NCBI GenBank assembly: GCA_015486155.1
Contig: WFSF01000029.1
Coordinates: forward strand, 1-43,234
DNA length: 43,234 nt
Reading direction: 5' to 3'
Source of the DNA: Armatimonadota bacterium
GTDB taxonomy: Bacteria > Armatimonadota > Hebobacteria > Hebobacterales > Hebobacteraceae
Under the pieces are notes generated by a model. It ran no database searches. It saw nothing but the letters and a program-made list of their open reading frames with translations, and was not told the DNA's origin. Below are positions 1 to 43,234 of the stretch, one piece after another; position 1 is the first letter of the stretch, and the number at the start of each line of letters is the position of its first letter. The position numbers and the translations under genes were made by a program.

Positions 1-760
1 CCCCCACCACCACGGCCCCCACGTCCTCCGCGGAAGTCAGCCAGCCGCCGGCCCGCACCCACAACTCTTGATTTCCCTCTTGCAGGTCCCCCGCGGTGAT
101 CTCCTGGTTTGCGCTCTGCAATACCTGATAGACCATGCCGGCGGAGACGTTGTGGGCGGCCAGCGCCGCCGGGTTGAGCACCACCCTTATCTGACGCCTC
201 CGCCCGCCGATGATCTTCGCCTCGTTAACCTCCCGCACGCTGCGTATCTTGTCGCACAGGAACTGTGAGGCGATGCGCCTCAGCTCGAACGAATCATATC
301 CCTTCCCCCAAATGGTGAGCGCCAGCACCGGCACGTCGTAGATGGTGCGCAACCGCACCAGGGGCATGGTGGTGCCCGGCGGCATCATGTCCAGGTGGGA
401 GAACAGCTTGTGGTAGACCTTGACCAGGCTGTCCTCTTCATCTTGCCCCACGTAGAAGCGGACCGTCACCATGCCCTGGCCGGGCATGGAGGTGGAGTAT
501 ATGTACTCAACGCCCTTGATCTCCCACAGCAGCTTCTCCATCGGCTTGACCACGCGCTCCTCTACTTCTTTGGAGCGCGCGCCGGGCATGCCGACGAAGA
601 TGTCGATCATGGGCACGATGATCTGCGGTTCCTCCTCTCGGGGGAGGATGGTCACCGCGATGACGCCGGCCAGGATGGAGCCCAGGAGCAGAATGGGCGT
701 CAACTTGTTGGTGATGAAGGCGCGGGCGACGCGGCCGGCCGCCCCTAATGGACCGTTCAT
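1..760 (-). CDS. RND efflux transporter permease, N-terminal part (truncated by window edge)
   Basis: Reverse-strand translation from ATG at 760: MNGPLGAAGRVARAFITNKLTPILLLGSILAGVIAVTILPREEEPQIIVPMIDIFVGMPGARSKEVEERVVKPMEKLLWEIKGVEYIYSTSMPGQGMVTVRF, typical of AcrB/CzcA-type permeases; 4-bp overlap with the upstream adaptor gene. Confidence 0.93.
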   Translation of the reverse strand, partial: MNGPLGAAGRVARAFITNKLTPILLLGSILAGVIAVTILPREEEPQIIVPMIDIFVGMPGARSKEVEERVVKPMEKLLWEIKGVEYIYSTSMPGQGMVTVRFYVGQDEEDSLVKVYHKLFSHLDMMPPGTTMPLVRLRTIYDVPVLALTIWGKGYDSFELRRIASQFLCDKIRSVREVNEAKIIGGRRRQIRVVLNPAALAAHNVSAGMVYQVLQSANQEITAGDLQEGNQELWVRAGGWLTSAEDVGAVVVG

Positions 761-1920
761 TTTGCGGCTCCCTCCCCTTGGACTGTCACCGGCTGCCCCT
801 CCCGCAGCCCGGACTGGCCGGAGACGATCACCGACTCATCTCCATTCAGGCCGGACAGGATCGCCACCAGGCCCTGAAACCGTTTTCCCGTCCTCACGAC
901 GCGCAGGCTGGCCCGTCCGTCCCTCGCCACCCATACGCCGGTCACCCCCTCATGGATGACGACCGCCTCTTCGGGCACCGCCATCGTCGTCTCCCCCTTG
1001 ACGGAGGGCAGTTGGATCCGCCCGAACATCCCGGATTTCAGCCCCTCTCGCCTGGGCAGGTCGCATTTCACCGTCACCGTGCGGGAGGCGGGGTCGGCCG
1101 CGGGCACGATCTCGGCTATCCGCGCGGGCAGAGCATCGCCGCCGAGCGCGTCCAGCACCGCCGTGACCTCCATGCCCTTCTTCAGCCCGACCGCATCGCT
1201 CTCGGGCACCGCGCAGGCCAGACGATAGCGCGAATCGTCGTCCACCACCAACAGCGGCATCCCCGGGCTGGCGAGGTCTCCGGGGTCGGCCAATCTCTGG
1301 GCGACGATGCCGGAAATCGGGGCCTTCACCACCGCATAGGAGAGCATCACCTTCGCGGATCTGACCGCGGCCTCGGCCTGCTCGATGGCTCCATTTGTCC
1401 GCTCCACCTGTGCCTTGGCCTGCTCCACGCCCTCGCGGCTGCTCACCAGCGCCAGCTTGGCGTGGTCCAGTTGCTGTTTGGGGATCACTTCCTGCTCGTA
1501 GAGGGCCTTCGCGCGGTCGTAGTCGGTCTTGACCGTTCGTTGATGCGCCTTGGCGGAAACCAGATTAGCCTCCGCCTGGCTGCGCGCCGCCTCGGCCTGC
1601 GCCAGCGCCGCCTCGGCCTGCGCCACCCCGGCCTTCAGATCCGCGTCGTCCAGACGCACCAACAGCTGCCCGCGATGAACCCGGTCTCCTTCCCGCACGT
1701 TCACCTGTTCCACCCGGGCCATGATCTTGGGCGCGATCTCCGCCCGGTAGATCGCCTCCACCGTTCCCGTCGCCTCCGCAGTGCTTGGGATCGCGATGGT
1801 GCTCACTTTTGCGACCTGGACCTGCGCCGGAGGCAGTTCCGTCGGGTTCTCCAGCGGCTGCACGCGGCCGCATCCCGCCACCAAGACGACCGCAGCCAGC
1901 ATCCCTAACCACACTCTCAT
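757..1920 (-). CDS. RND efflux periplasmic adaptor (membrane fusion lipoprotein)
   Basis: ORF 757..2013; likely start MRVWLGMLAAVVLVAGCG (lipobox) at 1920; HlyD-like coiled coil and barrel (VNVREGDRVHRGQLLVRLDDADLKAGVAQAEAAL). Confidence 0.92.
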   Translation of the reverse strand: MRVWLGMLAAVVLVAGCGRVQPLENPTELPPAQVQVAKVSTIAIPSTAEATGTVEAIYRAEIAPKIMARVEQVNVREGDRVHRGQLLVRLDDADLKAGVAQAEAALAQAEAARSQAEANLVSAKAHQRTVKTDYDRAKALYEQEVIPKQQLDHAKLALVSSREGVEQAKAQVERTNGAIEQAEAAVRSAKVMLSYAVVKAPISGIVAQRLADPGDLASPGMPLLVVDDDSRYRLACAVPESDAVGLKKGMEVTAVLDALGGDALPARIAEIVPAADPASRTVTVKCDLPRREGLKSGMFGRIQLPSVKGETTMAVPEEAVVIHEGVTGVWVARDGRASLRVVRTGKRFQGLVAILSGLNGDESVIVSGQSGLREGQPVTVQGEGAAK

Positions 1921-2017
1921 GGCATTATCTCTCCCTGATTTCTCCTGCCAAGCTCGTTCACAGTGCGGCCTCATTTCCTCGGCCCGGACAGTTCCGGGCG
2001 CCGGCCAACACAATATT

Positions 2018-2051
2018 CGAATCTATGCATATGATAGCGCACCGCGCTATC
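2018..2051. promoter_or_regulatory. putative operator region upstream of the efflux genes
   Basis: CGAATCTATGCATA (2018-2031), near-identical to CGAATATATGCATA (2996-3009) upstream of the ArsR gene; adjacent perfect inverted repeat GATAGCGC-ACC-GCGCTATC (2033-2051). Confidence 0.5.
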
Positions 2052-2183
2052 CGAATAAACCTGCCAATGGGAATTTTCCTTTACAACCCTCGCCCCTTGT
2101 CCCGCCCGCGACCGATTGTCCGCGCGGGCCCCCACACCGGCGCGCGGCCGCGCTCAAGGCGGATCTCCACCCCCGCCGGAGTT

Positions 2184-2384
2184 TCAGTCCTCCTCCCCGC
2201 TCATCTGGAAGATCAGGCACTGCGGACGAAAGCGGCAGTATCCCTCGGGGTGCGGACACTTTGCGCACTCGTCGCAGAAGTTCATGGAGAATTTCATGCA
2301 GTGCCAGCGCGCCGGCCGATCCGGATGGTTCACGCAGGTCGTCTGCGTCTTTTCCTTTTCCGCTGTCGATCCCGGGTTGCTCAA
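2184..2384 (-). CDS. small Cys/His-rich protein (B-box-like zinc finger)
   Basis: CVNHPDRPARWHCMKFSMNFCDECAKCPHPEGYCRFRPQC, with zinc-ligand spacing. Confidence 0.6.
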   Translation of the reverse strand: MSNPGSTAEKEKTQTTCVNHPDRPARWHCMKFSMNFCDECAKCPHPEGYCRFRPQCLIFQMSGEED

Positions 2385-2409
2385 GCGAATGGACCTCCGG
2401 TGGTATGCG

Positions 2410-2616
2410 CTACAGGTTGCACACCCCGCTCGTGCAAGTGGGACACGAACTCACCCCGTCGTCGTCCTTGCGGACGGAGGCGACCACGGACATCAACTTG
2501 CGCGTCGACCGCGATCCGCACTCAGGGCACTCCTGCGCCTCCTTGGCCTCTCGAAAGGAAACGAGTCTTTCGAACCGCTTGCCGCAATCTCGGCACTCAT
2601 ACTCGTAGACCGGCAT
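2410..2616 (-). CDS. FmdB-like zinc ribbon protein
   Basis: MPVYEYECRDCGKRFERLVSFREAKEAQECPECGSRSTRKLMS, the canonical FmdB/CxxC_CXXC_SSSS start. Confidence 0.88.
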   Translation of the reverse strand: MPVYEYECRDCGKRFERLVSFREAKEAQECPECGSRSTRKLMSVVASVRKDDDGVSSCPTCTSGVCNL

Positions 2617-2666
2617 TCGTGTTCCTCCTTTTTTGTGAGAGACGGAGCCATTCCGCGCCGGGCGCG

Positions 2667-2981
2667 TCAGGCGGCCATCTGCTTGTCCGCAAGGCCCTCG
2701 ATGAGACTTCTCACCTGTCTCACCATGTTCGCAATCCGCTTGTCCGTGAGCTGATAGCACACGCGCTTTCCCTTGCGCACGGGCACCACCAAGCCTCGGT
2801 CACGGAGGATGGCCAGGTGCTGCGAGATGTTCGCCTGCCGGCAGTCGAGTTCATCCTCCATGTCCGATACACAGCACTCCCCGGAGGCTATCCGCTCGAT
2901 GATCCCCAGACGGGTCGGATGTCCCAGGGCCTTGAAGAACGCCGCGACGCGCATTTGGCTCATCATCCTGATCCTGTCCAA
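2667..2981 (-). CDS. ArsR/SmtB-family transcriptional repressor
   Basis: winged HTH FFKALGHPTRLGIIERIASGECCVSDMEDELDCRQANISQHLAILRDRGLV. Confidence 0.92.
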   Translation of the reverse strand: MDRIRMMSQMRVAAFFKALGHPTRLGIIERIASGECCVSDMEDELDCRQANISQHLAILRDRGLVVPVRKGKRVCYQLTDKRIANMVRQVRSLIEGLADKQMAA

Positions 2982-2990
2982 CTGGATATA

Positions 2991-3009
2991 CTATGCGAAT
3001 ATATGCATA
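2991..3009. promoter_or_regulatory. putative ArsR operator (imperfect palindrome)
   Basis: TATGCGAATATATGCATA, partly self-complementary, immediately upstream of the repressor gene; shares CGAATnTATGCATA with 2018-2031. Confidence 0.5.
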
Positions 3010-3141
3010 CCCTACATCGGGACCGCTTGTCAAGGGGCTTTTCGGCGATTTGTCCAGCCGAAGGCCCCGGGATAAGACGCGGCCGGATCCCCATTCGCCC
3101 TTTCAATTCTGTCAAATGCCAGTCCCGCGCCCGGCGCGCGC

Positions 3142-4818
3142 CTACCGCGCGCCGGCTCTGACCCCGTATTGCATGTCGGGAGCGCCGCTCTGGTGGGCGC
3201 CCATGTCGGGGTGTTCGCTCCCATCACAGAAGTTCGGTATCCGGACGCCCGCCCGGTAGCCCAGACTCTTGGGGGAGAGCTGGAAGTTTCCCCGCATGGT
3301 CTTGCGGTCGAAGCCGAACCGGGGGCCGTAGGTGGGCGTTCCCTTCAGCCCGTGCGCCTCCTGCCCTTTCGGGTAGCTGCCGCTGCATAGGTCATAGTCG
3401 AAATCAATGTCGGAATTGCGGGAATTGACGGAGATGGAGCGATGGCCGGGGCGGACGTGCAATATGTTGTTGCGGGTCGTGCAGTGCCGGATCACCCTGC
3501 CATCCCAGTCCGGATTCGATCCCGTCCCCAGACCTCCGGCGCCCTCCCCGTTGGGCTGTAACACGGTGTTATTGAAGACGTACGTGTGGCCCGTCATCCA
3601 CGAAAAATCACCCGCCGCGCCCATCTTGATGAACGGCCCATACTGGCCGTAGATGCTCGTCGGAGGGCTGTAGCACCGTCCGGACACGTTCTGCCAGATG
3701 TAGAGGGGGCCGATCGAGTTGGCCGCGTTGGCGATGGGCCCGTAGACCTCTTCGAGGTAGTTGTTCCAGATGCGCACGTTCCGGTCCCCGCCCTCGGCCT
3801 CGATTCCGTCGTCCCAGTTGTTCGCCAGGTAGTTGCCGTAGATGTCCGAGTCCGCGCCCGGGAATCCCCGGTAGCTGCTGTTCCAGCCATAACCGAGGAT
3901 GTCGTTGAAGTAGTGGCCGGGGTGGGAGAAGATCTCGTTGTAGCGGATCACGTGGTTCCCCTCGCTCTCCTCGAAGGCGATTCCCTGCGGCCCCGACGGG
4001 TGGTACATGTCCGGGCTGTCCAGTGGCGTCCAGGTGGCGTTGATCGGATTCTTCTGGCCCCAGTTGTTGGCCCCGCTGCGCGGGTCGTGGATGCGGCAGC
4101 GCTGCACCACCACGCGTCTCAGGGCGTGAGAGGTGGAATAGACGCCGGCCTGATAGTCCACGCCGAAGCCGTACTTCGTCACTTCCCCCCACCCGCTGAT
4201 GTCACAGTCCTCGATCACCACGTCGTGACAGTCGTACAGCCTGATGCCGTACTTCTTCGCGTTCTTCAGGGTGAATCCCCGGATGATGATATAGTTGGCC
4301 CGCACCTCTATGCAGGAGTCGGCCTTGTCGTCCACGTCAATCGTCGCTCCCCTCCCGTCGATCAGCAGATACCCGTCGGGCTTTCCGGACTCGGTGAGAA
4401 TGAGCGCGGTGCTCCTGTCCCCCACCTTGACGGTCTTTCCCACCGGAAAATGTTCGCTCCAGGTGCTCGCGGAGAGCCGCGTGGTGGTCGCGGTGCCCTC
4501 CAGGGTGAGCTTGATCTCATACTTCGTCCCCGGCTTCAAGTTGACGATGCTGCCCCGGTAATCGGCCAGGTCCTCGTCCGTACCCTTGATCGGGTTGTAC
4601 TTCATGGGGAGCGCTTCCTTCCATTCCCGCGCGCCCTGTTTACGGTATGCGACCAGCACCCGCTTGTCTGCCCCTCCGCCGGGGGGAGACCAGTAGAGGC
4701 CGATGCACTCGAAGGTGGAGATCGCCTTGGGCTGAGCCGCCTGTGGAGGCGGGGAGGCCGCACACGAGGCGAACATCAAGGGAATTGCCATGAGGCACAA
4801 CAACCAGCGTGCTTTCAT
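3142..4818 (-). CDS. right-handed parallel beta-helix lipoprotein (pectate-lyase-like fold)
   Basis: MKARWLLCLMAIPLMFASCAAS lipobox; repeated ANYIIIRGFTLKNAKKYGIRLYDCHDVVIEDCDIS-type coils. Confidence 0.82.
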   Translation of the reverse strand: MKARWLLCLMAIPLMFASCAASPPPQAAQPKAISTFECIGLYWSPPGGGADKRVLVAYRKQGAREWKEALPMKYNPIKGTDEDLADYRGSIVNLKPGTKYEIKLTLEGTATTTRLSASTWSEHFPVGKTVKVGDRSTALILTESGKPDGYLLIDGRGATIDVDDKADSCIEVRANYIIIRGFTLKNAKKYGIRLYDCHDVVIEDCDISGWGEVTKYGFGVDYQAGVYSTSHALRRVVVQRCRIHDPRSGANNWGQKNPINATWTPLDSPDMYHPSGPQGIAFEESEGNHVIRYNEIFSHPGHYFNDILGYGWNSSYRGFPGADSDIYGNYLANNWDDGIEAEGGDRNVRIWNNYLEEVYGPIANAANSIGPLYIWQNVSGRCYSPPTSIYGQYGPFIKMGAAGDFSWMTGHTYVFNNTVLQPNGEGAGGLGTGSNPDWDGRVIRHCTTRNNILHVRPGHRSISVNSRNSDIDFDYDLCSGSYPKGQEAHGLKGTPTYGPRFGFDRKTMRGNFQLSPKSLGYRAGVRIPNFCDGSEHPDMGAHQSGAPDMQYGVRAGAR

Positions 4819-4924
4819 CGCGTCTGCTCCTTTCGGCTGGGGTATCGCTCACCCGCGCCTGTATCTACATCCCCGCGGGTTTCTACGCCGAGGCGCCGCC
4901 GGAACCTTCTGCCGCGCGCCCCGA

Positions 4925-5734
4925 TTACGCTCCCTGATGCAGATACACGTCCGTCTGCGGAAACGGAATCGTGATATCGTTGGCGTCCAGGGCGACCTTG
5001 ATCGCCTCCAGCAGGCCGAAGTACACGTCCCAGTAGTCGGAGACGCGCGTCCAGGGCCGCACCGCCAGGTTCACGCTGCTGTCCGCCAACTCCAGTACGC
5101 CGATGGTGGGCGCGGGATCCTTCAGCACTCTCTCGTCGGCCGCCAGCACTTCCCCGATCACCTGCTTCGCCTTGGCCAGGTCGTCCTCATAGGAGACGCC
5201 GATCACCAGGTCCACCCGCCGCGTCCCCTTTGTGGAGTAGTTGGTGATGGTGCCGCCGGTCACCTGCGCATTGGGCACGATGACGGTCTTGTTGTCGGGG
5301 GTGGCGAGTTGGGTGGTGAAGATCTGCAGGGTTTCCACCACCCCGGCCGTCCCTGCGATCTCCACGAAATCCCCGACCTTGAAGGGGCGGAAAATGGCGA
5401 GCAGCACGCCGGAGGCGAAGTTCGCCAGCGAGCCCTGAAGCGCGAGCCCGATGGCCAGCGCGGCCGCGCCGATCACCGCCACGAAGGTCGTCACCTCCAC
5501 GCCGAGCTTCTGCAGCGCCGCCAGCAACACCCCTACCAGCAGAAGCGCGTAGGTCAGCGATCCCGCCAGCGACACCACCGTCTCGTCGGTATCCCGCCTT
5601 CTCAGTATGAACTCGACGCCGCGGGCGATGCGCTTCGCCAGCCACCGCCCCACCACGAAGATGGCGAGCGCGGCCAGCAGGCGAAGACCGTACACAGGCA
5701 GCAACTCCATCACCGAGCTCACGATTTTTTCCAT
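4925..5734 (-). CDS. small-conductance mechanosensitive channel (MscS family)
   Basis: likely start MEKIVSSVMELLPVYGLRLL; VIGAAALAIGLALQGSLANFASGVLLAIFRPFKVGDFVEIAG and NAQVTGGTITNYS motifs. Confidence 0.93.
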   Translation of the reverse strand: MEKIVSSVMELLPVYGLRLLAALAIFVVGRWLAKRIARGVEFILRRRDTDETVVSLAGSLTYALLLVGVLLAALQKLGVEVTTFVAVIGAAALAIGLALQGSLANFASGVLLAIFRPFKVGDFVEIAGTAGVVETLQIFTTQLATPDNKTVIVPNAQVTGGTITNYSTKGTRRVDLVIGVSYEDDLAKAKQVIGEVLAADERVLKDPAPTIGVLELADSSVNLAVRPWTRVSDYWDVYFGLLEAIKVALDANDITIPFPQTDVYLHQGA

Positions 5735-6007
5735 GGTTTCCGTTCTCCCCGTGCCAGAGGTGATTTCCGCGCAGCAGCCCGCCCCTCTACGCCGGCGCGC
5801 ATACTGGGCGTGATGCGTAGGGACGTACTTCTTTTGGCAGGGGAGGTCCACCTTGGCTCATATGGCGGCTTGGTGGACTTTTCGCTACATGCTCCCACGG
5901 CGGCCAGAGCGGCAGGAGATGCGGGGGATGGTCTGGAAACAGAGCAAACAAGTTGCAGTCAGGCGCGCGCTGGGGGGCGCGGGGCGACTGGCCCCGGGAG
6001 GTGGCAG

Positions 6008-8464
6008 ATGAACGTCAGGCGCTTCTTGGAGCACCGATTTCTCTGCTGGGGCATTGCCGCGTGGGTGGCGGCGTCCTGTCTTCCGGCCTCCGCGCAGGGA
6101 AACCTGGGCTTGAAGGTCCGGGTGGGCTTGGGCCGGGGCCCGTCCGAGTATCGCCAGAATCCGGTCTTCCTCACCCTGACCCCGCCGCCCGACCCGGGCA
6201 CCCCGGTGGCGATAACGGTGACGCTGCTCGCCTCCGAGTCCTCCCTGGCCGGGTGGTCTTCCTCAGATCCCTCCCGCGCGCGCATACCGCTCTCCCATTA
6301 TCGTTTCCAGCGCGCCTATCCGGGCCCGGACCAGGCGCTGGCCGTGCCCGTGCCGCTGAAGGAGGAGGTGCTCCGGCTGCGCGTCGCGGTGGAGACCGGG
6401 GACGGCCGCCGCGCGACCCGGACGGTGAACCGGCCCGAATTCGGGTGGCGCGTCACCCTGGTGCTCACCAGGCGGAGAGAGGCGCTCTCGTTTCTCGCAG
6501 ACATGCTCGGGGCCGTCATCGTCTCCGATCCGAAGGACCTGCCGGCCGACTGGCGGTGCTACCAAAGCGTGAGCACGCTGATGGTGGACGATTTCCGCCT
6601 GGACGAACTGCCGCCGGCCACTCTGGCTGCGCTCGAGAAGGCGGTCTCCTCCCACCTGGGGGTGCTGGTGACCGGGCCGGGGCTGGAGGCCAACGCGGGG
6701 GCTCGGCTGCTGGGCCCCCTGGCGAAGGTGGGGGCGCGCGGCTGGGGGCCTGCTTCGCCCCAGCCGGAGCTGGCGCAGTGGCTCTCGGCGTGGGTGGAGA
6801 ATGTGAATGACCTGCAGCCCCTCCCCCTGCTGCAGCTGGACAACGCGGAAGACATGACCCTGGTGCGCTCCGGCGGACAGCCGGCGGTGCTGCGCGTCCA
6901 GGGCGCGCGGGGATTCGTGGCGGCCTGCGCCTTCGACCCCGCCCGTCTCTCCTGGGACGACCCGAACGCCAGTTACAAGGCAAGAGCGAATGCCTGCGGC
7001 CACCTGCTTAACCTGGCGACACCGGGGCCCGGCGTTTCCGTGAGCCCGGCCCGCGTGGTGGAGAGCCTGGTGCCGCGGGAGGCGCAGATGAGCGGGATGA
7101 CGGTTCCCATCATCATCCTGCTCGGAATCTTCGCGCTCGCCCTGGGCCCGGTGAACTTCCTCGTCGTCCGGCGGGCCCGGAGGCGGGAATGGATGCTGGT
7201 GACGGTGCCGGTGATGGTGGCCGTCTTCCTGGCGGCGACCGTGATCGTCTCCCGCGCCTCCTTCGGGCGGGAGGACGTGTTCTCCACCCAGACGGCGATC
7301 CTCGCCTCCGCAGACCGGGACCAGGCCGTGGAGCTCACCCAGTTCGGCCGCCTCTCCCGCCGGCAGGAGCCGATCTCCTTCCTCCTGCCGGAGGGCGCGC
7401 TCGCGGCCGGGCCTCGCGAGCCGGCTGAAGAGAGATCCCCCACACAGCTGGAATTCCGGCCCCTTTCCTGGGATGAACCGGGGGACGGGACCCTGTCGCT
7501 CTCCAACGTCTGGCAACGCCCGCGGTCCATGCGTTTCTGCGGCGCGGAGCGAATCGTCGCGCTCCGCCCGCCGGTGGCGGAGGCCCACCTGGAGGGAGAC
7601 GAACTGGTGGGGAGTTTCACCAACACCTTCGATTACACCCTCGAAAACGCCGTCCTCATGGTCAAATGGCGTCACGCGGACCTCGGAAAGATCGCGCCGG
7701 GGGAGACCAAGACCTTCCGGGTGAAGCTGGGGACCCCCGAAAAATACACAAACCCGAACGAAACTCCCATTCAGTACCTGTGGCCCTCCGTCTGGATAGA
7801 AAGGCTGTCGGGCAAGAGTGTAACGCCTGACTCGCCTCCGCGCGAGTTGCAGTGGGTCATGGATGCTCTCCCCGGCCAGGACCTGGAGGCTCCCACGCTG
7901 CTCGCCTGGGGCGGGCCGCAGGCGCCGGCCGCCTCGCCCGGCGCGGCGCGGAGGGACATGAGGCTCACCGCCGTCCGCATTCCGGTGACTCCACTCCAGG
8001 GGGAGAGGGTGAAGATACCCGCGGGCATTGCCGTGCTCCTGCGCAACAGCGGCGGCGCCATGTTGCCGCTGAGCGCGTTTTCCAGCAACGAGCGGAATAA
8101 ACCCATCTATGTGTACCAGCTTCCCCTCGCCCCCGGCGAGCTCGCGGACTGCACGCTCACCGTTCACTTCCACGTGAGCTCCCCGCGCTGGCTGAAGGGG
8201 GCCACCGGTCCTCCGCTGAGCCTCTTAGACTGGCAGAAGAAGCGCTGGGAGAGAATCACGGACGGCGCGACGGGGACGGGCGAGCTGCGGCTGCGGCACG
8301 GGTCCCGGTTCGTGAAGGGGCCCGAGGGAGTGGTCGCGATCAGAGAGGATAAAGGGCAGGATCAAGATTACGCTTATCTGGGCTGTTCGGACCAGGGGTG
8401 TCCTTCAACCTCCTTCGGGAGCATCTCCTACCTGGACCTGAGCCTGGAAGGGAGGCGGCGATGA
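6008..8464 (+). CDS. large secreted/membrane-anchored protein of ABC exporter operon, unknown function
   Basis: start MNVRRFLEHRFLCWGIAAWVAASCLPASAQG (signal peptide); internal TM segments GMTVPIIILLGIFALALGPVNFLVV / MLVTVPVMVAVFLAATVIV; 4-bp ATGA overlap with the downstream ATPase. Upstream extension in the ORF track looks spurious. Confidence 0.75.
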   Translation: MNVRRFLEHRFLCWGIAAWVAASCLPASAQGNLGLKVRVGLGRGPSEYRQNPVFLTLTPPPDPGTPVAITVTLLASESSLAGWSSSDPSRARIPLSHYRFQRAYPGPDQALAVPVPLKEEVLRLRVAVETGDGRRATRTVNRPEFGWRVTLVLTRRREALSFLADMLGAVIVSDPKDLPADWRCYQSVSTLMVDDFRLDELPPATLAALEKAVSSHLGVLVTGPGLEANAGARLLGPLAKVGARGWGPASPQPELAQWLSAWVENVNDLQPLPLLQLDNAEDMTLVRSGGQPAVLRVQGARGFVAACAFDPARLSWDDPNASYKARANACGHLLNLATPGPGVSVSPARVVESLVPREAQMSGMTVPIIILLGIFALALGPVNFLVVRRARRREWMLVTVPVMVAVFLAATVIVSRASFGREDVFSTQTAILASADRDQAVELTQFGRLSRRQEPISFLLPEGALAAGPREPAEERSPTQLEFRPLSWDEPGDGTLSLSNVWQRPRSMRFCGAERIVALRPPVAEAHLEGDELVGSFTNTFDYTLENAVLMVKWRHADLGKIAPGETKTFRVKLGTPEKYTNPNETPIQYLWPSVWIERLSGKSVTPDSPPRELQWVMDALPGQDLEAPTLLAWGGPQAPAASPGAARRDMRLTAVRIPVTPLQGERVKIPAGIAVLLRNSGGAMLPLSAFSSNERNKPIYVYQLPLAPGELADCTLTVHFHVSSPRWLKGATGPPLSLLDWQKKRWERITDGATGTGELRLRHGSRFVKGPEGVVAIREDKGQDQDYAYLGCSDQGCPSTSFGSISYLDLSLEGRRR

Positions 8465-9405
8465 GCGCCCAGACCATCATTCGCACTGAGGGCCTGACCG
8501 TCCGCTACGGCTCCCTGACGGCGGTGGATTCGCTCGACCTGGACGTGCCTGAGGGCGCGGTCTACGGGCTGGTGGGCCCCAACGGCGCGGGCAAGACCAC
8601 CACCATGCGGGTGCTGGCCACCCTGCTGGAGCCGGACGAGGGCCGGGCCTGGGTCTGCGAGCACGAGGTGATCGCCTCCCCGCGGGAGGTGAGGCGGTCC
8701 ATCGGCTACATGCCGGACTTCTTCGGCGTCTACGACCACCTGTTCGTCTGGGAGTACCTGGAGCTCTTCGGCGAGCTCTACCGGCTCCCGCGGGGCAAAC
8801 TGAGCGAGCGCATCGGGGAGGTGCTGGCCGACTGCGACCTGGAGGTGAAGCGGGAGGCGATGGTGGGGGGACTGTCCCGGGGCATGAAGCAGCGGCTCTG
8901 CCTGGCGCGGGCGCTGCTGCCCGACCCACCCGTGCTCATCCTGGACGAGCCCGCCTCCGGGGTGGACCCCAAGGGGCGGTACGAGATCCGGCTGTTGCTG
9001 CGCCGCCTGAAGGAGCAGGGGAAGACCATTCTCATCTCCAGCCACATCCTGCTGGAGCTGGCCGAGATCTGCGACCACATCGGCATCATAGAGGCGGGAA
9101 AACTCCGCGCCTCCGGCTCGCTGGAGGAACTCGTCGCGGCCGCGGAGGCGGGCCGGCTGCTGCACCTGCGCCTGGTGGGGGGAGGCGCGGAGCGGGCGGC
9201 GGAGGTGTTGCAGGCCGTGGAGGGGGTGCGGGAGGCGACGGGCCGCGGGGACGCGCTCACCGTGCGCATCCCCGACCGGGACGAGGTCCAGGCCGAGGTC
9301 CTCGCCCGCCTGGTGGGGGAGGGGTTCCGCGTGGGATACGTATCCGAGGAGCACACCAACCTGGAGGCGATCTACCATCGGCTCACGCGGGGAGAACTCG
9401 CCTAG
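8461..9405 (+). CDS. ABC transporter ATP-binding protein
   Basis: Walker A GPNGAGKTTT, signature LSRGMKQRL, Walker B VLILDEPASGVD. Confidence 0.96.
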   Translation: MSAQTIIRTEGLTVRYGSLTAVDSLDLDVPEGAVYGLVGPNGAGKTTTMRVLATLLEPDEGRAWVCEHEVIASPREVRRSIGYMPDFFGVYDHLFVWEYLELFGELYRLPRGKLSERIGEVLADCDLEVKREAMVGGLSRGMKQRLCLARALLPDPPVLILDEPASGVDPKGRYEIRLLLRRLKEQGKTILISSHILLELAEICDHIGIIEAGKLRASGSLEELVAAAEAGRLLHLRLVGGGAERAAEVLQAVEGVREATGRGDALTVRIPDRDEVQAEVLARLVGEGFRVGYVSEEHTNLEAIYHRLTRGELA

Positions 9406-9414
9406 GAGGGCGCT

Positions 9415-11004
9415 ATGGCAGCCGTCAGTTGGCCGCTCTTGCGAAAAGAATTGAGGCAGAGCCTGCGGGCCAAGGCCACGCTGATCGTGGAGAACCTCTA
9501 CCTGTTGATCCTCGTGGCCCTGGCCGGCTGGGAGGTGTACGCCAGCGCCCATTCCTGCTCCCCCCGCCCCACCTGGGAGTGCGGCCGCACCACCTTCTGG
9601 CATGTGGCGCAGCTCCAGGCCATCCTGCTGGGCCTGGTGGCGGCCGCGCTCGGCGCGGCCGCGGTCACCGCGGAATCGGAACAGAAAACCCAGGACCTGC
9701 TGCTGGTCACGCCGGCCCGCGTGCGGGAAATCGTCCGCAGCAAGTTTCTGGCGGCCTTCGTCATCGTGCTCGTGCTCGTGTTGCTCTCGGTCCCCGTCTC
9801 CGTGCTCTGCCTGCTCCTCGGCGGACTCACCTGGCAGGAGGTGGCGTGGGCCTATCTGTTGCTGCTGACCTGGCTCGCGCTGGCGGGCACGATGGGGATC
9901 CTCACCGGCGCGCTGGTGCACAGAACCATCGCCGCGGTGCCCCTGGCGATCGTCGCGGCCTATCTCGTCACCGCGGCCTCGGGCGCGATGGTGGAGAACA
10001 AGGTGCCGCACGCCGCGCTGGGCGGCACCGGAGCGCTCTCCCTCCTCTCCAGGGAGATACCTCTCTCCTTCTTCGGGTTTCATTTGCCCGTGTGGGCGGC
10101 CTCGCTGGCCCTCTGCATTCCCCTCGGGGCCTGTCTCATGGAGTCGGCGGTGGACCGCGTCCGGCTGGCCCACCAGCGCCGCCCCATCGCCCAGCGCATC
10201 TGGATGCTCCTGTTCGCGGCCGCGGCCAGCGCACTGGCCCTCGGGACGGTTATCGCCCAGCCGCCGAGCCCACAGGGGCCTCCGTGGGATCCGATGCTCG
10301 GGGGACTGACCGTCCAGGGAGTGATCCTGCTCCTGCTGGCCGCCATCTTCTCCTCCCAGGGATTGGGCAAGCGGGATCACGCCGCCCTCCGCGGGGAGCG
10401 TCAGCCCTTCCTGCACGCGCTGTTCGGGGCGGGGCCCCGCGCGGGGGCGCGTTTCATCGCGGTGACGGCCGTGACTCTACTCGCGGGCTGGGCGGTTGCG
10501 TGGCCGCTGATGGGGAGGGATGTGGGCGTGCCGGGGTGGAGGATCGCGCTCGCCGTCGCCAACCTGCTGGCCGGGGCCTGGGTGGCCTGTCTCCTGGGGC
10601 AGTGGGCCGCCTTCTGGGGAAAGCTGAGGCGGGAGTGGATTCGGCGCACCGTGGGGGTGGGGATGGCGGTGCTGCTGTTCGGCGGGATTCCTGCCGCGGC
10701 CGGAATCATCTGGCATGGGCACGCACTCCCTCCCCCCGTGTCGGCGGCGCTGCTGCTGACCAATCCCGTCACCGGCTGCGTGGCCGCGTTCGATCCGCCC
10801 AACGCCATCCCCGGCAGCAAGTGGGCCGATGACCTCGACCGCGTGCTGCCTCTGGGGCTCTATCCGCTGCTCTTCTCGCTCCTTCTCGGCGTCCTCCTCG
10901 CGCTGGCGCTCACGGTGGCGCGCCGCCGGCTACGGGCGGCGCTCATGGAGGGCAGGCCCCCCGCCCCGCGGGAGGCGGAGGCCGCCTCCCGGCCCGCCGA
11001 GTAG
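9415..11004 (+). CDS. ABC-2-type transporter permease
   Basis: multiple hydrophobic segments; TAESEQKTQDLLLVTPARVREIVRSKFLAAFVIVLVLVLLSVP; 9 bp downstream of the ATPase. Confidence 0.85.
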   Translation: MAAVSWPLLRKELRQSLRAKATLIVENLYLLILVALAGWEVYASAHSCSPRPTWECGRTTFWHVAQLQAILLGLVAAALGAAAVTAESEQKTQDLLLVTPARVREIVRSKFLAAFVIVLVLVLLSVPVSVLCLLLGGLTWQEVAWAYLLLLTWLALAGTMGILTGALVHRTIAAVPLAIVAAYLVTAASGAMVENKVPHAALGGTGALSLLSREIPLSFFGFHLPVWAASLALCIPLGACLMESAVDRVRLAHQRRPIAQRIWMLLFAAAASALALGTVIAQPPSPQGPPWDPMLGGLTVQGVILLLLAAIFSSQGLGKRDHAALRGERQPFLHALFGAGPRAGARFIAVTAVTLLAGWAVAWPLMGRDVGVPGWRIALAVANLLAGAWVACLLGQWAAFWGKLRREWIRRTVGVGMAVLLFGGIPAAAGIIWHGHALPPPVSAALLLTNPVTGCVAAFDPPNAIPGSKWADDLDRVLPLGLYPLLFSLLLGVLLALALTVARRRLRAALMEGRPPAPREAEAASRPAE

Positions 11005-11192
11005 CTCTGTTCACCGCGCCTGTCGCAATCGCCCCACATAGAGGGGGAACATTGCGCGATGTCGCGCCTCTAACCAAGGTCGCCGCCATTTGGCGGAGAA
11101 ACGCCAAGACAGGTATTGGCGCTGACTACAGGCCACGGGTGTTCCCGTGGGAATCCCAGAAGATCTGCGTCACTCCGGAACGGAGGCGGTTT

Positions 11193-12506
11193 ATGATGCG
11201 GATACTATTGATCACGCCGGCCTGGCGAAGTCCCTTTCGCGGGGAGAAGCTGAAGCGAAAGGCGCTCTTCCCCCCGCTCGCGCTCCCGCTGCTGGCCGCG
11301 CTCACGCCGGACGATGTGGAAGTCTCCCTGGTGGACGAGGCGGTGGATGACGTGGACCTGGAGGCCGACGTGGACCTGGTCGGCATCAGCGCGATGACCA
11401 CCCAGGCCCCCAGGGCCTACCAGATCGCCGACGCCTTCCGCGCCCGCGGCGTGAAAGTCGTCCTCGGGGGAATGCACCCCTCCGCCCGCCCCCAGGAGGC
11501 CGCCGAGCATTGCGACGCGGTGGTGGTGGGAGAGGCGGAGGGCGTCTGGCCCAGGGTGGTCGAGGACGCCCGCAGGGGCCGGCTCCAGCAGTACTATCAG
11601 GCGGAGACCCGCCCGGACCTGGCCGAGGTGCCGGTTCCGCGCAGAGACCTGCTCAACCAGGACGCCTATCTCACCACCGGCCTGGTGCAGGCCAGCCGCG
11701 GCTGTCCGTTCGGGTGCTCCTTCTGCACCGTCACCAGGTTCTTCGGCCGCACCTACCGGTTCCGCCCCGTCGAGAAGGTGATCGAGGAGGTGGCCGGGCT
11801 GCGGGAGAAACTGGTGATCTTCGTGGACGACAACATCATGGGGCTCCCCGCCTACTCGAAGCGTTTCTTCGAGCAACTGGCCGAGTTGGGCAAGACGTGG
11901 TTCAGCCAGGCCTCGCTCACCATGCTGAAGGACGCGAAACTGCTCAAACTGGCCGCGCGCAGCGGCTGCCGGGGGCTGTTCGTGGGCATGGAGAGCCTCT
12001 CCCAGTCGGCCCTCCAGCACTGGGGAAAGAGCTTTAACACAGGAATCAACTATCGGGACGCCATCGCGCGGCTGCACGACCACGGGATCGGGGTGGTGGG
12101 ATCCTTCATCTTCGGGGCCGATGAGGACGATTCCGGCGTCTTCGACCGCACCGTGGACTTCGTGGAGCGAGCCCACCTGGACGCCGCCCAGTTCTCCATC
12201 CTCACCCCCCTTCCGGGCACGAAGTTCTACGAGGAGATGGAGCGGGAGGGGCGGCTGATCGACCGCAACTGGGCCCACTACGATGGGGGGCACGTGGTGT
12301 TCCGCCCCCGCAGCATGTCCGCCGACAGACTGCGTGAGGGCTTCCACTGGGCTCTCCGGCGGGTCTACTCGCTCACCGGCATCATCCGGCGCACCTGGGA
12401 CGGATGGCTGCGCCGCCCGGTCTTCGGCTACGTCAACCTCGCCTTCCGCCAGCGCATAGGCTCCTACTTGCGGCGCGTCACCAAGAAACCGCAGTGGGAA
12501 ACATAG
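11193..12506 (+). CDS. B12-binding-domain radical SAM protein
   Basis: MMRILLITPAW...VDLVGISAMTTQAPRAYQIADAFRARGVKVVLGGMHPS (B12-binding-like) and radical SAM CPFGCSFC (CxxxCxxC). Confidence 0.93.
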   Translation: MMRILLITPAWRSPFRGEKLKRKALFPPLALPLLAALTPDDVEVSLVDEAVDDVDLEADVDLVGISAMTTQAPRAYQIADAFRARGVKVVLGGMHPSARPQEAAEHCDAVVVGEAEGVWPRVVEDARRGRLQQYYQAETRPDLAEVPVPRRDLLNQDAYLTTGLVQASRGCPFGCSFCTVTRFFGRTYRFRPVEKVIEEVAGLREKLVIFVDDNIMGLPAYSKRFFEQLAELGKTWFSQASLTMLKDAKLLKLAARSGCRGLFVGMESLSQSALQHWGKSFNTGINYRDAIARLHDHGIGVVGSFIFGADEDDSGVFDRTVDFVERAHLDAAQFSILTPLPGTKFYEEMEREGRLIDRNWAHYDGGHVVFRPRSMSADRLREGFHWALRRVYSLTGIIRRTWDGWLRRPVFGYVNLAFRQRIGSYLRRVTKKPQWET

Positions 12507-12668
12507 CGGCCGGCCGCCGCAGGCGGAAGGACCTGCGCCCCAGCGCAGAGAAAAGAAAGATAATGTATGCGGGGGTTGTGGCGGGATTTCTGAATCCCCG
12601 CAAAGGTGCGCCTTAGCCCGTCTCGGCAGGAGACGGGCGCTGTGTCCGATTGGCGTAGGGAGCAGCAG

Positions 12669-13811
12669 GTGACGGGCGAATCGGTTGACGTGATCGTAAT
12701 CGGAGCCGGCCCCAGCGGAGCCCATGCCGCCCGGGAGATGGCCCGGCTCGGCTACCAGGTGCTGATCCTGGAGGAGCACGCGCGCGTGGGCCTTCCGGTC
12801 CACTGCACGGGCGTGGTGGGCAGCGACGCTTGGCGGCAGTTGGGGCTGAATCCGGATCTCGTCCAGGCGGAGCTCTCGGGCGCGCGCTTCTTCTCCCCGC
12901 GCGGACAGTCCTTCTTCATCTCGGCGCCCGAGACGCGGGCGGTGGTGGTTGACCGCGGGGAGCTCGACCGGTGGCTGTGCCGCCGCGCGGTGGAGAGCGG
13001 GGCGGCGTTGGTGACGGGGGCGCGGGCGCGCGCGGTGCGGGTGAGCGAAGACCGCGCGGTGGTGGAGGCGGACCTCGAAGGAGAGCCGGTCTCGCTGCGC
13101 GCTTCGCTGGTGATAGTGGCGGCCGGGGCCAACTCATCGCTGGCGCGCAAGGCCGCGCCTGCGGCCGCGGCCGGCGGTTTTCTCTACGCGGCACAGATGG
13201 ACGCCCAGCGAACGGGGCTGGAAGAGGTGGAGGTCTACATGGGCGGGACGGCGGCCCCGGGCGGATACGCCTGGGCGGTGCCCGTGGAGGACCGGTGCCG
13301 GGTGGGCTTGATCTCGCGTGCCTTGCCCGGCGGGTTCCTGAAGAAATTGGTCTCCCGCCTGGAGGCGCGGGGGGCCATCGTCCCCGACGACGCACGCGTA
13401 GTGCGGCACCGGATACCGGCGGGGCCCCGCACGCCGTCGTTCTCCGAGCGGATGCTGCTGGTGGGGGATGCGGCCGGGCAGGTGAAAACCACCACCGGGG
13501 GAGGCATCCTGTTCGGGCTGCTAGGGGCGCAGGCCGCGGCGGAGACCGCCGACTGGGCGCTGCGCGCCGGCGACTTCTCGGCCGCCGGCCTCGCGCGCTA
13601 CGAGCAGATGTGGACGGCCAAGCTGGGGACGGAGCAGCGTGTCGGCCAGTTGCTGCGCAAGGTGCAAGCCGTTCTCACCGACGAAGACCTGGAGTTGCTC
13701 TTCACCCTGATCCGGCGCGCCGGAATCGCAACCCTCCTCTCCCGCCTCCACTTCGACTGGCACTCCTTCGGCCTGCTGAGACTGCTCGCCCAGACGCTCC
13801 CGGGGTTGTAG
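12669..13811 (+). CDS. geranylgeranyl reductase-family FAD-dependent oxidoreductase
   Basis: VIVIGAGPSGAHAAREMARLGYQVLILEEHARVGLPVHCTGVVG and LLVGDAAGQVKTTTGGGILFGLLGA; likely GTG start at 12669 with upstream GGGAG (ORF opens at 12606). Confidence 0.85.
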   Translation: MTGESVDVIVIGAGPSGAHAAREMARLGYQVLILEEHARVGLPVHCTGVVGSDAWRQLGLNPDLVQAELSGARFFSPRGQSFFISAPETRAVVVDRGELDRWLCRRAVESGAALVTGARARAVRVSEDRAVVEADLEGEPVSLRASLVIVAAGANSSLARKAAPAAAAGGFLYAAQMDAQRTGLEEVEVYMGGTAAPGGYAWAVPVEDRCRVGLISRALPGGFLKKLVSRLEARGAIVPDDARVVRHRIPAGPRTPSFSERMLLVGDAAGQVKTTTGGGILFGLLGAQAAAETADWALRAGDFSAAGLARYEQMWTAKLGTEQRVGQLLRKVQAVLTDEDLELLFTLIRRAGIATLLSRLHFDWHSFGLLRLLAQTLPGL

Positions 13812-13975
13812 CCCCTGTAGCCCCGGAGCGCCTGTCTTTGCCCGCCCTGTCCCCCTGTCAGGCGCTCACCGCCACAGGCGCGCCGGTTGCACCGCCGGCC
13901 CTGCGAAAATCCTCCGGGCGGGCTACTCGGAGCAAGAGAGAGTGTTGCGCCTCCTCGGGCACCGCGGGCTGGGCC

Positions 13976-14362
13976 TCACCAGCCGCGCCGCGCGACGTAC
14001 CATGCGTGACCGAAGACCACGACCATCCAGACGACAAAGGCCGCGATGAAACGCGCCACAGACCACCCGATCTGGAGCCATGACTCATTCTGCGCCGGGG
14101 CCGTGGGGGCCCGAAAGCGGCCTCCGAGGAGCACCGGAGCCGTCACATAGAACACGATCAGGCGAACGGGCGCCATCCCCAGGATGCCCCTCAAGTCCTC
14201 TGCTCTCACCCCGGCCGCGTAAAACCTGCGCGCCCCCATGATGATTTCAAGCCCGGACAGGACCGCGGTACCAAACACCGCGTATGCCGCACATCGCCAG
14301 CGCGGGGAGAATTTCGCCGTGCCCTCCGCGCGCTGCTTTTCATCGCGCCCGCTACCATTCAC
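13976..14362 (-). CDS. small hypothetical membrane protein
   Basis: 128-aa ORF with hydrophobic segments (GMAPVRLIVFYVTAPVLLGG, VARFIAAFVVWMVVVFGHAWYVA). Confidence 0.5.
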   Translation of the reverse strand: MNGSGRDEKQRAEGTAKFSPRWRCAAYAVFGTAVLSGLEIIMGARRFYAAGVRAEDLRGILGMAPVRLIVFYVTAPVLLGGRFRAPTAPAQNESWLQIGWSVARFIAAFVVWMVVVFGHAWYVARRGW

Positions 14363-14420
14363 CGGTGGCTCCGCCCTTATCGTCTCCGTTCATGTCCCTC
14401 TCCCTCCCGCGGCCGTTCTG

Positions 14421-14531
14421 CTGTAGGGCGGGCTTACCAAAGCCCGCCATGGCGGGGATAGGTCCCTAAGCCCAGAGGGCCGGGATGGCGGTCTGCCGCA
14501 GGCAGACTTTAGCCATATCCCCGCCCTACAG
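14421..14531. mobile_element. 111-bp MITE-like element with 12-bp terminal inverted repeats
   Basis: CTGTAGGGCGGG ... CCCGCCCTACAG; internal block 14463-14515 is homologous to the palindromic element at 20501-20544. Confidence 0.65.
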
Positions 14532-14697
14532 TCCCCCCACATTTGCTGCGAGGGAGCGTAGTACGATCTACTCTCCGTCGTGTACCTCGCCGGCACGCTC
14601 CCGGAGTCGTTGGTCTCCTCCAGGACGCGGTCGCCGTTGTCACAGGTGTACTCCGTCACGTAGTTCAGCCCGTTGTAGTCCTCGCGCTGCTTCGCCC
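14532..14697 (-). pseudogene. RHS repeat fragment
   Basis: KQREDYNGLNYVTEYTCDNGDRVLEETNDSGSVPARYTTESRSYY. Confidence 0.7.
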
Positions 14698-15573
14698 CTC
14701 CGCCTTCCCTACGATTGCATCACCGATGCAGAGCAACAGGTATGGGAAATAGCCCAATCCGATCGGCGCCAACAAGAACACAAACGGCACCGAGGTGCGG
14801 AGCAGGAGCACGGCAAAGGCGACCGCGCCCACGAATAGCCCCGCTCCGCCCACCAATGGAGCGATCAGGGAACGCGCCATGGTGCCGCGGCGATTGGCCG
14901 CCCTCCGCCTGGCGGCCGGCCACAAATGAAGGAGAGACAGGGCCACAGTTGACAGGATACCGGCCTGCGTGAGGCGGTAAGACGCCTCTCCCACAGACAG
15001 CGCTTGTATCATGGGTAATGTCATGAATGGGATAAGCACTAGCGTGGCCGAGGCCAGCATCTCAGCGAGATGGATCGCATGAACCGCACTTCTCGTATCC
15101 CGGGCCAACAACAGAAACCACACACCCACCGCGGCAATGATGTAGCAGGCGGCTGCGAGCGCTACACGTCGCACGTGAGCCGCTGACTCACTGTCCGCGG
15201 GCAGAAAGATGCCCCACCCAACCGCGCACGCCATCGCGGCCAAGGATTGTCTGGCAAGCGCTCTGCGAAGTGACCCCACAACCCGCCGGCGCAACGCGAA
15301 CACAGCGCAGGCCCCCAGCAGAACACCACCTGCGACCAACCCGCCCGGAAGTCGAGCCCCTTGCGCGCCCCAGATCGAGAAGCCGCACCACAGCAGGACC
15401 AGACATCCCCAGGTGAGGCTGCAAAGCAGAAGCACCCAACCAAGGCTCCTCTCCGAGCGGTGCCCTCGGCCGCCCAATGCTCCCCCCGATACAGCGGAAC
15501 GCAGGGAGTCAACCACAGCATATCCAGCCACCAGTCCCAAAGCGGTGACGATCGCTGTTGCATGTGCGGACAT
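14665..15573 (-). CDS. polytopic membrane protein, unknown (RHS-associated cassette)
   Basis: 302 aa, many hydrophobic helices; lies between two RHS fragments. Confidence 0.6.
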   Translation of the reverse strand: MSAHATAIVTALGLVAGYAVVDSLRSAVSGGALGGRGHRSERSLGWVLLLCSLTWGCLVLLWCGFSIWGAQGARLPGGLVAGGVLLGACAVFALRRRVVGSLRRALARQSLAAMACAVGWGIFLPADSESAAHVRRVALAAACYIIAAVGVWFLLLARDTRSAVHAIHLAEMLASATLVLIPFMTLPMIQALSVGEASYRLTQAGILSTVALSLLHLWPAARRRAANRRGTMARSLIAPLVGGAGLFVGAVAFAVLLLRTSVPFVFLLAPIGLGYFPYLLLCIGDAIVGKAEGRSSARTTTG

Positions 15574-15694
15574 GACATCCCTTCCTACCTATCGATGAGC
15601 CCGCGAGACGGACGCTGCCAAGAAAAGGCTGAGGTGCAGCGCTCCGCACCCTGCCCAAGGATCTCCAGACATGGGCAGTAGTTAGGTCTACGGT

Positions 15695-15973
15695 TCACCT
15701 CAGCCGCGCGGCCGCGCTCTTACTCCATACCACTTCACACTTCCATACCTGATACGCCGAGTATACGTCAGCGGCGCCACAACCCACCGCAAGGCCGATC
15801 CTGTACGTTGCGTAAGCTGCGGCGAACACGGACCGCCCCTCCAGATCCCCCCCCATGGTCGGCCGATCCCCGACATACGCATACCAATTCACCCCCTCCC
15901 TGGCCGGGTCCTTGGTGATGAAGCGGCCGAGCTCCGGCCGGTAGAAGCGGTGGCCCAGCTGCAATAGCCCGCT
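15695..15973 (-). pseudogene. displaced RHS core plus short tip
   Basis: LLQLGHRFYRPELGRFITKDPAREGVNWYAYVGDRPTMGGDLEGRSV..., the RHS repeat-associated core without an upstream RHS body. Confidence 0.82.
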
Positions 15974-15987
15974 GGAATGAAGATTCT

Positions 15988-16368
15988 TCAGGTGAGGTGC
16001 ACCAAGGACGCCTCCACCCGACCACGCTTGTCAAGGAACACGTAAAGACTCACGCCGAAGCCATATGAGTAGCGGAGCACCTCATTGTGCACGGGATGAG
16101 CGAAGGGAATACTCTTGGCATCTGGATAGACACGTTGCGGTTTTCCCAGCGCCCGCACTACATCCGCGTATGTCATGCCTGGACCAGCATAGCATTCTGC
16201 CGTGCGGAAGGCTCTCTTCTCCGCAGTTAGCCTGCCGGCAGCGATATAGATGCTTGGCACCACGAAGACAGCGGTGATCACGAGCAACAGGAGGATTGCC
16301 AGGATCATCGTGAAGATAGACCATCCGGCAGTGCGTCCCCGCCCAAGTTGGAGGGACTTATGCTTCAC
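15988..16368 (-). CDS. single-TM small protein, BamE/SmpA-like arrangement
   Basis: TM helix then GPGMTYADVVRALGKPQRVYPDAK...RYSYGFGVSLYVFLDKRGRVEASLV; GTGA start/stop overlap with next gene. Confidence 0.6.
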   Translation of the reverse strand: MKHKSLQLGRGRTAGWSIFTMILAILLLLVITAVFVVPSIYIAAGRLTAEKRAFRTAECYAGPGMTYADVVRALGKPQRVYPDAKSIPFAHPVHNEVLRYSYGFGVSLYVFLDKRGRVEASLVHLT

Positions 16369-16757
16369 CGTCTTGGCCCCCAGTACACGGCTTCTACATA
16401 GCCACTCGAATTCAGGTATAAGAGTATCACGTGGCCGAACTCGTAGTACACCATGGCTCTTTCTTCCACCGCTCTCGAGGGCAATCTATAGCGCTTGCTC
16501 ACACTTTGGGGCAACTCGTCCAGACTGGTGATCATCAAAGCGGGCGGCCCGACGTCCCTGGTCACCTCGCTCTCGTTTCTGCCGATGGCGGTATAGATGC
16601 GAAAGCGGGTCTCCCGAGCTTGGCGTACGCACCCCAAGCCAGCATAGAGGGCCATTGCCCAGCCGACTATCGCGACTGCGATCAGCCACCTCACCAGACG
16701 CGCCGAGGGGTGCTTTCGGCCGTTCACTTTGTTACCGGACTCGTCACATACTGACAT
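16365..16757 (-). CDS. single-TM small protein, probable paralogue of the neighbouring 126-aa protein
   Basis: GRNESEVTRDVGPPALMITSL...VYYEFGHVILLYLNSSGYVEAVYWGPRR. Confidence 0.6.
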   Translation of the reverse strand: MSVCDESGNKVNGRKHPSARLVRWLIAVAIVGWAMALYAGLGCVRQARETRFRIYTAIGRNESEVTRDVGPPALMITSLDELPQSVSKRYRLPSRAVEERAMVYYEFGHVILLYLNSSGYVEAVYWGPRR

Positions 16758-16786
16758 GCATGTGCGCTCCTATTCAGATCTCGACA

Positions 16787-17014
16787 CTAACACGGCCCGT
16801 CTACCCAAAGGCTCTGCATTCGTTCGCAAAACTCCTTACAAACGTCGCTGTCGTTAGATCCACTCCGGCAGTGCTCGCTGGCACATTCGAATCTCCCCAT
16901 CGCCGGCCGATCCCCGACATACGCATACCAATCCACCCCCTCCCTGGCCGGGGTCCCGGTCGGGCACCGCCCGACCTAGGGATAGAACCTCGCGCCCAAC
17001 TGCAACAGCCCGCT
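16787..17014 (-). pseudogene. displaced RHS core with in-frame TAG and Cys-rich tip
   Basis: SGLLQLGARFYP*VGRCPTGTPAREGVDWYAYVGDRPAMGRFECASEHCRSGSNDSDVCKEFCERMQSLWVDGPC. Confidence 0.78.
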
Positions 17015-17031
17015 CGGGTCGGTGATGCCTG

Positions 17032-17057
17032 TCCGCCATAGCCTTGGCGACGGCGGA
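17032..17057. repeat. small palindromic repeat encoding RRQGYGGQ when translated
   Basis: TCCGCCATAGCCTTGGCGACGGCGGA, imperfect palindrome next to the RHS core. Confidence 0.5.
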
Positions 17058-17159
17058 TACCCCTACGCGGCTCCCAACAGGCTGGCGTGTTCGCGTATTC
17101 AGGTCCTTCAAATTGCGACCAGCGACGTACTCTCGCTGCAAAATTGGATAGACGATATT

Positions 17160-17567
17160 CTATTGGTGGCCTCGTAACACCAACGGCAGCAGTAGTGAAT
17201 TGATAGCCGCTTGGTATGCTCCCACCAGGAAGACCACCGCAATCCCCCACGGCCACCACAAGCGAGCGGACGCAACACCGTTCGCACGGACACGGGCAAA
17301 CGCATACACCACAAGAGGCAGCGGAACCAGTATCAACCCCCATCGCACCATTGCGAATGAGAAGGCTACAGAGGCCGGGGCGGTTGGCATCCGTCCAATT
17401 GCTGAGCGAAACAGGAACTCGACGGAAGCTTCATAGAGAACTGCCAAAGAAGTGATAGCCAAAGCCCAACCCATGGCCGCCCTCGGTATCTTCGGTACCC
17501 TTCGCACCAGTACTGCGCCCAACACGAATGGGAGAAACTGTAATACCAATACTATCACCCAGGACAT
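17160..17567 (-). CDS. small polytopic membrane protein
   Basis: MSWVIVLVLQFLPFVLGAVLVRRVPKIPRAAMGWALAITSLAVLYEASVEFLF...; four predicted hydrophobic segments by eye. Confidence 0.6.
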   Translation of the reverse strand: MSWVIVLVLQFLPFVLGAVLVRRVPKIPRAAMGWALAITSLAVLYEASVEFLFRSAIGRMPTAPASVAFSFAMVRWGLILVPLPLVVYAFARVRANGVASARLWWPWGIAVVFLVGAYQAAINSLLLPLVLRGHQ

Positions 17568-17589
17568 AACGTGTTATCCGTACACTTTG

Positions 17590-18069
17590 TCACCAGCTCA
17601 GGTAGAACTCGGACAGAACCCCATCATTGTCGAAATAGAACGTCGCAGCCTCTTCCCCAAAAGTCCAGCTCGCCAGCCCGTGCACGACATATCCATCTTT
17701 CGTGCGCCAGCCTTTGCGCAAATGCAGGCTTTGCACGCTGCCCGCCTTGCCAGGATGTACCACCCATGCGCCAAGCAACTTGCCTGTCTCACTTTTGCTG
17801 GCCACCACCGGCTCATCCCCCTGCCGGTTGTAGCACTCGAACAGGATGTCCCCGACGCGTACGGTGGAATCAGGCGCCTTTCGCGGGGGAGCTGTGGATA
17901 CCCCGGAAAACGGTCCATCGTCTAAGAATGAGTGATAGCGCACCAAAGCACGATGTGCCATGCCCAGCCCAATGACGAGCAATAGGATGAACGCCCCCGC
18001 CACATACCGCCATCTCCGGCTCCCGCGCGGGCGCAATGTTTCCGGCTCGGCTAACCTCGTCGACGACAC
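17590..18069 (-). CDS. single-TM hypothetical protein (RHS-associated cassette)
   Basis: GSRRWRYVAGAFILLLVIGLGMAHRAL followed by globular domain. Confidence 0.55.
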   Translation of the reverse strand: MSSTRLAEPETLRPRGSRRWRYVAGAFILLLVIGLGMAHRALVRYHSFLDDGPFSGVSTAPPRKAPDSTVRVGDILFECYNRQGDEPVVASKSETGKLLGAWVVHPGKAGSVQSLHLRKGWRTKDGYVVHGLASWTFGEEAATFYFDNDGVLSEFYLSW

Positions 18070-18457
18070 CTCTGCCGACCTCTCCCCTTCTCGTGCTTCA
18101 GCCGATTCTCGTCATCGTACACCAGCGTCCGCGACCCGAAAAGAGATCCCAACACGCTGGTCAGACCGCCACTGTTGTTGTACCCCAAGCTCTCCAACTG
18201 ACTCCCCCCGGAACTCGTCCCAATCTTGGTCAGCTTGTCCGCATTGTCATAGGTGTAGTACCGCGTCCACCCAGCCACCACGTCCTGTTCCTTCGTCCGA
18301 TTCCCCACCGCATCATACCCCCACCGGTAGTCGTATTCGTAGGTGCTGGCATCCCGGTACACACCTCCCATCTGGCACCGGTACAATGCCACTCGCTCCG
18401 GTACTCCCGTGCCGTAGCCGTCGAAATTGGAGAGGAAGAGATTCCCTGTTGCCGCTC
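18051..18457 (-). pseudogene. RHS/YD-repeat fragment
   Basis: NLFLSNFDGYGTGVPERVALYRCQMGGVYRDASTYEYDYRWGYDAVGNRTKEQDVVAGWTRYYTYDNADKLTKI. Confidence 0.8.
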
Positions 18458-18459
18458 TT

Positions 18460-19548
18460 CTAAGGACTGAAGTCTCGACGTATTCTCAGGAGGACCTTAT
18501 ACCTGCCTGTTTCGCTATCGACAAGGAGCACCTCTGGGCCGCAACCTATCAACAGTCGTTTGCCGTCCGGCAGCCAGGCACAGGCGCTAGGCTTCCACTG
18601 GTTTGGTCCCACCCTCGCCAGGCGACCGTCCTTGAGGTGGTAGACCCAAAGGCCGCCGTTACCGATGCATGCCAGGGCCTCAGCCTTCGCCGCCCAGGCC
18701 GTCCTTCCAACGGAGGCCGGTATCTGCACTAAGGTCGGCTCCTCCGCCGAGTCAAGGCGCTGGATAGCCAGCCGAGTCGACGTCTCATCGTCTTCCTTCC
18801 ATATGAGCCCTGCCGCATACTTTCCATCCGGTGACACCGAATAACCACCAACTATGCCAATGGACGACGGGAAGATTGTTGACTCCTCCATAGAGGGAAC
18901 AGAGACAGCAAACAGAGTTTCATCTCTCACAATGAATGCGCGATACTGAGAGCGACGCCCAGCAGGAACCACCGCGACCAGATACGCTCGCTCTGCTATC
19001 CTGTGAGTTGTTTCCGCGTCCGTGGCGGCATACACACCAGGTGCGCCCGGCCGCATCTTCAAGGGTGCCCTGGAGACGATTGGCCTCAACTCGTACACTA
19101 CCTCCTTGTATCCAGGAGACCAGTACCCACGCTTCTCGGTGCCCATGTGAGGGACCATCCTGTCCCGGCGGCCAGTTGCGGTGTCCAACGCGAAGATGCC
19201 CGAAGCAGGCCAGTCTGAATCGGCCATCTCAACGCGGCTCACAAGCAATCGTGGTCCGTTCCTCATCCAATCTAGCGGGATATCCTGGAATCGGCGGTCC
19301 GCGTGGCTGTAAAGAATGCGTCCGCTCCGGGTATCGACAATCAGCAATGCGAATTCATAGGAATACCCCGGTTCCCCTGGACCGCTACGGATGGCGGAGA
19401 AGGCCGCCTTCGATCCATCCTCGGTCACACAAATCGCATAGACGCGCCACTCACGGGCCGGCGTGCCGCGCGGTGATCTCGGACCAGTGCAGCCTATCGC
19501 CAGGAGTACCCCGGTCAATGCCAAGGCGAGCGCTAAGAGGCGAGGCAC
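18460..19548 (-). CDS. lipoprotein with TolB/beta-propeller-like repeats
   Basis: possible GTG start VPRLLALALALTGVLLAIGCTG (lipobox) with upstream GGAGGGG; VYAICVTEDGSKAAFSAI, YSVSPDGKYAAGLIW, CAWLPDGKRLLIGCGPEVLLVDSETGR. Confidence 0.7.
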   Translation of the reverse strand: MPRLLALALALTGVLLAIGCTGPRSPRGTPAREWRVYAICVTEDGSKAAFSAIRSGPGEPGYSYEFALLIVDTRSGRILYSHADRRFQDIPLDWMRNGPRLLVSRVEMADSDWPASGIFALDTATGRRDRMVPHMGTEKRGYWSPGYKEVVYELRPIVSRAPLKMRPGAPGVYAATDAETTHRIAERAYLVAVVPAGRRSQYRAFIVRDETLFAVSVPSMEESTIFPSSIGIVGGYSVSPDGKYAAGLIWKEDDETSTRLAIQRLDSAEEPTLVQIPASVGRTAWAAKAEALACIGNGGLWVYHLKDGRLARVGPNQWKPSACAWLPDGKRLLIGCGPEVLLVDSETGRYKVLLRIRRDFSP

Positions 19549-19908
19549 TAGCCTAGCCCTCCCCTCCGGTCGGCCCACCCACTCAAACTGCCCAAGCCCC
19601 ATGTCGTCGCAACACTTATGGCAGGCGGCGGTATGTCCACGTTTTGCCTTTTTCCAGCATTTGCCAAATCTCTTCTTCTGCTTTTCTCTGTCCTCCTTTG
19701 GGAGCTTTCCCAGTTCGCACATGTCATTCGTAGCGTTGCAGGACTCCAGGCACTGCAAGTAGATGGGGAAAACCCCAGTGCATACAATGAAGCACCACCA
19801 CTTTGAGCCCTTGGGGTCGGCATGGGTGAGCGGATTATCTCCCGCATAACTATACCAATTCACCCCCTCCCTGGCAGGGTCCTTGTTGATGAAGCGGCCC
19901 AGCCAACG
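19549..19908 (-). pseudogene. displaced RHS core plus Cys-rich tip, open in frame into the downstream lipoprotein
   Basis: GRFINKDPAREGVNWYSYAGDNPLTHADPKGSKWWCFIVCTGVFPIYLQCLESCNATNDMCELGKLPKEDREKQKKRFGKCWKKAKRGHTAACHKCCDD; no start codon context, begins directly after the TGA of the upstream ORF. Confidence 0.78.
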
Positions 19909-20250
19909 TCACCTAAGCAGAAACCTGGCACCGAGGGGAATAGCCGCGACGCTCAGGTAGCCGACCATCTCGGCAAGCCAAGCAAAAGGGAGGCCACGAT
20001 GCTCTGCAGCCCACCTCACCAAGTAATACGAGATGGTGTACACAAAAGCGAACTCGCCCAGCGTCATCCCAACCCACGTAATGCCGCCGCCGTGCAGCCG
20101 GGAGGGGCGAAGGGTCGGGGACATGGCTGTGAGCAGCGCGGTAGTCGTCGCGCCCAGAACCCGGACGACCAACCACGACCTCTCGCTTGAGAAGACCTGC
20201 CTGCTCATTCCCTCTCGCTTTTCAAGCATTCCGCTCACTTGATCGCGCAT
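19909..20250 (-). CDS. small membrane protein (RHS-associated cassette)
   Basis: 113 aa with hydrophobic segments; ends immediately before the RHS core. Confidence 0.5.
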   Translation of the reverse strand: MRDQVSGMLEKREGMSRQVFSSERSWLVVRVLGATTTALLTAMSPTLRPSRLHGGGITWVGMTLGEFAFVYTISYYLVRWAAEHRGLPFAWLAEMVGYLSVAAIPLGARFLLR

Positions 20251-20500
20251 GATAACCTCGCGTCACGGCTGATAGGGCTGTGAAGCTGCCTCTTGCACAC
20301 AGTGTGTGTAGTCCTCCCAAGCATCGGCCAGGCAGTTCACGAGTGCTGTCGCTACCCCTGTCATGCAATAGATTATGTCCCGCCCGTAGTGTAAGGTTGG
20401 GCGGAGTCTCTCGCGTATACTAGGCGGCAAGGCGTTGCTCGTCAATCACGGGTTCTGTTTTCTTTCCCTCGGCTTGCTCTTCGTCCAGGGCCGCTTTCAG

Positions 20501-20544
20501 CTCCTAGGCCCGAAGGGCCGGGGTGGCGGCCGTAGGTCTAGCCA
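20501..20544. mobile_element. 44-bp small palindromic element inserted in transposase gene
   Basis: minus strand TGGCTAGACCTACGGCCGCCACCCCGGCCCTTCGGGCCTAGGAG; removal gives CTG TGG ATG CTG AAA GCG (LWMLKA). Confidence 0.7.
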
Positions 20545-20752
20545 CATCCACAGATCTTCATGCCCGATGATCTTGCGGAAGCTCTTTTCGGTCTCCAGCG
20601 GGTGCCTCAGGCACCCCGCCCACCGCAGCACCATCTCTCCCGAGCGCCAGCGGGTCACCCGGCCCGTTCTCCCTTGCACCCCGGAGAATGAGCTCTCGAT
20701 GATATTGGTGGTCGCCAGGCACTTGCGCGGTCTCAGCGACAGCCCCAGGCGG

Positions 20753-20800
20753 TGGCTAGGCCTGCGGCCGCCATGGCGGTCGGCAGAGCCGACCTAGCCA
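20753..20800. mobile_element. 48-bp small palindromic element inserted in transposase gene
   Basis: TGGCTAGG...CCTAGCCA termini; removal gives ACC ATC AAC CGC CTG (TINRL). Confidence 0.72.
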
Positions 20801-21189
20801 TTGATGGTGAAGGTCTCTTCCAGTCCTTCTCGCAGACTCGCCGCCGCCTTGGGGTGGATCTGCCCAGCGGCGTCAGGCGAACATCCGATTGTCTCGATAA
20901 CACCGGTTATGTCGTGATGCGCGGGATGATGGTGGCCATGTCAGGGCAGGCCTCTGCAATGTGCCGTTGCCGGCTGTAGACTTCTCTATTTGCTGGAGCG
21001 TGACCTGCAAGTATTGATGGTATGCCGCTGGAAGACGCAGGGATGGATAGCTTGGGATGGGCACAACCTGCGGGAGTCGATCAGGTAGCCCATGGCGCAC
21101 TCGCTCCGCTCACATTGAGCGACTGCTTGCGGCAGTAGCTCTAGTGCTGTACTATACTCCAGAATTGGTCGCCGAGAGTGAAGACTAAC

Positions 21190-24100
21190 ATGAGTCGGCA
21201 TGTCGCGCCACCGAAGAGTACGGGCGGCGGCGGGTTCGTCTTTGAGGACAACGTCGCTGCATACTTCCTGTCTTTCCTCCTAGCGGGCCGGCCGCCGCTC
21301 GACCCGGCGCTCGGCGTCATCAGCCGGATTGACTTTCAGACGCGGGCGGACGGGTGGCTGCTTGACGACGTACTGCTCACGCTGGCTTCGGACAGCGGCA
21401 CGCGACAATGTGCGTTCTCGGTCAAGAGCGGCCCGCAGTTCACCGCAGGAGGAATCGTCTCAACGGATTTCGTGAACGCAGCGTGGAGGCAGTTCCTGCA
21501 CGAGGGCACAACGCGCTTCACCAGGTCCCGGGACCGCCTCGGGCTGGTCACAGTCCCGCTACCCGGCAATCTCTGTGCTGAGCTGTATGCACTGCTGGGC
21601 ATGGCTCGCGCACAGGACCCTGCAGACCTACTTGCTCGGCTGGCTGTTCCGGGTTACGCTTCCCAGATCAAGAGAGACCTCTTTGCCAGCCTGCGTTGCC
21701 CGGAGGATCTGTCTGCGAAGCATGGTCTGACAGACGCAGACACCGCAGAGTTAATGAAGCATTTGGTGGTCCTGGAAGCTGACTTCGAGAGGCAATCGTC
21801 GAGGAGCCTGCGGGAAGGGCTCGAGAACTGCCGGAGTGTACTGGTCGGCGGTTCTCTGTCGGAGGCGCAGTCGCTCTGGCAGGCCCTTCTGAGCATCGCT
21901 AGCGAGTACCGTCCCACGGCTGGCAGTCTCGACCGGCTCGAGCTCGTTGACCGTCTGCGATCGCGGTTCCGCCTGAAAGATTATCCCGAATACCAGGATG
22001 ACTGGACGCGCCTCCTCGCTCAGACGCGACAGAACCTGGACGGAATCCCGGACAGAATAGGCAGCAAGGTGTCGCTCCCCCGTGAGGAGGAACGCGAAAG
22101 CATCGAAGCTGCCCTTGCCAGGAGTAGGGTGATCGTGCTGCTGGGGCCATCTGGTTGCGGCAAGACAGTGATCGCCAAGTCCTGGGCAATGACGGCACTC
22201 GCCTCCACAAAGGTGCTATGGTGGAACGCCGCGAGCCTGGAGGTCGCCAATCCTACTGTGTTCGAGCATACCCTAGGCCTAACCCATTCCCTCCAGGACG
22301 TGCTGGCCGAGATCTCTGACCCACGCGCATACGTCGTCATTGATGGACTAGATCGCGTCTTCTCTGAAACCTCCTTCGCGAACCTTTCCGTGCTGGTTCG
22401 GGGACTTCGGCTGGAGAATCCAGCTTCCCCTTGGCGGGTTCTTCTCACGTGCCAATTTGAGGAATGGGATAGAGTCCAGCGCGAGCTTGCCCGGGCTGGC
22501 GTCTTGCCCTCAAGTTGGGAGGCCATTCAGGTAGGGAACCTGGCTCCCGAAGACCTCGATCTGGTCTGGGAAGAGTTCCCGGCCCTGCGCCGGATCGCTC
22601 TTCGCCCTCACCTGCGCGCTCTACTTGTCAAGCCCAAGCTCCTGGATCTTCTGGCGACGCGCGTCTTACCTGGTATGCCCATCGACGCCAATAACTGGGT
22701 TGGGGAATCAGACCTAATCTGTTGGTTCTGGGAGGAGGTGGTCCGCTCCCACCAGGAGGGCGAGATGCGCGCTCGCTTCCTTCAGCTCCTCGGCGAGCGC
22801 CAGGCAGATAGTCTGGAATCCGAAACGCCGAGGAGTAGCTTCCCCGTCGGAGACCTCTCGCCAGTAGACGGCCTTGTGCGCGATCGCCTCTGTGACGTAC
22901 ACGACGAACGCCTGTCATTCTACCACGACCTGTACGGTGACTGGGCGAGACAGCGCATTCTCGTGGGCCACGCCGATCGGGTCAGCGAGTACCTCGAGAA
23001 GCGTATCACATCTCCGCTCTGGCATCGCGCGCTTAGGCTCTATGGGCTGCACCTCCTCGAGCAACACGAGAATGTATCGCAGTGGCGCTCTGTCCTCAAC
23101 TCTTTGGGGGCGGCCACAGAGCGAAGGGCCGAGGACCGTAGGTCGCTGCCAGCGGAGTGGCGCCCTTTCTTCGACTCCCTCCACCCACGCACTCAGGACT
23201 TCAACACTGCCCAGGATTTGGTTCTAGAGTCGGTCATATTCGCTGCCGATCCTCTTCCTATTCTGGAGAGACTCTGGCCCGAACTCGAGGCGGAGGGTGG
23301 GGCTCTGCTCCGCCGCTTGCTGACGAGGTTCCTGCACGTAGCGACGCTGCCGAACCCGCTTATGCTGCAGATCACGCGTGTGATCGGGCAGGACTTCACC
23401 ACAGAAGCCGCGACGATGCAACGTGTTCCGTACTGGCCCTACTGGCTCCCTATGATCCAGTTTCTTCACAGCCACGCCGGGGAGGTCACTGAGATGGCTC
23501 TCCGTCAGGTTGCGGAGATCGCGGATACGTGGCTGCGCCGAGGAGATGCAAAGTGGCCGTTGCGGCGAGAGGCGGCCGAGCTGGGGATCGCTGCTGCAGA
23601 GCATATGCTGCGGCTCAAGCGAGGGCCTGGCATGGTGCTGGTGCAGGATGGGATTGATGAAGTCGCCTATCGCGCGGGGCTGGCCGGTGCCAAGGAACTG
23701 CCAGAGCGAGTAGCTGCATTCGCTCTCGATGCGAGCCAGCGAGCCACAGGAGCTGAGGAAACGCCTTCGCCGGGTGAACGCCCCCCGGTGGTCGCTAGGC
23801 GCGTCCGGGTCTCCGGCCCGCTCGGCTCCTACGAGTTCGAGATGCCCCCTCCATGGCCAGATGGCCCATCCGAGCGAGTGGACGAGGCATTCCGCAAGAC
23901 CTGCCTGGACACGGATACGCTCCACCCGCTGATCGTGTCCAATCCCACTGTGGCGCGTGAGGTCCTTCTGGCACTCATGATTCAGGAGCCGAGGGAGCCC
24001 GACAAGAGCAACAGCCCCGCGTTGCAGGAGGATTTGAAAGTTGAGGCGATACACACGTGGTTCCCTCCGCTCTATTTGCGCGGACCCTTTCTGTTTTTCT

Positions 24101-26517
24101 TGTAGAGCCAGGCCACCGAAGGGCTGGACCTGATTGTGCGGCTAGTCAACTTCGCCACCGAAAGGTGGGCTGACCTGCGGCGCGCGGGATATAGGCAACC
24201 CCCTTCTATAACAGTGCGATTCCCTGAAGGTGATCGCGAGTACCTTGGAGACGGGGCTGTGTGTTTCTGGTACCGCGATGTTGGAAGGGCACCGCAGCTT
24301 GTCGTTTCTGCCTTGATGGCTCTGGAGAAGTGGCTCTATATGCAAGTGGACGAGAAGCGGCCGATCGGAGACACCGTGGACCTGCTCCTCCGGAACAGTA
24401 ACTCGCTCGCTATCGTGGGGCTTCTCATCGCGGTGGGCAAGAAGGAACCTGCGCTGTTTCTGGATGAGCTTCTGCCGCTGCTCGCGGTGCCCGAGTTTTA
24501 CCGGTGGGAGATTCGCCATCAGATCGCGAACGAAGGCCATCAGATGATCGGGTGGACGATGCCCCGAAAACACCCTTGGCTTGAGATCGCACAGGACTGG
24601 CATGCCCTTCATCATCGGAGGATAGACCTCACCAATGTGGCACTGTACCTGTTTCTGAACGTTCCGCAGACAAGAGAGTTCTTTGGTCGGGCGCGAGCAG
24701 AATGGCAGTCACAGATCCAGTCTGCGGATGCAGACGATGATTCAGTAGCGCATCTAGAGAAGATGGTAGCTCTCTTCGATCTCGTGAACTGGAGGCAGAG
24801 AAAGGACGCTGAGCGCGGCACGGTGTGGGAATTCACGGAACCTGCCGATCTTCGGGAGAAGAACGAGTTGGTGCGGCAACAGATCGAAAAGCGCCAGCGG
24901 TTCCTCGTCCTGCCATCCCACTGCCGTCAGATATTGGATGCAGGTCAGCCGCTCTCTGCCGATGAGGCCGAGAAGCTGTGGACTATGGCACAAGAGGTTC
25001 TCGAAGCGGGACCCCCGGATGAGGCCGACGCAGGTGTAGTCAACATCGAAGACGGGCTCTGCGGAGTGGCCGCCGTGTTGCTCAAGCTGCAACGTGACTG
25101 GCTGAGGCAACATCCGGACCGCGCGGACTGGTGCGTGAACCAGATGGTGAACACAGTCCGGAACCCTCCGGCACGCCACGAAATCGACAGCGAGGTCAGT
25201 CGTTCTGATCTGCACTGGGACGGCTTCTGCGCCGAGGTCATGCCGTTGCTATGGGCCGAGGAGCCCCAGTCACCAGCTTTGTGCGAATGCGTCGCCCTGC
25301 TGACGATGAACTATCACTACAAGACGGTAGCAATCCTTTTCGCGCGAGCTGGGAGCGTCCGGACCCAATTGGGCGAGGAGTTCACGCGGCTGCAGCACTT
25401 CATGCTTCGCTGGGCCGCCCAGAGGCGGGAGCAGACCCGCTTCCGATACCCGGATGAACCCGAGAAACGGAAGGCGGAACTCGAGGCCTGGGTTCGAAAA
25501 GAGGTGCCAGGTTTCGTCGCCGGGTCGCTCTCAGCCGAACTGCCGTCTTGGCTGGACGTCATCGGCGAGGAGCCCGAGATGGAGCCGGCCCCAATCGACG
25601 CTTTGCTAGGGAAAAGACCTAGAGCAACAGGGCCTCGGCTTGATCTAGAGGTGATCCGGGCTGCGTACGGGTGGCTTCCGCCGCTGGGACAAGCGCAGAC
25701 TGAACAGGAGCGTGCCGAATGGCTCGACTTCTGGCGGGAATCCCTTGCATGTAGCCTCAGAATGCTGGCAGAGGACGGCGAGATCAGTGGCACGCCATAT
25801 CCGTGGGATCGCTGGGTCTACTCGGGGATTGCCCAGAGCATAGCGGAATGCCGACCAGATGAGCATCCGGACCAGCTCTGGCGGCCGATCCTCGACTTGG
25901 GTGCTCCAGGCCATCATTGGATCGAAGGCTTCCTCCGGGCGTGGTTTCTCTTTGGCCTTGCGGCCGAGCCAAACACAGAGGGTTTCGTGCAGCAGTGGCG
26001 CGCGATGGCGGAGTTTGCCTTCTCATCTCCAACGTGGGCCCTCGAATCGACGAGACGTCACTGGGACCTGGACGAAATGTGGTGCCACCTCATGGGCCTT
26101 GACCCGCTCGTCTCACACGTATGGACGGCCGAGCGGCAGCCTGTAGTGATGGAGATGAGCGATATGTACCGGCGGTGGGCCGAGCTGAGTCTCGTACGGC
26201 CTCGTTCAGCCGTTGCCTTTGCGCGTTTTCTACAGCAACCCGCCGCACAGGTCATACTCTTCGATGGTTTGACCTGGCTCGAAAAGGTAGCCGCGGAGGC
26301 GGACGAGTGGTTCTGGAGAGAGCACAACCTCAAAGAGACCATGGCAGCGCTGTTGGATAGCTGCTGGTGCTCGCGCCGAGAGGACCTGCGCCGCCACAAA
26401 AAGGACCTCACGACATTCAACAGCCTACTTAGGATGCTTGCCGACCACCAGAACCCGATCGCGCTCGAACTCCTTGATCGCGTTCGCGGAGAGCTGTCAT
26501 CCGGAGCAGACCGCTAG
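21190..26517 (+). pseudogene. giant STAND-like NTPase with probable N-terminal PD-(D/E)xK domain, split by in-frame TAG at 24103-24105
   Basis: Two ORFs of the same frame (21178..24105 and 24136..26517). Walker A GPSGCGKT, Walker B AYVVIDGLDR, winged-helix-like LSFYHDLYGDWARQ; N-terminus FEDNVAAYFLSFLLAG...DDVLLTLASDSGTRQCAFSVKSG; reading through gives WFPPLYLRGPFLFFL*SQATEGLDLIVRLVNFATERW. Confidence 0.72.
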
Positions 26518-28217
26518 CGGAAAAGAATCGGCTCGAAGATCTCTGTCAGCCTCGCCATCGCATTCTTCAGGACCGGATGGTCCAATGGGTTGAGTGGGAG
26601 CTCTACCCTGCGCCGAAAGTTGGTAAAGCTCTCACTCTCGAGTTTCCAACGTTGGTCTAACAGTGCCTCGAGGACGCTCTCACCCGAATGGACCGCCGCC
26701 AGTAGGCCCTCGCATTCGTCCATAAGGAGTACGCGGACGGGCAAGATGCCCGCTCCCTCCAGTATTCCCTGTGACGCAAGCTCAGACCGGAAGAGCTCCT
26801 GGGTAGGCTGGAACAGCGGAAGATTCTGCCACACTACAATCACGGGTAAGAAGCGCCGGAACGAACTTGGTCCGCGTTTTCCCAACATGAACCGGCCCGC
26901 CTTGAAATCGCTGATGACTGCGTCAAGCTGCTTGGCCTTCGCGATCAGGGACTTTCCCAGGTCTTCACGGATCTTCTCCGAGTCTCCCGCTACTAACGAT
27001 TGGCGCGTGAATCCCGAATGGGTCACCTCAACCAGTGCAAGCACCTGACCACAATCAATGAGAATATCTGAGGGAAGACCGCCATTGTACGGTAGATCTT
27101 CATCGAGCCACAGGCGCTGAAACTGACCAGAGTGTGGAAAGAGGGGTAGGAATAGCGAATCGACGTATCGCTCCAGAATCTCTCCCCAGAATGTCGTGAA
27201 TTGGTTGCGCGGCTGGCCGGTCTTTTCGCGCCAGGCGTTCCACAAAGCGTGATACGTACCAAGAGTGAAGCGCTCGACGAGGAGCTGTGGTATCGCAGGA
27301 CAGTAGTGACCGTCGTCGAGGCTGATGAGCGGCCGTTCTTGGAGAGGCAAGGGGTCTGGTACCGCGGGAGCCTTCGCGTCCAGTTTCTCATACCGCGCTC
27401 TCAGCCACGCCAGGTCGCACGACATCTGCTCAACCACTTGATGAAGCATCTCGCGATTGACTCCTGGAGGGAAAAACGCGTCGGGGTTGATCGCGGCCCA
27501 CTTTCGCGGTCAGTTGACAGGCTGATCAACAATGCTCGGGAACGCAAGAGCACATCCGACCGCGTAGAATGTGCGCCAATCACATCCTATGTGACTTTCC
27601 AGCTCTTTGGTAATGTCAATCCAATTCGGTGAGGACTTCAGCTTCTCCCTCTGTGCCGTGCTGTCAAGCAACTCAAAGTGGCGAGCTAACAGTAGCCCTG
27701 GAGGCTCCCGTGATGTGAGATAGGATGCCGTTGATACGAGCGAGAGCGCGGAGTCCCCCGTTATGTCCGTCATGCCCGGCAATAGTCGTCGCGCTTCATC
27801 TTCGCCAATAGCCTCCGATATCATCATCAGCCACTGCCAGAAGAGCTCTCGGGCCGCAGGATCATTGAAAGATGCCTCAGTGTCAGCAGAGGCATGGAAG
27901 GCTAGCTCACGCCACGCAGCCACAAGCTGCACTGGGTGCGCAAGAACAGTTGTTGGAGGCCGTCTCAGTCGCTTCATCAGCGTCGCCCGGACTTCAGATG
28001 GCTCGACAAGGGACGCAATATCGAGCTGGATCTCAACCAATCCTCTGGGCGATGCTGCAAACTGGGCTACAAGAGATAAGTAGAAGCAGGCGTCACTCAG
28101 CGGCAATCGTGAGGTAGTTGCCGCGACTTCCTCCCAAGTCGCTGGGCCGACGTCAATACCAACATCGCGTCGTGTCACCCAAGTAGCGATGTTCGTCATT
28201 GGCGAGTACTCAGCCAT
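26514..28217 (-). pseudogene. unknown defence-island protein with nuclease-like C-terminal domain, split by in-frame TGA at 27510-27512
   Basis: ORFs 27510..28316 and 26514..27449 share one frame; junction FPSIVDQPVN*PRKWAAINPDAFFPPGVNREMLHQ; C-terminal LPSDILIDCGQVLALVEVTHSGF resembles a PD-(D/E)xK core. Confidence 0.65.
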
Positions 28218-28911
28218 TTGTCTCTCGGTTTCCTGCCGAGCGTGTTCCGATGGAAACAGACCGCCCCGGACGACGCGCGTCTCGGAGAGTTGGGCCAGAG
28301 TTGCAGACAACTGCAACTCTGTCTAGACGTAGCTCGTTTCGGTCTACTACTCTCTTCCCCCACCTCTCCACCTCTCGCGCGAAGGCTTCCGTCTTACTTT
28401 CCGGGGCGGCGTATGGGATGAGGATGCGGTCGGCGAGGGCGGCGACGAAGCGGTTACGATATTGAGCGTTTTCGGCGGTGATGCGGTGGTGCTTGTCCTC
28501 GAAGGGCGAGAGGATGAGGAGGCGGCCGGCATTGAGCGGGGTCCTGAGTTCAGAAGGTATTCGACGCCAGATGCTCCGGGCGGGACAGATCACGATGGGT
28601 TGCGCGCCGCGAAGCAGGAGTCGCAGGCACTCCTGCTCCATTGGTGAATGGAAGCCGCTGATGACGGTGACGCCCGCGTCCCGGAGCGAACACATGAGGT
28701 CATAGGTCTGAAGAATCACCTTGCCGGGACACTTGACGGAGCAGAGCAGACCCAGCAGCGGATCATCGAGAACCCCAAGATTGCCCAGTGCGTAGATGCG
28801 CTCCGGCGCGCGGCTCCCGAGCAGCTTCATGGCGGCCCCAGGATATCGTGGGTGGCCACGCCCAATGGCGATTACCCCGCAGGATTCACTTCCTTTGATC
28901 GGTTCCTCCAA
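28210..28911 (-). CDS. DprA/Smf-like Rossmann-fold protein
   Basis: VIAIGRGHPRYP...LCSVKCPGKVILQTYDLMCSLRDAGVTVISGFHSPMEQECLRLLLRGAQPIVICPAR; TTG start likely; 8-bp ATGGCTGA overlap with the downstream gene. Confidence 0.7.
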   Translation of the reverse strand: MEEPIKGSESCGVIAIGRGHPRYPGAAMKLLGSRAPERIYALGNLGVLDDPLLGLLCSVKCPGKVILQTYDLMCSLRDAGVTVISGFHSPMEQECLRLLLRGAQPIVICPARSIWRRIPSELRTPLNAGRLLILSPFEDKHHRITAENAQYRNRFVAALADRILIPYAAPESKTEAFAREVERWGKRVVDRNELRLDRVAVVCNSGPTLRDARRPGRSVSIGTRSAGNRETNG

Positions 28912-29040
28912 CTCCTGGTGTCCCCTTGAGTCTGCATCTCACGCTGCAAGAGCCCGCTCGCCCCCATCCTCGCGGTACCACAGCGAATTGTCATACGCCG
29001 TCACGATGGCGGGACTTCACTGCTCGTTGTCGGCCCTGGG

Positions 29041-29499
29041 CTATGGCGCAGGCAGAAGGGAAGGGTATTTCGCGCGCAACCATTCCAGCACTTCCGCCTT
29101 CAGCTCTCTGGCAAGATCAAGCATCTCGTCGGCATCTTGCTCGGACACGACGCCCACGCGCTCGTATCCTGCTATGTGCCGCTTCCTTCGGAACCTGTTG
29201 AAGACATCAACCTTTTCCACCGACCAGCCGATGGTGAGCGTCAACGATTCGATGACCCAGCGGTGGTGTGCATCGCGCGCCGCTCGATAACCGGCGGCCG
29301 CGAGCGCGGCGGTGGCACACCGGAGTGCTGCATTGTAGGCGATAGCCAGTCGCCAGTCGGGATCGAGTCCTGGAATCTGGCATTGCGCCAGGTCGCGATC
29401 AGCGACAGAGAGCAGGTCTTTGATCTCACGTTTGCTAGGGGTGTGTTGGTGCAGGCGCCCCTGCTCGAGCCAGTCGCTCAAGGTCATCAGCATCTCCAA
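29041..29499 (-). CDS. HEPN-domain protein (toxin-side partner of MNT)
   Basis: LSDWLEQGRLHQHTPSKREIKDLLSVADRDLAQCQIPGLDPDWRLAIAYNAALRCATAALAAAGYR; adjacent to MNT gene. Confidence 0.8.
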   Translation of the reverse strand: MEMLMTLSDWLEQGRLHQHTPSKREIKDLLSVADRDLAQCQIPGLDPDWRLAIAYNAALRCATAALAAAGYRAARDAHHRWVIESLTLTIGWSVEKVDVFNRFRRKRHIAGYERVGVVSEQDADEMLDLARELKAEVLEWLRAKYPSLLPAP

Positions 29500-30073
29500 C
29501 TACGAACAGCTTCGGTTCCGCCATGACGGAAGTCAGGAAGTGGTGTCCCTCTGCGAGCTTCTGGCGGAACTCCGCTTCGGGATAGAGTGTCGGGTTCACC
29601 TCACGCGCAAGCGTCTCCTCAGCCTGGCGCAACGGTGCCACGAGGTCTCGCATGGCCACGTTGCCGACGACCATAAGATCCACGTCGCTCTCGGAGGTAT
29701 GATCCATCCGGGCGACCGACCCATAGACGAAAGCCAACTTGAGGCCGTGCAGGCCAGCGAGATGGGTGCGGAGCACATCCACCACGCCGGCGGTCTTCAG
29801 CACCATGGACGTCAGCTCGCCCAGCACCGGGCAAGCCGGGTTAGGGCTGTAGTAGACTCGGTTCCCCTCACGCTGGGCGCGCAACACTCCCAGATCGGCA
29901 AGGGCCCGGAGAGCGCGCTGGGCCTGAACCAGCCTCAGTCCGGCCAATTGGGCAATCTGTCGCTGGTAGAGACGCGCCTCAGGGCGACCCAGCAACACAG
30001 ACAGCACGGCCGCTCTTTGCCGTCCCAATAGTCCCTCTAGAAGGCGACTGCGCAACACGCTCATCATGACCAC
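29435..30073 (-). CDS. winged-HTH plus MNT-type nucleotidyltransferase (antitoxin side)
   Basis: LKLAFVYGSVARMDHTSESDVDLMVVG (GSxxRxxxxxxSDxDLxV) with N-terminal HTH. Confidence 0.88.
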   Translation of the reverse strand: MVMMSVLRSRLLEGLLGRQRAAVLSVLLGRPEARLYQRQIAQLAGLRLVQAQRALRALADLGVLRAQREGNRVYYSPNPACPVLGELTSMVLKTAGVVDVLRTHLAGLHGLKLAFVYGSVARMDHTSESDVDLMVVGNVAMRDLVAPLRQAEETLAREVNPTLYPEAEFRQKLAEGHHFLTSVMAEPKLFVVGDADDLERLARAGAPAPTHP

Positions 30074-30089
30074 GTTCCGTAGTCATTCA

Positions 30090-30104
30090 ACCACATTTTG
30101 TGGT
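30090..30104. promoter_or_regulatory. putative operator upstream of the MNT/HEPN pair
   Basis: perfect inverted repeat ACCACA-TTT-TGTGGT, with a further GACCAC half site at the start codon. Confidence 0.45.
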
Positions 30105-30290
30105 CGGAATGCAAGGCCAAACTGCGGTGGCACGCGGATCATGCGCCAATGGGACGGCCGCAGGGCGGGAGCAACGGTCTTTTGGATGCTTGTAACTCTT
30201 CCATCGTCATGCAACAACATTCCCCAGTCCCCGGTGTTCTTCCCCTGATCATCACCATCATGGCTTATGCCATGCTCATCGTCATCATCA

Positions 30291-30581
30291 TCACGCCCCT
30301 CCCGCCCCGCGCACGATGACGCGCCTCTCGCTAACCAGCTGGTCGAACACCTCTGCCGACCACTCGTCAACGTCCGGGAAGTGGCCGATGTGGAAGCCCT
30401 TGCGGCGCAAGCGTCGGCGAATACGCGCTCGTTCTCCTCCGTGCTTCCCCGACATCCCATCGAGCAGTGCCCTGATCTCATCGGCCTGCTCCGGCGTAAG
30501 TCGGGGCGGGCCTGCGCTGGACTCACCACTATGGGCCCCATCGTTCCGAAGGCGCCACAAACGATGAATCCACTTACCCAT
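30291..30581 (-). CDS. 96-aa accessory protein of the helicase/methyltransferase operon
   Basis: start MGKWIHRLWRLRNDGAHSGESS at 30581 overlaps the methyltransferase stop by 8 bp (coupling). Confidence 0.65.
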   Translation of the reverse strand: MGKWIHRLWRLRNDGAHSGESSAGPPRLTPEQADEIRALLDGMSGKHGGERARIRRRLRRKGFHIGHFPDVDEWSAEVFDQLVSERRVIVRGAGGA

Positions 30582-33500
30582 CGTCGCTACTCCTTCCGCC
30601 GGTCTCCCGCCCCATCCGGTACTTGATGTCGTAGTTGATGATGAAATCCAGTTCCTCGTCCGTGAAGCCGTAGTGCTTTGCCAGAACCTGGTCAATCTGG
30701 TCAATGATGGGCTTACACGCTGTGGAGTCAACTGTGTCTATGAGAAGGCCACTCTTTCGCCATTGAGTCATGTGTCTACGCATACATTCATCCAGCCTGC
30801 GCGATAGTTGACCGAGCCTGCGAAGCGAAGCGCTGTCGAACGACGCTATATCCAAGGGGAAGCTGTAGACATCTGACGCGTTGATGTGTCGTCCATCCGA
30901 TGAGGCACAGAAAAAAACATAGTAGGTGGAACTGTTTAGTATAGCATGGAGAGCCGCGGCCGTACGCTCATCCTGCAAGGTCAACTGTTTGACTTCCCCC
31001 CTCACGCGTTCCGCCCCCCCATTTAGTGGCCTTGCTTTTGGGGCGCGAGTGAAGAATTGACAGAAGTAGCCTGGCACGCGTACCCAGAAGATACGGTGTG
31101 GCCCGGCACGTGTCAGCCAAGTTCCTAGTGTCCGCGAGGCATCTATCTTCTTAAGCACCTGGGATGCCTCTGGCGTTCCAATCTTCGCGACACGTCGCAG
31201 AGAGTGCCGAGAATCTCGCTGCGACGGCTGATATCGAATTATGGAGAATAGCGCACGTCTTTCGCCATTCCTTGCATTCCAGCGATAGTACTGGGTCGTG
31301 AACAACGTCCCGTTCTTGTCACGCGGTCGGCTCAGTAGAATCGTGAGTCGGTTCTGCGCACCCGCGAATAGCTGGCCTGGTCTGTTCGAGAAATGCGCCA
31401 GCCATAGTGCCCGTTGAGAATCTGCAGTCACGTCACGCGCTGCCTGGATGCCAGCCGATGATGTGAACGATATAGGGATGATCATCCCCACACAGCCCTG
31501 AGCACGTCTGAGCCCTTCGGATCGTTCAAGCATGAGGCAGAACAAATTGCCACATAACTCCGTCTTGTATCCCCGTACAGTATAGTCATGCTTGACCTTT
31601 GCGTATTCCACATACGGCGGATTCCCGATGACCACGTCGAATCCGCCCCGGCTCATGATCCCGTAGAACTCGACGAACCAGTGGAAGGGTTTGTGGGAGG
31701 TGAGCCAAGCTTCGTAGGCCCGTTTATTGCCGGGGGCGACGCCGTACTCGACAGCGAGGTACCTGTTCAGTTCGCCATCGAGTTCCTCCAGGCGGCGCCG
31801 CAGCTCCGCCTTGTCCTCCGCGGTGACCTCTCCCCCGATCTCCGTCTGCTGTTGGCGGAAGCGGAAGAACAGGCTCTCCAGGTCCTCGGCCTTCTCCTGG
31901 ATCCGCCCCATCACATCGTCGAAGTCCAGCTTGGACCTGATGGCGGTCTGCACATCCTGGTAGGAGGCGAACCCCACCAGCGAGTTGCCGGCCCGGATGT
32001 TGAAGTCGATGTCGGGCAGCGGTTCGATCTTCTCCGCGCTGTCCACCTGCGCGACCAGCTTGAGGAAGAGGCGAAGCTTGCAAATCTCGACCGCCTCCTC
32101 CATGATGTCCACCCCGAAGAGGTTGTTGAGGATGATGGTCTTGAGGACGAAGTAGCGGCGGTTCGGGTGCTGCTCGACCCGCTCCAGGATTTGCCGGAAG
32201 TCCGAGAACTTCCGCGGATGGCGCTTCCCGCCCGACCGCTCCAGGTCGCCGAGGAATGCCTCCATGCGCTCCAGGCAGGCCTCATAGAGGGGCTCCAGGA
32301 TGTTGAGGGCCGCGAAAAGGAAGGCGCCGGAGCCGGAGGCCGGGTCGAGGACGCTTATCTCCTGGAGCGCCAGCCAGAAAGCCCGCAACAGCTCCGGCCC
32401 CTCGCAGTTCTCGATCACATCCTGGATGAACTGGCGGATGTCGAGGTTGTAGGTGATGAGATCGTTGATGTCCCGGATCTCACCCGCAGCGAGTTTGGCA
32501 CGCAGCTCCAGGCAGCGGTTGCGGCGCGCGACGTATTCCCGCCAGGTCTCGGTGGGGAGCGCGAGGTTCTCGCCGTCGGGTCCGGGGATGTGAGCCTCTC
32601 CGAGGTTGTAGCGGCGGTCGAACATGCGCTTCTTGGGGTCGCGCATGCCGGCCTGCACGAAGTCGGGCAGGGCCGACTCCGGGATGACTTCGCCGTCTTC
32701 GCCTATCACGCCGCTGCGGACCGCCGGGTAGATGTAGCGATCGGGATCCTCCTGCAGCAGCCGCCACACGGACTGCTCTCCCTCGAAGGCGATGCGGCAC
32801 TTGCGCCGCGCGGTGTCCAGCAGATGGGGAATCACCGTGTTCTGGCTGATGTAGCCGGTGATGTCCTCCTTGGTATAGTAGGCGCCCATCTGCTTCTGGT
32901 TGATGTACTTCTCGAAGATGTAGCCGAGTACGTCGGGGTTGATCTCGTTGTCCCGGCGGAGAGGGCGCTCGTCGAGGTGCCACTGGTAGGCGTCGAAGAA
33001 GTCGAAGAGCTTCTCGAAGGCGGCGTCCGCGATCTGGATCTTCTCCCCGTACCGCGATTCGATTTGGTGGCGCATGAAGATGCCGCCGTTGAGGTAGGGC
33101 ACCTCCCCGAGGAGCCGACGGGCATGAGGGGAGCGTTCCTCCGGCATCTTGGCAAAACCCTCGAAGAACAGAGGACAGAGAAACTCGCGGTAGAAGCGGC
33201 TCTTGCCCCTGCGCTTACTGTCGGCGAGCTTGTTCCGCAGGTAGTCACGATCACCGTTCAGGAAGCCGCGCTTCTGGATGAAGTAGATGAACATCAGGCG
33301 GTTGAGCATCACCGAGACATACCAGCGCTGCATGTCCTCGTCGGGGATTCCCTTGAGGAACTTCAGGAATGCGTCGTGCTCCGCCTTGAACCGGTCGTAG
33401 AAGCGTTTTGTGACCCGGTCCACGTCGAAGGCCGCCCTGACGCGGCCGGTCACTCCGACCAGCGTGAGGTCCGCTTCCTCGTCCAAGGTGAAGGCGATGG

Positions 33501-33897
33501 CGTCCAGCTTCTGAAGGAGCGACTCGCCGTCCTGGCTGATATGATAGCGGTGCTCACGGCACTGACGCGGCCGCCCGGCCTCGCGCTTGACCCATTGCCA
33601 GACCTGCCTTTCTCTTTCTGCGTCCACGTAGACAATCAGGTGTTCGTGGACCGACTTGGCGATCTGGGCCTCGATCTTGCGTCGTGTGGCATGGTCGGGC
33701 ATGTCAGGGCCAGGGGCGGGACACTCGAAGGCGACCATGCCGCGCTTCTGGGCGATGGCTGAAAGTGTGTACATCTGCCCGTTGAGGGATACTTCGATGG
33801 TCTGGGTGTGCCGATCCCAGCCCAGCTCCTCGACGAACAGGCGTCGCAGGTCGCACTCTCGGAGGAGCTGCTGGCAGCGTTGGCGATCAATCGGCAT
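30574..33897 (-). CDS. Eco57I-type N6-adenine DNA methyltransferase, type II/defence-associated
   Basis: SAM motif LDPASGSGAFLFAAL, catalytic motif VVIGNPPYVEYAK, long N-terminal helical domain, C-terminal TaqI-like region. Confidence 0.93.
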   Translation of the reverse strand: MPIDRQRCQQLLRECDLRRLFVEELGWDRHTQTIEVSLNGQMYTLSAIAQKRGMVAFECPAPGPDMPDHATRRKIEAQIAKSVHEHLIVYVDAERERQVWQWVKREAGRPRQCREHRYHISQDGESLLQKLDAIAFTLDEEADLTLVGVTGRVRAAFDVDRVTKRFYDRFKAEHDAFLKFLKGIPDEDMQRWYVSVMLNRLMFIYFIQKRGFLNGDRDYLRNKLADSKRRGKSRFYREFLCPLFFEGFAKMPEERSPHARRLLGEVPYLNGGIFMRHQIESRYGEKIQIADAAFEKLFDFFDAYQWHLDERPLRRDNEINPDVLGYIFEKYINQKQMGAYYTKEDITGYISQNTVIPHLLDTARRKCRIAFEGEQSVWRLLQEDPDRYIYPAVRSGVIGEDGEVIPESALPDFVQAGMRDPKKRMFDRRYNLGEAHIPGPDGENLALPTETWREYVARRNRCLELRAKLAAGEIRDINDLITYNLDIRQFIQDVIENCEGPELLRAFWLALQEISVLDPASGSGAFLFAALNILEPLYEACLERMEAFLGDLERSGGKRHPRKFSDFRQILERVEQHPNRRYFVLKTIILNNLFGVDIMEEAVEICKLRLFLKLVAQVDSAEKIEPLPDIDFNIRAGNSLVGFASYQDVQTAIRSKLDFDDVMGRIQEKAEDLESLFFRFRQQQTEIGGEVTAEDKAELRRRLEELDGELNRYLAVEYGVAPGNKRAYEAWLTSHKPFHWFVEFYGIMSRGGFDVVIGNPPYVEYAKVKHDYTVRGYKTELCGNLFCLMLERSEGLRRAQGCVGMIIPISFTSSAGIQAARDVTADSQRALWLAHFSNRPGQLFAGAQNRLTILLSRPRDKNGTLFTTQYYRWNARNGERRALFSIIRYQPSQRDSRHSLRRVAKIGTPEASQVLKKIDASRTLGTWLTRAGPHRIFWVRVPGYFCQFFTRAPKARPLNGGAERVRGEVKQLTLQDERTAAALHAILNSSTYYVFFCASSDGRHINASDVYSFPLDIASFDSASLRRLGQLSRRLDECMRRHMTQWRKSGLLIDTVDSTACKPIIDQIDQVLAKHYGFTDEELDFIINYDIKYRMGRETGGRSSDDG

Positions 33898-33900
33898 CTG

Positions 33901-36900
33901 CTACTTGCCCTCCGGAACGAGTCCCAGGGAACAGATGATCCGGGGCTCGCGGGATTCCTTCTCTTCCTGTATGCGGCAAAGCCGATCCTGGTCGCGCAGG
34001 CTGATGACCAGTTCGGCCAGCGCCTGGTCGGACACCCCCGCCCGCAACTGGCGGTTCAGAGTGTCAACCGCGGACTGCTGGAGCGGGTACCTGTAGATGT
34101 CCTCGATCGCCTTCAGCAACTCTTGCGACTCGAACAACGTCCCCTTGACCTGCTCGGCGTAACTCTTCAATCGCTGGTAGGTCCGGAACCTCGCCCCGGA
34201 GGGGCGGCCGAGCTGGCCTCCGACCGAGTGCTCCTCCTCCGCCACCAGCTCCGCTGCCCGGCGGACCAGGTCGTGGTGGTTATCGCTCCGGGGCACCGGA
34301 GGCGTGTCGGGCTTGCACTCCACCGCCCGGAGAATCTCGATCGGCGACTCGGTTACAGTTCCGCCCTGCTCGTCGAGCCACACCAGGGCATCGTTGTCCT
34401 GATCCGTGCGCAGGTAGGCGATGACTCCCGCAGGAGCCTCCTCTGTGGGCCGGTGCGCGCGGGCGGAATAGACCACTCGCGGCAACTCCGAAACTATCTT
34501 CTCCAGCTTCGGGTCGGCCGCGATGGCGTTGTGCCAGATCTGGTAGGCTTCAGAGCCAAGGTCCACTTCGGTATCGTCGGGGTCATCGGCTATGCCGGCC
34601 TTCTCGTTGTAGAGATCGAGCACGAGCCGCTTGTCCGCTTCGTCCTCGAAGAACGCCTCATCCGTCCCGACCACCTCGCGGTTCTCGCGGAGGCGCCGGC
34701 GAAGCCGCCCGCGCAGGCCGATGATTCTCTCGATCCCTTCGGCAGGGAGGAACGAGTAGCAAAGAATCTGCTCCGCCTTCTGGCCGATCCGATCAACGCG
34801 GCCCACACGCTGGGTCAGACGGATCAGCGCCCAGGGAAGATCGTAGTTGACGACGATGTGGCAGTCGTGGAGGTTGAGCCCCTCGCTGAGGATGTCGGTG
34901 GAGATGAGCACGCGCAGCTCATCGCCAGGCCTGGGCACCTCGTTGGCCTCCGGACTGAATCTCCTGGCGATTCCCACCGGGTCCTCAGTCTGGCCGGTCA
35001 CGCCGGCGAGCTGCTCGATGCCCCGCTGCCGCAGCTGCTCGGTCAGATAGCGGACCGTGTCGGCGAACTGTGTGAAGACGATGACTTTGTCCTGCGCGTG
35101 GTCCTTTGTGAGGAGATCCTCGAGGGCGTTGAGCTTCGCGTCGAGGCCCGGATCCCAGTCTCCGCACTCCTGCAGAATGCCCAGCAACGCGGCCGCGTCC
35201 CCTCGGAGGTCCGCGGCGAGCTGCGCCACGAACAGATCCGAGCGAAGCCATCGGAACCGACGCCTGTACTGGCCCGCGTACTGAGTCTGGTAGATCTCGG
35301 CCGCGCGTCGCCGGAAGTCCTCCTCGGTGCGGAGAGCGACGACTTCAGCTTCCTCGTCGCCATCCTCCTCTACATCATCAAACAAGGCCTTCGTGGCCAG
35401 GTCCTCGTCCTCGGTGCCCGGATCCAGCAGCCCGGCGTCCTGGGTGCCGATGGGGATGTCCAGCCCGTGCTCCACAGCGTGCAGGAAGATGTAGTTCCGG
35501 AGGATGTGGCGTTCGACAGACTGGAGAAAGGCCTGACCGCTGCTTTCGAGACGCTTGAACAGGTTGGTGCGACAGAATCCCATCAGCCTCCGGCCAGCGC
35601 GGGAAAGGTCCCGGAGAATCTTGTCCTCGGCCGGGGTCGGCGGGGCGTGCGGCGAAGGTTCAATGTAGTTGGCGAGGCCGTACCGGGGCAGTTCCAGAGC
35701 GTTGATGGTGTCAACGACCTCCGGTGCGTACAGCCTCGCATATTGGTCGTTGGGGTCGGCATCGTTGATCGTGAAGGGAACCTTCCTGGGCTCACGCTCG
35801 GGGAAGTAGGCCCGTCCTCCGTCCTCGAGGGCAAGGTACTTGCGGCCGGTTTCCGGGTCGGTGAGTGCGTAGTTGTCCTTGATGAAGGTGCGCGAGCGGC
35901 GCACCATGTAGAGGCGCATCAGGTTGCGCCAGTCGTCGGCGTAGGGGCTGTGTTCGAAGGCGGCGAGAGAGCGCATCGGACACTGGTGCAGCCGCAGGAA
36001 TTCGGTCTCGCCCAATTCTCTCAGCAGTCGTTCCGGGCGTATGCCCAGGTCTTGATCCTCGGGGATGAAAAGGCGAAGCTGGTTTGAGAGGTCTACATAT
36101 GTCTTGTTGTACGGGGTGGCGGACAAGAGAATGACTCGGCTTTCGTTCCTCGCGATGTAGTCCTGAATCGCGCGGAAGCGCCTACCCTCGCGATTGCGCA
36201 GGTTGTGGCTCTCATCTATGATGACGATCCGGTAGCGTCGCAGCTCCGGCAGCTCGTTCAGCACCCGGGAAATCGAGAGCACCTCCCCCCGCAGCCGGTA
36301 CTGATGGACATAGTCCTTCCACATCGAGACTAGGTTCTTGGGACAGATGATTAGGGTCTCGAGTCCGTGGTCGTCCTCCAGAATCTTCGCCACCGCGGTG
36401 GCCATCAGCGTCTTGCCCAACCCGACCACATCGCCAATGAATACCCCGCCCCGCCTGTTGACGTGGTGGGCGGCAATCTTCACCGCGGCGACCTGGAAGC
36501 GAAAGAGCCGGTTGCCGAACTCGCGCGGGATGCGAAACTCCGCCAGCCCGGCCCTCGCCTCGCGCGACAGGTGGTAGGCGATCTTCAGGTAGATGTGGTA
36601 TGGCGGAATCAGCTCCTCGCGCGCCCAACTCTCGTCAATGATGGCGGCCAGCTCGTCGGAGATGTCCACACACCAACGGTCGTTCCAGCGATCCTCGAAC
36701 CATCGCGCAAGCTTCTCACAGGCATCGCCGTCCATGACGTCTACATTGAGCTCGCCCTGCTTCGCGAGTCCCGCCAGGGTCAGGTTGCTGCTGCCGAGGT
36801 AGGCGACGGCGGGATTGATGGGATCGGGCCGGAAGAGCAGATACAGCTTCGCGTGAAGCGGATGGCGCAGGAACAGCTTGACCACCACCTTGCGGGCCTT

Positions 36901-37269
36901 GATCTGGGCCGCGAGGCGACGCAATCCGCGCTCGTCTTCATTGGTGGGCGCGCCCACCGTCAGCTGATCACGGAACTCCTGCGCCAGCCGCTGTCTCAGA
37001 CGGAGAGCGGTCTGATTGTCTATCCCGCCGCTATTGGCGCTCAGGCGCATCGCCTCGCGCAGCTCATCCTGTGGGAGGCGCTGCATCCCCACCAGTAGCC
37101 GACAGCAGTTGCCCTCACCTCCACCCCATCGCTCGATGTACTCGTCGAGCTGCTTCCAGCCGCGCAGGTTGAAGTAGCCCACGCAGAAGTCCGCCCGCTC
37201 GGAGACCTGGATCGTCTCCTGAAGCGCTCTCAGCAGGTGCAGGTCAATGTTGTCGAAGATGTGTGGCAT
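33901..37269 (-). CDS. PLD-nuclease/SNF2-family helicase fusion
   Basis: PLD HAKLYLLFRPDPINPAVAYLGSSNLTLAGL; SF2 motifs GDVVGLGKTLMA, IIDESHNLRN, LLSATPYNK, VFTQFADTVRYL, STDILSEGLNLHDCHIVVNYDLPW, QRVGRVDRIGQ. Confidence 0.94.
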   Translation of the reverse strand: MPHIFDNIDLHLLRALQETIQVSERADFCVGYFNLRGWKQLDEYIERWGGGEGNCCRLLVGMQRLPQDELREAMRLSANSGGIDNQTALRLRQRLAQEFRDQLTVGAPTNEDERGLRRLAAQIKARKVVVKLFLRHPLHAKLYLLFRPDPINPAVAYLGSSNLTLAGLAKQGELNVDVMDGDACEKLARWFEDRWNDRWCVDISDELAAIIDESWAREELIPPYHIYLKIAYHLSREARAGLAEFRIPREFGNRLFRFQVAAVKIAAHHVNRRGGVFIGDVVGLGKTLMATAVAKILEDDHGLETLIICPKNLVSMWKDYVHQYRLRGEVLSISRVLNELPELRRYRIVIIDESHNLRNREGRRFRAIQDYIARNESRVILLSATPYNKTYVDLSNQLRLFIPEDQDLGIRPERLLRELGETEFLRLHQCPMRSLAAFEHSPYADDWRNLMRLYMVRRSRTFIKDNYALTDPETGRKYLALEDGGRAYFPEREPRKVPFTINDADPNDQYARLYAPEVVDTINALELPRYGLANYIEPSPHAPPTPAEDKILRDLSRAGRRLMGFCRTNLFKRLESSGQAFLQSVERHILRNYIFLHAVEHGLDIPIGTQDAGLLDPGTEDEDLATKALFDDVEEDGDEEAEVVALRTEEDFRRRAAEIYQTQYAGQYRRRFRWLRSDLFVAQLAADLRGDAAALLGILQECGDWDPGLDAKLNALEDLLTKDHAQDKVIVFTQFADTVRYLTEQLRQRGIEQLAGVTGQTEDPVGIARRFSPEANEVPRPGDELRVLISTDILSEGLNLHDCHIVVNYDLPWALIRLTQRVGRVDRIGQKAEQILCYSFLPAEGIERIIGLRGRLRRRLRENREVVGTDEAFFEDEADKRLVLDLYNEKAGIADDPDDTEVDLGSEAYQIWHNAIAADPKLEKIVSELPRVVYSARAHRPTEEAPAGVIAYLRTDQDNDALVWLDEQGGTVTESPIEILRAVECKPDTPPVPRSDNHHDLVRRAAELVAEEEHSVGGQLGRPSGARFRTYQRLKSYAEQVKGTLFESQELLKAIEDIYRYPLQQSAVDTLNRQLRAGVSDQALAELVISLRDQDRLCRIQEEKESREPRIICSLGLVPEGK

Positions 37270-37759
37270 GCGGGCTCGAACTCCCCTCGACCAGGATGGC
37301 CAACACGGCCAATGCGCCGCGGTCGCCATCCGGCCGGCTGAGCCTTTGTTCGACGAAACCTGGCCTGCGACCTCCCATTCAGGGACATCCCCAGCTCGTA
37401 GCCGGCGTGCACTTCGCTCTCCCAGACGAGCACCATGTCGCTGAGGAGTCTCGCCAAGCTCAGGTTCGCACTATCACCAGTTCCCGCCTCTTGGTGGCGA
37501 GAGGGCCGCGGATGGAGACCGTGAGCATCTCACGGTGCGCCAACTGTGCCTGTGGTGGAAGTGCAGCGGTCAGGTGGCATTGTCCTCGCCTGACTGCTCT
37601 CCGCCTCCCCCGCGCCGTGTGGGGCGCGGCACTTCGGCCATCTGTCCGCTCTGCCGCCCCGAGAAACGCCTTGACTTCCCCTCGAACATCCTCCCTCATG
37701 TCCTATCGGAAGTTCACCCGCGCCTGGCGGATTGGCAAGAACGCACAGAGGAGGCGGAG

Positions 37760-38659
37760 ATGGCGAGAAAGCGACAGGCAAGAAGGTCGCACGAGCACGA
37801 ACTGCTGGAGGAGTTTCTGGGAGCGCTGACACTGGAGGGGCGGTCACCGCACTCGGTGCGGGCCTACCGCAAAGATCTGGAGGCGCTGCTGGCGGCCTTG
37901 GCCGGGCCGCTCAGCGAGGTGCGCCCTCGGGATCTGCGGGAGCATTTCCGCCAGCAGCTCACAGCCGGCCGTTCCCCCTCCACCATCAACCGCGCCATCG
38001 CCGCCTGCCGCTCCTTCTGCCGCTTCCTGTTCGAGGAGGGCCGGCTGGACACAAACCCCGCCCAGGCCCTGCGCTCCATCCGTCTGGGCCCTCCGCTGGC
38101 CCCCAAGCACCTGACCGTGGACGAAGTGCGCAAGCTGTTGTCCCTGCCCGATACCGCCGCCCCCACCGGCCGGCGCGATTTCGCCATCCTGATGCTGCTT
38201 TACAACACCGGCCTGCGGGTGGGAGAGCTGTGCGCTCTGAACCGAGCGGACGTCCGCCTACCCGCGGAGGGCTGGGGAGCACTGCAGGTGGTGGGCAAGG
38301 GGAGACGCCTCCAGCGCCTCCCCGTAAACCGTCCCGCCGCCGATGCGTTGCTGGCCTATCTCGCCGATCGGGATGACAGTGAGCCGGCCCTGTTTCTCAA
38401 TCGCAGCGGAGGCCGGTTCTCTGTCCGCGGGATCGCATTGTTGGTAAACCGCTACCTCCGAGCGGCAGGCATCACCGACCGCTCCGGCCCCCACCTGTTG
38501 CGTCACACCTTCGCCACCCATGCTCTGCGCGTCCGGCCCAATCTCCGTGCCGTGCAGGAGCTGCTCGGCCACGCCTGGGTCACCACCACCCAGCGCTACA
38601 CCCACCTGGAGCTGGAGGACCTTCAGGCCCAGGTGGCGGAGCTGCCGGCGAATACCTGA
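37760..38659 (+). CDS. tyrosine recombinase, XerC/D-like
   Basis: GRRDFAILMLLYNTGLRVGELCAL, HLLRHTFATH, LGHAWVTTTQRYTHL; RBS GAGGCGGAG upstream of ATG. Confidence 0.95.
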   Translation: MARKRQARRSHEHELLEEFLGALTLEGRSPHSVRAYRKDLEALLAALAGPLSEVRPRDLREHFRQQLTAGRSPSTINRAIAACRSFCRFLFEEGRLDTNPAQALRSIRLGPPLAPKHLTVDEVRKLLSLPDTAAPTGRRDFAILMLLYNTGLRVGELCALNRADVRLPAEGWGALQVVGKGRRLQRLPVNRPAADALLAYLADRDDSEPALFLNRSGGRFSVRGIALLVNRYLRAAGITDRSGPHLLRHTFATHALRVRPNLRAVQELLGHAWVTTTQRYTHLELEDLQAQVAELPANT

Positions 38660-38716
38660 GCAGTGGCCTGGCGGTGTGGTCAGGCCGTAGAGGACGAGGG
38701 CCTGCGGCCCCCCGTC

Positions 38717-39952
38717 TCAGAGTTCGGCAAAGGGGATGGCGGTCACCCGCTCCCTCATCGGAAGACGGATATCCCCGGAATGCACCACATACCCGTGTCC
38801 TGCCCTCTCCCCCAGGTCCCGCTGGAAGGCCGCGATGCCGGCCGCCATCGGCGGCCGGGGGGTGGCCGAGAGCTTGGCCTCGACGGGGATGAGTTTCCCT
38901 CCGGCCTCGATCACGAAATCCACCTCTCTGCCTGCCGCCGTCCGCCAGAAATAGATCTGTGGGTCCTCTCCGCGGTGCACGAGCACTTTCAGGATCTCCG
39001 AAAACACCGCGGTCTCGAAGATCGCGCCTCCCATGGGGCCGGCCGCCACGTGCTCCGGATCCCGTAGACCCACCAGATAGCAGAGAGTGCCCACATCGGT
39101 GAAGTACACCTTCGGGCTCTTCACCAGCCGCTTACCGATATTGGCGAAATAGGGACGCACCACCACCACCTGGAAGGTCGCCTCCAGCACCGAGAGCCAG
39201 GCCTTGGCCGTGTTCGCCGTTACCCCCAGGTCGCGGGCCAGCTCCGACAGGTTCAGCAACTGGGCGCTGCGCGCGGCCAGCGCCCGGAGAAAGTTCTGGA
39301 AGAGGGCGAGGTCTCCCACCTGGCGTACGGTGCGCACATCCCGCTCCAGGTAGGTCTGGACATAGCTGGCATGCCAGAGAGTGGTGTCCCGCCGCGGGTG
39401 GGCGACCAGGTCCGGGTACCATCCCCGCATGAACGCCCTCTGCAGTTCCCGTGGCTTGAGGTGGACGGTCGTCTCTCCGCCACCTTTGCTCCTCCTCTCC
39501 CAGGGCAGCCTCGCCCGGGGCCTTCCCGTCGCCTCCAGCTGGGAGAGCGGCAGCAGCCGCAGAATGGCGGTCCGGCCCGCCAGCGTCTCGGTCACCTGCT
39601 CCAGCATCATCAGGTTCTGGGAGCCAGTGAGCAGAAACTGGCCCGCCCGGGAACGGCGCTCATCGATCAGCTCCTTGATATAGGGCAGCAGATCGGGCGC
39701 GTACTGGATCTCGTCGAAGATCACCGGCGGAGGGTAAAAGTCCAGGAAACCCCGCGGATCCGCGCTGGCCGCCGCGCGCACATCCGGGGGCTCCAGTGAA
39801 ACGTACGTGTGGCTGGAGCCGAAGACATGTCGCAGCAGAGTGGTCTTGCCGGACTGCCGCGGACCGGTGAGCACCACCGCGGGGAACTGCCGGGCCGCGC
39901 GCCGCAACACAGACTCCAGGCTACGCGGGATATACCGGTTTGCCATCGTCAT
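38717..39952 (-). CDS. AAA ATPase with DUF4143
   Basis: VVLTGPRQSGKTTLLRHVFG, VIFDEIQYAPDLLPYIKELID, LTGSQN, EVDFVIEAGGKLIPVEAKLS. Confidence 0.94.
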   Translation of the reverse strand: MTMANRYIPRSLESVLRRAARQFPAVVLTGPRQSGKTTLLRHVFGSSHTYVSLEPPDVRAAASADPRGFLDFYPPPVIFDEIQYAPDLLPYIKELIDERRSRAGQFLLTGSQNLMMLEQVTETLAGRTAILRLLPLSQLEATGRPRARLPWERRSKGGGETTVHLKPRELQRAFMRGWYPDLVAHPRRDTTLWHASYVQTYLERDVRTVRQVGDLALFQNFLRALAARSAQLLNLSELARDLGVTANTAKAWLSVLEATFQVVVVRPYFANIGKRLVKSPKVYFTDVGTLCYLVGLRDPEHVAAGPMGGAIFETAVFSEILKVLVHRGEDPQIYFWRTAAGREVDFVIEAGGKLIPVEAKLSATPRPPMAAGIAAFQRDLGERAGHGYVVHSGDIRLPMRERVTAIPFAEL

Positions 39953-39956
39953 CTAC

Positions 39957-39991
39957 CTTGCAAATTTGCATTCAGAATGCGATTTTGCAAG
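39957..39991. promoter_or_regulatory. 35-bp near-perfect palindrome at the 5' end of the DUF4143 gene
   Basis: CTTGCAAATTTGCATTC-A-GAATGCGATTTTGCAAG, 15/17 arm positions complementary, 5 bp from ATG. Confidence 0.6.
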
Positions 39992-40179
39992 GAAATTGTC
40001 AAGCCGAGATTCGGCCTTGCGTCTGAAAACAGGCCGAGGTGGTGGAGTGGCCGGCGAACCCGGGAGCCGATATTGGCAGGTCGCTCCTTCGATCGGGAAA
40101 CCTGACCGCGAGGGAGGATCAAGAATGTGGGCGCTAGATGTCAATAATTGATGGCATTTCTATCCAGGAATGAAGTCTG

Positions 40180-40262
40180 CTACACCGCCTGACCACCAGC
40201 GGCCAGCATCTCCTCCACGTCGAGGCTGCTAAAGGTCGGCTTCCGTTCCTGGGCCAGTGCTC
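40180..40262 (-). pseudogene. fragment of an AbiEi-like N-terminal domain
   Basis: ALAQERKPTFSSLDVEEMLAAGGQAV* versus MLAQERRPIFSSADAKRLLGRDA of the adjacent intact gene. Confidence 0.65.
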
Positions 40263-40273
40263 ACGCCGATCTA

Positions 40274-41092
40274 TCAATAGCCCCATCCCTCTGGATCGAG
40301 CTCGTAGTTCACCAGCAGGCCCCAGCGAGTATTATGCCTTCCCCTACGCCGGGAGAGCGGGTCCAGCTTTGTGAAGCCGGCCGCTGGCGCCGACTCGGGA
40401 AGCAAGTGCGCATAGCGATCAAGCAGTCCTGTTCGTTCCAGGATGAAACCGAGGCGCTTGAGGATAGAACGATTCCCCATGCGTTTGGCATAGGACACCA
40501 CTTGGGATAGCTTCACTTCGTCATGGGAGAAGTAGATCGCCTTCGCGATGGTCTCTGTGCCGCCGCAGTGCTGAGGCCGATCCAGACAATCTGCCACCGT
40601 CTTCTCCGGATCGGAGATGCGCACCGGATGGCCGTCCACCTGCACCTCCTGCCACCCGAAGAACTTCCGCGGCGACACTCTCACGAAACGGCACTCCTGG
40701 GACAGCACCACCACCGGGTGCTTGGAGACCGTGGTGGCGACAAAGGTGGTGCGGGGCATCTGTTCGGTGAGGCCGTAATAGTTTAGGGCGGACCAGAACC
40801 CGATATAGTAGGGCTCCACCAGCAGGGAGGCAGCGACGAAGTTGTGCAGGGTAAATACGTCAGCACCCTCTACCCCCACGTCCAGTGGCACGAGGGCATA
40901 CAGTCCCCGGGTAAGAGGGAGCACCCAGCGCTTGCGCGCCAAGCGGTGGAGCATCAGACGTGCGTCTCTGCCCAACAGCCGCTTCGCATCGGCGCTGCTG
41001 AAAATCGGCCTCCGCTCCTGGGCCAGCATCCGCACCAGGAAGGCCTCGCGGCCGCCCAGCGCTATGTTATAGTTTTGTGCAGTAAGTTTCAT
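40274..41092 (-). CDS. AbiEi-family type IV antitoxin, no cognate AbiEii visible
   Basis: N-terminal wHTH and FVAASLLVEPYYIGFWSALNYYGLTEQMPRTTFVATT, RISDPEKTVADCLDRPQHCGG; start at 41092 or TTG at 41113. Confidence 0.85.
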   Translation of the reverse strand: MKLTAQNYNIALGGREAFLVRMLAQERRPIFSSADAKRLLGRDARLMLHRLARKRWVLPLTRGLYALVPLDVGVEGADVFTLHNFVAASLLVEPYYIGFWSALNYYGLTEQMPRTTFVATTVSKHPVVVLSQECRFVRVSPRKFFGWQEVQVDGHPVRISDPEKTVADCLDRPQHCGGTETIAKAIYFSHDEVKLSQVVSYAKRMGNRSILKRLGFILERTGLLDRYAHLLPESAPAAGFTKLDPLSRRRGRHNTRWGLLVNYELDPEGWGY

Positions 41093-41112
41093 GTGAAGAA
41101 ACTTTCTGCGCA
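41076..41112. promoter_or_regulatory. inverted repeat over AbiEi start codon
   Basis: TGTGCAGTAAGTTTC-ATGTGAA-GAAACTTTCTGCGCA, 13/15 arm positions complementary. Confidence 0.6.
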
Positions 41113-41407
41113 ATAATAGCAGAATGGGCGAGTGCGGTCAAAAAGGTGCCCAAGGCAATCTCATGCCCCCCAACATATCCCCGGTGAAACCTTCTGAGCG
41201 GCATGATGCTCCGTTTCCGTCACCCAGTCCGCGGGGGCGCGTACTCCGTCCTGGTGAGGATAAACATCCGCGCCCCTTCCTCCCCAAGCGGGACCGGGTG
41301 GCCCTCCCACACCGAGACTATCTCACCGTCGAGGCCCTATTGCTCTGTCGCGAAGTACTGCTGAGAAAACTGCGGGTGTAGCATTTCCACCGCCGAGCGT
41401 GAGTTCG

Positions 41408-41944
41408 TTACCTCTCCCTCCTCCCCTCCCTGGTGTCTGCCGGCAGCGCCCGTTGCTGGGCAATCTTCTCCCTCAGCATCATCAGCATCTGTGTTGCCTC
41501 CTGGTCGGTGATGGATCTGATGCTACCCGCGGTGAGGACTATCTCCTCCGGCGCTTTCTCCAGCATCCCCAGGGACTGGAGTATCTCGTTGCGCTGCTGC
41601 ACCGCGTTGAGCAGCACCGACAGAAACCTGGCCCGGGTGGCCGAGCCGCGGGGCGCGGCCAGCAGATCGGTCCAGGCCTGGCGGGAGATCGCCTCACACT
41701 CCTCCACTACCTCCGCGGCCGCCTGCAGAGCCGCCTCCCGGGCCGCCTGGGCGCGGCGCAGGTGATCGCGGCGCGCCCGGCGCATCACCGCCAGGTCGTT
41801 CTCCACCGTGCCATGGGAGGCCCCCACCGCGGAGGCGATCTCCTCCAGGGTCAGCTTCTGCACCACCCGCAAACGCCACACCTTCAGGCGCCGCTCTCTG
41901 ATGGCGGCTTTCTTCTCCGGCGATATCGCTCTCGGCATGCTCAC
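41408..41944 (-). CDS. HTH protein, sigma-region-4/terminase-small-subunit-like
   Basis: LEEIASAVGASHGTVENDLAVMRRARRDHLRRAQAAREAAL. Confidence 0.6.
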   Translation of the reverse strand: MSMPRAISPEKKAAIRERRLKVWRLRVVQKLTLEEIASAVGASHGTVENDLAVMRRARRDHLRRAQAAREAALQAAAEVVEECEAISRQAWTDLLAAPRGSATRARFLSVLLNAVQQRNEILQSLGMLEKAPEEIVLTAGSIRSITDQEATQMLMMLREKIAQQRALPADTREGRRER

Positions 41945-41992
41945 ACTCCCCCAGTTTTCCCCAGTGATGGCGACTTCTGCAACGCGCTCAGA

Positions 41993-42325
41993 TCAGGCCC
42001 CCCGAGTCGCGGTTTCGCCAGTGAAGGACTCCCACCGCCTCAGGATGACGTCGCAGTAGCGGGCATCCAGGTCAAACCCATAGCACTTCCTTCCCGTCCG
42101 CTCCCCCGCGATGATGGCGGTGCCCGATCCCAGGAACGGGTCCACCACCAGCTGGCCCAGCTCGGTGGCGTTGGTGATGGAGCGCTCGATCAGGGCCAGG
42201 GGTTTCATGGTGGGGTGGAGGTCGTTCACCGCGGGCTTGTCGTGCTCCCACACAGTGCGCTCATTGGTGGGGCCATGCCACCTGGGGGTCTGGCCCCGCT
42301 TGAAAGCATAGAAGCAGGGCTGCTC
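41993..42325 (-). pseudogene. DNA methyltransferase (ParB-linked/phage-type), 5' end removed by IS insertion
   Basis: EQPCFYAFKRGQTPRWHGPTNERTVWEHDKPAVNDLHPTMKPLALIERSITNATELGQLVVDPFLGSGTAIIAGERTGRKCYGFDLDARYCD. Confidence 0.82.
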
Positions 42326-42363
42326 TGTTGCAAAGGTGTCATAGAGTATGGCACTAGCAGATT

Positions 42364-43205
42364 ATGAACAGAGAGAGCTTGTTGCGATTCGTGAAGATGG
42401 CTTTGGCGGTGGCGGAGAAGGAGTTGCCGACTTACAGCCACCGCTTTGCGCCCCATCGCTATCGGCTGGCGCAGTTGTGCGCTTGCTGTCTGCTGAAGGT
42501 GTTGCTGCGCCAAGACCTGCGCGGGATCGAGGCTTTGCTTTCAGTGAGCGGGGAGCTGCGCAAGGCGCTTGGGCTGAAGCGAGTGCCGGATCACAGCACC
42601 CTGTGCCGCTTCGAGAACCGTTGGCTGAGCCCACAGCGGCTGGATAAGATGTTGGCGAGGGTATGTGAGCAGGCGGGAGTGAAAGAGGGAGCGGTGGCGG
42701 CTGATGCTACCGGGCTGGAGACGAGCACGGCCACGCCCTAGTTTGAGATGCGGCGAGGAGGGCGACGCAAGGCTTATCTCAAACTGAGCCTGCTGGTGGC
42801 GTTGAGCGGCTTTCTGGCGGTAGGGGCAGTGGCCAGCATTGGCCCCAGCAATGACAAGGGGCAATTGCGGCCTTTGTTGATCGCGCTGTCGGAACGGATG
42901 AATGCTTCGGAGTTTCTGGCGGGCGCAGGCTACGATGCGGAATGGGTGCATGAGTGGTGTCGGGACCGCCACGGCATCGAGAGTCGAGTCCCGAGGTGAC
43001 CCGTCGCCGGGACGGCAAAGTAGGAGGGTGATGGCGCAAAGTGATGGCGCAAGGCCTCCCGAGAGGATACGGCCGACGCTGGGGCGTGGAGACCTTTATC
43101 TCTGGCCTCAAGCGCACCGTGGGGAGTGTGCTGCAAGCACGTTCACTTGCGGGGCGGCTGGCCGAAGCTGTCCGGCGCGCCCTGGTGTACATCCTGCGCC
43201 GCTAG
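42364..43205 (+). pseudogene. DDE transposase (IS4/IS5-type) with nonsense and frameshift lesions
   Basis: MNRESLLRFVKMALAVAEKELPTY...DHSTLCRFENRWL...VAADATGLETSTATP*FEMRRGGRRKAYLKLSL, then frameshift, then GYGRRWGVETFISGLKRTVGSVLQARSLAGRLAEAVRRALVYILRR*. Confidence 0.8.
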
Positions 43206-43234
43206 GCGCGACCGTCCAAAGCTCCTTCCACCGA

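What the first reader, a model, noticed from the sequence alone, without database searches (positions are those of the whole stretch)
21190..26517. Giant STAND-type NTPase with N-terminal nuclease-like domain, split by one in-frame amber codon
ORFs 21178..24105 and 24136..26517 lie in the same frame and are separated only by TAG at 24103. Read-through gives a smooth LYLRGPFLFFL[*]SQATEGLDLIVRLVNFATERW, so this looks like one protein of about 1,775 residues. It has a P-loop (GPSGCGKT), Walker B (VVIDGLDR), a winged-helix-like FYHDLYGDW, a long repeat-like C-terminal sensor region, and an N-terminal DD...FSVKSG pattern reminiscent of PD-(D/E)xK effectors. That architecture (effector-NTPase-sensor) is typical of Avs/STAND antiphage proteins, but I do not recognise a named family. 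Whether it is functional, recently inactivated, or expressed as two chains is open.
Basis: partly seen in the sequence, partly recalled or inferred. Interest (0 to 1): 0.8.

Follow-up and report, generated by a model that had tools for sequence, protein, structure and literature searches.

The report
Avs4-like phage sensor with nonsense codon
This is a very large bacterial phage-sensing protein of the Avs4 type, normally one unbroken chain in its relatives, that carries a single stop codon here and has most likely been recently switched off; two cousins in the same phylum carry the same kind of stop nearby, which is curious but not yet proof of a designed switch.

Summary
In detail: 21190..26514 (+) is one reading frame of 1,775 codons broken only by TAG at 24103-24105 (residue 972). 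It is one gene. Homologues in Symploca, Paraburkholderia, Geminocystis, Azospirillum, Rhizobium and others are single uninterrupted ORFs of about 1,580-1,810 aa, and alignments run straight across the TAG. A profile of the family matches Avs4 (PDB 8dgf) at E = 5e-30 in three colinear stretches, one spanning the TAG; a same-phylum cousin read through its own TAG matches the Avs4 model over positions 166-1569 (492 bits). So it is an Avs4-like STAND NTPase (effector, NTPase with HD motif, helical sensor). Its N-terminal domain is not recognisably Avs4's: a PD-(D/E)xK-like module shared with candidate families PDC-M54A and DUF626_VIII. Best reading: a recent nonsense lesion in a costly immune gene. 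The family is often broken (5 of 21 plasmid copies). Unexpectedly, three of eight same-phylum members carry one clean TAG, at different columns within 77 residues. Each site aligns with a residue one transition from amber in relatives; no PylS, no amber suppressor tRNA and no conserved RNA structure was found. Programmed readthrough is unlikely but not excluded. New member of a known kind.

The parts
21190..26514 (+). whole gene read through the TAG, 1,775 codons (an in-frame GTG at 21178 is an alternative start)
   Evidence: end-to-end homologues
21190..21990 (+). N-terminal effector, about residues 1-267: PD-(D/E)xK-like motif E19, D59-D60, SVK79, then a helical linker
   Evidence: 15-member alignment; PDC-M54A / DUF626_VIII hits; fold not confirmed
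22066..22600 (+). STAND NTPase core, residues ~293-470: P-loop GPSGCGKT, Walker B VVIDGLDR
   Evidence: nSTAND_NTPase5 E 1.1e-6, NACHT E 3e-4; Avs4
22918..22944 (+). HD motif FYHDLYGDW at the end of the winged-helix region (H579 invariant in 10 homologues)
23077..26514 (+). helical-repeat sensor, residues ~630-1775
   Evidence: Avs4 colinear stretches; Foldseek best matches 8dgf chains B and A, E 6e-13, over 1,109 columns (low-confidence model)
24103..24105 (+). in-frame TAG at residue 972, inside the most conserved sensor segment (PFLFFL*SQ...NFATERW)
   Evidence: Gln at the aligned place in Avs4 (Q796), Geminocystis and Leptolyngbya
24136..26517 (+). downstream ORF that could only be made by reinitiation (GTG); no domain boundary here in homologues

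Best explanation
The locus is an Avs4-like STAND immune gene that carries one recent nonsense mutation. Intact, it would work as Avs4 does: the long helical C-terminal region recognises a conserved phage protein (for Avs4 the portal), the NTPase oligomerises, and the clustered N-terminal PD-(D/E)xK-like domains cut DNA and stop the infected cell. With TAG at residue 972 the chain ends inside the sensor, so the copy in this assembly most likely makes a 971-residue product without a working sensor and is inactive. Shown: one gene, Avs4-like core, single stop, intact homologues, frequent breakage of the family. Inferred: nuclease activity, phage trigger, oligomerisation, inactivity of the truncated product.
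For: Colinear Avs4 similarity through the TAG. Uninterrupted homologues as stand-alone genes. The TAG lies inside a conserved sensor segment, not at a domain boundary, and the aligned residue in relatives is one transition from amber; the same holds for the stops in G248 (near-invariant Trp1048), G043 (column 1039, Gln in G119) and Rhizobium NXC24 (TGA, Trp in nearest relatives). The family is broken in many hosts by different lesions: frameshifts in Pseudomonas koreensis, Shinella and G363, an insertion sequence in Aromatoleum, TGA in NXC24, a fragment in Cupriavidus, a 19-bp duplication in G053. No PylS over cut-off, no amber suppressor tRNA found by the pattern used, no unusual RNA structure after the stop. 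The island downstream holds other defence genes.
Against: No second lesion in 1,775 codons, and catalytic motifs are intact, so decay is not advanced. Two other same-phylum members also carry exactly one TAG within 77 residues of this one. Breakage in this family in the phylum (4 of 8) exceeds that of type IIG restriction enzymes in the same phylum (about 2 of 31; P 0.01). Reads are not available, so a population polymorphism or consensus error at 24103 is not excluded.
Confidence: 0.78

Rival explanations
1. Programmed or leaky amber readthrough: the TAG is kept so that cells make mostly a sensor-less short form and a little full-length receptor, limiting the cost of the immune receptor.
For: Three same-phylum members each carry one clean TAG within a 77-residue stretch; P 0.007 for three of three, 0.025 for three of four; clean TAG among lesions in the phylum 3/4 against 0/6 elsewhere, P 0.03. 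No other lesion in these genes.
Against: Tests are post hoc, and clustering is P 0.06 among five stops and 0.36 among nine lesions. The five-stop count includes G053, whose stop is due to a duplication. The three stops lie at different columns, contexts differ (TAG-AGC, TAG-CTT, TAG-TCT), no shared RNA structure, no PylS, no suppressor tRNA found; the gene also ends with TAG; other members in the phylum have none.
Confidence: 0.06
2. Two-chain receptor: the upstream ORF makes effector-NTPase and the downstream ORF (GTG 24136) makes the sensor by translational coupling, and the chains assemble.
For: Downstream ORF of 793 aa is open; GAAGGG lies 12 nt before the GTG.
Against: No homologue is split at this place by design; the break falls inside a conserved segment; in-frame starts near a stop are expected by chance.
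Confidence: 0.05
3. Assembly or consensus error, or a minority allele: the living population mostly has a sense codon at 24103.
For: The genome is a fragmented, 87% complete assembly of 267 contigs; one substitution separates TAG from the residue seen in relatives.
Against: Consensus substitution errors are rare, and two other assemblies show the same kind of stop.
Confidence: 0.11

Closest known systems
Avs4 (AVAST type 4, PDB 8dgf)
   Same: NTPase with HD motif and long helical sensor, colinear over three stretches (family profile E 4.7e-30); a same-phylum cousin matches positions 166-1569 of the Avs4 model at 492 bits.
   Different: N-terminal domain does not align with that of Avs4; far below the NCBIfam equivalog cut-off (about 25 against 1500 bits); frame interrupted.
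PDC-M54A (PADLOC phage defence candidate)
   Same: N-terminal domain plus NTPase, residues 15-388 against 20-395 of 1621, E 1.6e-11; cousin G248 E 1e-26.
   Different: The sensor scores with Avs4, not with PDC-M54A; no partner gene seen next to this locus.
DUF626_VIII (PADLOC model, retron type VIII by its name)
   Same: Seven of 15 family N-terminal domains match it, best E 1e-21.
   Different: The window's own domain does not pass the threshold by itself; no reverse transcriptase was recognised among the ORFs scanned in the window.
Symploca SIO3C6 EAD10-STAND (L007)
   Same: NTPase and sensor about 46-50% identical end to end, uninterrupted.
   Different: Carries Effector-associated domain 10 in place of the nuclease-like domain, next to a caspase-like gene: effector swap on the same sensor.

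Membership tests
Avs4 | STAND NTPase with P-loop, Walker B and HD motif | tested here: met
Avs4 | C-terminal helical sensor colinear with Avs4 | tested here: met
Avs4 | Full-length score above the curated equivalog cut-off | tested here: not met
   24 and 25.8 bits for the halves against 1500; joined protein 50.8 bits to the PADLOC model
Avs4 | Same N-terminal nuclease as Avs4 | tested here: not met
   alignment to 8dgf starts at chain residue 206; no N-terminal stretch matched
Avs4 | Recognition of phage portal protein | not testable with these tools
   needs co-expression or phage challenge
Avs4 | Intact reading frame | tested here: not met
   TAG at 24103
PD-(D/E)xK nuclease | Conserved acidic residues followed by (E/Q/S)xK | tested here: met
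   D60 invariant, D59 and K79 at least 90% in 15 sequences
PD-(D/E)xK nuclease | alpha-beta-beta-beta-alpha-beta core fold | tested here: inconclusive
   element order fits, but mean pLDDT is 37
PDC-M54A | Similarity over the whole 1621-position model | tested here: inconclusive
   only about the first 400 positions match
Pyrrolysine or other amber recoding | PylS in the genome | tested here: not met
   none over cut-off; G000 is only 87% complete
Pyrrolysine or other amber recoding | tRNA with CUA anticodon | tested here: inconclusive
   the pattern found only tRNA-Arg(TCT); not a full tRNA census
Programmed readthrough | Stop at a conserved position with conserved context | tested here: not met

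The most novel reading that the evidence does not exclude
In this phylum, Avs4-like receptors carry a tolerated amber codon early in the sensor, a translational rheostat that keeps most receptor molecules sensor-less and makes a little full-length immune receptor by readthrough.
Probability: 0.05. Interest if true: 0.8.

Novelty: new member of a known kind. Interest (0 to 1): 0.36.

Why it matters
It extends Avs4-like receptors to an uncultured phylum and to cyanobacteria, and shows the same NTPase-sensor joined to different effectors (PD-(D/E)xK-like domain here, EAD10 beside a caspase-like gene in Symploca). It also suggests that giant phage receptors are inactivated often in nature (about a quarter of plasmid copies), as expected if they are costly. 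The run of three single amber codons in one phylum can be tested directly with reads or a reporter.

Tried and rejected
Viral-contig searches with four proteins and one alignment found no relatives. AlphaFold on two-row alignments gave weak models (pLDDT 37 and 47), so fold matches are supporting only; the N-part search gave nothing under 0.001. Pfam recognises nothing in the N-terminal domain. Candidate CTA tRNAs were ordinary tRNA-Arg(TCT). The TAG in G053 comes from a 19-bp duplication and was not counted as a clean amber. The literature search gave little on Avs4 beyond a 2026 Avs5 paper (PMC12931631); papers on the PADLOC candidate were absent.

Full report
Observation. The two ORFs are real and in one frame, separated by TAG at 24103-24105; a second TAG ends the gene at 26515. 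From ATG 21190 the gene has 1,775 codons. G+C at third positions is alike on both sides of the stop (0.71 and 0.69). The gene stands alone: upstream lie divergent RHS-like fragments, downstream a convergent defence island. The window is the whole of contig 29 of an 87% complete, 2.58-Mb, 267-contig genome.

One gene. The Symploca homologue (L007) is one 1,578-aa ORF aligned across the TAG (GPFLFFLRNQ against GPFLFFL*SQ), 46-50% identical. In plasmids the read-through protein matches 25 records, two over at least 80% of its length; 16 copies are uninterrupted ORFs.

Identity. The separate halves hit Avs4 at colinear positions; joined, PADLOC Avs4 gives E 1.1e-14 over 943-1118. The 10-member family profile finds Avs4 8dgf first among all PDB chains at E 4.7e-30, in stretches 286-755, 924-1241 and 1608-1740. 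The same-phylum cousin G043, read through its own TAG, matches Avs4 positions 166-1569 at 492 bits. A low-confidence model of residues 630-1775 still has Avs4 as its two best fold matches by about nine orders of magnitude in E-value, although the TM-score is low (0.26). The protein is Avs4-like, but not Avs4 by the curated cut-off.

Effector. The N-terminal ~267 residues carry E19, D59-D60 and SVK79. Among 15 relatives D60 is invariant and D59 and K79 nearly so, the latter mostly within QVKR. PADLOC links the domain to PDC-M54A and DUF626_VIII. This is a PD-(D/E)xK-like motif; the fold is unproven. Symploca has EAD10 at this place and a neighbouring caspase-domain gene, so the effector is swapped while the sensor is kept.

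Mechanism. Avs1-Avs4 are reported to cut phage and host DNA after recognising terminase or portal proteins (PMC12931631). By homology the intact form of this gene would do the same; its trigger and its nuclease activity are inferred, not shown.

The stop. In the phylum (291 genomes held) eight genomes hold a family member. G260, G126 (assembled on two contigs), G119 and G001 are open; G000, G248 and G043 each have one in-frame TAG; G053 is broken by a 19-bp duplication. Other long STAND proteins found in the phylum are open, including a second one in this genome. The three ambers map to window residues 972, 1048 and 1039; at each place relatives carry Gln or Trp, one transition from amber. The TGA in Rhizobium NXC24 maps to a Trp of its nearest relatives. 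That is what independent point nonsense mutations look like. Elsewhere the family is broken by frameshift, insertion sequence, TGA or truncation (5 of 21 plasmid copies, 1 of 4 cyanobacterial loci). As a control, about 31 type IIG restriction genes in the same phylum have one internal stop and one apparent frameshift; the difference to 4 of 8 has P 0.01.

Is the amber run a signal? Clustering P ranges from 0.007 (three ambers alone) to 0.36 (all nine lesions), depending on what is counted; TAG-only lesions in the phylum against elsewhere give P 0.03. All of this is post hoc. Columns and contexts differ, there is no common RNA structure, no PylS, and the suppressor-tRNA scan found only ordinary tRNA-Arg. 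I therefore prefer recurrent recent inactivation and leave programmed readthrough at about 5%.

Noticed in passing
window 26514-41113: Defence island next to the gene: DprA-like PsyrA match (28210-28911), nucleotidyltransferase PDC-M05A (29435-30073), type IIG restriction-methylase (30574-33897, 1037 bits), HKD+Snf2 helicase (33901-37329), AAA_14/DUF4143 ATPase (38717-39952) and AbiEi (40274-41113).
   Followed up: partly
window 15695-19863: Several short minus-strand ORFs carry RHS-repeat-like pieces (RFITKDPAREGVNWYAYVGDRP, NWYSYAGDNPLTHADPKGS), suggesting a broken or cassette-type RHS locus.
   Followed up: no
L110 4976-9556 (G000:C157): A second, uninterrupted 1,527-aa STAND protein (nSTAND1, HEAT repeats, PDC-M54A-like) in the same genome, beside large ORFs.
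   Followed up: partly
L007 3089-12635: Symploca cluster: caspase-like gene, NACHT-type genes and the EAD10-STAND homologue, with similar GKYNVNI-type motifs in several of them, suggesting effectors recruited through shared adaptor domains.
   Followed up: partly
L041 8445-13529 and L042 13705-18870: Two more Avs4-like genes of the phylum with exactly one in-frame TAG each, early in the sensor (window-equivalent residues 1048 and 1039).
   Followed up: yes
L041 11388-11413: A strong hairpin (CUUUCUCGCC..GGCGAGGGAG) directly follows the TAG in G248; not shared by the other two.
   Followed up: partly
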